Shown one piece after another: positions 1 through 38,044 of a stretch of DNA of 38,044 nucleotides (the first letter of the stretch is position 1; every line of letters begins with the position of its first letter). The position numbers and the translations under genes were made by a program. The notes beneath the pieces were generated by a model. It ran no database searches and was not told where the DNA came from. It worked only from the letters and a program-made list of their open reading frames with translations. Source of the DNA: a virus. The stretch lies in the IMG/VR virus record IMGVR_UViG_3300046004_000780, positions 1 to 38,044 of that record, one strand, 5' to 3'.

Positions 1-2
1 AG

Positions 3-173
3 CCTGAAAAAAGAAAATATGAGCGGTTTCCTCCAGATGATGATTGTGATGTTTGGATGGTTCGCCGCGAAAAGGCGTGCTTTGTATATAGAGAGCTTTA
101 CATTCACTTCATGCAACCCGCATTGATGAACAGAAAAATAACCATTGATAGACTCATGGCTAATGACTTTTAA
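3..173 (+). CDS. C-terminal part of a small unknown protein (5' end outside the window)
   Basis: An open frame with no start codon enters from the left edge and encodes 56 residues, ending at a TAA that overlaps the next gene by 11 bases. The composition is ordinary for a soluble protein (KYERFPPDDDCDVW, then a basic stretch). The frame matches the frame leaving the right edge of the window at 37843-38044, so the two may be halves of one gene of about 124 codons on a circular molecule. I do not recognise a family. Confidence 0.5.
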   Translation, partial: PEKRKYERFPPDDDCDVWMVRREKACFVYRELYIHFMQPALMNRKITIDRLMANDF

Positions 174-432
174 AACGCGACCACAACTGGCAAAAAAGCA
201 CGGCTTAACAATGGGGGAGTTAAATTCTAGGATGAAAAATTCATGGGCAGACTTTCCCGCACCCGCTCATAAAATCGGCACAGTTACTTATTATGATGAA
301 ACAGAAGCAGATTTTTATATCATCAATAAGCTAGAAATAAGGCAAAGACTGTTAAAACAAAAGTTAGCCGCTAACTCAACGCCTGAAACTTATTTTGGTG
401 GGCAGAAGTTTTTAAAAGTATTTATTCGCTGA
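163..432 (+). CDS. Small phage protein of unknown function
   Basis: Encodes 89 residues starting MTFKTRPQLAKKHG. A longer frame begins at a TTG at 145. The ATG at 163 is preferred because it overlaps the stop of the preceding frame (TAA at 171-173), as expected for translational coupling. The N-terminus could be a short helix-turn-helix-like segment (QLAKKHGLTMGELNSRM), but that is weak evidence. It is the second gene of a rightward operon of small genes. No family is recognised. Confidence 0.55.
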   Translation: MTFKTRPQLAKKHGLTMGELNSRMKNSWADFPAPAHKIGTVTYYDETEADFYIINKLEIRQRLLKQKLAANSTPETYFGGQKFLKVFIR

Positions 433-443
433 GGTGGTTGTAA

Positions 444-803
444 ATGGCTTGGGCTGATATTGAAAAAAGAAAAGCGTATTACGCTAATAATAAAGAAAAG
501 ATGAAAGAGTATGACAAAAAATGGCGCGCTGATAATCCAGAAAAGGTTACGGAGCGGCGCAAGCAATACACTATCGACAACAAAGAAAAGATTAGTGAGG
601 TGGCAAAGCAATGGCGCGTTGATAATCCAGAAAAGGCTAGAGAAATATCAAATCAGCATTCTCGTCGATATAATGATGAATTAACATCTTCTAGTGTAGC
701 TAGAAGATTAGGTTTAAACCTAAAAACCGCACCAAAAGAACTAATTGAACTTAAACGACTTCAACTTTTAATAACTAGAGAAATAAGGGCTAAAAAATGT
801 TAA
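444..803 (+). CDS. Lysine-rich repeat protein of unknown function
   Basis: Encodes 119 residues, very rich in Lys, Glu and Asn. Repeated units of the type WRxDNPEK are visible at about residues 27-35 and 57-65, with a related DNKEKI unit between them. The repeat is visible in DNA as two 25-bp near-identical copies 90 bp apart. Similar 'NPEK' arrays occur in phage and HNH-associated proteins as charged, probably helical, nucleic-acid-binding regions; no HNH catalytic motif is present. GAGGTGG lies about 6 bases before the ATG. It overlaps the next gene by 7 bases. Confidence 0.6.
   Translation: MAWADIEKRKAYYANNKEKMKEYDKKWRADNPEKVTERRKQYTIDNKEKISEVAKQWRVDNPEKAREISNQHSRRYNDELTSSSVARRLGLNLKTAPKELIELKRLQLLITREIRAKKC
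521..635 (+). repeat. Pair of 25-bp direct repeats inside the Lys-rich gene
   Basis: Bases 521-545 and 611-635 differ at one position (GCGCGC versus GCGCGT) and are exactly 90 bp apart, so the reading frame is kept. They encode the WRxDNPEK units of the surrounding gene and probably arose by internal duplication. Confidence 0.8.
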
Positions 804-985
804 CAATTACTGAATTAAGAACTGATCTTTTAAAAGTCTACAAAGAACTAAGAAGCGGTGAACTAGAAGCAAAAGATGCAAAGCAGATCAATAACACCGC
901 CGGAAAAGTTATTGCAAGCGCGAAAGTCCAACTGGAATATGCGGTTTCTAGGGGCGAAAAGCCAGACATAGATTTTTTGCAATAA
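797..985 (+). CDS. Small helical phage protein of unknown function
   Basis: Encodes 62 residues (MLTITELRTDLLKVYKELR...), predicted mainly helical. The ATG overlaps the stop of the upstream gene and is preceded by AGGGCTAAAAA, a variant of the GGGCTAAC element found before several other starts in this genome. Short proteins of this kind (one helix, then a K/Q/N-rich turn and an AKVQLEY helix) are common in phage early regions, but their function is unknown to me. Confidence 0.6.
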   Translation: MLTITELRTDLLKVYKELRSGELEAKDAKQINNTAGKVIASAKVQLEYAVSRGEKPDIDFLQ

Positions 986-1009
986 ATTAAAATCACTGGA
1001 TCTTCTTAA

Positions 1010-1438
1010 ATGGGCTTTACCACTGACTTAAGGCTTGGTGAAGAAATTGAAGAAAAACTGCTGGCGGTTATTCGCAAGAAACACCCGTCGGCGGTCAAGA
1101 TCCCGAAAAAGTTTTCTGCCTATGATATTTTTATTCCTGAGAACGGAAAAAAGATTGAAGTTAAATATGATAAAAAAAGCAATGAAACGGGTAATATTGT
1201 TATTGAAATAGAAATGTTTGGTAAGCCAAGTGGATTAATGGCGACCGAAGCCGATTGGTGGGTATTCTACGACGACAATGATTTTATGGCGATCTCGCCC
1301 AAAGATATAACCTATTTTCTGTTTATCAATCGCCTGATCCATACAGAGTTTGTTGGGTCAGGCGACAACCAAAAGAAAAAGGCTTTCTTAGTTCCAAAAG
1401 ATAAGCTATTTAAATCCTGCATAAGATTTCAAGCCTGA
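1010..1438 (+). CDS. PD-(D/E)XK nuclease-like protein
   Basis: Encodes 142 residues. An N-terminal helix with acidic residues (LGEEIEEKL, 9-17) is followed by a core with D39 in YDIFIP and E50-V-K52 in KIEVKYD, separated by a short hairpin. This is the layout of PD-(D/E)XK nucleases, with D39/E50/K52 as the metal and catalytic triad and an acidic residue from helix 1. The size fits Holliday-junction-resolvase-like or restriction-endonuclease-like small phage enzymes. It is the last gene of the rightward operon, ending two bases before a convergent leftward gene. The fold assignment rests on motif only. The substrate is unknown. Confidence 0.5.
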   Translation: MGFTTDLRLGEEIEEKLLAVIRKKHPSAVKIPKKFSAYDIFIPENGKKIEVKYDKKSNETGNIVIEIEMFGKPSGLMATEADWWVFYDDNDFMAISPKDITYFLFINRLIHTEFVGSGDNQKKKAFLVPKDKLFKSCIRFQA

Positions 1439-1439
1439 T

Positions 1440-1670
1440 TTACTTACCCACCGGAATAATAACGACCTTTGTATTTGTACTTTTCTTGCTAACATCCATG
1501 TTATAGATCTTAACTGCTGGTTTGTTTGGGGTATGAACCTCGACAAAACTGCCGAAGTTATACGCCCTCACTCCGCCCGTGCAATTAGTCATGTTGCCAA
1601 CCACGACGCACGAATCAGCAAAAATAGAGGTTGAAACTAGAATCAATCCCAATAAAATATAATTTTTCAT
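1440..1670 (-). CDS. Small secreted protein, possible lysogenic-conversion factor
   Basis: Encodes 76 residues when started at the ATG that overlaps the upstream stop as ATGA; the frame also opens two codons earlier at a TTG. The N-terminus is a signal peptide: MKN, a hydrophobic core YILLGLILVSTSI, then a likely cut after FA-D. The mature part (about 58 residues) has two Cys in DSCVVVGNMTNC and looks beta-rich. There is no lipobox. It has no recognisable phage structural role. On the integrated map it would sit near the prophage edge, so export of a host-modifying protein is a reasonable inference, not a demonstrated function. Confidence 0.55.
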   Translation of the reverse strand: MKNYILLGLILVSTSIFADSCVVVGNMTNCTGGVRAYNFGSFVEVHTPNKPAVKIYNMDVSKKSTNTKVVIIPVGK

Positions 1671-1870
1671 AAACAATTCAATCCTGTTGCTTGGTCTATT
1701 AGTTTTTGAATTTCGGTATTTATTACATTCTTTAAGGTAGAGAATTGTAAATCATTAACTCCAACACCCGCCTTGTAGCCGTCATACATTCCATCAACAA
1801 CTTTTAATATTTCACGACAGTGCATTGCGGTAAGTTCTGAAATTAGTTTAGCTTTAGTTTCTGCGCTCAT
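1667..1870 (-). CDS. Small protein of unknown function
   Basis: Encodes 67 residues (MSAETKAKLISELTAMHC...), predicted helical. The start is preceded by a run of A, then GGGCTAACAA, the recurrent start-proximal element. It overlaps the downstream secreted-protein gene by 4 bases, so the two are probably co-translated. No family is recognised. Confidence 0.55.
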   Translation of the reverse strand: MSAETKAKLISELTAMHCREILKVVDGMYDGYKAGVGVNDLQFSTLKNVINTEIQKLIDQATGLNCL

Positions 1871-1950
1871 TTGTTAGCCCTTTTTTTTTAAATGAATCAA
1901 GATCAAGCTGTATAGCGACATTTTGAACGGTCAATGTACAGCTTTATTAA

Positions 1951-2121
1951 TTACCTGATAACGCTTTTATCTCTAAATTTCGCGGCTCGAGCCTTGTTCA
2001 GACATTTAGTGCAGACTGTTTTTTTAATCAGTCCGGTAAACTCAGATCCACAAAGCGTGCATTTTTTTGTTTCAGTCTTACGAAACGACGCAAGAGCCGC
2101 GCCATGATTAATTGGTTCCAT
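1951..2121 (-). CDS. Small zinc-finger protein
   Basis: Encodes 56 residues from MEPINHGAALASF. The frame opens eight codons earlier, but this ATG has GGGGAA five to six bases upstream and is preferred. CTLCGSEF and CTKCLNKA form a CxxC-x12-CxxC treble-clef or ribbon-type zinc site, followed by a basic tail (KARAAKFRDKSVIR). It is likely a DNA-binding or adaptor protein. It lies in the leftward accessory operon behind the 153-aa gene. Confidence 0.6.
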   Translation of the reverse strand: MEPINHGAALASFRKTETKKCTLCGSEFTGLIKKTVCTKCLNKARAAKFRDKSVIR

Positions 2122-2162
2122 CTTATTCCCCAAATAAAGCCACATCCTTGTGGCGGTGATTA

Positions 2163-2624
2163 TTATTTAATTTTTACAAGAACCCGATTATGTAGGCATT
2201 GAATATCCCCGCCCGCCACTATCACCTGTATTTCAATTCTTTTTTGTCCGGCATCAGTTTGGAAAAACCAAGTTCCCTCGAATCCGCCCTGCTTATATTG
2301 TTCAACTCCGTCAATGATTTCTTTAACGCCTGAGTCAGCAAGTTTTTTAGCGATTTTCGCGTTTCGCTCAGAAGTCTTTTTTTCATGGTTTTTAGTTAAG
2401 ACCTCAAATAAGCCATTATTTCCATAACATCTTAAAAGCTCATACCAGCCTTTGCCGCCGCACAAACTAAACATCTTTTGATAATCCCAACCGCCAAAAG
2501 GTTTGGTATCTTGGTAAGCTCGAACCGCCTTTCTTCTAGCGGGTATGCTTTCAATAATGCTATTTAACTCTGCATCATCAAACTCTTTTAAGACTGCTTC
2601 AATTTTTTCTATAAATGTAATCAT
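2163..2624 (-). CDS. Phage accessory protein of unknown function
   Basis: Encodes 153 residues (MITFIEKIEAVLKEFDDAEL...). The N-terminal third is helical; then comes a Gly/Trp/Tyr-rich part (FGGWDYQKMF, GGKGWYELLRCYG) and a beta-rich C-terminus (RIEIQVIVAGG). The start is preceded by GAAAGGGGCTAACGAA, the best copy of the start-proximal element. It is the first gene of the leftward operon reading away from attP. No family is recognised. Confidence 0.55.
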   Translation of the reverse strand: MITFIEKIEAVLKEFDDAELNSIIESIPARRKAVRAYQDTKPFGGWDYQKMFSLCGGKGWYELLRCYGNNGLFEVLTKNHEKKTSERNAKIAKKLADSGVKEIIDGVEQYKQGGFEGTWFFQTDAGQKRIEIQVIVAGGDIQCLHNRVLVKIK

Positions 2625-2674
2625 TTCGTTAGCCCCTTTCTTTTTCTTGTTAAGTTGGGTGTATTATTTCAGGT

Positions 2675-2698
2675 ATAACGCACAACGTAAAGCGTTAT
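2675..2698. promoter_or_regulatory. Inverted repeat upstream of the leftward accessory operon
   Basis: ATAACGC and GCGTTAT form a perfect 7-bp inverted repeat around 10 bases. It lies about 50-75 bp upstream of the start at 2624, where a leftward promoter with an AATAAT-like -10 could sit. It may be an operator or an integration-protein site; the function is not shown. Confidence 0.35.
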
Positions 2699-2768
2699 TT
2701 ATAGGCGAAACAAATTAAAATAAAATAATACTGATTAACTAACGGAAAAACAGACGATGAAAATATTG

Positions 2769-2791
2769 AAAGGCACCACAAAAGGCACCAC
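2769..2791 (+). repeat. attP left arm: two copies of AAAGGCACCAC
   Basis: Copies at 2769-2779 and 2781-2791 are identical and 12 bp apart. The same pair recurs at 3032-3054 in the same orientation, on the other side of the tRNA-like core. Paired short direct repeats flanking a core are the hallmark of arm-type integrase binding sites in attP. Confidence 0.75.
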
Positions 2792-2798
2792 GCATAAA

Positions 2799-2830
2799 AA
2801 AGGCTTAGATGAATTAACGTCTAAGCCTTT
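2799..2830 (-). terminator. Rho-independent terminator carried next to the att core
   Basis: AAAGGCTTAGA (2799-2809) and TCTAAGCCTTT (2820-2830) are a perfect 11-bp inverted repeat with a 10-base loop. Read leftwards it ends in six or more T (complement of the A-run at 2796-2801). It lies just downstream of the 3' end of the tRNA fragment, so after integration it would terminate the rebuilt tRNA-Thr gene. It could also act in the other direction. Confidence 0.8.
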
Positions 2831-2838
2831 GATTTATT

Positions 2839-2890
2839 TGGAGCTAGTGAGGGGATTCGAACTCCTGACCGGCTGATTACAAATCAGCCT
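2839..2890 (-). other. att core: 3' half of tRNA-Thr(TGT), partial
   Basis: Read on the minus strand, this holds a full anticodon arm (GCTGA TTTGTAA TCAGC, anticodon TGT), variable loop, a T arm with TTCGAAT, the 3' acceptor strand CACTAGC, discriminator T and encoded CCA. Upstream of the anticodon arm the sequence is AT-rich and lacks the D arm and 5' acceptor strand, so this is not a complete tRNA gene. Tyrosine-integrase phages carry such 3' halves to restore the host tRNA after integration. It predicts attB in a host tRNA-Thr(TGT) gene. Confidence 0.85.
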
Positions 2891-3031
2891 ATATATAGTT
2901 ACAAGGCTTTCATCCGTATTCACTCTTGTTTCACTTTAGTACCAAAATCGTTTAAAATCAACGCGCTTAGTGTATCAAAAAGTTTCATTGTATGCTACTT
3001 TGCTCAAAACAGCATGATTAAGACCGCAACA

Positions 3032-3054
3032 AAAGGCACCACAAAAGGCACCAC
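3032..3054 (+). repeat. attP right arm: two copies of AAAGGCACCAC
   Basis: Identical copies at 3032-3042 and 3044-3054, 12 bp apart, end about 20 bp before the integrase ATG. They match the left-arm pair. The overlap with the integrase leader suggests the integrase can bind its own promoter or leader region. Confidence 0.75.
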
Positions 3055-3075
3055 AAATTAAAAGGGCTAACGAAA

Positions 3076-4281
3076 ATGAAGTTTACAGATAACTGGCTAA
3101 AAGGTTTAAAACCTTTAGCGGCATCCTATCGAATTAATGAATCTGGAGCAGACAAAGGTTTTGGCGTTAAAGTCATTCCATCCGGAAGCGTGTCATTTTA
3201 TATTCAATACTCAACTGATAAAAAGAAACGCTTTTTTAATTTAGGTAAATATCCATCAACCACACTTGCCGATGCAAGAGAAAAATGCCGTGCTACTAGA
3301 GTTTTAATTGACACCGGAACAGATCCACAAAAACAAGAAATAAACACAACAGGCACTTGTCTTGAGTTGTTTGCTTATTATATAGACGGAATGAAACAGG
3401 ATGGTAAGCGAACATGGCACGATGTTGAAGTAACGCTTATGACAAACTGCCAAGATCTTCTTGCTATAAATGCTTGCGATGTTACGCCCTCACATATAAA
3501 AAAAATATTGCACGCGGTTATTCAGCGCGGTTCATTAGTTCAATCAAATCGGCTGAGATCTTATTTGCGACGCGCTTTTGAAGTCGGTATTTTTCATGAT
3601 AACTCACCTTTTCAAATGGAGTCATTGACCCTCTACAACATCACGACCAACCCAGTTGTTGCCGTTCCAAATAATACTGCCGCCGAAAGCGTAGGTGAGC
3701 GTGTACTCTCATTCGATGAATTAGCAATGCTCTGGAACTATACTGGCAATAACTTAACCTATTCCGTTGCTATAGCATTAAAGCTCATTATTGCTTTTGG
3801 GGGTATGAGAACGGGCGAAGTAACGCGCGCATTGATTGACGAGTTTGATTTTGAAGCGATGGTTTGGTCAATGCCTCCTGATCGAACCAAAACGGGCAAG
3901 GTCACTGGTCGCTGGCATCTTTTACCGATCACCGAATTATGCAGTTATCTAATAAAAAGCCAGATGGCTTTGTATAACGACACGCCCTGCTTGTTCCCTA
4001 ATAAGTGGGGTCATGAGCGACCCCAATCAGATACGGCGCTTAGTCATGTCGTTAAAAAGTTCTGCCTGTTAGAAAACTTTGAACCATTCACAGCAAAAGA
4101 TCTACGCCGAACCGTTAAAACAAGAATGGGCGAGCTAGGTATAAAAAAATCAATTCGGGATAGGATACAAAATCATGCGCTAACGGATGTAAGCTCAAAG
4201 CATTATGATCGCTGGGATTATATGCCGGAAAAAAAGGAAGTGCTCGATCTCTGGGCTAAAACCTTAATGAATCTTAAATAG
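3076..4281 (+). CDS. int: Tyrosine-recombinase integrase
   Basis: Encodes 401 residues. The N-terminal arm-binding domain (DUF4102 type, residues 1-90; GFGVKVIPSGSVSFYIQY) is followed by a core-binding SAM-like domain (about 100-190) and a catalytic domain. Catalytic residues visible: R245 (GMRTGEV), R344 (KDLRRT), H367 (QNHAL) and the nucleophile Y377 (SKHYDRWDY). The first His of the HxxR box is K341, a substitution I believe occurs in this integrase subfamily. It integrates and excises phage DNA at attP/tRNA-Thr. AAAGGGCTAACG precedes the ATG. It is convergent with and overlaps the tail gene D by 8 bases, with no terminator between them. Confidence 0.95.
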   Translation: MKFTDNWLKGLKPLAASYRINESGADKGFGVKVIPSGSVSFYIQYSTDKKKRFFNLGKYPSTTLADAREKCRATRVLIDTGTDPQKQEINTTGTCLELFAYYIDGMKQDGKRTWHDVEVTLMTNCQDLLAINACDVTPSHIKKILHAVIQRGSLVQSNRLRSYLRRAFEVGIFHDNSPFQMESLTLYNITTNPVVAVPNNTAAESVGERVLSFDELAMLWNYTGNNLTYSVAIALKLIIAFGGMRTGEVTRALIDEFDFEAMVWSMPPDRTKTGKVTGRWHLLPITELCSYLIKSQMALYNDTPCLFPNKWGHERPQSDTALSHVVKKFCLLENFEPFTAKDLRRTVKTRMGELGIKKSIRDRIQNHALTDVSSKHYDRWDYMPEKKEVLDLWAKTLMNLK

Positions 4282-5443
4282 TGTCGGCAATATCATCAGC
4301 GCCCTCTATATTTTCAACTGAATCAAAATCAGCTGGTACTGCAATCTCCGCCTCAACTGTACAAGTGTAACCTCCAGATCCGAGGTTATGCACAACGCTT
4401 GTAATAATCCAGTCGCCATTCACGCCATCACGAAAGTCGGCTGTAGTCATCATAACTTCCGCCGCCAGCTCAGGATGTCCGGGCATTGTAAGGGTGAGTT
4501 TAGCTTTTTGACGCGCCCTGCGTGACAGTTCCGCCTTTGCCGCCGCTATTGCAGTTGCCTGATCGGTAAATTGAGTTTTAATAGATGTTTCAGGATCTCC
4601 ATTGCCAACGGTGACAGCATGATTGGTGGTATATGCCGCTGGCGCATAAAAGACGGGCTTAATTTCTGTCTTTTTATCGCTTGATTTAACGCTTGATTTT
4701 TTGTGCTTAACTTTAATGTGATGGCGTTTAGCGGTATCGATATTATGCCAATAGACCCGAACGGTTCCAGACTCCTCACGCTTTGCTAATACTACATGAT
4801 AGCTAGTAACATCCGACGGCACGACTCGTAATTTAAAGTCCTTGCCGCTCATGGTTTTGCCCTCGGCTTTTTTTGCAACGATCAATTTCCCCGCCGCAAC
4901 TTTTACCGCTCCATCAAATCGCCGACAAATCCTAAGCAAAAAATGCAGATCCGATTCATCAACCTGATAAACGCCGTGCACGATTAAATTTTGTATTGAT
5001 TTTGAAACGACGGCTTCAAGTCCATGCTCTTTAGCGATGGTTTTAACCATAGTGGTTAGTGTGCTTTCATTCCAGCGACGATTTTTTTGTGTTTGTAATT
5101 GTGACTCACCACCTTTGCTGGCGTCAAACGTCGCAGATCTAGCGCGAACTATAATAGTTTCGGGATAACCCTCTAGCTCCACTTCATCAACTACAAACTT
5201 GCCCATGTACTGGGTCACGTTGTCATAGCCCAAATGCAACATGAGTTCAGCGCCAGTTTGAGGCATTGCAATTCTTTCGTCGGGTTTTCCGTCGCTGATA
5301 TGGATTTCTAGCTTATCAGACGCTAACCCCGCCGCATCGGTATAGCTAAGGCTGATAAGCCTTTCTTCAAGTTTTTTTGATATGTCATTTCCATTTGCTT
5401 CAATGATCCATTGAGGCTGGCGACCAACCTTGCTTAATCCCAT
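4274..5443 (-). CDS. D: Baseplate hub / late control protein, P2 gpD type
   Basis: Encodes 389 residues. The N-terminus (WIIEANGNDISKKLEERLIS) and the following beta-rich domain with VTQYMGKFVVDEVELEG match the phage late-control-D family, related to T4 gp27 and the N-terminal part of VgrG. In P2-like phages gpD forms the hub on which the spike gpV sits. Lys-rich linker at about 245-260 (KVKHKKSSVKSSDKK). It is the last gene of the tail operon after X, as in P2. Confidence 0.9.
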   Translation of the reverse strand: MGLSKVGRQPQWIIEANGNDISKKLEERLISLSYTDAAGLASDKLEIHISDGKPDERIAMPQTGAELMLHLGYDNVTQYMGKFVVDEVELEGYPETIIVRARSATFDASKGGESQLQTQKNRRWNESTLTTMVKTIAKEHGLEAVVSKSIQNLIVHGVYQVDESDLHFLLRICRRFDGAVKVAAGKLIVAKKAEGKTMSGKDFKLRVVPSDVTSYHVVLAKREESGTVRVYWHNIDTAKRHHIKVKHKKSSVKSSDKKTEIKPVFYAPAAYTTNHAVTVGNGDPETSIKTQFTDQATAIAAAKAELSRRARQKAKLTLTMPGHPELAAEVMMTTADFRDGVNGDWIITSVVHNLGSGGYTCTVEAEIAVPADFDSVENIEGADDIADTI

Positions 5444-5646
5444 AATTTAATGCCAGCGGCTTTAGATTGGCTGGTAAAATCAGGCAAATTAATAACGACG
5501 CCATAAGGGTAAGTAGCTCCAAGATCCGCAAGATTTGGGTTAGCTAAAAAAACTTGCTCAACAACGCCATTTTCAACACTGCCGTAATATTTCCAAGCAA
5601 TATAGTCGAGCGTGTCGCCCTCTCTAGTCGTGTAAGTAGTAGCCAT
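5434..5646 (-). CDS. X: Tail protein X, LysM-like
   Basis: Encodes 70 residues, the usual size for gpX. The LysM-type pattern is clear: YTTREGDTLDYIAWKYYGS at the start, then VFLANPNLADLG and a hydrophobic GVVINLPDF. In P2-like tails gpX is a baseplate or tail protein, possibly contacting peptidoglycan. It overlaps D by 10 bases and abuts U by one base, so it is translationally coupled in the U-X-D order typical of P2. Confidence 0.9.
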   Translation of the reverse strand: MATTYTTREGDTLDYIAWKYYGSVENGVVEQVFLANPNLADLGATYPYGVVINLPDFTSQSKAAGIKLWD

Positions 5647-6179
5647 TAAAACATTCCTTTTACGGCGGCAATCAGCTGGTCGTAACCGTCACCGACTGAG
5701 AAATTGCGTAGAGTTAAGTTGAACTCGATCTTTTTAGCGACGCCAAAAGCGGCAAATACAGTATGAGTTTCTTCGATGGTTTCAATCACATACTCGCCTA
5801 AAATTCCGCCAGCAACCGTAATCATCATTTGTGGCACACCTGACGCGGCAAGCACTCTTAACTTATCAATCTGCCCCGTTCCGCCTTTATACTCTGGATA
5901 AATAACACCAGCCAGTGTGATAGTTTCCGGTCCACTCCCGCAATACTGCAAAACCTCATGCGCGCCGAAAACCTCCTGCGCTGACCATCGGTAAGTATTG
6001 TTTCTTTTAAAATCCTGATAAGCCGCCGTGTTGAGCGAGAATAAAAAATCGCCCAACATTAGTTGCGGTATGTAGCCAGTTAATGAATCAAGGAACGATG
6101 CAACGCCATTAATCGCCGAAGTAGGAACGCTTTGCGCTTTACTCGCTATGCCGTCAAATAGATCACCCATGCCAGCCAT
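5646..6179 (-). CDS. U: Tail protein U
   Basis: Encodes 177 residues. The central region (LMLGDFLFSLNTAAYQDF, RWSAQEVFG, ETITLAGVIYPEYKG, GVPQMMITV, GEYVIETIEETHTVF, KIEFNLTLRNF) matches P2 gpU. Compared with P2 gpU (about 160 residues) there is an extra 25-30-residue N-terminus. It lies between tape measure T and X with one-base overlaps. Confidence 0.9.
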   Translation of the reverse strand: MAGMGDLFDGIASKAQSVPTSAINGVASFLDSLTGYIPQLMLGDFLFSLNTAAYQDFKRNNTYRWSAQEVFGAHEVLQYCGSGPETITLAGVIYPEYKGGTGQIDKLRVLAASGVPQMMITVAGGILGEYVIETIEETHTVFAAFGVAKKIEFNLTLRNFSVGDGYDQLIAAVKGMF

Positions 6180-8176
6180 TAGTAAGCCCCTGCCATCGCG
6201 GAGTCGTACATGTTACTGCGCTTATCAGCCTTGTCGTTATGCTTCATCTTTTTGACGATCCGGTTAGCTAAATCTTCAGAATTTTCCCCAGCGTTTTGAG
6301 TGATCTTAATATCGTTGTTTACGACGCTTGATTGATTCCCTGAACGACTAGGCACTGTGGGTGGCGCGGGCGGAGTAGGCGCAGATTGAGCGGCAGTAGC
6401 AGATCCACCAAAAGAAAAAGCAGATTTTATGGATGGATCAGGCGCAGATTGAGTGGCAGTAGCAGGCGCAGACTGAGCGGCAGGCGCAGATCCACCGAAT
6501 GAAAAAGCAGACTTGACCGACGCCCACGCATTACCGATGGTTTGTACTTTCGACATTATCCAAGTTTCAGCTTTGGTAATCGTCGCAAGCATATCGCTCC
6601 ACAACGATTGCCACCATGCTTTAATAGGTTCCCAGTTTTGATAGATCAAAGCCGCCGCCGCCGCAAGCACTCCAATCACCAATCCAATAGGGTTGGTCAT
6701 CATTGCAATTTTCATCGCGTTGAAAGCAAAAGTAACTGCACCGATTCCAAAACTGACTGCCTGAGATCCAGCGTATAATCCACCCAACGTAGCGGCAACA
6801 GCAATCACATTGCCGACTAAAGTTTGATGCTCTCGAACAAAATCAGCGATGCTTGACGTTGCACTAGCGAAAGATCCCATAACCCTATTAACGGCGGGTA
6901 AAAGTACCGAGCCAATATTAACGCCGACCTCAACCAATCTATTTTTAGTGATCTCAAACTGTGCCGAAGTCGTCGCAAGAGTCGCCGCAAATTCCCGACC
7001 CATTGACCCCTCAGCTTTTTGACTGTTCGCCATTTCGATTTGCTTTCGATACTCGCCCAAATTGCCAGCCAGCTTTGCAATCGTGTCAGAATGTTCAAGC
7101 CCGACCATCTCAACCAGCACGCCAGTGCGTTTTGCTTTGGGCAGTTTATTGATCGCGTCCATCACTTTCAATATTGTGCCTTGCGAATCTATCTGCATGC
7201 CTTTCTGAACCGCCGCAGTTGATAATCCGATTTCAGCCATCGCTGATTTAAACTTTTTAGTACCTTTATCCGCCGCCGCGAATTTCTGGAATAGCGCGTT
7301 GGTGGCGGTACTGGCAGTTTCTGATCGCTCACCTAAACTTAGTAGAGTTGAGCCAAGTGCCGCCATTTCTTTACCCGTTACTTTAACAGATCCAGCAACA
7401 CCACCCGTGCGAGTTAGGAAGTCAATGATGTCAGCGCCTTTTGAAATAGCGTTGTCATCAAGGTAATTGATAGCATCAGCCAAACCGCCAATGTTGGGTA
7501 TAGGTATTTTAAATAGGTTAGCGATTTTACCCATTTGATCCGCGAGTTCGCCAGCGGGTAAATCAAACGCCGACGCCATCATGCCAGCCGTGCGGGTAAA
7601 TCCTATTAACTCATTCTTAGCGATGCCCATACGAGCGCCCGCCGCCGCCATGTCGGCAATTTCGTTGGTAGCTATCGGCATTTCACGCCCAAGCAGTTGA
7701 ATCTGCTTCGACATTTCATAATAAACATTGGTGAGTTTACCGCTTGAATCGCGCGCACCATCAACTTGCTTTGCAACACCCAGCATAGCTTTTTCAAATG
7801 CCGCCGCCTGAATGATCGGCACAAAAGCAGTCGCCGCAACCGCCGCCGTCGCACCAATCGCAACACCAGCAGAAGCCATCCGACTTGCCCCTGCCTCTTT
7901 TCCAGAATGTGCTTTAGCTAATCGTTGTTGAGCCGCCCTTGCCTTTTCAATCTCAGCAGTAACGCTGGCGTATTTAGCGCGCAAGCCATCAACATTCTTG
8001 CCCATCGCGCCGAACGTTTGTATGCCTTTTCCAAGCAAACTTTGTTCGCGCTCCAGAGTTCGAATAGCCGAGCCAATTTCTTTTAATTTATCGCGGGTAG
8101 ATCCGAGGGCGCTTTTAAGAGAGCTGGCAACAGCGCCGCCGATAGTGATAGTTGCGTTTAATTTTTGATTAGCCAT
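6179..8176 (-). CDS. T: Tail tape measure protein, P2 gpT type
   Basis: Encodes 665 residues. The frame opens ten codons earlier, but MANQKLNATITIGG is preferred: GAGGGGCTACCGAAGA lies just upstream and the E' stop overlaps here. Coiled coil at about 20-100 is followed by a hydrophobic segment (GVAIGATAAVAATAFVP), the conserved TMP core with alternating GxAAxxAAAARMGI and LSLGERSETASTA-type motifs, and hydrophobic segments near 435-510. The C-terminus contains a duplicated SAFSFGGSAxAAQSAP linker rich in Ala, Pro and Ser. It sets tail length; 665 residues implies a short-to-medium contractile tail. Confidence 0.92.
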   Translation of the reverse strand: MANQKLNATITIGGAVASSLKSALGSTRDKLKEIGSAIRTLEREQSLLGKGIQTFGAMGKNVDGLRAKYASVTAEIEKARAAQQRLAKAHSGKEAGASRMASAGVAIGATAAVAATAFVPIIQAAAFEKAMLGVAKQVDGARDSSGKLTNVYYEMSKQIQLLGREMPIATNEIADMAAAGARMGIAKNELIGFTRTAGMMASAFDLPAGELADQMGKIANLFKIPIPNIGGLADAINYLDDNAISKGADIIDFLTRTGGVAGSVKVTGKEMAALGSTLLSLGERSETASTATNALFQKFAAADKGTKKFKSAMAEIGLSTAAVQKGMQIDSQGTILKVMDAINKLPKAKRTGVLVEMVGLEHSDTIAKLAGNLGEYRKQIEMANSQKAEGSMGREFAATLATTSAQFEITKNRLVEVGVNIGSVLLPAVNRVMGSFASATSSIADFVREHQTLVGNVIAVAATLGGLYAGSQAVSFGIGAVTFAFNAMKIAMMTNPIGLVIGVLAAAAALIYQNWEPIKAWWQSLWSDMLATITKAETWIMSKVQTIGNAWASVKSAFSFGGSAPAAQSAPATATQSAPDPSIKSAFSFGGSATAAQSAPTPPAPPTVPSRSGNQSSVVNNDIKITQNAGENSEDLANRIVKKMKHNDKADKRSNMYDSAMAGAY

Positions 8177-8557
8177 TCTTCGGTAGCCCCTCGATCCACC
8201 ACACAAAAACGCTTGAGCGCATTGCTGTTAATTCACTAAGACCCCATCCTGTGTGCGAAGCTAATGCAAGACACCCCTGCCGGATGTAATCGGGGGTCAG
8301 GTAATAAAATTTATAAATGCTTCTTGTAGCTTCTTATAATCTTTTAGCGTTAATTTTTTTAAATCATCGATTGAAACTTGGCATAAATTCGCCATTGTGA
8401 TTAGCTCTTTTGCAGAGTCGCTACCTTTGTACTCATCAGCAAGTAATTGATCAGCGACGGTAGGTTCTCTAACTCTAAGCACTTTCATAGGCGTGCCATC
8501 AACATCAATAGCGCGGTTCAACGTTACATCAATAAAGCCAGTTTCTATATTTGCCAT
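8169..8557 (-). CDS. E-E' fusion made by -1 ribosomal frameshift
   Basis: The -1 frame stays open from inside E through to a TAA at 8171-8169, overlapping the start of T. At 8312-8306 (minus strand) the codons are A AAT TTT, a canonical X-XXY-YYZ heptamer placed four codons before the E stop. After slippage the protein continues YYLTPDYIRQGCLALAS and ends WWIEGLPKNG, giving a tail of about 45 residues. Its Trp-rich style, including LSELTAM, fits gpE' proteins. P2 makes gpE+E' in the same way at the same gene position. The extension is not seen if only ATG-initiated frames are searched. Confidence 0.75.
8297..8557 (-). CDS. E: Tail assembly chaperone gpE (zero-frame product)
   Basis: Encodes 86 residues from MANIETGFIDVTLN. 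The frame opens earlier, but this ATG has ACAGGT upstream and matches family N-termini. The protein belongs to the E/41/14 tail-assembly chaperone family (DVTLNRAIDVDGTPMKVLRVREPTVADQL, quoted loosely). It binds the tape measure before tube assembly. It lies between tube FII and tape measure T. Its last codons contain a slippery site producing E-E'. Confidence 0.85.
   Translation of the reverse strand: MANIETGFIDVTLNRAIDVDGTPMKVLRVREPTVADQLLADEYKGSDSAKELITMANLCQVSIDDLKKLTLKDYKKLQEAFINFIT
8306..8312 (-). promoter_or_regulatory. Slippery heptamer AAATTTT for -1 frameshifting
   Basis: In the E frame it reads A AAT TTT, allowing tandem slippage into the -1 frame. The E stop is at 8299-8297. A C/G-rich stretch follows (ACCTGACCCCCG), which may support pausing. 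Confidence 0.65.
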
Positions 8558-8610
8558 AAAATACCTGTAAAAAAGCGCACACAGCAAAAGCCATGCGCGC
8601 TATTTGTTTA

Positions 8611-9117
8611 TTAAATACCTAGCGCGCTTCTCATGCCCGCAAGAACATCCGTGCCATTAATCGACTGAATCATGTTTTGCACATCGATTTCTTGCAACTC
8701 TTTGTCGCCATGTTGAAGCTTGTAATAATTAAGAGCCATAGCCACTTTCAATGATGCAATTTCTCCCGCTTTCGATGTACCCGCGTCGATTGATTTAATC
8801 TTGCCGCGCATAGTATGAATAACAGTAGTAATTGTTCCGTCGAATGACTCCAACCCTTCACGAGCAACAAAAGAAATATTTTGCCCCTCAGATACACCGA
8901 ACATTGAAAGCACGTCTGAGTCATAGCTAATTAAGCTAAAATCACTTTCTAACTTTTCCATGCCCATTGAAATTTCGATTGGCGCAGACATACCGCCAGC
9001 CCTAAATTCTTCAGTGACCAAAGTTAGTTTAGGTGGGTTAAATTCCTGTATTTGTCCGGCATAACCTCGACCATCGACAAACAAGTTAATATTTTTACGA
9101 ACGTTGCGAGCCGCCAT
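8611..9117 (-). CDS. FII: Major tail tube protein
   Basis: Encodes 168 residues, the P2 gpFII size (172). Family features: RKNINLFVDGRGYAGQIQEF at the N-terminus, EEFRAGGMSAPIEISMGMEKLE, RGKIKSIDAGTSKAGE, then LNYYKLQHGDKELQEID near the C-terminus. It forms the inner tube of the contractile tail. It abuts FI by one base (9117). Confidence 0.93.
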   Translation of the reverse strand: MAARNVRKNINLFVDGRGYAGQIQEFNPPKLTLVTEEFRAGGMSAPIEISMGMEKLESDFSLISYDSDVLSMFGVSEGQNISFVAREGLESFDGTITTVIHTMRGKIKSIDAGTSKAGEIASLKVAMALNYYKLQHGDKELQEIDVQNMIQSINGTDVLAGMRSALGI

Positions 9118-10307
9118 TAGAAAATTTCCTTAATGTAATCATTCACAAGATGCGAACGGAAAGTAATATGTTCAGCAGGGTAAGGCGGAGTAAAGTCAAA
9201 ATCGAAATAGACTTTTCCAAGAGCAATCTGGCTAGGTGCGTTAAGGTCAGGGTCAGCCCAACATTTACCACCAAGAATTGCACCGATGCTGGTTAAATAA
9301 CGCAAGTAAGCATTAACGCTTTCAGTGACGTCCTGAACATAAGTTTTAGTAATGTTTCGATCAACCGCCCACATGTGCGCGCGTAACAATGAATCATTAA
9401 TTATGTCAGCAGTTCTTCTAACCGATAAAAAGATCCACTTAGTATCATCAGTTAAAGTTCTGTTACCCCATAGTCGGTAGCCATCATGTCGAATGATAGT
9501 AGCAATGCCAATTTCATTTAACAGATTAGCGCGGCTAGTAATGTCACCTAAAGCAAAATCAATGGGTCGACCAACGCCGATAATGCCATTAATATTTTGG
9601 TTAGATGGCGACCACCAGAAGCCCCGCTCATTATCAGATTTAGCAATCAAACCAGCAACGCAAGGTGAAGCAGGAACAGTAACAATTTCACCGACTGAAT
9701 TAGTCTTTTTAACCCACGGGTCAATCATGTAAACACGATTTGAGCCAAAATCACCCGCATAAGCCGTAGCTTGTGCATCTGTAGAGTTCGGTCCGTCGCA
9801 AATAATAACAGCGCGTAATTTTTCAGCGATTCCAATCAATTCAGCAACAACAGGGTTAGCCAAAGAGCTAGGGCGTTGATGGGTAAAGCTTGGAGCAATT
9901 AAGATTCTAGGGCAGAAGCCAAGTTTCGATTCAGCGCCCAAGAACGCTTGCACGCCCTCATAATCGCCCGTGCCAACATTCACGCCGCCAATAATATTAG
10001 CCATTGTCGATGCTTCTGTATCTTCCTCAGCAACACGAACAACAATAATAACAGCGCCCGCTTGGTCGAATATCGAATCAATCGCACTAGGTAAAGAGCC
10101 GTCGCTAATACCCGTATTAGCAAGCAATAGAGCGGCATCGCGCCTAGATCCAGCGATCAAGACAGGCGTGTTCAAAGGAAAGGCAGTTGCATCAGCGCGT
10201 GGTGCTGTGCCAATTAACCCGATAACAGCAGAGCGAACCGTCTGTATAGGGCGTGGTCCAGCGTCAATTTCTAAAACCTCAACGCCATGTAAAAAAGTTT
10301 CACTCAT
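9117..10307 (-). CDS. FI: Contractile tail sheath protein
   Basis: Encodes 396 residues, equal to the P2 gpFI size. The N-terminus (FLHGVEVLEIDAGPRPIQTV) and domain with IGLIGTAP are typical of sheath proteins. The C-terminal domain has YRLWGNRTL, IFLSVRRTADIINDSLL and KVYFDFDFTPPYPAEHI, the conserved sheath handshake region. It polymerises around the tube and contracts on infection, which identifies the phage as a myovirus type. Confidence 0.95.
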   Translation of the reverse strand: MSETFLHGVEVLEIDAGPRPIQTVRSAVIGLIGTAPRADATAFPLNTPVLIAGSRRDAALLLANTGISDGSLPSAIDSIFDQAGAVIIVVRVAEEDTEASTMANIIGGVNVGTGDYEGVQAFLGAESKLGFCPRILIAPSFTHQRPSSLANPVVAELIGIAEKLRAVIICDGPNSTDAQATAYAGDFGSNRVYMIDPWVKKTNSVGEIVTVPASPCVAGLIAKSDNERGFWWSPSNQNINGIIGVGRPIDFALGDITSRANLLNEIGIATIIRHDGYRLWGNRTLTDDTKWIFLSVRRTADIINDSLLRAHMWAVDRNITKTYVQDVTESVNAYLRYLTSIGAILGGKCWADPDLNAPSQIALGKVYFDFDFTPPYPAEHITFRSHLVNDYIKEIF

Positions 10308-10399
10308 GTTAATAAATCCTCTGTAGGGTTAACCGGATAACCGTAGCGTGCATAATGAGCATTTTTAAAATAATCATCCTCTTGCGGCTTTTCCATCAT
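10304..10399 (-). CDS. 31-residue overlapping small protein
   Basis: The only sizeable space between the Cys-rich gene and sheath FI holds an ATG frame of 31 codons (MMEKPQEDDYFKNAHYARYG, then YPVNPTEDLLT). Its ATG overlaps the upstream stop as ATGA, and its TGA overlaps the sheath ATG in the same way. Tight overlap on both sides fills the gap exactly and argues for real translation, either as a product or as a coupling device for sheath synthesis. It is too short for most gene finders. Confidence 0.55.
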   Translation of the reverse strand: MMEKPQEDDYFKNAHYARYGYPVNPTEDLLT

Positions 10400-10707
10400 C
10401 CTATTTTTTGAAGATCCGGCGAACCACTAACAGATGCCAATAAAATATGGTTACTGATCTCATTAGATTGCACCATCTCATTCCGAAACGACTCAACCGC
10501 CGCGCTGGTAGATCTTTGTTGCATAGAGTTTTCAACCAATAACATCGGTAGCCAAGACATAGCACAGCCGTGTTCATCAACTGACTCGCCCGTGTTTGGA
10601 TTAGTGCCCGCCAACTTTGTCCACCACGCACACCGATGTATAGCGCCGTCTTTTATTTCTTCGCACTTAGAGCCAAGCGGGCAAGTAACGACTGTTTTAA
10701 TTTCCAT
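10396..10707 (-). CDS. Cys-rich small protein between fibre and sheath
   Basis: Encodes 103 residues. The N-terminal half carries CPLGSKCEEIKDGAIHRCAWW (Cys spacing 5 and about 10) and a further Cys in HGCAMSWLPMLLVEN, giving four Cys that could bind metal. The C-terminal half is Ser/Gln-rich and helical. It occupies the place of the fibre assembly gene G in P2 but shows no resemblance to it. It overlaps the fibre gene by one base and the 31-aa ORF by four. Confidence 0.6.
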   Translation of the reverse strand: MEIKTVVTCPLGSKCEEIKDGAIHRCAWWTKLAGTNPNTGESVDEHGCAMSWLPMLLVENSMQQRSTSAAVESFRNEMVQSNEISNHILLASVSGSPDLQKIG

Positions 10708-11843
10708 TAGTTTTTAGCACAAATAATCATATCAATGTATTTTGGCGTCCAACTGACAGCGGCAGTTGAAGATATTGAGCCGGATGGTGTACCAGCGACA
10801 GTCGAGCCTATTGATCCGGCTGGAGTACCAGCGGCAGTTGAAGATATTGAGCCTGTAGGTGTGCCAGCCGAGTTAGATGATATATGTGCGAAGCCTGTAG
10901 ACACCACGCCCCCCGAGCTTTGTATATTGCTACCACCTGCATAGCTAAAATTAGCGCCACCACTTCCATGATTATGCCCAGAATCTGTATGTGTATGAGC
11001 GGTAAGAGCATTTCCAGTAAAAGCGTGAGTATGAGCCGCTAACGCGCTCCCCGTAAAAGCGTGAGTATGAGCCGCTAACGCGCTCCCCGTAAAAGCGTGC
11101 GTATGAGCCACCATTGTTTTGTCGTTCAAAACTGGCGAATCAGTACCGCCGCTTCCACCGCCCGCCGCATTGACCGCACGAAGCATGCAGTTATTAATGG
11201 TGATGTCTTGCGTCCAGCCAGTCGGCGCCGCCGCTTGAAAAAAAGCTATCTTTGTGCCGCTGGCGAAAACTGTATTAGCGCCATCTGCTATGCCATTAAG
11301 TTTGACCTTATCCTCCGCCGACAAGCTACCAGCGGCAGAAATAGTTGCGGCAGATATGCTTATTGCTGGCGCAGTTCCACCGGATGAAACAATAGGCGCT
11401 GTGCCTGTAACGCTCGTAATAGTTCCAGAGCCAACGGTAGCGCCATCTGCTATGCCGTTAAGTTTCACTTTATCCGCCGCACTCATAAAGCCATTAATCG
11501 TAGTGCTTACCGCGCCATGAGCCGCACCAGTTGAACCGACGTGAGCAATGGGGGCGGCATCGCTGGCAATTTCCGCATTAACAAAAGCGGTGGTAGCTAA
11601 CTGAGTGGTTGAGTTATTTACAGCGGCGGTTGGCGCGGTAGGTACACCCGTTAAAGCGGGCGATGCTTTAGGTGCATACGTTGATTCAATAATATCAACA
11701 TGATCTTTTAAGTATTTAGTCCGGTTTGCCAAGTTTTTAATGGGCGTGTTAGTAATACCAGACGCGCCACCAATAACAGGGTCAGTAAGTTCTATTTGAT
11801 AAACGCCCGCATCATAAGTTGATGTTTCAGTTAAATTTGCCAT
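10707..11843 (-). CDS. H: Tail fibre / collar-type receptor-binding protein
   Basis: Encodes 378 residues. N-terminus (VYQIELTDPVIGGASG) is a baseplate-attachment segment resembling phage fibre starts. It is followed by a TAFVNAEIASDAAPIAHVG shaft, two KVKLNGIADGA repeats, FFQAAAPTGWTQD (collar-like motif), then four AHTHAFTGxAL repeats whose HxH pairs bind metal in trimeric fibres, and a C-terminal series of TGSISSTAAGTP repeats ending in WTPKYIDMIICAKN. The C-terminal motif xxYIxMIxCxKN is typical of fibre tips. It is placed after gpI as in P2. The repeats make host-range variation by recombination likely. Confidence 0.88.
   Translation of the reverse strand: MANLTETSTYDAGVYQIELTDPVIGGASGITNTPIKNLANRTKYLKDHVDIIESTYAPKASPALTGVPTAPTAAVNNSTTQLATTAFVNAEIASDAAPIAHVGSTGAAHGAVSTTINGFMSAADKVKLNGIADGATVGSGTITSVTGTAPIVSSGGTAPAISISAATISAAGSLSAEDKVKLNGIADGANTVFASGTKIAFFQAAAPTGWTQDITINNCMLRAVNAAGGGSGGTDSPVLNDKTMVAHTHAFTGSALAAHTHAFTGSALAAHTHAFTGNALTAHTHTDSGHNHGSGGANFSYAGGSNIQSSGGVVSTGFAHISSNSAGTPTGSISSTAAGTPAGSIGSTVAGTPSGSISSTAAVSWTPKYIDMIICAKN
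10995..11110 (-). repeat. Tandem 36-bp repeats in the tail fibre gene
   Basis: Units reading GCTCATACTCACGCTTTTAC on the minus strand recur about every 36 bp and encode the AHTHAFTG blocks. The two central copies are nearly identical in DNA, so copy number could change by slippage or recombination without breaking the frame. Confidence 0.7.
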
Positions 11844-11846
11844 CGG

Positions 11847-12410
11847 TTAAGCGACTCCATGATTATAAGCACCGTTATAGGTAACTGCGCCGTTGAAAAG
11901 ATTACTGGCTTGAGTAAATACTAACTCGATTAAATGGCAACGAGCGGGCGCGGTGTAATCCAATATTCGCCGGATCTGCGCCGCTTGAGCATTGCTAATT
12001 GGTCGAGTAAGAAAAAAGCGATAACGCGCCCATTCAGTCGGGTCGCCGTAAGTTTTAAACCCATTATGGGTAAAAACGTTGTTATAAAAATTATTAGAGT
12101 TGCCCTCAAATAAAACGCTATCACCATAGCCCGCATCATTAATAGCTTGCTTAACTGACCAAACAGAGCCTTTTTTGCGCTGAATAGCGACGGCATTTTT
12201 AACGATGTTACGTTTAGTATCATCCGACCAGCCGTTGTCCCATTCATCAACACCAAGACCCCACGCCAACCAAGCAAGCAAGTGGTTTGGGCATAACTCT
12301 GGCGACCAAAGTTCACGAATAAGAATCGGCACGTCACCGACGCGGGAAGTTGCAAGATCCAGTGCGCGCTCTTGGTCAGTAGCGTTATAAGGCAATAATG
12401 AGCTATTCAT
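11847..12410 (-). CDS. I: Baseplate protein I
   Basis: Encodes 187 residues from MNSSLLPYNATDQERAL; an ATG three codons earlier is also possible, but GGAACTG precedes this one. P2 gpI features: RVGDVPILIRELWSPELCP, LLAWLAWGLGVDEWDNGWSDD, KGSVWSVKQAINDAGYGD. It connects the baseplate wedge to the fibre. It overlaps J by 8 bases, and the C-terminus (NGAVTYNGAYNHGVA) resembles a fibre-docking repeat. Confidence 0.92.
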   Translation of the reverse strand: MNSSLLPYNATDQERALDLATSRVGDVPILIRELWSPELCPNHLLAWLAWGLGVDEWDNGWSDDTKRNIVKNAVAIQRKKGSVWSVKQAINDAGYGDSVLFEGNSNNFYNNVFTHNGFKTYGDPTEWARYRFFLTRPISNAQAAQIRRILDYTAPARCHLIELVFTQASNLFNGAVTYNGAYNHGVA

Positions 12411-13302
12411 CAGTTCCATTGATTGACACGGTTATAGCTGTGCAGTTAGGCGCTTGATTCCACGCATTAACGATGGTTGCCGAGGGTGATGTAAGCGTAA
12501 CCACTTGCACGCCCGATTGATGTAATGCCGCATATACTCCAGATAGGGTTATGTCCCTGCCAATCTTGCTCATGTCACTAGCGTACTGAGTCGCCGCCGC
12601 AATCGACGCCGCAAGCACCTCAGCTTGACCCGTGCCGGGATACACTTTTAAAGTTGCCGTAATCGCGTAATTAACAATGGTTGCAGACGTCACTAAAACG
12701 GTGTCACATAAAGGGCGCACAACATCGCTATTTAATGCCGAAAGCACTTTAGCAATTAGCGGCGCGGATGCAGTACCCGTGCCAGTTCTGGATAACAAAG
12801 CGACATTAACTGTGCCAGCGGTTAGCGAGGTAACAGCAACGTCTTTTATGTCTGCGTCACTACTCAACGCGTGAAACATGTAAGAGCCGCGTGAGCCAGC
12901 AGTTGTATAACCCTCTAATGATAATAAAATCCTAATGCGAAAATCATCATCCGGCTCATAAACAGCATCAGTAGGTGGAATGGTCGTATCATTAGCGGGC
13001 GTAATTAATAACCGCAACACATCATAATTAGCGGCTATATTATCGAGGTCGCCACCAACGGCGAATGGCAACATAACCCCGTGCGCCGCGTCATTCACTC
13101 TTTGCCTAATTAGCGTTTCACGATACGCCGCCACCTCTAAAATCTTATAAGCAGGGTCAGACTCAACAAGCGCGGTAAATACAGGATCGCGTGCTTGAAG
13201 ATCCGCCAGCATTTCCGACAATATACGCTCGAAACTTAGCGTTTCAATGATTGCGGGTGCTGGCAATTCAGTTAAATTAACTGCGGTTAAATTAGAAGCC
13301 AT
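12403..13302 (-). CDS. J: Baseplate wedge protein J
   Basis: Encodes 299 residues, the usual gpJ size. Features: ERILSEMLADLQARDP, ESDPAYKILEVAAYRETLIRQRVNDAA, VGGDLDNIAANYDVLRL, then the RIRILLSLEGYTTAGSRGSYMFHA segment typical of the gpJ / Mu gp47 / T4 gp6 family. It overlaps W by one base and I by 8 bases, matching P2 order. Confidence 0.94.
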   Translation of the reverse strand: MASNLTAVNLTELPAPAIIETLSFERILSEMLADLQARDPVFTALVESDPAYKILEVAAYRETLIRQRVNDAAHGVMLPFAVGGDLDNIAANYDVLRLLITPANDTTIPPTDAVYEPDDDFRIRILLSLEGYTTAGSRGSYMFHALSSDADIKDVAVTSLTAGTVNVALLSRTGTGTASAPLIAKVLSALNSDVVRPLCDTVLVTSATIVNYAITATLKVYPGTGQAEVLAASIAAATQYASDMSKIGRDITLSGVYAALHQSGVQVVTLTSPSATIVNAWNQAPNCTAITVSINGTDE

Positions 13303-13640
13303 TAAGTAACCAATATCCCATCAAGAGTAATTTTTTTTCCGTCAGGCTTATAAATTCCTGTCAGATCCAGCACAACATAACCCGCACTAGCTTCGGCAAT
13401 CTTTACTTGCTGAACTGAAAAGCGGGGTTCCCATCGCGCTATTGCTTGAGCAGTAGCCGCGTAAAGCTCAAGAATAGTGGTGCGGTTTAGTGGCGCGTCA
13501 GTTAATTGAAATAATCTTGAGCCGTAATCTCTCCGCATCACGCGCGTGCCAATCGGGGTGGTCAAAATATCGCGTATAGATTGGCGTAAGTGGTCAATCT
13601 CACCTAATGACTTGCCAGTATTTGCATTAATTCCTATCAT
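13302..13640 (-). CDS. W: Baseplate protein W
   Basis: Encodes 112 residues from MIGINANTGKSLGEIDHLRQ; the open frame extends 32 codons further into V, but gpW and T4 gp25-like proteins start at this point. Conserved: LRQSIRDILTTPIGTRVMRRDYGSRLF and DAPLN. It is a lysozyme-like-fold wedge protein without lysozyme activity that triggers sheath assembly. AGGA lies about 12 bases upstream, a weak site, so a start slightly upstream is possible. Confidence 0.92.
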   Translation of the reverse strand: MIGINANTGKSLGEIDHLRQSIRDILTTPIGTRVMRRDYGSRLFQLTDAPLNRTTILELYAATAQAIARWEPRFSVQQVKIAEASAGYVVLDLTGIYKPDGKKITLDGILVT

Positions 13641-13695
13641 GTAGCCAATGATCCTAATAAGCGCATCAATGTTCCTCTTGCGGAGTTTCCTATTT

Positions 13696-14268
13696 TTAAA
13701 CAGGCGTGCCAGTTTGTGAGCTTCCCGCCTGAACACCTGCGTGTTTGTGAGTTTTTAAACTAATCGCTCCCGCCTTAACATCACCATCAGCCAAAATGTC
13801 GCCAGTAACATGCACAGTTGGCGTTATAAGCTCAACTTTCGTTAAAGCGGTTATCGTAGCTGTCTTGCAATTAATAGTGACGTTACCATTGCCCGCGATA
13901 GTAATAGCCAGCGCATTAGTTTGACTGTCATAACTAACGACTGAACCATCCGGATAAATAGTGGTATCTTGAAATTTCGTAGCGCCAACAGGTGACGGGT
14001 AAGCGGTTTGATAAAGTGCTGGCAATACTACGCTTTGCGATAAATCACCGTAGGGCGCAAGAATTAAAACCTGTTCGCCCGCTCTGGGTGGATTCCAAGT
14101 GCGAGTAGTTCCCGCGCGCTGAGTGATCCAAGGTAGCCAGTCCGTAACAACACCAGCAACGCGAACAGTCACCCTAGCGGCAACAGTATCAAGATCCACC
14201 ACCGTGCCAATGCGAATCATGTTTGCTTGAGTACGCGCGCCCTCCGATAAAGCAAAACCCTCCATCAT
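13696..14268 (-). CDS. V: Baseplate spike protein V
   Basis: Encodes 190 residues. OB-fold region (RIGTVVDLDTVAARVTVRVA, WLPWITQRAGTTRTWNPPR, GEQVLILAPYGDLSQ) is followed by a beta-helix and a C-terminal tip LKTHKHAGVQAGSSQTGTPV. The HxH pair in the tip binds iron in P2 gpV-type membrane-piercing spikes. It overlaps the upstream gene by 4 bases. Confidence 0.93.
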   Translation of the reverse strand: MMEGFALSEGARTQANMIRIGTVVDLDTVAARVTVRVAGVVTDWLPWITQRAGTTRTWNPPRAGEQVLILAPYGDLSQSVVLPALYQTAYPSPVGATKFQDTTIYPDGSVVSYDSQTNALAITIAGNGNVTINCKTATITALTKVELITPTVHVTGDILADGDVKAGAISLKTHKHAGVQAGSSQTGTPV

Positions 14269-14819
14269 TCCAGCACGCTCACTAACTCATCAAATGGTTT
14301 GTAATCAGGCTCATGCGGTATGCCAATATCAGGCGACCATGAAAAATAAGGTTCGGGCGTCATTCCATCATCAAGCCAAACGGTTTCACCCAAGTGAATC
14401 ACCTGTTGCCATTCAACTCTGAAACATTCAAATTGGTCGAGTTCAGCGTCAAAATCATCCGGGAAAATACCCACGATTTGAGCCGCACCAATCGGGCAAC
14501 CCCATCGACTAGAGTTGGCGAAAACAGCAAAAGCAGAAGCTAACTTTCTCACCTCCAGTTTTGGGTTTTTTAAGCCTTGTTTGAACGACATAACAAAGCG
14601 AGCTTCAAAGCGCGCAAGAACGGCAAGCTGTTCCGTCGCTGGATCTGGATCAACGCCAGTTTCCATGTCAGTCAACTCGATCAAACAAGCAGGGGTGGGT
14701 AAATTCTTCCGGTCTAAGCGGTAAGCCTCGACGGTTTTGAGATCCGGAAACTGAGTTTTAATCGCCGCGACAATTCCAGCGTGTACGGCGTCTAAAGTGG
14801 TATTTGTATTAGCGTTCAT
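14265..14819 (-). CDS. Probable tail completion / terminator protein
   Basis: Encodes 184 residues from MNANTNTTLDAVHAGIV, with GTAGGTGAG just upstream (a longer frame starts at a TTG). Features: AAIKTQFPDLKTVEAY, then LAVLARFEARFVMSF and a C-terminal HLGETVWLDDGMTPEPYFSW. This pattern and the place between a Z-like protein and the spike V suggest the lambda U / tail-terminator slot. The assignment is from position and general pattern, not a firm family match. Confidence 0.5.
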   Translation of the reverse strand: MNANTNTTLDAVHAGIVAAIKTQFPDLKTVEAYRLDRKNLPTPACLIELTDMETGVDPDPATEQLAVLARFEARFVMSFKQGLKNPKLEVRKLASAFAVFANSSRWGCPIGAAQIVGIFPDDFDAELDQFECFRVEWQQVIHLGETVWLDDGMTPEPYFSWSPDIGIPHEPDYKPFDELVSVLE

Positions 14820-14823
14820 TTTC

Positions 14824-15387
14824 TCACCTACCGCCAATGTTATAGTTAATTCGGGCGTTTAAATCTTTTATAAAGTTACGCATGAAAAGCTGTTCAACAT
14901 CATCGAAAACATCATCTTTAATAAACGAGTTCATCTTGCTATCAATAGCGACTGACACCTCACGAATGGGTGTTCTAGCCTTACCATCACGACTGTAAAT
15001 ACTTTTCCCCCTGCCATTCTTGCCAGATAAAATAAAGCCATGCGGGTAATTCACTCGCCCCGCTTTACCGCCCCAAGATGCGCCACCTGATCGACTACCG
15101 TGAGCAGATCCGCGTAACATTGATAAAGGCAATGGGTTAAGACCAAACCATAATTTAGCGCCCGCAACGCTCGCGCTCTGAATCTTAATAGCGCGCAATC
15201 GCTTGCGAATAAATGCCATTTTCTTTACATCAAGCTCAGACTTAAAGCCCTTGCTTGCTTGCTTTCTTAACGTCGCCGCTGTTCTTTGAGCCGCACGACT
15301 TAATGCGAACTTGACTTGCTTTTCAGTAGCGCCCAGCGACTCAGATATTGCATCAATGCCGTCCGCTCTGAAATTAAGATTGAGCAT
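14824..15387 (-). CDS. Minor tail protein Z-like
   Basis: Encodes 187 residues, basic (LSRAAQRTAATLRKQASKGF, KKMAFIRKRLRAIKI) with KLWFGLNPLPLSMLRG and GSRSGGASWGGKAG, then a beta region (PIREVSVAIDS) and an amphipathic C-terminus. This matches the lambda gpZ family (192 residues), needed for tail completion and DNA positioning at the head-tail joint. It lies between the FII-like connector and the tail terminator candidate, like lambda Z. Confidence 0.8.
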   Translation of the reverse strand: MLNLNFRADGIDAISESLGATEKQVKFALSRAAQRTAATLRKQASKGFKSELDVKKMAFIRKRLRAIKIQSASVAGAKLWFGLNPLPLSMLRGSAHGSRSGGASWGGKAGRVNYPHGFILSGKNGRGKSIYSRDGKARTPIREVSVAIDSKMNSFIKDDVFDDVEQLFMRNFIKDLNARINYNIGGR

Positions 15388-15710
15388 TAACCTGACAACT
15401 CAGCAGGCGCAAGCTCAAGCACAGCAAATCCCGTTCCATCAACGTGCGGGGCAGATAGCACGTCAAAAGATTTTTTATCAACATCAACCCGATCACCACG
15501 CGCAACGCCTAAAACGTCACGCTCTAAACAGTGAATAGTCGGTCTGCTTGTATCGCTTTCGTAACTGCCAAGCTGGCTATTCAAGTAGGGGTCGTCAAAA
15601 ATTCCTAGAAACTTTCTAACCATCCCCGTTTGCATACGCAATGTGCAGTTGATGGCAAAATCATCAAAATCGATAAAGTCAGTAATGTCATCCCAGTGCG
15701 GCGTTGACAT
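15387..15710 (-). CDS. Head-tail joining protein, lambda FII-like
   Basis: Encodes 107 residues, close to lambda gpFII (117). Features: FAINCTLRMQTGMVRKFLGIFDDPY and a C-terminal beta domain (DVLGVARGDRVDVDKKSFDVLSA). It lies directly before the Z-like gene with a one-base overlap, as in lambda. It would join the head connector to the tail terminator. Confidence 0.7.
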   Translation of the reverse strand: MSTPHWDDITDFIDFDDFAINCTLRMQTGMVRKFLGIFDDPYLNSQLGSYESDTSRPTIHCLERDVLGVARGDRVDVDKKSFDVLSAPHVDGTGFAVLELAPAELSG

Positions 15711-15982
15711 TATTTTTTGCGCTTAGTTTTTGCAGGCTCAACAATTCCAATGCTTTCAGTAGAGAGCGATGGATCTTCATCGGTAACAATAACTTCATCG
15801 GCAACAATAATTTCAGCAGGCACTTTTTCGGGTGCGTCCTTAGAAGTAGCGAGCGTTGCTTTTCCTCTGCTCAATAAATCTTTTGCTTCGTTGTTTGATA
15901 CTTCAACAATTTCACCTTTTCGGGCAATCTCGCCGCCGATCAAAAAAGCCGAGCTAACTTTTAAATAAACTGAATCTGGCAT
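15710..15982 (-). CDS. Small head-region protein, FI-like position
   Basis: Encodes 90 residues from MPDSVYLKVSSAFLIGGEIA; GGAGAAAATAAC immediately upstream decides this start over a frame beginning 12 codons earlier. N-terminal beta domain (KGEIVEVSNNEAKDLLSRGKATLA) is followed by an acidic Pro/Ala/Glu/Val tail and KTKRKK. The N-terminal pattern resembles small phage proteins with a 'GxxxxKGExVEV..A..LL..G.A' core found after capsid genes. Function unknown; possibly a packaging accessory protein as gpFI. Confidence 0.6.
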   Translation of the reverse strand: MPDSVYLKVSSAFLIGGEIARKGEIVEVSNNEAKDLLSRGKATLATSKDAPEKVPAEIIVADEVIVTDEDPSLSTESIGIVEPAKTKRKK

Positions 15983-16044
15983 GTTATTTTCTCCAAATGA
16001 TAAAAAAAGCCGGAACAAAGTCCGGCTTCATCTAAAGGTTAAAT

Positions 16045-17871
16045 CTAGTCAGGTCTTCCAACGCTGAACGATTGACTTCTGCGTAAAGCAAAATCAACAT
16101 CCTGAAAAACAACAACGCGGATGCGACCCTTTTGCGAGTAAGTATATGGATCAACTAATAACTCTAAGCCGCCCCACATGCCAATCAGCAAGTCAGAAAA
16201 GTTACCCATGAAAACATCGCCAGCATTAACTTGGTTAGTGATTTCAGTTTTGTAACCGTTGACAGTATTGCCTTGCTCCCAAATTGTGCCGCCCTGTGCA
16301 ATAGCCGCACTAGGGAAACGCAAAGTTGTTTTAGCGTGACCTCGGAAACTTGCGTTGCCCACATAAGCCATGCCAGCAACATCAGCATTGTTTAAGGCAA
16401 TTTGAGTTTCCATTTCAACCAATTCAGCAAAGGTTGGTTGTGCGCCAGCGAATAACACCGCGTGTACGCCATCTTGGTTTGCAATACCTAATGGTTGATG
16501 GGCTGAACCCGAACCGTAGTAACCAGCCTTATCAATCGTTAAAGCAAGGGCTTTAGCAAGATCCATGCGAACCAATGCTTCAACATCCAGACTTGATTGA
16601 ACCATCAATTTGCGAGTGATTTCTGAGAAAGCCGCAACCGTTTTGCCAGTTAGTTGAATTTGACCTAGCTCTAATGCGCTTTGAGTAGCATCAGCATCTT
16701 CACCCAACCAATAGCCCTGTGAAGCGGCAACTTGTTTAGGTATATCGATGTTACCCACCAACCCACCCATGACAGAGCCGAGTTGCATGATAGTTGCACG
16801 ACCTCTTAAAATATCAACGAATGATTGCGCTTGCAGAGTAGTAGCAATTCCAAATCCGCCCGTATCACCAGCGCCAGTTCCAGAAACAGAAGTGTTGATA
16901 GCGCGAGTTAAAACGTCAGCCGGAATAATGAACTTATCAGAATTTTTGCCTAGCTTTTCAGCCGCAGATCTTGAAGCCTCAAATTCAAATGCCGCCGCTT
17001 CATGTGCGCGACGATCAGTTGGCTCTGTTAATGCACGAATCACTTTCATAAATGAAAAGTTACGCGCTTCTTTATCAGTCAAACCGACGTTAGCATCAGC
17101 CATTTGCTCATTTAAAGGGCGTTGAGTTTTGGCATTAACGTGTTCAAGTAAAGAGCGTTGAAATTCCTCAGATGTCTTGCCGTCTTTTACAGCATCACGC
17201 GCTAAATCAGCCGCGCCGAATTTTTCGCCCATTTCTAAAATAGAGCGAGTTCTTGATCTTTCAACGTCGGTTGCCGCTTTTATGTCAACAGAAGTGTCGA
17301 TAATTGGTTGTATTTCCATTTTGGGTAATTCCTCAATAGGTTTAATTAATTCTGGTTTAATTTCTAAATCGATTGACCGCCCAATGCCAACAGAAATGTC
17401 AGCAGGAACAGCAACAATAGAAATTTCAAAAGGTTCCCAAGATGTGACCGTCCAAACGTCATCGCCATCGCGCTCTTCAGTAACCTTTGCATCATGTATG
17501 ATGTAGCCCACCGAAACGTGCTTGCGAATTTTGTCTTGAACGTCTTGGAAAATTTCCTCGGCTTGCGCGCTCCTCCCGAAGCGAACAACAGCCCGACCCC
17601 GCCGGTCTGCGTCGATTGAAACAGATTCAACAACACCGATTTGGTCATCGGTATCGTGCTCTAATAAGAGTGGCGCGCCGTCATTAAGACGCGTTAAAAC
17701 AACTGCGGCAGGGTCATGGCTTAATATCTCACCACCCCACCAGCGAGGCACTTCAACCTCACTTGAAAAAGCTAGTTCAACAGTTCGGTTTTCAATATCG
17801 ATAGCGCCCACTTCAGCGGCGCGAAACGCGCGCGCATTATCGCGGGTTTTGATTTGATCTAATGTAATCAT
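16045..17871 (-). CDS. Fused prohead protease and HK97-fold major capsid protein
   Basis: Encodes 608 residues. The N-terminal domain (1-165) is an HK97-type S78 prohead protease with H72 (LLLEHD), S120 (KHVSVGY) and E149 (WEPFEISIVAVPAD) in the expected order. A linker and coiled coil (about 195-270) acts as scaffold or delta domain. The capsid domain follows (about 325-608): GTGAGDTGGFGIATT, LGSVMGGLVGNIDIPKQ, YWLGEDADATQS, SEITRKLMVQSSLDVEALV, and a C-terminal YSQKGRIRVVVFQDVDFALRR. Fusion on one chain ensures fixed stoichiometry and co-assembly; cleavage near residue 300 would release mature capsid protein. Such fusions are known in some phages but less common than separate genes. Confidence 0.92.
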   Translation of the reverse strand: MITLDQIKTRDNARAFRAAEVGAIDIENRTVELAFSSEVEVPRWWGGEILSHDPAAVVLTRLNDGAPLLLEHDTDDQIGVVESVSIDADRRGRAVVRFGRSAQAEEIFQDVQDKIRKHVSVGYIIHDAKVTEERDGDDVWTVTSWEPFEISIVAVPADISVGIGRSIDLEIKPELIKPIEELPKMEIQPIIDTSVDIKAATDVERSRTRSILEMGEKFGAADLARDAVKDGKTSEEFQRSLLEHVNAKTQRPLNEQMADANVGLTDKEARNFSFMKVIRALTEPTDRRAHEAAAFEFEASRSAAEKLGKNSDKFIIPADVLTRAINTSVSGTGAGDTGGFGIATTLQAQSFVDILRGRATIMQLGSVMGGLVGNIDIPKQVAASQGYWLGEDADATQSALELGQIQLTGKTVAAFSEITRKLMVQSSLDVEALVRMDLAKALALTIDKAGYYGSGSAHQPLGIANQDGVHAVLFAGAQPTFAELVEMETQIALNNADVAGMAYVGNASFRGHAKTTLRFPSAAIAQGGTIWEQGNTVNGYKTEITNQVNAGDVFMGNFSDLLIGMWGGLELLVDPYTYSQKGRIRVVVFQDVDFALRRSQSFSVGRPD

Positions 17872-17925
17872 GGTAACTATAAATATCAGTTGAATTGTCC
17901 ATGATTAATTTTGTTTGATTTACTT

Positions 17926-17952
17926 CAATGATTCCTCTTGCGTGTTTTCCTT
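17926..17952 (+). repeat. 27-bp exact direct repeat, copy 1
   Basis: Identical over 27 bases to 23994-24020 (core TTCCTCTTGCGTGTTTTCC). This copy is intergenic, touching the TAA of the fibre-associated frame at 17953-17951. The other copy is coding, inside the 3' end of the large terminase gene. The two bound a segment of about 6 kb with portal and fibre-like genes. Confidence 0.85.
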
Positions 17953-18343
17953 AGTTATTATTAGCCCATACACAGCTTGGCTTATCTGGAAAATTAATAT
18001 CTCCATCGACTGAATAAACAGCAATTTGCCTTAATAAATTTCTGTAAGTAATGAACTCGTTTTGATTAGCTAAATATGGGCTGTTAATAGGATCAGCAAC
18101 ATATTACCGTCCCTCCGGCGCTTGATATGCACTAATAACTTCAGGTGTCCAAACTACATCAGCTATTACTCTGACATTATCCGGTAAATCGTTCAAATCA
18201 GATATCGGTGAAAAAGTTAGTCTATGATAAGATTGGCTAATTTGAACATCATCTTCCATAATGCGGGTCGCTTCACGACAATATATAACACCATCTTCAG
18301 CGATTGTTATTTGATCCATTACTATTTGTTTAGAAATTGTCAT
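17951..18343 (-). pseudogene. Fibre-associated small gene interrupted by an in-frame TAA
   Basis: The first part (18343-18104, 79 residues) starts MTISKQIVMDQITIAEDGVI and ends AYQAPEGR before TAA at 18106-18104. In the same frame, coding continues at once for another 50 codons (YVADPINSPYLANQNEF ... SCVWANNN) to a second TAA at 17953-17951. The downstream part has a plausible protein composition and no start codon of its own. The pattern suggests either a recent nonsense change in a gene of about 130 codons or stop-codon readthrough. Position after a fibre-like gene suggests a fibre-associated or fibre-assembly role; the family is not firmly recognised. Confidence 0.6.
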
Positions 18344-18352
18344 TCTATTATC

Positions 18353-19960
18353 CTATGTTGTAGTGTGGTAAACCACGATCATATGTAGCCCATTTACATC
18401 TATGGTTATATTTGTTTGAAAGACTAAAATATTTGAGTACCAAGATGCAAAACTAACCGAATTGGCGAGGGCACCGCCAAGTTGATTGGCAATGCCTGCG
18501 GTGGAGCCAGAAATCGGAAATGGTAGCGTTATATTATCCCATTGATGTATAGTTGGTTGTCCACTAATCGAAATGGTTACTGTAACAAGACGACCAATCT
18601 TAGTATAAATTGCATTATATGAGGCTGTTCCAGCAAATGTTATGCCAACACCTACTGGTGTCCAAGTTCCTTCTTCATAATCATCTAACGTGTTGGCATT
18701 TGAACTTGCTGATTGAGTAGCTGGAAATGTTATTCCAGTGCCTGATGTTGTTGGTGCAGCTGCTCCTACAGAGATGTTCTTTTGCAGAGTTACGCTGCCG
18801 GAGGAGTCGATGCGCATACCCTCAACATCACTTCCATATGTAAATACTACATTACCATTTCCAGTATTTGTTTTTATGCGACTACCAATACGCAAACCTA
18901 TAGATTCCCATTGCATAAACTGGCTTGTTCCAGAGTAGTTTTTAACAGTCAAAGAGGCATTATCAGTAGAAGCTGTTCCAGTATTGTATGCTTGGATTAA
19001 GCCATAAATATCTGAGTAATTATTTGTAGCTGATACGGTTAAGCGACTTGTAGGACTACTCGTCCCAATCCCCACGTTACCGGAACCATCTTTATATATT
19101 TGATTTGCACCTATGGCAAGTATACCCGAACTGTCGGTGATTAGTGTTGCTGTAACCACTGGCAAAGTTAAGACTGTACTCCCTGCTACCGCAGGTGCTT
19201 GTAATGTTACAGTTCCTGATGTACTACCTTGCAGAGCTATATTACCTGCTACTTGTAACTTTTGAGTTGGTGAAGCAGTTCCAATCCCCACGTTGCCGGA
19301 AGCATCTTTATAAACCTGACCTGAGCCAATATTAAGTATGCCTGTGGAGCCTGTGAGTGTGCCTGTGTAGGTCGGGTTACTTAATGTCGGGCTTGCCAAT
19401 GATGCTTTTAAGTCTAACGCGGTTTGGGTTGCTGTAGATACAGGTTTACCTACATCGGTTGTGTTATTGACAGAACCTAAGCCTACTTCAGTGGCTGTAT
19501 AAGTAGGCTTAGTTGCCGCTTTAGCCCAAGCATATACGTCACTTGCAGGTAGAGTAGTGGGCAGAGTTTGATCCCCTGTATTTGATCCACTCAACGTGGT
19601 AATACTCAACTTTGTCTTGATACTGGTTGCGGATTCATCGCCTGTGTTAGTTCCAGTTACCGCGTCAATTTTGGTTTTATCCGCCGCGCTCATGCTACCC
19701 GCCGCTAATGTCGTAGCGGCTGAGATGCTAATAGCTGGAGTTAATCCGCCCGACGAAATAATAGGCGCTGATCCACTTACCGATGTAACGCCAGAAGCGG
19801 CGCCCGTCACATCAATAATAGTTTCAACAACGCCTACTTTTTGCTTTAAAAACAGCTTGCCGTCGTAGGTATTAATGCCTAACTCGCCGAGATCCAAATC
19901 GGTTGTAGTAGGTACTTTTCCTGATACGCTGGATTGCTTTAGCTTGATTTTATTTGCCAT
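18353..19960 (-). CDS. Tail fibre-like virion protein with GNVGIGT repeats
   Basis: Encodes 535 residues. The N-terminus (KIKLKQSSVSGKVPTTTDLD, LGELGINTYDGKLFLKQ) is a common phage fibre attachment domain. A Ser/Thr/Gly-rich shaft contains VYKDASGNVGIGTASPTQKL and IYKDGSGNVGIGTSSPTSRL repeats, typical of trimeric fibre and endosialidase-chaperone-type proteins. The C-terminus (DYEEGTWTP, YTKIGRLVTVTISI, WDNITLPFPISG) is a small beta-sandwich tip found in many fibres. It is therefore likely a receptor-binding or decoration fibre, unusually encoded between portal and capsid. It has no intramolecular chaperone domain. Confidence 0.8.
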   Translation of the reverse strand: MANKIKLKQSSVSGKVPTTTDLDLGELGINTYDGKLFLKQKVGVVETIIDVTGAASGVTSVSGSAPIISSGGLTPAISISAATTLAAGSMSAADKTKIDAVTGTNTGDESATSIKTKLSITTLSGSNTGDQTLPTTLPASDVYAWAKAATKPTYTATEVGLGSVNNTTDVGKPVSTATQTALDLKASLASPTLSNPTYTGTLTGSTGILNIGSGQVYKDASGNVGIGTASPTQKLQVAGNIALQGSTSGTVTLQAPAVAGSTVLTLPVVTATLITDSSGILAIGANQIYKDGSGNVGIGTSSPTSRLTVSATNNYSDIYGLIQAYNTGTASTDNASLTVKNYSGTSQFMQWESIGLRIGSRIKTNTGNGNVVFTYGSDVEGMRIDSSGSVTLQKNISVGAAAPTTSGTGITFPATQSASSNANTLDDYEEGTWTPVGVGITFAGTASYNAIYTKIGRLVTVTISISGQPTIHQWDNITLPFPISGSTAGIANQLGGALANSVSFASWYSNILVFQTNITIDVNGLHMIVVYHTTT

Positions 19961-20003
19961 AAAAAGGCTCCCTTAAATTGCCAAAACTGGCAGGGTTAAA
20001 AAA

Positions 20004-21143
20004 TTAAAAAGATCCGCCGTCAATTACTGAAACGTCAGTTAAGCCATTAGTCGTGCCAGCAGTAATTCGACCATAAACATCAGTAGTAACGCCCGTGTAA
20101 CTCCCCGCTGTAATTCCAGTCGTCGCAAGATCAAGACTGTCTGCATTAACAACGATGCGCGAGCTTGAAGCAGTACCAACGTCTAACTGATTACCTGTTT
20201 TAGTTAAACCAGCTCCCGCTGTTATTTGACCTGCTCCGGAAAATTGCACGAAAGTAACTGCGGTTGTGCCAAGAGTGCCGCCCGCATCAACGGTACACAA
20301 AAAACCGTTATCAGCGTTGGTCGATCCTTTTTCAACGAATACATAAGCAGAGGCTAATTCACTCCATGAGTCACCATCTAAAGCGCGCGCCCATGAACTC
20401 GCTGAAACAATATAAATGCCATTTTGTGAGTCAGTAGTTTGATCCTTAACTAAAACTCGATCACCCGCCACCAAAGCAATGCCGTCAATGGTCATGGTGC
20501 CGGATAATGAAGCGATATTAGCCGTTGAAGCGGCAACAACTGAGCCTTTCGGATCTAAACCTTGCGCGACTGAATCAACATAGTTTTTAGTCGCCGCATC
20601 TTGAGCATTAACCGGATCAGCAAGGCTAGTAATTTTAAAACCACCATGCGAAAAATCAGCGGTAGGCGTTGAGATCTCATTTAAAGTAGCCAGTGAAGCG
20701 GCTGTAACTTGACCCTTACCATTAACAGTAATTTTAGTAAAAGTACCTACGTTACTATTAACCGTTGCTAATGTTAATGCGGCAGAAACAGCCGCCGATC
20801 CATCAAACGCCGAAAGCGTAGCCGTCGCATCGCCAGTTAGTGATAAATTACGCGCCGTTTCAAATTTAGTGGCAGTTCCCGCGTTGCCGCTAATAGTTCC
20901 GGTAATTTGATCTGTAAAAGTTTTGACGCCGCCAACAGTTTGAGCCGTTGATCGATCAACGAATGAACCCGTGCCAGCAATAGCGATAACGCTCGTAGCA
21001 GAGCCACCCGCACCACCCGTGCCAGTACCGTAATAAAGTACATTATCCTGCTCATTAAATGCCAACTCAGCATTTTGCAAACTTGATGGCGCTCCACTAG
21101 CACCGCCAGCCGCGCGTCGTTTAATTCTTACTGTATTTGCCAT
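20004..21143 (-). CDS. Fibre-like virion structural protein ending VIDGGSF
   Basis: Encodes 379 residues. The N-terminus (VRIKRRAAGGASGAPSSLQ, NAELAFNEQDNVLYYGTGTG) resembles the attachment domain of the neighbouring fibre. The shaft is Thr/Ala/Gly-rich (QTVGGVKTFTDQITGTISGN). The central domain HGGFKITSLADPVNAQDAAT followed by NYVDSVAQGLDPKGSV is the conserved 'L.dP....DAATK.YVD' unit of fibre shafts, followed by a domain with GDRVLVKDQTTDSQNGIYIV. It ends DVSVIDGGSF, a C-terminal motif shared loosely with the next gene (DLTDGGNF). Confidence 0.8.
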   Translation of the reverse strand: MANTVRIKRRAAGGASGAPSSLQNAELAFNEQDNVLYYGTGTGGAGGSATSVIAIAGTGSFVDRSTAQTVGGVKTFTDQITGTISGNAGTATKFETARNLSLTGDATATLSAFDGSAAVSAALTLATVNSNVGTFTKITVNGKGQVTAASLATLNEISTPTADFSHGGFKITSLADPVNAQDAATKNYVDSVAQGLDPKGSVVAASTANIASLSGTMTIDGIALVAGDRVLVKDQTTDSQNGIYIVSASSWARALDGDSWSELASAYVFVEKGSTNADNGFLCTVDAGGTLGTTAVTFVQFSGAGQITAGAGLTKTGNQLDVGTASSSRIVVNADSLDLATTGITAGSYTGVTTDVYGRITAGTTNGLTDVSVIDGGSF

Positions 21144-21430
21144 TAGAAGTTTCCACCATCAGTTAAGTCAAATTGTGAACGGTTACGGAAAACCGCCCCC
21201 GTGTATGAGATCACATCACCCTGTTGCGGGTCGCCTATAATCACAGGTATGCCATCAATATTATTGGCAGAGTTTTGGTCAATAACTTGCAGTTGATAGC
21301 TATTGTTTTCGATAATCTCAAAAGTTTGCGATGCGCTATTTTCAGAAATAACGATTAAATCGCTCGTAACCTCAACAGTATTGACGTTTTGATTTGCAGA
21401 ATCAGAAACAATAACCACTAAGTCTGGCAT
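21143..21430 (-). CDS. Small virion-associated protein ending DGGNF
   Basis: Encodes 95 residues, Val/Ser/Asn-rich and predicted all-beta (LVVIVSDSANQNVNTVEV, VISENSASQTFEIIE). The C-terminus GDVISYTGAVFRNRSQFDLT plus DGGNF resembles a repeat unit common at the ends of phage fibre proteins. It has one-base overlaps with both neighbours and is probably an adaptor in the fibre cassette. Confidence 0.6.
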   Translation of the reverse strand: MPDLVVIVSDSANQNVNTVEVTSDLIVISENSASQTFEIIENNSYQLQVIDQNSANNIDGIPVIIGDPQQGDVISYTGAVFRNRSQFDLTDGGNF

Positions 21431-21822
21431 TAGCGTGTTACCTCTGGAACAAAGAAAACAGCCCCCTGTAATAACCGCCTAACTTTTTCAGTCGAGTCAA
21501 TAATCTCTAAATCATAAACAAATAAAGCACCCTCTTTTCCGTCCTGCCATAAACCAAATAAAGCAGGGTTTATCTTGACCGCCTTAGTTAAGCTCTCGCT
21601 GAAATTTATTTCAACCGTACCCTCAACTCCACCCAGCAAAATAGTGTCATCATCCGTTGACGCGGAAAGCAAAGTCAGTTTGCTGTCAATGGTTTCGCGG
21701 ATCTGTAAGCGTGCAGAATAATCAGTTAAGTCGTGCGGATCTCCTGCATTATCTTTCCAGACGAACAACAAGCGCCAATCAGTGCCTTGCTCAATCGTTA
21801 AGTTATATATTCCCGCGCTCAT
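21430..21822 (-). CDS. BppU-N-like / Ig-like fibre adaptor protein
   Basis: Encodes 130 residues. Pattern: GIYNLTIEQGTDWRLLFVWK, DNAGDPHDLTDYSARLQIR, VEGTVEINFSE, LFVYDLEIIDSTEKVRRLLQ and a C-terminal GAVFFVPEVTR. This is a recurrent small beta-domain in phage virion proteins, resembling the N-terminal domain of baseplate upper proteins, where it connects fibres to the particle. It overlaps the portal gene by 4 bases. The role as adaptor of the downstream fibre proteins is inferred from neighbours. Confidence 0.65.
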   Translation of the reverse strand: MSAGIYNLTIEQGTDWRLLFVWKDNAGDPHDLTDYSARLQIRETIDSKLTLLSASTDDDTILLGGVEGTVEINFSESLTKAVKINPALFGLWQDGKEGALFVYDLEIIDSTEKVRRLLQGAVFFVPEVTR

Positions 21823-23375
21823 TTCGCCACCGCCGATTGTTGAGCCGCAGTTTCCGCTTGCGTGACCGCTTGCATGTTATTAGCCAAGATTGACGCCTTG
21901 ATGTAATCCTCCGGTATTCCCGCCGCCCGCATTTCAGCAATATCAGCGGCGATTTCTTTCCAGACGTTCGACGGATCTTTGCCCTGCTCCCTGATAATTT
22001 GACCCGCCGACATTAATAGATTGTTTTTAGCCGTAACCGCCGCATCAACATCAGCGCGCGGATCAATCCATTGCCAACGACGCGGTTGCCATGAAATTTC
22101 AGAGTATTTATCTAATCTTTCAGCCTTTAAAGGTCGACCCTTAACAGTAATTTGATTAGCCAATAATGAACGCTTCAGCCACGCTTCAAAAACAGGCTGG
22201 CATAACGACTCAATCAGCCACTCCTGCATTTCTTTCCAGTGTTCGCGTTCGTCCAAAGTGCCTTGGCGAATTGATGAAAAATTAACATTTTCAAGGTCAT
22301 TAGCTAGGTTGTTATACAACACACCAAAGCCCGCCGAAATACCGCGCAACATCGCCTTGTTAAAAGTGGCAAATTCGCCAGCAGGGTATTGTGGGTTCCA
22401 TTCTTTTAATTCAGCGCCCTCTGGTAAAACCGGAAAACTGCCGGGATCGCCATCCATTTGTAAATTTTCAGCTTCATCGTCGTCAATCTCCGGTCCGTGT
22501 CCCTCTTTCCACTGAATGAAACCCATTTTAGCCGCACCAACGCGCGCATTGACGATAGCCGCATCTTCAAAACCGACCAGTTGCTTCATCCTAAAAAGTC
22601 CGGTAGACATCCAAGGCAAGCCGCGCTTTTGTCCAACCATCTCAGGCAAATAGCCGTGTATTATTTCTTCGGCTGGTATCCGGTGATAATTTAAGCCAGC
22701 GTAGGTGTAATTGTAAAAAGCATCACTCTCTTTATTGATCGTAAAATGATAGCCAGTCGCGCGCCCGTACTGGTTAAACTCAACACCCGCCCGAATAAAT
22801 GAACCATCACCCAAATCAAAACGATCAAAGTTAGGCTGGCATCGTTGCGGATCTAAAATCTGCAAAGCAAAGCCAAGTTCGCCCGCGTCTTTTCCGTAAA
22901 TCTTGCGAAACATAAATTCGCCATCAACAACCGCCGACTGAATAGCGACAGATTGCATAGCACGCCAAGATTTTGAGCCGGAAACGTCGCAAGTGTCACG
23001 ATGCCCCCATTTTGCCCATGCTTGCTCGATCGCTTCATTCGCTAAGTCATCCATCTTGCCATTAGCGTCTTTGGTCTGAGCCTGTAGCACAACGCCTTTC
23101 GGTCCGACGATATTTTGGCGCGCCAATCGAACAAAAGCCCGAGCATAATCGTTATTAACCGCTTGCTCTCTGGATCTAGCAACAAGCGTGCGCTGGTGCA
23201 TCCTAATGAGCCATTCAGCGGTAACGGGCATGGACAACCAGTCGCCATTTAAACGGTCAGTTTTCGTCGCTTCAAACATACGCGCCGCCGTCGTTTTTGC
23301 TCCTGTAAATTTTTGACGTTGAGGTTGAGCCAATGGTTCTGCCGTGCCTTTCTTTCTGCTCTTAAATCCCCACAT
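21819..23375 (-). CDS. Portal protein, lambda family
   Basis: Encodes 518 residues, close to lambda gpB (533). Features of the lambda portal family: NDYARAFVRLARQNIVGPKG, FMFRKIYGKDAGELGFALQI, YHRIPAEEIIHGYLPEM, RGLPWMSTGLFRMKQLVGFE, and AGFGVLYNNLANDLENVNFS. The N-terminus is basic and the C-terminus Ala/Gln-rich. It forms the dodecameric DNA channel. Unlike lambda, it is followed by fibre-like genes, not directly by the protease. Confidence 0.95.
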   Translation of the reverse strand: MWGFKSRKKGTAEPLAQPQRQKFTGAKTTAARMFEATKTDRLNGDWLSMPVTAEWLIRMHQRTLVARSREQAVNNDYARAFVRLARQNIVGPKGVVLQAQTKDANGKMDDLANEAIEQAWAKWGHRDTCDVSGSKSWRAMQSVAIQSAVVDGEFMFRKIYGKDAGELGFALQILDPQRCQPNFDRFDLGDGSFIRAGVEFNQYGRATGYHFTINKESDAFYNYTYAGLNYHRIPAEEIIHGYLPEMVGQKRGLPWMSTGLFRMKQLVGFEDAAIVNARVGAAKMGFIQWKEGHGPEIDDDEAENLQMDGDPGSFPVLPEGAELKEWNPQYPAGEFATFNKAMLRGISAGFGVLYNNLANDLENVNFSSIRQGTLDEREHWKEMQEWLIESLCQPVFEAWLKRSLLANQITVKGRPLKAERLDKYSEISWQPRRWQWIDPRADVDAAVTAKNNLLMSAGQIIREQGKDPSNVWKEIAADIAEMRAAGIPEDYIKASILANNMQAVTQAETAAQQSAVAK

Positions 23376-23908
23376 TATCGAAACACCACCCTGACAGAAG
23401 TATTAAATAAGTCGCCGCGTTTTGCTTTCAACTCCATACGCACCTGTGTTTTGTATCGATCTCTTAACAGCAATAAATCACTGATAGGTGTCCTTGATAA
23501 TTCCCGATTGTTGATTGAGTATTTTTCTTGATCTCGAGTAGCGCGCTTTTCCAGTACCGCTTCAATCGCCGCAAGAGTTCTCTGAGCGTGCGTTGAGCCA
23601 TCGAAACCAGCAGATGCCATTGATAAGTCGGGATCAATAATTATTTCGCCGCTTTCAACTTCAAACAGGTTTGCATCACCGTCCGAAACCCTCGCCGTGT
23701 ACCAATATTTTCCCGCCGCCCAAGTCGAAGTAATATCTGCGCCAACGCGCAAGCGATGGGTATCGCTCTCAGCCGTAGCAGTTATGTTAATCTCACCAAC
23801 TCCACGCAAAGCGACGAATAATGTCCACGCGCTGGCAGGATAAGCGGTTAAAACGATGGGGCGGTCAAAGGTTATGCCCGCTGAAACTCTTTGCGGTAAA
23901 ATGCTCAC
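23375..23908 (-). CDS. Head-tail connector-region protein of unknown function
   Basis: Encodes 177 residues. The N-terminal 85 residues are a beta domain (FDRPIVLTAYPASAWTLFVA, GKYWYTARVSDG, FEVESGEIIIDPDL). The C-terminal part is helical (STHAQRTLAAIEAVLEKRAT, SINNRELSRTPISDLLLLRD), a pattern shared with gpW-like and related small proteins found between terminase and portal genes. The location is that of lambda W. It overlaps portal by one base. Confidence 0.6.
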   Translation of the reverse strand: MSILPQRVSAGITFDRPIVLTAYPASAWTLFVALRGVGEINITATAESDTHRLRVGADITSTWAAGKYWYTARVSDGDANLFEVESGEIIIDPDLSMASAGFDGSTHAQRTLAAIEAVLEKRATRDQEKYSINNRELSRTPISDLLLLRDRYKTQVRMELKAKRGDLFNTSVRVVFR

Positions 23909-23915
23909 TAAATAC

Positions 23916-25850
23916 TCACCATTTCGATGCCCAGTTGCCTTTTTTCAAGGATGTAGATCGCTTAATTTTCTTCACAGTCTGTTCAATAGTTGGCAATGAT
24001 TCCTCTTGCGTGTTTTCCTTTACTGGAGTGGGAGCTGGAATAACCTCAGGTAATGGGCGCCCTAATCTTTCAGCGGCACGTCTAAAAGACGGATTAACAA
24101 TTTTTAATGCCGCTAACGCATAAACTCGACAATCTAAAGCCTCATTTCGGGGTCTAGTTTGATGCCACTCCCTGACCGGAAAGCCTTTAACATAGCGAGT
24201 CATTAATTTTTCAGCGGTTAATTGACTAAACCAATCATTATCACGATCAGATGGCGCATGACAATAACCCGCGCCATGATTCAAAACAGCTAGTCGACGC
24301 ATTACAGTCAGCTTGGCTTCATCAACTCCAACCAAGAATAAATCAATCTTGCGCGCCGTTTTACCGGATTGTTTTCGGCTCGGCGCGGCAACAATAGGTC
24401 GACCCCATCCGCCAACACCTTTAATGCCAAAGATCCGGCGACCCGTTTTGCCTCTTAACCACTCATAAGCGGCTTGGGTATTGCCACCCGTTCCACCGGT
24501 GTCTACACATGCCCCCTGAATAGATAATTGCGCGCCACTTTCATGTTGCCAGCTTTGGTTTAAATAATCTTCAAGCTCATCCCACACATCGTGCTGTAGT
24601 GGATCTCCCCAAAACACCGCGTAATCAATCGACCAGCTTTCTTCACCATGACCCCAAGCAACAACTTCACACTCCAAACGATCTTGTTGCATATCGACGC
24701 CAGCGGTTAGTATTAATCCGCCCGCCGGAACTTGCGCGTTGTAATTTTCTCGCCGACTCATTAAGCTTTCAGGGTCAGCTTGCTCGCCTTTTTCCTCATA
24801 AGTTTCAGCTAATGAAACGTTGATAAACGTCTGTAGATCATCGGTGGCTATCTTATCGATGTAACTCTGGGCAATATCTCTTAAGCGCCTGAATGTGCTG
24901 TATAGCTCGTTTAAGTGGTAACTCGCGTGACCTTTAAACGGCTTGTCGGCTTTCCATCCGTAACCCTTGCTTTCAGCGCTTCTAATTGAAGCAATCCTTT
25001 TGCCGTCATCCCATAAAGATCCGCAATGTGGGCAAACATAGCGCGCGGTTTCGGGAAACTGCTCTTCCCCGACCAGATCCCGACCCGTCCAGATCACTTG
25101 TTCCCATAATAAAATTTGTGGCGCCTCACAATCAGGGCAAGCAACGTGGTATCGCCGCTGGTCGCCCGCCTCGAAAGCCTTTTCAATATAGCTCTCGCCT
25201 CGGATAGTAGGCGTTGAGATCTCAATAAGCATGCGCTGATCGCCAAAAGTAGCCGCGCGTTGCCACAATAAACCAACCGGATGCCCTTCGTCCGACACCT
25301 CATAGCCGTCCACTTCATCACAAATGATTAAAGGTGCGGATCTTCCGCGCATAGTTTTCGGTGAACCTGACCAACTGAACATCAAAAAGCCGCCGATAAA
25401 TGATTTCATGCGCTGATTATTAACCCCATCACGACCTCTAGGCTTAGCAATTAAGCGCGCCAAGTTTTCGTTAGCCTCAACTAATGGATTGAATTTAGTT
25501 TCTAGCCAAGTCTGAATATCACCTTGCGATGGTTGCATCATCATTTGTGAGCGTGGTTCAACCTCGATGCAATAACCCTGCACACACAAAGCCAACATAG
25601 TTTTGCCAACCTGAGCCGACCATTGCAAAGTGACGCGCTGGCAGTCCGGATCAACTACCATGTCCATTGGTTCGCGCTGGTAAGGTGCATTTTCGAGCCG
25701 TAAGGGTCCGGGGATTGCGTTGCCGATGGGTATCCGCACATTCTTTTCAGCCCACTCGCTGGGCTTAGTTGCGGGCGGTGGCATCAATAGTTTTTGCGCT
25801 CGCTTTAACGCATCAGCAACGCCATTAGGGTTAGCATAGCGACCCGTCAT
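23916..25850 (-). CDS. Terminase large subunit, lambda gpA family
   Basis: Encodes 644 residues (lambda gpA is 641). The ATPase has Walker A-like SAQVGKT (78-84), Walker B LIICDEVD (acidic pair D178/E179) and ISTPT coupling region. A zinc-binding pair CPDC (238-241) and CPHC (273-276) separates ATPase and nuclease, as in gpA. The nuclease region begins ILTAGVDMQQDRLECEVVAW, with further acidic residues such as D in CVDTGG. Lambda-type terminases cut at cos. The Lys/Gln/Glu-rich tail contains one copy of the 27-bp repeat. Confidence 0.95.
   Translation of the reverse strand: MTGRYANPNGVADALKRAQKLLMPPPATKPSEWAEKNVRIPIGNAIPGPLRLENAPYQREPMDMVVDPDCQRVTLQWSAQVGKTMLALCVQGYCIEVEPRSQMMMQPSQGDIQTWLETKFNPLVEANENLARLIAKPRGRDGVNNQRMKSFIGGFLMFSWSGSPKTMRGRSAPLIICDEVDGYEVSDEGHPVGLLWQRAATFGDQRMLIEISTPTIRGESYIEKAFEAGDQRRYHVACPDCEAPQILLWEQVIWTGRDLVGEEQFPETARYVCPHCGSLWDDGKRIASIRSAESKGYGWKADKPFKGHASYHLNELYSTFRRLRDIAQSYIDKIATDDLQTFINVSLAETYEEKGEQADPESLMSRRENYNAQVPAGGLILTAGVDMQQDRLECEVVAWGHGEESWSIDYAVFWGDPLQHDVWDELEDYLNQSWQHESGAQLSIQGACVDTGGTGGNTQAAYEWLRGKTGRRIFGIKGVGGWGRPIVAAPSRKQSGKTARKIDLFLVGVDEAKLTVMRRLAVLNHGAGYCHAPSDRDNDWFSQLTAEKLMTRYVKGFPVREWHQTRPRNEALDCRVYALAALKIVNPSFRRAAERLGRPLPEVIPAPTPVKENTQEESLPTIEQTVKKIKRSTSLKKGNWASKW
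23994..24020 (+). repeat. 27-bp exact direct repeat, copy 2
   Basis: Identical to 17926-17952. Here, on the minus strand, it encodes KENTQEESL near the C-terminus of the large terminase. Its 10-base core TCCTCTTGCG also occurs on the same strand at 10377-10386, 13673-13682, 17933-17942 and 29526-29535. Confidence 0.85.
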
Positions 25851-26170
25851 AAGCGCTCGATGTCCGTTTCTTCACAACTCACGCCGTGCTGTATTTCGAT
25901 GATGCACAAGGGGTCTTTTTCATCATTAATTAATTGATGCCAAGCGCCGCAAGGTATAACAAACATGTCGCCAACATTTAAGCCATGAGTAACGCCGTCA
26001 ATCTTAACAAAGCCCTTGCCCTCGCGAACGAACCACACTTCAGCGCGCTTAAAATGCCGCTGATAACTCAACTGTGAGCCAGCATTAACGACTAACTCCT
26101 TTATTTTGCAACCCCGATATTCCTGCAAAACATAATAAAAGCCCCATGATCTATGAGTAACGCCCGTCAT
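25847..26170 (-). CDS. Single-domain cupin, mannose-6-P isomerase type II-like
   Basis: Encodes 107 residues. Motif 1: GSQLSYQRHFKRAEVWFVRE with H39 and E44; motif 2: GDMFVIPCGAWHQLIN with P73, G75, H78 and N82. The overall pattern (WGFYYVLQEYRGCKIKEL) resembles the C-terminal isomerase domain of ManC/AlgA, but the usual LQxHHHR is QRHFKR, so one metal-ligand His is replaced. It may therefore be a sugar-phosphate binding or isomerising cupin with altered metal binding. It is wedged between the two terminase genes with 4-base overlaps on both sides, so it is made together with the packaging motor. Confidence 0.8.
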   Translation of the reverse strand: MTGVTHRSWGFYYVLQEYRGCKIKELVVNAGSQLSYQRHFKRAEVWFVREGKGFVKIDGVTHGLNVGDMFVIPCGAWHQLINDEKDPLCIIEIQHGVSCEETDIERL

Positions 26171-26679
26171 AAATCACCATCTAAGTCGGCATCATCTTCA
26201 TCATCAACAGAAAGCAGATCTGTTTTAGCTAATACCTCTAAAATCTGGTCAATTTCCTCAAGCATTACGCGCTTGTATCGCCGCTCGTCAGTTTCACCAA
26301 TCAACAACGAAACAGTCCGGCTAGGTAAGTTCCGCATACCCGCCCGAACTTCAGCGAAAGCTTTAGTCGTCATTCGCTCAACCTGAGCAACCGTAGTGAC
26401 TTGCCCTTGCTCCTTAGCTAAAGTTAACTCAGCCAGATCCGCTTGAAATTTGATGTGCCGTGCTTTTTCCGTGTGGTAATCAATCACACCATCGCGCGCG
26501 CCGCCGATTGATCGATCCTTAAGGTATTTAATATAACCCTGAACAGCGCCCGCGAGTTCATAGCGCCCACGATCACTTTTTGGTATCACGCCCGTAGCGG
26601 TTAAATGTTGCACTTGACGCTCGCCAATCATTAACAGCTTGGCGATGGTAGCGACCGGAAAAGTAGGCGCCTCACTCAT
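26167..26679 (-). CDS. Terminase small subunit, lambda Nu1-like
   Basis: Encodes 170 residues (Nu1 is 181). The N-terminal winged helix-turn-helix (TFPVATIAKLLMIGERQVQH then LTATGVIPKSDRGRYEL) matches Nu1-type packaging proteins that bind cos. The helical middle (KARHIKFQADLAELTLAKEQ) and acidic tail (DDEDDADLDGDL) are also usual. It overlaps the cupin by 4 bases. Confidence 0.88.
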   Translation of the reverse strand: MSEAPTFPVATIAKLLMIGERQVQHLTATGVIPKSDRGRYELAGAVQGYIKYLKDRSIGGARDGVIDYHTEKARHIKFQADLAELTLAKEQGQVTTVAQVERMTTKAFAEVRAGMRNLPSRTVSLLIGETDERRYKRVMLEEIDQILEVLAKTDLLSVDDEDDADLDGDL

Positions 26680-27395
26680 TAGGTTACTATCTCAATGCAA
26701 AACTCAGAATTAGCCCTTTTGGTCACTCGGATCATGTTCGGGTACAAGTTTTTTAACTGTCTAATACAGTCCGCTTCCATTGTTTGAGTACGGTAATCTT
26801 TGCAACCGCCCTCATCATGCCAATGTGAATTACACCAGTACAAATAGCGCGCCGCGACGATGCCGCCATCCTCTTTGATGCACCTTAAGTTCAATTCATA
26901 ATCTTCCTTAACAGCGAAGTTTTCATCGAAATAAGTACGCCCATCATTAATAATGCCCATGCAAGATGCGGTAATATATGACTTCCACAAAAAAGGCTTG
27001 TACGGATAAACTGAACGAAGCGCACCATCGGTAGAAACTCCCCATATTCGATAGTTAAGATCCTCAGTTAGCGAAAATAACTTTTCAAACTCAGCAAGCC
27101 ACTGGGTTTCATTCATCTTTTTTTGCTTAGAGTTCCGCTCACCTAATTTGAAATAGCCTTGCGCCTTTACGTCGTCGTCAATCATTACGACGTGCGGATC
27201 TTCGGTATTTTTCAAGATCCAATTACGGGTTTTAGTAATCCCTCTCACCTCATTGGGTACGCCAACAACATTTTGCGTGCCAGCTATCCGGTAAGATTCA
27301 ACCTCAAGCTCAGGCACATAAACCACACAGCTAGGTAAAATCTTCTGAGTCTTAACTAATCCCGCCCGCCCTTTACTTGGAACTGCTATTAGCAT
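26679..27395 (-). CDS. TAGT-like GT-A glycosyltransferase
   Basis: Encodes 238 residues from MLIAVPSKGRAGLVKTQKIL. The frame opens ten codons earlier, but TTGAGGGGG lies about 6 bases before this ATG. Features of a GT-A fold: IAVPSKGR nucleotide-binding start, VPNEVRGITKTRNWILKN, the metal-binding HVVMIDDDVK (D73-D75), and an acceptor-side YFDENFAVKEDYELNLR (E164/D165). It resembles the TET-associated glycosyltransferase (TAGT) family, known from phages and linked in comparative studies to glycosylation of modified DNA bases. It follows the ParB-domain gene with a 23-base overlap. The recognition is by motif; the donor sugar and acceptor are unknown. Confidence 0.7.
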   Translation of the reverse strand: MLIAVPSKGRAGLVKTQKILPSCVVYVPELEVESYRIAGTQNVVGVPNEVRGITKTRNWILKNTEDPHVVMIDDDVKAQGYFKLGERNSKQKKMNETQWLAEFEKLFSLTEDLNYRIWGVSTDGALRSVYPYKPFLWKSYITASCMGIINDGRTYFDENFAVKEDYELNLRCIKEDGGIVAARYLYWCNSHWHDEGGCKDYRTQTMEADCIRQLKNLYPNMIRVTKRANSEFCIEIVT

Positions 27396-28053
27396 AAGCA
27401 ACCCCCTCAAGCATCGGTAATACATTCGCCGCCAGTACTACGCGCTGAGTACCAACCGCATCAAACGGTGAGCCAGCCCGATAACCACCACGCCGAACCG
27501 GAGTTAAATTTAAAGCAATTTTCAATCGCTCCCATTCTTCCGAATCGTTGCACATGATTACTGCGTATTCCCTAGGCGGTTCCATTTGAATAGCTTGTGG
27601 TAAATTTTCATCGTCCGAAGTTTCTAAGCCATCATCATCATCAGCAAAAGCCAAAAGCTCGTTTAGTTCTTTTTCAGAAAATCCCATGAGCGACAAGTCA
27701 AAGCCCGCTTCCTCGATTTCTTTAACCTCTAAACCGAGCATGCGTTCATCCCATCCCGCATTAAGAGCCAGTTTATTGTCCGCAATAATGTAGGCTTTCT
27801 TCTGCGTTTCATTGAGATAGTCGAGTTTAATAGTTGGCACCTCCACTAAACCCAACTTTCTAGCCGCTAGAACACGACCATGCCCTGCAATAATGCTTCC
27901 TGTTTCATCAATTAAAACGGGGTTAGTAAATCCAAATTCTTTAATGCTCGCGGCTATTTGCGCGACTTGATCCGCTGAATGAGTCCGAGCATTTCGCGCA
28001 TAAGGTATTAGCTTTTCAAGATCCACGCTTTCAATCTGTATTTTCTTTATCAT
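27373..28053 (-). CDS. ParB-domain protein with extra C-terminal domain
   Basis: Encodes 226 residues. The N-terminal ParB/Sulfiredoxin-like domain (about 1-95) has NARTHSADQVAQIAASIKEF, a GFTNPVLID strand, IIAGHGRVLAARKLGL (the conserved GHGR box at 57-60) and KKAYIIADNKLAL. The linker is acidic (FADDDDGLETSDDENLP). The C-terminal domain (about 160-215: REYAVIMCNDSEEWERLKIA) is found in phage ParB-like proteins. No methyltransferase is fused or adjacent. In phages these proteins often accompany DNA-modification enzymes. Upstream, AAGGAAAT is followed by a three-codon ATG-AGC-AAA-TGA frame overlapping this start. Confidence 0.82.
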   Translation of the reverse strand: MIKKIQIESVDLEKLIPYARNARTHSADQVAQIAASIKEFGFTNPVLIDETGSIIAGHGRVLAARKLGLVEVPTIKLDYLNETQKKAYIIADNKLALNAGWDERMLGLEVKEIEEAGFDLSLMGFSEKELNELLAFADDDDGLETSDDENLPQAIQMEPPREYAVIMCNDSEEWERLKIALNLTPVRRGGYRAGSPFDAVGTQRVVLAANVLPMLEGVAYANSSSK

Positions 28054-28119
28054 TTGCTCATATTTCCTTAGATTTGACGATCCGAACTGGTAGTTTCAGC
28101 GCACGCACACACCAAATAA

Positions 28120-28180
28120 CGCGGGATAAATACCCCCGCGACCTATCCACCCCTAGAAAGTACCTTTTATAGGGGGGGGT
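28120..28180 (-). other. Candidate cos site / structured intergenic DNA
   Basis: The gap between Rz1 and the ParB gene (28054-28198) has no gene. It is the only sizeable gap upstream of the terminase genes. On the minus strand it reads TCGCGGGGGTATTTATCCCG; lambda cosN contains TCGCGGG followed after a few bases by TATTTAT, in the same orientation relative to the terminase genes. CGCGGG (28120-28125) and CCCGCG (28135-28140) form a hairpin without a T-run. Nearby, CCCCTA (28150-28155) and TAGGGG (28170-28175) form a second inverted repeat that ends in a run of eight G (28172-28179). The cos assignment is inference. Confidence 0.45.
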
Positions 28181-28198
28181 GTGTACCGTGTCATTCAT

Positions 28199-28477
28199 TT
28201 AATTGTTAATTGCTACACCTTGTTGAGTCATGATCGACTTAACAAGCCCACTGTGGCGTTGCTTGCATAGGTGATAGAGTCTTGCTGTATTAATATGATT
28301 AGTGAGCAACGTTGATTGCTTACCGTCATCAAGAATAGGTAAGGGTTCGCATGGCTCTTGCAGTAAGGGGCTAACATAGATGCTAGGGTGAGGCTGTACC
28401 ACTGTTGCTGGCGTTCCATAACTGCACGAAGTCAGCACTAGCACTACACTCAGCCCTGTCAGGGTTCTCATTAACAT
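28199..28477 (-). CDS. Rz1-like spanin outer-membrane lipoprotein
   Basis: Encodes 92 residues. A signal peptide with lipobox LTSC (lipidated C18) is followed by a Pro-rich start (GTPATVVQPHPSIYVSPLLQ) and the EPCEPLP segment typical of P2-type LysC/Rz1 proteins. It starts inside the Rz gene in another frame, overlapping by 95 bases, a classic Rz/Rz1 arrangement. It joins Rz to fuse inner and outer membranes at lysis. A longer C-terminus than lambda Rz1. Confidence 0.87.
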   Translation of the reverse strand: MLMRTLTGLSVVLVLTSCSYGTPATVVQPHPSIYVSPLLQEPCEPLPILDDGKQSTLLTNHINTARLYHLCKQRHSGLVKSIMTQQGVAINN

Positions 28478-28772
28478 ATTTAATCACCGTCTTAGTAATG
28501 GTCTTAAAGTTACGCTCGACTCCATCCCGCGCGCTTATCTCTTTAGCTCCAGCATCGATTGATACCAAAGCATTGCTTCTATCTATCTCCATAGCCCGCT
28601 TAACCGCATCAGCCGCCGCCCTGTCTTTATCACTCAATATTTGCTCATACTGAACAGTTAATCTGTTCCGCTCATTCACTACCCCAAAATGATAAACAGC
28701 CGCAAGAATGACCCCCACGACTGTTAAAATAAGTAATTGAGGTAAGAACCTCCTTAGTAATTCAATAATCAA
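28383..28772 (-). CDS. Rz-like spanin inner-membrane subunit
   Basis: Encodes 129 residues. An N-terminal membrane anchor (LPQLLILTVVGVILAAVYHF) is followed by a periplasmic coiled coil (RLTVQYEQILSDKDRAAADA, VKRAMEIDRSNALVSIDAGA), the normal i-spanin design. It lies after the holin gene with a 4-base overlap and contains the start of Rz1. Confidence 0.87.
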   Translation of the reverse strand: MIIELLRRFLPQLLILTVVGVILAAVYHFGVVNERNRLTVQYEQILSDKDRAAADAVKRAMEIDRSNALVSIDAGAKEISARDGVERNFKTITKTVIKYVNENPDRAECSASADFVQLWNASNSGTASP

Positions 28773-29086
28773 CTATTCGACTCCGGCAGTTTCTTAGATA
28801 GCCAAGCCTCAAGTTGCATAATGACTCGACTGCCCATGTGTCCACTAACTCCAACCATAGCGGCTGTAACCAATGGCGCCATGTCAGCCGCCTCACATAA
28901 CCAAAATGTTAAAACGCCAGCAAAACCAGCGGTGACTATTTCACCGATTAATTCAGTTATATTGACGAACTTAGCATTGCCCTCGCGAACCTTACGCATA
29001 AAGCTAACAAAGCCGCCGACAGTTGATAAGCCAATCACCCACGCATAGGTAATTAATGAATAAGTAGTCGGATCTTTCTCAAGCAT
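28769..29086 (-). CDS. Holin, LydA-like
   Basis: Encodes 105 residues from MLEKDPTTYSLITYAWVIGL. The frame opens 24 codons earlier inside the endolysin gene, but family members start at this EKDP segment. Three hydrophobic stretches: SLITYAWVIGLSTVGGFVSF, IVTAGFAGVLTFWLCEA, and a shorter APLVTAAMVGVSGHMGSR. FxR, LTFWLCEA and GHMGSR are typical of the LydA/phage holin family. It overlaps the endolysin stop by 8 bases. It forms holes for release of the endolysin. Confidence 0.85.
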   Translation of the reverse strand: MLEKDPTTYSLITYAWVIGLSTVGGFVSFMRKVREGNAKFVNITELIGEIVTAGFAGVLTFWLCEAADMAPLVTAAMVGVSGHMGSRVIMQLEAWLSKKLPESNS

Positions 29087-29468
29087 GTGGGTAACTTTTA
29101 TGTGGTAGTTGAAAATGCGGTCCATCTTTGAAAGTGATCCAATCACCGCCCCACTCAATCGAAATATTTAATTCATGAGCCGCTTTTTTCATCGCATCCG
29201 ATAACTTGTAGTAATACTCCCAATCCCACGATATTTTTCCACCAGCCAGCGCGGCAAGATCCACAGCATGCCCAGTAATATGTCTTGAGTTCATCGTCTG
29301 ACTTGCGCCCTTAGCGACTAACTGCTTTTGCCGCTCAACCGTTCTAAGCCCCTCGGTAACGGTAAAATCTATCTCAGAAATAGTAATTGCTTTTTTTACG
29401 ACGCTTACCAGATCCGGATGCACGCCATCGAGTCGAGCAAGTGATGTTTTACCAAGTACGAAAGTCAT
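29079..29468 (-). CDS. Endolysin, M15 peptidase (L-Ala-D-Glu type)
   Basis: Encodes 129 residues, the usual size of T5-type endolysins. Zinc ligands: H63 and D70 in SRHITGHAVDL and H118 in DGPHFQL; a catalytic Glu in ISIEWGGDW (E105). The N-terminus (LARLDGVHPDLVSVVKKAIT) is typical of the family and there is no signal peptide, so it needs the holin next to it. It cuts peptide bonds in peptidoglycan. Confidence 0.93.
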   Translation of the reverse strand: MTFVLGKTSLARLDGVHPDLVSVVKKAITISEIDFTVTEGLRTVERQKQLVAKGASQTMNSRHITGHAVDLAALAGGKISWDWEYYYKLSDAMKKAAHELNISIEWGGDWITFKDGPHFQLPHKSYPHA

Positions 29469-29509
29469 AATGTTTAAATTCCAAGATTGAACGTAAGTTA
29501 ATTGTTAAG

Positions 29510-29917
29510 CTAAACGCCGCGCGCTTCCTCTTGCGTAAATTCCCTAGCGATATTAACGACCAGCCTTTTGCTAACGCTCATTAATTCCGCAATAACTTCT
29601 GGTAACTCCCCATCCTTAAGCATTTCAGCGATCGACCTATCCCGAAAGCGTCGGTAAACCTCTCGACAATTAGCGGGTTGCAAGATCTCGCCGCCAAAAA
29701 ATCGAACCAATTTAATAGCATCATCCCAACCCAAAATATTGACCAATGAATGGTCAGGCTTTAAGGTTTTGGGTACATACATAATCACCCGCTCTGCCGC
29801 TCCATTTAATGATCGTGTCGATGGTGGGTAGGTTTTAGGTAACTTACCGATTAAATAAAGCGCTCGATCTCGCCCAATAACATCAGCAATTTCTTGGGCA
29901 GATGCGGGTAATTTCAT
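29510..29917 (-). CDS. Mor-like transcriptional regulator, probable late activator
   Basis: Encodes 135 residues from MKLPASAQEIADVIGRDRAL; the frame opens further upstream, but the upstream part is a shadow of the dCTP deaminase gene. Features: IADVIGRDRALYLIGKLPK, VIMYVPKTLKPDHSLVNILG, VRFFGGEILQPANCREVYRR and a C-terminal helix-turn-helix (AEMLKDGELPEVIAELMSVS). This is the pattern of Mu Mor/C-type regulators. Its position at the boundary between early genes and the lysis genes fits an activator of late transcription. The core decamer of the 27-bp repeat lies at its 3' end. Confidence 0.62.
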   Translation of the reverse strand: MKLPASAQEIADVIGRDRALYLIGKLPKTYPPSTRSLNGAAERVIMYVPKTLKPDHSLVNILGWDDAIKLVRFFGGEILQPANCREVYRRFRDRSIAEMLKDGELPEVIAELMSVSKRLVVNIAREFTQEEARGV

Positions 29918-29945
29918 GATTAGCGCCTTATTTAATATTGACCGC

Positions 29946-30563
29946 TTAAGCGATACCAAGACTTGTTGTCGCTTCCGCTTGACCGTTATAACGACCCTTA
30001 GCCGCATAACTAGCAAAATCAGGAACAGCCGCGTGCCTAAAGAAAACCACTTGCCCGCACTTCATCCCTGTTTCAATAGTAAGCAGATGTTTTTGAGTTA
30101 CGTTTTTAAATTCCAGCGTGAGTTTTGATCCATTCCATCCCGCATCACACCAGCCAGCATTAAGGTGGTCTAAACCATTCCTTGCCATGCTTGATTTGAG
30201 TTTATATTCAGCAGAAATATTGTTAGGCAGGTTGAATATTTCCCGACTACTAGCTAGGATAAATTCGTTTGGTTCGATGGTAAAACCATATTCCGACATA
30301 ACGTAGCGCTTCATAGCGATGCTTTCTTTTTTAGCCAGATTGATAGGGTTATTTAACTTTGGATCTGCCTCGATCATGATGATGTTATCCAAGGTTATGT
30401 CGATGCTCGCCGCATTAATGTTCGACATATCCGCTGTTATTATTCCTTTACTCACCAACTCAACTAGCTCGTCATAAGCCAAGATGGATCTGCCGTGCAC
30501 TTTCTTTTCAAAACAGGCGATTGCCCAGCCGAATATTTTTTTAAATGAGTATACGTTCATCAT
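29946..30563 (-). CDS. dCTP deaminase / dUTPase-family protein
   Basis: Encodes 205 residues, slightly longer than bacterial Dcd (193). Motifs: ILAYDELVELVSKGII, INAASIDITLDN, FILASSREIFNLPNNISAEY, KLKSSMARNGL (SSxxRxG box), AGWCDAGWNGSKLTLEF. These belong to the homotrimeric dCTP deaminase/dUTPase fold; the short Y/G-rich C-terminus (KGRYNGQAEATTS) corresponds to the nucleotide-covering arm. It would convert dCTP to dUTP or dUMP, shifting nucleotide pools towards thymidine synthesis. The start has AAAGGAAA upstream. Confidence 0.82.
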   Translation of the reverse strand: MMNVYSFKKIFGWAIACFEKKVHGRSILAYDELVELVSKGIITADMSNINAASIDITLDNIIMIEADPKLNNPINLAKKESIAMKRYVMSEYGFTIEPNEFILASSREIFNLPNNISAEYKLKSSMARNGLDHLNAGWCDAGWNGSKLTLEFKNVTQKHLLTIETGMKCGQVVFFRHAAVPDFASYAAKGRYNGQAEATTSLGIA

Positions 30564-30786
30564 TTTCCTTTATGGTTTCAAGTACGTTTAAGCGCCTAGT
30601 GGCGTTGTAAATTATTTTGTTCAGCTCGCGGATCTCAGTCGTGTTATCTTTTCCGCCGATCCGGTAACACGCTTTGAAGATCTCGCCACGCCAAAAAGGC
30701 ATGTCTTTATGCTCAATTAAATCAGCCAACGTTTCAGCGCCCACTGGTACGTCGTAGTAATCAGTTCTTCCACCATTGTTTTGCAT
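30541..30786 (-). CDS. DUF3310-like nucleotide-metabolism associated protein
   Basis: Encodes 81 residues. YYDVPVGAETLADLIEHKDM, PFWRGEIFKACYRIGGKDNT and EIRELNKIIYNATRRL follow the small phage family often located beside nucleotide kinases and deaminases (DUF3310 type). A strong GGAGG precedes the start, and TAATG couples it to RusA. It overlaps the dCTP deaminase gene by 23 bases. Molecular role unknown. Confidence 0.65.
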   Translation of the reverse strand: MQNNGGRTDYYDVPVGAETLADLIEHKDMPFWRGEIFKACYRIGGKDNTTEIRELNKIIYNATRRLNVLETIKENDERILI

Positions 30787-31151
30787 TAAACCTCCGTTAT
30801 TCTCACCAAGACCTGCCCGCCCTCAACTTTGAAGCCTCTAATTACTCTAAGGCTGTCAATTTGTTCATCGTCAGCCCATAAGCTCGCTTTTGTTAGCGCG
30901 TCAAATGTAGCTTTGATTCGATTATCAATGTCGTACCTCCTAAGCGTTGGCGGGTTTAAAATAAGATCCACCGATAAGCGACCGCAAAAATACGGCAATG
31001 ATTTATCAGCGCAAATAATCGTATTAACTGACTTAATAAAGTCCTGACCCTCCTTGCTGATATAAATTTGCGCCCGCTTACCAATGACGCGATGCTTCCA
31101 ATAGTGATTAATTGATGGCGCCCACGGCAAAGCAAACTCAACAATTCTCAT
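30786..31151 (-). CDS. rusA: RusA-family Holliday junction resolvase
   Basis: Encodes 121 residues from MRIVEFALPWAPSINHYWKH (a GTG two codons earlier also opens the frame). The metal-binding Asp set is visible: D74 and D76 in YDIDNRIK and D94/D95 and D99 in WADDEQID, matching the RusA pattern. It resolves recombination or replication junctions before packaging. The start overlaps the upstream zinc-protein stop as ATGA. Confidence 0.92.
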   Translation of the reverse strand: MRIVEFALPWAPSINHYWKHRVIGKRAQIYISKEGQDFIKSVNTIICADKSLPYFCGRLSVDLILNPPTLRRYDIDNRIKATFDALTKASLWADDEQIDSLRVIRGFKVEGGQVLVRITEV

Positions 31152-31309
31152 TTGCACCTAGCCTTATGTAACTCAATTAATGAGTCGCATTTCTGACAAA
31201 TAAACTTGCCGCTTTCGGTTATTACCTTTGCTTTTTCTTTTTTAAAATGAAAGCAAGATCTGCAATTAAATAACTTCTCCGGCATGTTCATCACTCTATC
31301 GCTAATCAT
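31148..31309 (-). CDS. 53-residue zinc-ribbon protein
   Basis: A short ATG frame encodes MISDRVMNMPEKLFNCRSCF and continues to RCK. It holds CRSC (16-19) and CQKC (38-41), 18 residues apart, so it is a likely CxxC-CxxC zinc ribbon. Its ATG overlaps the stop of the 27-aa ORF and its TGA overlaps the rusA ATG, both as ATGA, so it is a coupled operon member. Possibly a DNA-binding helper; no family assigned. Confidence 0.65.
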   Translation of the reverse strand: MISDRVMNMPEKLFNCRSCFHFKKEKAKVITESGKFICQKCDSLIELHKARCK

Positions 31310-31389
31310 TGCTTAATCACCATCTCCCGTAGGGCTTTTCCTTCTCGTAAATCTTCTCGTAATTCTTCTCGTAAATCTTTACTCATCAT
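31306..31389 (-). CDS. 27-residue LRE-repeat peptide
   Basis: Encodes MMSKDLREELREDLREGKAL and EMVIKQ. It is built on three 12-bp DNA repeats (TTACGAGAAGAx) that give DLREE, LRED and LREG, a charged amphipathic helix. It fills the gap between the TraR-like gene and the zinc-ribbon gene exactly, with ATGA overlaps on both sides. The small size makes it uncertain as a product; it may serve only to carry ribosomes between genes. Confidence 0.45.
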   Translation of the reverse strand: MMSKDLREELREDLREGKALREMVIKQ

Positions 31390-31616
31390 CTACCCGCCTT
31401 TTCTTTAGTTTCTTTGATTTGCTGGCAGTAAATACATCGAACCGCGTTGACCGCTTCAATGCGTAAATTAGTAATCAAATCGCCGCAATCGATACAGATC
31501 CGGTTGCCATCATTATCAAAATCTGGCTGTTCCTTTTGTCGGTTTTGATGGCATTTGATAACCAAGTTCCGCGCCATTTCTTCTTGATGCTCGGCTTGGT
31601 CGGCAATGTCGCTCAT
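31386..31616 (-). CDS. TraR/DksA-type zinc-finger protein
   Basis: Encodes 76 residues, the TraR size. The C4 zinc finger is CIDCGDLI (C41, C44) and CIYCQQIKE (C61, C64). The N-terminal helix MSDIADQAEHQEEMARNLVI corresponds to the TraR/DksA helix that enters the RNA-polymerase secondary channel. Phage members can redirect host transcription. It is coupled by ATGA overlaps to both small neighbours. Confidence 0.85.
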   Translation of the reverse strand: MSDIADQAEHQEEMARNLVIKCHQNRQKEQPDFDNDGNRICIDCGDLITNLRIEAVNAVRCIYCQQIKETKEKAGR

Positions 31617-31756
31617 TTGAAAGCCCGACTTGCCGAACAGATCAACCCGCTGATTGCCAGCACAAAAAGCAACACAACTGAAAAAGTTATAAATAAGCCG
31701 CCTATCATGATGCTCAAGCCTCCGGTAATAATTTGTCTGACAAAATTAGCAATCAT
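31613..31756 (-). CDS. 47-residue membrane protein
   Basis: A short frame encodes MIANFVRQIITGGLSIMIGG followed by LFITFSVVLLFVLAISGLIC. One strong transmembrane segment of about 22 residues follows an amphipathic N-terminus. The ATG shares a base with the SSB stop (TAATG) and its TGA overlaps the TraR-like ATG. It could be a superinfection-exclusion or membrane-anchored phage factor, which is a guess from topology only. Confidence 0.55.
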   Translation of the reverse strand: MIANFVRQIITGGLSIMIGGLFITFSVVLLFVLAISGLICSASRAFK

Positions 31757-32190
31757 TAAAAAGGTATATCGTCAAAATAAGGCGCTTCCGGCATTTTGCT
31801 GGGTGATGCTTGACGCTGAGGTGCTGGCGCGTTATTGCTTTGGGTAGCACCACCGTCTTGCGGTCTTGAATCCAGCATAACCATAGAGTCAGCAACGATC
31901 TCAGTCGTGTATCGCTCAACTCCACTGTTGTCCGTCCATTTCTGAGTTTTGAGTCGCCCCTCGATATAAACCTTGCTGCCTTTCTTCAAATACTGACTAG
32001 CAATTTCAGCAGTACGACCAAATAAAGCGACCCTGTGAAATTCAACTTCTTCTTTTTTTTCATTAGTGGTTTTATCAACCCACCGACGATTAGTTGCCAC
32101 ATTTATAGTTGCCGCAAAACCGCCATTATTTAAAGTTCTCAGTTCAATATCTTGGCAAACATTTCCAATAATTTGTGCTTTATTCAACAT
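31756..32190 (-). CDS. ssb: Single-stranded DNA-binding protein
   Basis: Encodes 144 residues. OB-fold typical of SSB: MLNKAQIIGNVCQDIELRTL, VATNRRWVDKTTNEKKEEVE, FHRVALFGRTAEIASQYLKK, GSKVYIEGRLKTQKWTDNSG. The disordered linker (PAPQRQASPSKMPEAP) ends with the acidic tip YFDDIPF that recruits partners. AGGAGA precedes the ATG. It probably works with RecT/RecE and replication proteins. Confidence 0.95.
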   Translation of the reverse strand: MLNKAQIIGNVCQDIELRTLNNGGFAATINVATNRRWVDKTTNEKKEEVEFHRVALFGRTAEIASQYLKKGSKVYIEGRLKTQKWTDNSGVERYTTEIVADSMVMLDSRPQDGGATQSNNAPAPQRQASPSKMPEAPYFDDIPF

Positions 32191-32196
32191 GCTTTT

Positions 32197-32445
32197 TTAT
32201 CTCCTAAATTGAGTGTTTTGTCGCTTTTTTAGCAACTTTTCGCGCTCGTTGTTAGCCGCTTCCTTTATTTTTAAAACAAATTCTTTGCCCTTTTTTAGCT
32301 CCAGATTTCTAATATATTCCCGCCCCCAGTTTGGGTTTTTATTGATCGCCTGAGCCAGTCCAATTATTTTTTCCTGCTCCCATATTTCTTCTTGTTTTTT
32401 GCAATAATTCCCTTGACGCGATAATTGTGAGTCGGTAAGATTCAT
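32197..32445 (-). CDS. Small charged protein of unknown function
   Basis: Encodes 82 residues, rich in Lys, Glu and Asn (YCKKQEEIWEQEKIIGLAQA). It is probably helical with a basic C-terminus (EREKLLKKRQNTQFRR). It lies between the P-like gene and ssb in the replication operon. No family recognised; possibly a replication accessory factor. Confidence 0.55.
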   Translation of the reverse strand: MNLTDSQLSRQGNYCKKQEEIWEQEKIIGLAQAINKNPNWGREYIRNLELKKGKEFVLKIKEAANNEREKLLKKRQNTQFRR

Positions 32446-32460
32446 TAAGCGTTTGAACAG

Positions 32461-32958
32461 TTAGCCCTTTTTAAATTGCCCAGCCTGATAATTGTTTCCG
32501 CAATCATCGGGCTTTTTATTGCTTATCATTTCTTTAATTATGCTCATAGCGGCACGCTTTACCTCTGGGTCAACCATTGGGCTTGGTAATCGACTAAACG
32601 CTTTGTAAGCCGCTCTGTTCTGCTCAGGTAAGCTACTTCCACCCATTCCTGCGGATCTAAATTCAGCGATACTTGGCGCCCATACAAATTCTTTACGGCA
32701 TTTATCCAGCGCTTTTTTGATTTGATCGCCTGACATACCCGCTAAACCCTCCGCCCACTCACCGCGCGCAATATCAACATCGCTTTCAGAGTGGAACTGA
32801 GAAGTCCATTTGTTCAGATAAATCCCGTGCATCTTCTTGAAAATCGAATCGACCCACAGCATAGGCAACTGAGGTTTTAAGGTTCTTGTCGAATATTCCG
32901 CTGATGACGGCGCTATTACTTCGCCCTGTGTTTTTATAAACTGACTGATTGGTTTCAT
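32461..32958 (-). CDS. Replication protein P-like (helicase loader)
   Basis: Encodes 165 residues. WVDSIFKKMHGIYLNKWTSQ, ARGEWAEGLAGMSGDQIKKA and KCRKEFVWAPSIAEFR are the conserved features of lambda P-like proteins, which bring host DnaB helicase to the origin. It is shorter than lambda P (233). GGGCTAACA precedes the ATG, which lies 172 bases inside the end of the O-like gene. The TAA stop lies within another GGGCTAAC. Confidence 0.8.
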   Translation of the reverse strand: MKPISQFIKTQGEVIAPSSAEYSTRTLKPQLPMLWVDSIFKKMHGIYLNKWTSQFHSESDVDIARGEWAEGLAGMSGDQIKKALDKCRKEFVWAPSIAEFRSAGMGGSSLPEQNRAAYKAFSRLPSPMVDPEVKRAAMSIIKEMISNKKPDDCGNNYQAGQFKKG

Positions 32959-33580
32959 TGTTAGCCCTGTTTGAATCTCGTTTAGCCCAAGTTACAACCG
33001 CTGATTTCCAACATTTCATTTTTGCTTTGGCTTGACCCACGACCCAGCCATTGCTTTCATAATGTGCAAAGAAAGTTTCAGGATCGATGTTGTAGTTTTT
33101 TAAAATGCAGAAGTCGGTTATTTCTTGAAGTGATGGTTTAGAAAAGTTGATGTTATTAACTTTTATTTTTTTAACTTTTTCGATGTTATCTTTAAGTTCT
33201 GTATCTGTTCTGTTCTGTTCTGTTCTGTTCTGAGGCGTTACTGGAACGTTACAAACATCAACTACATCAATTTTCTTTCTAGCGCGATGCCTTGCAACCC
33301 GCTCTGTACTTGAATCTGAAGCAAATTGGCGCTTATCCCAGTTGAGCAATTTATTTGATGTGTCAATGAATCCCCTATCAATGAACATCGATTTTGTCAT
33401 CAACCAATCATCAACTGTAATTCGAAGTTGAAACGATACCTCTGAATCATGTAACGTTTCATAACCGTTACTTCTTGAACACATCAACATTAGTAAACGG
33501 CGCTGATCCACTTCGCACATCATCTGCACTTTCGGATCATCAAGAACGCACCCGTAAAGGCGAAACCAAGCATTAGCCAT
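32786..33580 (-). CDS. Replication initiator O-like protein
   Basis: Encodes 264 residues from MANAWFRLYGCVLDDPKVQM. The N-terminal winged-helix domain (about 1-90, VDQRRLLMLMCSRSNGYETL, FQLRITVDDWLMTKSMFIDRG, LLNWDKRQFASDSSTERVARH) is typical of phage O/DnaT-type initiators. A low-complexity QNRTEQNRTDTE linker is coded by a pentanucleotide repeat. The second domain (PSLQEITDFCILKNYNIDPE, FFAHYESNGWVVGQAKAKMK, CWKSAVVTWAKR) matches the DnaT-like C-terminal domain. Origin iterons would be expected nearby, but none were recognised by eye. The last 58 codons overlap the P-like gene in another frame. Confidence 0.82.
   Translation of the reverse strand: MANAWFRLYGCVLDDPKVQMMCEVDQRRLLMLMCSRSNGYETLHDSEVSFQLRITVDDWLMTKSMFIDRGFIDTSNKLLNWDKRQFASDSSTERVARHRARKKIDVVDVCNVPVTPQNRTEQNRTDTELKDNIEKVKKIKVNNINFSKPSLQEITDFCILKNYNIDPETFFAHYESNGWVVGQAKAKMKCWKSAVVTWAKRDSNRANNETNQSVYKNTGRSNSAVISGIFDKNLKTSVAYAVGRFDFQEDARDLSEQMDFSVPL
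33204..33232 (+). repeat. Pentanucleotide tandem repeat (TCTGT)5.8
   Basis: Five full TCTGT units plus TCTG run through the O-like gene. Since 5 is not a multiple of 3, gain or loss of one unit would shift the reading frame and remove the C-terminal domain. The repeat encodes the NRTEQNRT linker. Confidence 0.85.
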
Positions 33581-33812
33581 AATTGCCGCCCATACTTCCA
33601 AAAAATTCAGGATGCAAAAGTTGGCAACTAACGCCTGTCAATTTCTCCACTTTCGGGCAATGCTTGATAGGCACGCCTGTTTTCTTCCAAAGCCGAACCG
33701 TTACCCTGTTCAGCCCAAATTCACGCGCTAAAGCAGAAGCACTTGGATAAGTTTCTATAGCGGTTACAGCGGCTTTTATTGCTATTTCCCTATTTTTAGT
33801 ACTATTATTCAT
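33573..33812 (-). CDS. Cro-like HTH regulator (YdaS type)
   Basis: Encodes 79 residues. The helix-turn-helix is ASALAREFGLNRVTVRLWKK, followed by TGVPIKHCPKVEKLTGVSCQ and LLHPEFF, the pattern of YdaS/Cro-like regulators. AGAGGAG precedes the ATG. It is divergent from the CI-like gene and first in the leftward replication operon, as Cro in lambda. It overlaps the O-like gene by 8 bases. Confidence 0.85.
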   Translation of the reverse strand: MNNSTKNREIAIKAAVTAIETYPSASALAREFGLNRVTVRLWKKTGVPIKHCPKVEKLTGVSCQLLHPEFFGSMGGNYG

Positions 33813-34071
33813 TTCTAGTTTCTCCTCTGATATGTAATATTTTTTATTACAAAAGACATATTATTATTGTCGACCAACTATGTCCAACCTTTTTTTAAAA
33901 AAAGGCTTTAAAAATAATTGTATTTTTTTTAAAATTGCACGCTCATTCACTAGTTAAATTTTATTTAGCGACTATATTTATTTCTGACAAATGAAATATA
34001 TTTTTTTAATACTGAACCTTGTAAAGAAAAAATGATCGAATGAAATGTAAAAAACAAAAGGGCTAACAAAA
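33813..34071. promoter_or_regulatory. Divergent promoter/operator region of the lysis-lysogeny switch
   Basis: This AT-rich region separates the Cro-like and CI-like genes. Leftward promoter candidate: TTGGAC (33887-33882), 17 bases, ATAATA (33864-33859). Rightward candidate: CTGACA (33984-33989), 17 bases, TAATAC (34007-34012). Operator-like palindromes: TGTAATA-5-TATTACA at 33833-33851 and GACA-9-TGTC at 33855-33871, the second overlapping the leftward -10. CCTTTTTTTAAAAAAAGG (33888-33905) is a palindrome with no stable loop. Confidence 0.6.
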
Positions 34072-34449
34072 ATGAAAACGCAGTTGCAAATTAATTTAGA
34101 AAAATATATGGCAATAAAAGGGCTGAACGCTCCAGCTTTTGCAAAGTTGGCAGGAGTTGAACGGCAGTCTGTTTACTCGTGGCTAAACGGGCAAAATATG
34201 CCGATTGATAAACTGTTTGAGATAGCAGAAATTTTAGGCTGTTCAGCGCAAACTTTATTGTTTGGCGCTTCCCCGATCAACTCATCATTATTGGCAGAAG
34301 CAATAACAATCACTGAAAAATCACTGAGTAATAGGGTGGTTGATATAGGCAAGAAAGCGGATCTAATCGCCTATATTTATATAGAGTTAGCAGATGGTAA
34401 TCAACTAGACGACCTAAAACTGCGACGGCTAGTTGATCTAATGAGGTAG
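34072..34449 (+). CDS. CI-like HTH repressor without peptidase domain
   Basis: Encodes 125 residues. N-terminal XRE-type helix-turn-helix (INLEKYMAIKGLNAPAFAKL, AGVERQSVYSWLNGQNMPI, KLFEIAEILGCSAQTLLFG). The remaining 60 residues (helical, KADLIAYIYIELADGNQLDD) carry no LexA-type Ser/Lys peptidase, so induction by RecA-stimulated self-cleavage is not expected; an antirepressor or other route is likelier. GGGCTAACAAAA precedes the ATG. It is the only rightward gene in the switch region and converges with the AlpA-like gene. Confidence 0.85.
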   Translation: MKTQLQINLEKYMAIKGLNAPAFAKLAGVERQSVYSWLNGQNMPIDKLFEIAEILGCSAQTLLFGASPINSSLLAEAITITEKSLSNRVVDIGKKADLIAYIYIELADGNQLDDLKLRRLVDLMR

Positions 34450-34453
34450 TTGA

Positions 34454-34699
34454 TTAAGCCATATCCATATCTATCATCATGTCTTTTGCTCTTAGATGCA
34501 TATAAGCAAGAACCTCAGAATGTCGCCATCTTAAAGGGGAACGAATGAACGGAAGTGGAAAGCGGCTATCTTTCTTTTTTAAGCGATAAAAAGCGGGTCT
34601 GCTTAAATTCAAAGCATCTTGACAATGTTTTGCCGTCACAAAGCGCGGTAATAAATCATTCAAATTAGGTAAGGTTTCGTCGTGTTTTTTTTGGTTCAT
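34454..34699 (-). CDS. AlpA-like HTH protein / possible excisionase
   Basis: Encodes 81 residues. FVTAKHCQDALNLSRPAFYR, LKKKDSRFPLPFIRSPLRWR and HSEVLAYMHLRA follow the AlpA/excisionase MerR-type winged helix pattern. Such proteins control integrase or act as directionality factors. It follows recT in the leftward operon and ends 4 bases from the converging repressor gene. The role as excisionase is inference. Confidence 0.72.
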   Translation of the reverse strand: MNQKKHDETLPNLNDLLPRFVTAKHCQDALNLSRPAFYRLKKKDSRFPLPFIRSPLRWRHSEVLAYMHLRAKDMMIDMDMA

Positions 34700-34718
34700 G
34701 ATTTTTTATCCTATAGAA

Positions 34719-35549
34719 TTAAGCGGCTACAGTGGCGGCGCCAGAAGCGATGTGCGAGTTAATATCAAAGTCAGTTTTATCGGTCACTGTTCCCTCGATA
34801 ATTACGCCAGTTTCAGCAGTCTTTTTATAATCAACTGATTCCCCGATTTCGCCTTTGTCATCAAACCTGATGCCATAAGATGCTCGGTCATCACCTAACG
34901 GAAGCATCTTAGCGAGTTTTTTAATAGCGGTTTTCTTCGCCATTTCCGCATACCAATCCGCCCAAATATGCTCAGGCTTACCAGCATTTTTTTGGTTCTG
35001 TGATTTCATTCGCGACTTTTCAATAATCTTTTTAGAAACAAAATCTGAGTATTCATCCCCTGTGGTTGAATTGCGCGCAACAACAAACACGCCGCGAATA
35101 TTCTGGTAAACCCAGTTGTTGTTATCTTCCTCCCGCCCATCCAGATCCGGAACGAATGAAACCTTGTTATCCCATCCATCAAATTCAATACTAAATTGAT
35201 CGGTGGAGTAAACCGGAAACGCTTTCACCAGCCAACCCGCGCGAAATAATAACTGCACAAAGCCACGGTAGCCGATTTGTAACTGTACTGAATCTCTAAA
35301 CGGCACTAAATAGGCTTGTCCTAAGTTCTTGTCAGGGTTCAGATCCAGTTGAGCAATACCGATCAACGCATTAATAATAGATGCCGCCGAGCAACTAGCT
35401 AACGCGGGATCTGTGGCGATATGAAAAGATGCCGCCATAAAATGATCAGCGCGCTCCTTAGTGGATAAAAGTGATTTTACTGAATTACGCGCCGATAAAA
35501 TTCCCGCGCTGATTTCTTGTTGTCTTAGTTGTATTTGCGTAGCCATTTT
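34719..35549 (-). CDS. recT: RecT-family single-strand annealing protein
   Basis: Encodes 276 residues from MATQIQLRQQEISAGILSAR; GAGAGAG upstream decides this start over a frame beginning 11 codons earlier. Typical RecT features: DPALASCSAASIINALIGIAQL, LNPDKNLGQAYLVPFRDSVQ, IGYRGFVQLLFRAG, then WADWYAEMAKKTAIKKLAKM. It anneals single strands made by the adjacent nuclease. Confidence 0.95.
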   Translation of the reverse strand, partial: KMATQIQLRQQEISAGILSARNSVKSLLSTKERADHFMAASFHIATDPALASCSAASIINALIGIAQLDLNPDKNLGQAYLVPFRDSVQLQIGYRGFVQLLFRAGWLVKAFPVYSTDQFSIEFDGWDNKVSFVPDLDGREEDNNNWVYQNIRGVFVVARNSTTGDEYSDFVSKKIIEKSRMKSQNQKNAGKPEHIWADWYAEMAKKTAIKKLAKMLPLGDDRASYGIRFDDKGEIGESVDYKKTAETGVIIEGTVTDKTDFDINSHIASGAATVAA

Positions 35550-35571
35550 TTTCTCTCTCTTTTTAGTAAAA

Positions 35572-36348
35572 TTAATTATCAAATGCCGATGTTTCGTGCA
35601 TTATTTTCGCCGTACCATTCAGTAAATATTCGCGATAACCCGCCAGCATTTTGTCGATGTCATAATGCGCCGACTCTAACGACTCCGGTTTCAATTCGCG
35701 GATCTTGACCATGTGTGGCGCGGATTTCTCAACGAATACAAAAACGAATTTTTTAGCGGGTAAGCCCAGTAAATTAAGCACCCTCAAATACCACGCCGCC
35801 GAATAGTGATAGTTATAAGCAGTAATTGACTTCCTGATTCCATACTCGGAAATGTCGTTAGTGGTTTTAATATCAACCACCAACCCGTGTTGCTCGATGT
35901 AGTAATCAGGTCGGCATTTAACGATTACGCCATCATCATCAGCAAAGTAGCTAGACTCAGCGACACCATCGCGCAATATACCGCCAGCAATCGAGTTGAC
36001 GTTTAAAGCCATAGTGGTTGCTGATAGATAATCTTCCGCTTTAATTACCGACTTGCCTTGAGCGTCAGCTTCAAACACCTCCTTTGCGGCTTTTCCCTCC
36101 TTAGTTCTTCCATCCATAACAGGCATAACAACAAATTCGTCAGCCGTCTTGTGAGGTTCAAGTATCAATGAATGAACCAGACTGCCGAAACTGAACGTGC
36201 TAGAGTCGCCAAACTTGAAAAGATCCTTGCAAGCCAGATGCACTGGGCTTTCTTTGAGTAATTTTAAGTTCGACGATGAAACGCCACCAGCGGCATGGTA
36301 CTCGCTGTTTGTCATATCCAATTTGCCGTGTAATTTAGTCATCTCCAC
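35572..36348 (-). CDS. RecE-type exonuclease (PD-(D/E)XK)
   Basis: Encodes 258 residues, the size of a RecE C-terminal nuclease domain. Motifs: EYHAAGGVSSSNLKLLKESP, FSFGSLVHSLILEP (helix with conserved H), VIVKCRPDYYIEQHGLVVDIKT where D and the DIKT (D-x-K) provide the catalytic site, and SAAWYLRVLNLLG. It degrades DNA ends 5'-3' to feed RecT. It ends 23 bases before the recT start with no gene between, and one base separates it from the upstream membrane-protein gene. Confidence 0.85.
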   Translation of the reverse strand: MEMTKLHGKLDMTNSEYHAAGGVSSSNLKLLKESPVHLACKDLFKFGDSSTFSFGSLVHSLILEPHKTADEFVVMPVMDGRTKEGKAAKEVFEADAQGKSVIKAEDYLSATTMALNVNSIAGGILRDGVAESSYFADDDGVIVKCRPDYYIEQHGLVVDIKTTNDISEYGIRKSITAYNYHYSAAWYLRVLNLLGLPAKKFVFVFVEKSAPHMVKIRELKPESLESAHYDIDKMLAGYREYLLNGTAKIMHETSAFDN

Positions 36349-36483
36349 TCACCCCACCAACTTAAACAGCAAATAAGTAAGAGCCGTTGCGATAACTAAC
36401 AAACGGTTGTGCTTGCGCGCTTCTGTTCTAGCGTTGTAAAGCACCCATGAGCGGTCAGCAAAATCTTTATTTAGTAAGTTCAT
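36349..36483 (-). CDS. 44-residue membrane protein
   Basis: From the ATG with AAAGGAA upstream, the frame encodes MNLLNKDFADRSWVLYNART, then EARKHNRLLVIATALTYLLF and KLVG. One transmembrane segment lies at the C-terminus. A longer frame extends upstream through a terminator and into the DUF932 gene and is not credible. One base separates it from the exonuclease gene. Function unknown. Confidence 0.5.
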   Translation of the reverse strand: MNLLNKDFADRSWVLYNARTEARKHNRLLVIATALTYLLFKLVG

Positions 36484-36501
36484 TTTATTTTTTCCTTTTA
36501 G

Positions 36502-36527
36502 AAAAAGACCCTGCCATAAGACAGGGT
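36502..36527 (-). terminator. Terminator or attenuator after the DUF932 gene
   Basis: On the minus strand, ACCCTG-8-CAGGGT (36527-36522 and 36513-36508) is followed by CTTTTTC. This is a compact rho-independent hairpin between the DUF932 gene and the recET genes. It would let the DUF932 gene be expressed more strongly than, or separately from, the recombination genes. Confidence 0.7.
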
Positions 36528-36550
36528 TGAGGCTTCGGAGCAATAATTGT

Positions 36551-37636
36551 TTATGCGGCTTTATCGTAATAAGCCAGTTCATGCCACTGACTGGGCGATA
36601 AGTTCAAGATAGAGCCACCAATCGACTCAAGTTCGGTACTGCGCTCGTATGACTTGCTATGGTTGGCAAGCTCCGTAACCGCGTTAAGCGCGCCCCATCG
36701 TGTGTAGTCCTGACCTCTGATTAGATTTTCAAGAACTGATTGGCGCTCACTCTCACGAATACCAAACGCCGACCCCATACGCTCGACAGTCATCATTGGG
36801 CTTGTGAGCCTTTCAGAGTCGGCGGCATCACGCATTGAACTGAGTAGATTTTGGAATATTTTAGGGTTCATTGACGCCCTCACGACGTCAGCGATTTTGA
36901 GCATGAAAGCCTTGTCGTCAGCGATGATCGTTTCATCTCTAAAGATCTCGAAAGCGTCGCCAATTTCCATCTTGCGACCAACGTGAGTCCGGTTAAATTC
37001 GAAGTCAACGCCGGATGGGCAAACCATTCCATTAGTACAAACTAATCGGTAAATTAAAGGCTGAACCAATACACGACCAGAGCCAATTTCAGAGTTCGAA
37101 ATAGCCACGCCAGACTGAACCACATCGCCCACCTTAACTTCGCCCTGAATTTTAGGAAACAACGCCTTGATGTACATTTTTTTGTCAGTGATCGCGCAAG
37201 ATTTAATGTCAGTCGCATTTTCAAACAACACGGGCAAAACCGCCTCGGCAATCATCTCATTATCAAGACGACGAAACCGATCCGACAAAAAAGCCCGTGC
37301 GCCGCCATCAAGCGTGCGAACCATTCTTTTCTCGTGTGATTTAGTATCAAGCCAATGATTGACATTAGACGCCAACAGATCCGGAGCAGACTCCATCATG
37401 CGGCTGTAATAAGTTTGCGGGATCTTAAGGTTTGCACCTATTTGAGTGTGGGTATGCTCACTCACTGAAAAGTTATCAACACCCTCGATTTGCATTTCAA
37501 TATTACCTTTTTTGCCATCGATTCCATTGTCGGCAACCATTCGAATAGCTGAATTAGCCACCAAATAATCAACTTTAACCTCTTTTTGTCTGGTTATTTC
37601 TGTCGCCAGCTTTACTAAATCTATTCCGTTGTTCAT
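36551..37636 (-). CDS. DUF932 phage/plasmid-like protein
   Basis: Encodes 361 residues. Family features: FSVSEHTHTQIGANLKIPQT, YYSRMMESAPDLLASNVNHW, GGARAFLSDRFRRLDNEMIA, IYRLVCTNGMVCPSG, RGQDYTRWGALNAVTELANH. DUF932 proteins are common on phages and plasmids near recombination genes; function is not established. GGGGCTAAC directly abuts the ATG. It is first in the leftward recombination operon, followed by a terminator hairpin. Confidence 0.85.
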   Translation of the reverse strand: MNNGIDLVKLATEITRQKEVKVDYLVANSAIRMVADNGIDGKKGNIEMQIEGVDNFSVSEHTHTQIGANLKIPQTYYSRMMESAPDLLASNVNHWLDTKSHEKRMVRTLDGGARAFLSDRFRRLDNEMIAEAVLPVLFENATDIKSCAITDKKMYIKALFPKIQGEVKVGDVVQSGVAISNSEIGSGRVLVQPLIYRLVCTNGMVCPSGVDFEFNRTHVGRKMEIGDAFEIFRDETIIADDKAFMLKIADVVRASMNPKIFQNLLSSMRDAADSERLTSPMMTVERMGSAFGIRESERQSVLENLIRGQDYTRWGALNAVTELANHSKSYERSTELESIGGSILNLSPSQWHELAYYDKAA

Positions 37637-37842
37637 GTTAGCCCCTTGTTTTTTAAGTGAAATTTATTTTTATTTAAGTTGAAAAAGAAACATTGTGTAT
37701 CAACTTGTTTCAAATTGTAAAAAAAAATATCACTAAAGACAAGTTATTTTTTAACTTTGTTTTTATAATGAAATAATGTAAGATTTAATATAACGATATT
37801 GAGCCACATCGATATTAATAATAATAAAAAGCGAGGTTATTG
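37637..37842. promoter_or_regulatory. AT-rich divergent intergenic region
   Basis: This 206-bp region separates the leftward DUF932 gene from the rightward gene at 37843. It contains a consensus TATAAT at 37764-37769 for rightward transcription and long A and T runs. GCGAGG lies 8 bases before the rightward ATG, and GGGGCTAAC abuts the leftward ATG. It likely holds both promoters; no operator was recognised. Confidence 0.4.
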
Positions 37843-38044
37843 ATGGATAAACAAATTAAGCAGTTGAAAAAAATAATCAAAGAAAGCGAGGATCAAACGG
37901 GGGTTGAGTTCAAGCGAAAAGTAATTGGCATCAATCAACTATTAGTTCCGGTCTTATTACTTAATCTTGCAGGCTTAGTTGTATGTATAAATAGCGACGC
38001 AATAAGCAACGCTTTTAATCAACTGTGGCTGTTTTTAATAGGCG
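37843..38044 (+). CDS. N-terminal part of a small membrane protein (runs off the right edge)
   Basis: The visible 67 codons start MDKQIKQLKKIIKESEDQTG. A charged N-terminus is followed by a hydrophobic helix (INQLLVPVLLLNLAGLVVCI), a short loop and the start of a second hydrophobic stretch (FNQLWLFLIG). GAGG precedes the ATG. One base of the next codon is left at the edge; joining to base 1 of the window continues in frame to the stop at 171-173, giving about 124 codons. Unknown family. Confidence 0.55.
   Translation, partial: MDKQIKQLKKIIKESEDQTGVEFKRKVIGINQLLVPVLLLNLAGLVVCINSDAISNAFNQLWLFLIG

What the first reader, a model, noticed from the sequence alone, without database searches (positions are those of the whole stretch)
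2769..3054. Intact attP with paired arm repeats on both sides of a tRNA-Thr 3' core
AAAGGCACCAC occurs twice on each side of the tRNA-derived core, always in the same orientation and 12 bp apart. An integrated prophage would have only one arm at each end. The phage also carries a terminator for the rebuilt tRNA. This predicts the exact insertion site and shows that genes left of the core are phage genes.
Basis: partly seen in the sequence, partly recalled or inferred. Interest (0 to 1): 0.55.

Follow-up and report, generated by a model that had tools for sequence, protein, structure and literature searches.

The report
Methanotroph phage attP with switchable arms
A phage of methane-eating bacteria carries an intact landing site for inserting into a tRNA gene, and comparison with relatives suggests a simple rule by which one amino acid of the integrase goes with one base of its binding repeats.

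Summary
Four exact AAAGGCACCAC copies lie in two pairs (2769/2781, 3032/3044; same strand; period 12) around 51 nt identical to the 3' end of tRNA-Thr(TGT) of Methylococcales methanotrophs. It is an attP: a related record (G004) is a circular permutation of this genome whose ends lie in the same core, and a host MAG carries one arm pair, a terminator and a complete tRNA-Thr. Genes left of the core are phage genes.

Across the family, integrase residue 51 predicts one arm base: K/R goes with C, E with G, Q with G (arms like this phage's) or T (P4-type arms). Exploratory set: K/R-C 30 of 30, E/Q/V-G 47 of 47, with A-A and I-C once each. Fresh Methylococcales loci: 36 of 37 by tandem reading; the same loci gave 72 of 74 by a simpler count. 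A phylum-wide test gave 65 of 90 and shows a subfamily that breaks the rule. Direct contact is inferred. PDB 3rmp, whose paper I could not read, may already show part of it.

The parts
2769..2791 (+). left arm pair, 2 x AAAGGCACCAC, period 12
2793..2830 (-). stem-loop plus T run on the minus strand: terminator that the phage supplies for the rebuilt tRNA
   Evidence: stem 2799-2830 (listed on + only); T run read; hosts have similar stem-loops at the same place
2838..2888 (-). core: 51 nt shared with Methylococcales tRNA-Thr(TGT); tRNA part 2839-2888
2873..2887 (-). anticodon stem-loop dyad CTGATTACAAATCAG, likely core-type sites and strand-exchange region (inferred)
   Evidence: sequence; position inferred
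3032..3054 (+). right arm pair, 2 x AAAGGCACCAC, 22 nt before int
3076..4281 (+). tyrosine integrase, 401 aa; Arm-DNA-bind_3 (residues 4-87), Phage_integrase (211-368); residue 51 = K
145..1870 (.). six small phage ORFs left of attP with homologues in the G004 phage
1951..2624 (-). two small ORFs left of attP, no homologue in the records compared other than the same phage

Best explanation
This is the intact attP of a temperate tailed phage of Methylococcales methanotrophs. The integrase N-terminal domain binds the four arms, its core-binding and catalytic domains recombine the tRNA-Thr core, and integration leaves one arm pair at each end; the phage rebuilds the tRNA 3' half and gives it a new terminator. 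In this integrase family the arms and the arm-binding domain evolve together: residue 51, at the start of a beta strand of the arm domain, goes with one arm base (K/R with C, E with G, Q with T in P4-type arms and G in arms like this one). Shown: layout, core match, circular permutation, co-switch of all four arms in L004, statistical residue-base rule. Inferred: binding itself, intasome assembly, direct side-chain/base contact, and autoregulation of int from the right arms.
For: Layout and core. Phage circle. Host attR. L004 co-switch: in each of the four arms the same two bases differ (4 of 23 positions in each pair), while the left flank differs at 8 of 128, the core at 1 of 51 and 2889-3031 at 10 of 143; 12 of 21 amino-acid differences lie in residues 1-56, hypergeometric p 2e-6, against 3 of 42 for L005, whose arms stay of the GGCACCAC type. 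Tandem arms upstream of int: 122 of 160 at score 8 or more, against 3.1% of resampled sequences. Exploratory rule: 77 of 77 for K, R, E, Q, V. Tree of the catalytic domains: 7 of 8 independent pairs go the same way, 0 the other way, p 0.0156. First hold-out: R-C 19 of 20, E-G 12 of 12, Q-T 5 of 5. Simpler count on the same loci: 72 of 74, residue-shuffled mean 30.9, maximum 45 of 10,000 shuffles. The first 14 disjoint closest pairs that differ at residue 51 all switch base as expected; the list was stopped at 14 and mixes exploratory and hold-out rows. Residue 51 has the highest z in both column scans.
Against: Phylum-wide test: only 65 of 90 (E-G 31 of 38, Q-T 19 of 26, R-C 15 of 26; shuffled mean 29.6, maximum 46). 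R followed by A/S/T/N gave C 1, T 7, G 2, A 2, so the rule fails in that subfamily; L403 in the first hold-out is of that type. Exceptions I51-C and A51-A. In one search residue 16 predicted the base slightly better by leave-one-out (0.93 against 0.90). Q means G in one arm type and T in the other. The tree of arm domains had only 2 supported pairs (p 0.5). Five hold-out loci with AC-type anchors (R-T 3, Q-C 1, E-A 1) do not fit as read. G004's two ends are an identical 77-nt repeat, which looks like an assembly break, so that record alone does not prove a linear integrated state. No binding data.
Confidence: 0.9

Rival explanations
1. The repeats are operator sites of another regulator of int, or an early promoter element, and not integrase arms.
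For: The right pair lies 22 nt before int.
Against: Two pairs on both sides of a tRNA core; all four copies switch together with the integrase arm domain in L004; tandem repeats are general upstream of PF13356 integrases; in KplE1 the integrase arm sites themselves overlap the int promoter (PMC2951348, passages).
Confidence: 0.05
2. The residue 51 - base association is common descent or cassette exchange of arm domain plus neighbouring right arms, without direct readout.
For: Right arms lie next to the arm-domain codons; divergence between window and L004 is high from 3055 to int residue 60; the arm-domain tree is poorly resolved.
Against: Left arms, some 240 nt away across conserved sequence, switch too; 7 of 8 independent pairs on the catalytic tree; pairs up to 83% identical outside residue 51 switch base; the pairings with the opposite-strand base (Arg-G, Glu-C, Gln-A) are chemically canonical (recalled knowledge).
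Confidence: 0.2
3. Residue 51 is only one of several readers (16, 44, 51, 53), and the base is set by the whole strand pair.
For: Residue 16 and columns 44 and 53 also covary with the base; Q behaves differently in the two arm types; R51 fails when residue 52 is A/S/T/N.
Against: Residue 51 has the highest z in both scans.
Confidence: 0.45

Closest known systems
KplE1/HK620-type attL-intS of E. coli K-12 (PMC2951348; passages seen)
   Same: tRNA core, PF13356-type integrase read by eye (DGKEKI), arm sites upstream of and overlapping the int promoter; arms there hold GGGTAAA, which fits E51-G
   Different: different tRNA (argW), different arm sequence and arrangement; autoregulation shown there, not tested here
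P4-like / IntSXT subgroup integrases with DUF4102 arm domain; PDB 3jtz, 3ju0, 3rmp
   Same: arm domain alignable by sequence and fold (TM-score on the target 0.76 to 0.88)
   Different: those are pathogenicity-island or genomic-island integrases; 3rmp is titled as the structural basis of attP recognition by P4-like integrases, and I could not read its paper
Lambda Int and attP
   Same: bivalent integrase, arms and core; best fold match over the whole chain (1z1b)
   Different: 17% identity; lambda arms and their number and spacing differ (recalled)
Prophage record G004 (IMG/VR UViG_2814122945_000003)
   Same: circular permutation of the same genome type, int 90% identical, same core, same arm type
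   Different: one base differs in the second arm of each pair (AAACGGCACCAC)

Membership tests
lambda-type attP of a temperate phage | core shared with host attachment gene | tested here: met
   42 genome stretches, 33 with tRNA-Thr(TGT)
lambda-type attP of a temperate phage | integrase arm sites on both sides of the core in the free phage | tested here: met
   two pairs on both sides in window, L004, L006; binding itself not tested
lambda-type attP of a temperate phage | only one arm side at each end after integration | tested here: met
   attR in host MAG L044; G004 ends fit but may be an assembly break; an attL with host DNA of the same insertion was not seen
lambda-type attP of a temperate phage | integrase binds the repeats | not testable with these tools
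   needs footprinting
IntSXT / P4-like integrase (DUF4102) | N-terminal Arm-DNA-bind_3 domain | tested here: met
   PF13356 6.3e-16, 58.7 bits against cut-off 27
IntSXT / P4-like integrase (DUF4102) | tyrosine recombinase catalytic domain | tested here: met
   PF00589 6.9e-9, 36.1 bits against cut-off 27.1
KplE1-type autoregulated integrase | int promoter overlapping arm sites, repression by Int | not tested
   geometry fits (right arms 22 nt before int); no promoter evidence: consensus scan 3 found, 3.1 expected
lambda-type intasome with IHF | IHF sites between arms and core | tested here: inconclusive
   consensus matches not above chance in the window (99 against 89.5)

The most novel reading that the evidence does not exclude
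Arm-binding domains of the large P4-like/IntSXT integrase family read one base of their arm sites through a single residue (51 here): K/R reads G, E reads C and Q reads A on the opposite strand in P4-type arms. Phages can switch arm specificity by changing this residue and its neighbours together with all arm copies, as seen between the window phage and L004. This would let arm sites be predicted from integrase sequence over much of the family.
Probability: 0.55. Interest if true: 0.72.

Novelty: new member of a known kind. Interest (0 to 1): 0.55.

Why it matters
The attP itself is a well-resolved member of a known kind, and it ties an uncultivated phage to Methylococcales hosts and a defined tRNA site. 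The residue-base rule would matter more: PF13356 integrases were found in 253 of 311 Methylococcales genomes and 297 of 398 genomes sampled across the phylum over the family cut-off, and a rule that reads arm sites from protein sequence would help find att sites and real element ends, and would explain how neighbouring elements in one tRNA keep their integrases apart. The window/L004 pair is a ready natural experiment.

Tried and rejected
IHF consensus scan: not above chance. Promoter scan: at chance. Window DNA against named phages: only tail-gene similarity, 60-80% identity, 37 records. Window integrase in a class-wide sample with E 1e-40: 2 of 369 genomes, both already known. A relative scan with L107 found only itself. 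L044 host flank against the other host loci by blastn: no hit at 1e-10. IntF of K-12: no clear arms; IntA arms (TAGGCCCA) lack the anchor, so they were not scored. G004 was first taken as plain proof of integration; its exact 77-nt end repeat made me lower that. Rows dropped before counting: 64 with domain score under 60, 12 without repeat, 5 without anchor, of 160; 43 domain hits had too little upstream DNA. One search's count rule was made after seeing on the same 80 loci, so it is a re-reading and not a second independent test. The prediction written before one search covered K/R and E only; Q-T had been seen once (L140). Post hoc split by residue 52: 60 of 71 with K/R there.

Papers: PMC2951348 and PMC8138268, passages only; others only as search listings. 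Searches for a published recognition code; none of the listings showed one, but the library holds open-licence papers only.

Full report
1. The observation. Four exact copies of AAAGGCACCAC lie at 2769, 2781, 3032 and 3044, all on the + strand, none elsewhere in the window. The pairs have period 12 with a 1-nt spacer, and the two sides are a 37-nt direct repeat at 89% identity. Between them lies a 51-nt stretch (2838-2888) identical to the 3' end of tRNA-Thr(TGT) of methanotrophs. The window has no complete tRNA. On the minus strand a stem-loop (2799-2830) is followed by six T, just downstream of the tRNA 3' end. Hosts show similar stem-loops there.

2. What carries it. The window is an uncultivated virus record of 38,044 nt, classed linear. 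Tested proteins include phage capsid/prohead protease, lambda-type portal, GpA-type terminase, minor tail protein and baseplate hub, and RecT-like, exonuclease VIII-like, SSB and repressor families. The integrase (3076-4281, 401 aa) has Arm-DNA-bind_3 and Phage_integrase domains. Its model (mean pLDDT 87.9, pTM 0.53, 35 sequences) matches lambda Int best over the whole chain, and its arm domain matches PDB 3ju0, 3jtz and 3rmp.

3. It is an attP. Relatives of the integrase were found in 5 viral records. G001 and G002 are the same phage (99.99% over 7,134 nt and 100% over 5,121 nt). G004 (38,422 nt, integrase 90%) is a circular permutation of the window: window 2809-18100, 19565-31285 and 31409-37901, then 1-635, 678-1889 and 2756-2885 follow in order along G004 (junction read). 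So the window is a free-form genome opened at an arbitrary place. A same-phage contig runs 29 nt past window position 1 through a C8 run, a likely assembly break. G004 begins and ends in the core. Its ends are an identical 77-nt repeat, which looks like a break of the assembly graph at the att site. This marks the site but does not by itself prove the integrated state. A cleaner integrated end is L044, a Methylococcaceae MAG contig: two AAAGTGACCAC copies, a terminator, then a complete tRNA-Thr, with RimK-like, DUF2817 and DUF3335 genes beyond. Of 10 host genomes searched for such arm pairs, only this one matched, once. No attL joined to host DNA of the same insertion was seen. Left of the core, 6 of 8 ORFs have G004 homologues in the same order, 48-100% identical.

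4. The arms move together. In L004 (integrase 95% identical) all four arms are AAAGTGACCAC: two bases differ in each copy. Around them divergence is low (left flank 8 of 128, terminator 4 of 46, core 1 of 51, 2889-3031 10 of 143), but it is high just before int (14 of 21) and in codons 1-60 (41 of 180 nt). Of 21 amino-acid differences 12 are in residues 1-56 (p 2e-6). L005, 90% identical with arms of the window type, has 3 of 42 there. L006 (74%) has AAGGCACTA-type arms on both sides. The right side could have moved as one block with the arm domain; the left pair could not have moved in the same short block, because the sequence between is conserved.

5. A family-wide rule. I collected integrases with this domain and read the DNA upstream of the gene. 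Tandem repeats of period 10-14 are general: 66 of 97 regions against 1.7 in shuffles, and 122 of 160 at score 8 or more against 3.1% of resampled sequences. Many of these loci are close relatives, so they are not independent. In 79 rows with domain score 60 or more, a repeat and an AC[CT] anchor, the base before the anchor was C for K (22 of 22) and R (8 of 8), and G for E (30 of 30), Q (16 of 16) and V (1 of 1); A gave A and I gave C, once each. On a tree of catalytic domains 7 of 8 independent pairs agree, none goes the other way, p 0.0156. Among arm-domain columns residue 51 has the highest z (11.3) and residue 16 is next (7.2), though residue 16 predicts slightly better by leave-one-out (0.93 against 0.90; 29 representatives).

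6. Hold-out tests. More distant integrases use arms of the type GGxGG(T/C)A. I wrote the prediction (R/K with x = C, E with x = G) into the notebook before fetching, then fetched 80 unread Methylococcales loci. Of 80, 35 had no repeat, 3 no anchor and 5 only an AC-type anchor (R-T 3, Q-C 1, E-A 1, which do not fit as read). The other 37 gave R-C 19 of 20, E-G 12 of 12 and Q-T 5 of 5. A simpler count on the same 80 gave 72 of 74 (shuffled mean 30.9, maximum 45). With that script fixed, 109 loci from a phylum-wide sample gave 65 of 90 (shuffled mean 29.6, maximum 46; 14 without class, 5 with other residues). R51 followed by K/R gave C in 14 of 14, but R51 followed by A/S/T/N gave C 1, T 7, G 2, A 2 (post hoc). 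So the rule is strong in the main group and fails in that subfamily. In E. coli K-12, IntS (E) has GGGTAAA arms and IntB (Q) TTGGTA/ATGGTA; the IntS arm sites were mapped experimentally and share TAAA (PMC2951348, passages).

7. Mechanism. Established knowledge: the arm domain binds arm sites, the rest binds and recombines the core. Here residue 51 lies at the start of a predicted strand (50-59). R/K, E and Q pair with G, C and A on the opposite strand in P4-type arms, the textbook side-chain preferences (recalled). I infer direct major-groove readout by residue 51 with help from neighbours (16, 44, 53). The right arms 22 nt before int suggest autoregulation as in KplE1; not tested.

8. Novelty and limits. 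The attP is a new member of a known kind. I found no published residue-base rule in eight listings, but the library is partial, and PDB 3rmp (title seen) concerns attP recognition by P4-like integrases. Nothing here measures binding.

Noticed in passing
L008, L016, L017, L018, L029, L030, L032, L043, L046: Copies of the tRNA-Thr core without the tRNA 5' half, several beside other PF13356-type integrases and other paired repeats (for example ACTGGGACTA twice): tRNA-Thr(TGT) of methanotrophs looks like a crowded insertion site.
   Followed up: partly
window 1 and 38044: A same-phage contig (G001) continues 29 nt past window position 1 through a C8 run; the window seems to lack a short piece of the circle.
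   Followed up: yes
L057, L058, L063: Integrases about 50% identical sit beside cores that look like tRNA-Asn and tRNA-Lys 3' ends (read by eye): target gene changes faster than the arm layout.
   Followed up: no
L004 against window, int codons 1-60: Local high divergence with conserved flanks suggests exchange of the arm-domain segment.
   Followed up: partly
window 489-549 and 579-639; 6374-6427 and 6461-6514: Two internal imperfect direct repeats, 82% and 87% identical.
   Followed up: no
L109: Four tandem arm copies (TTACCTGACCCA) instead of two upstream of int; L105 has three.
   Followed up: no
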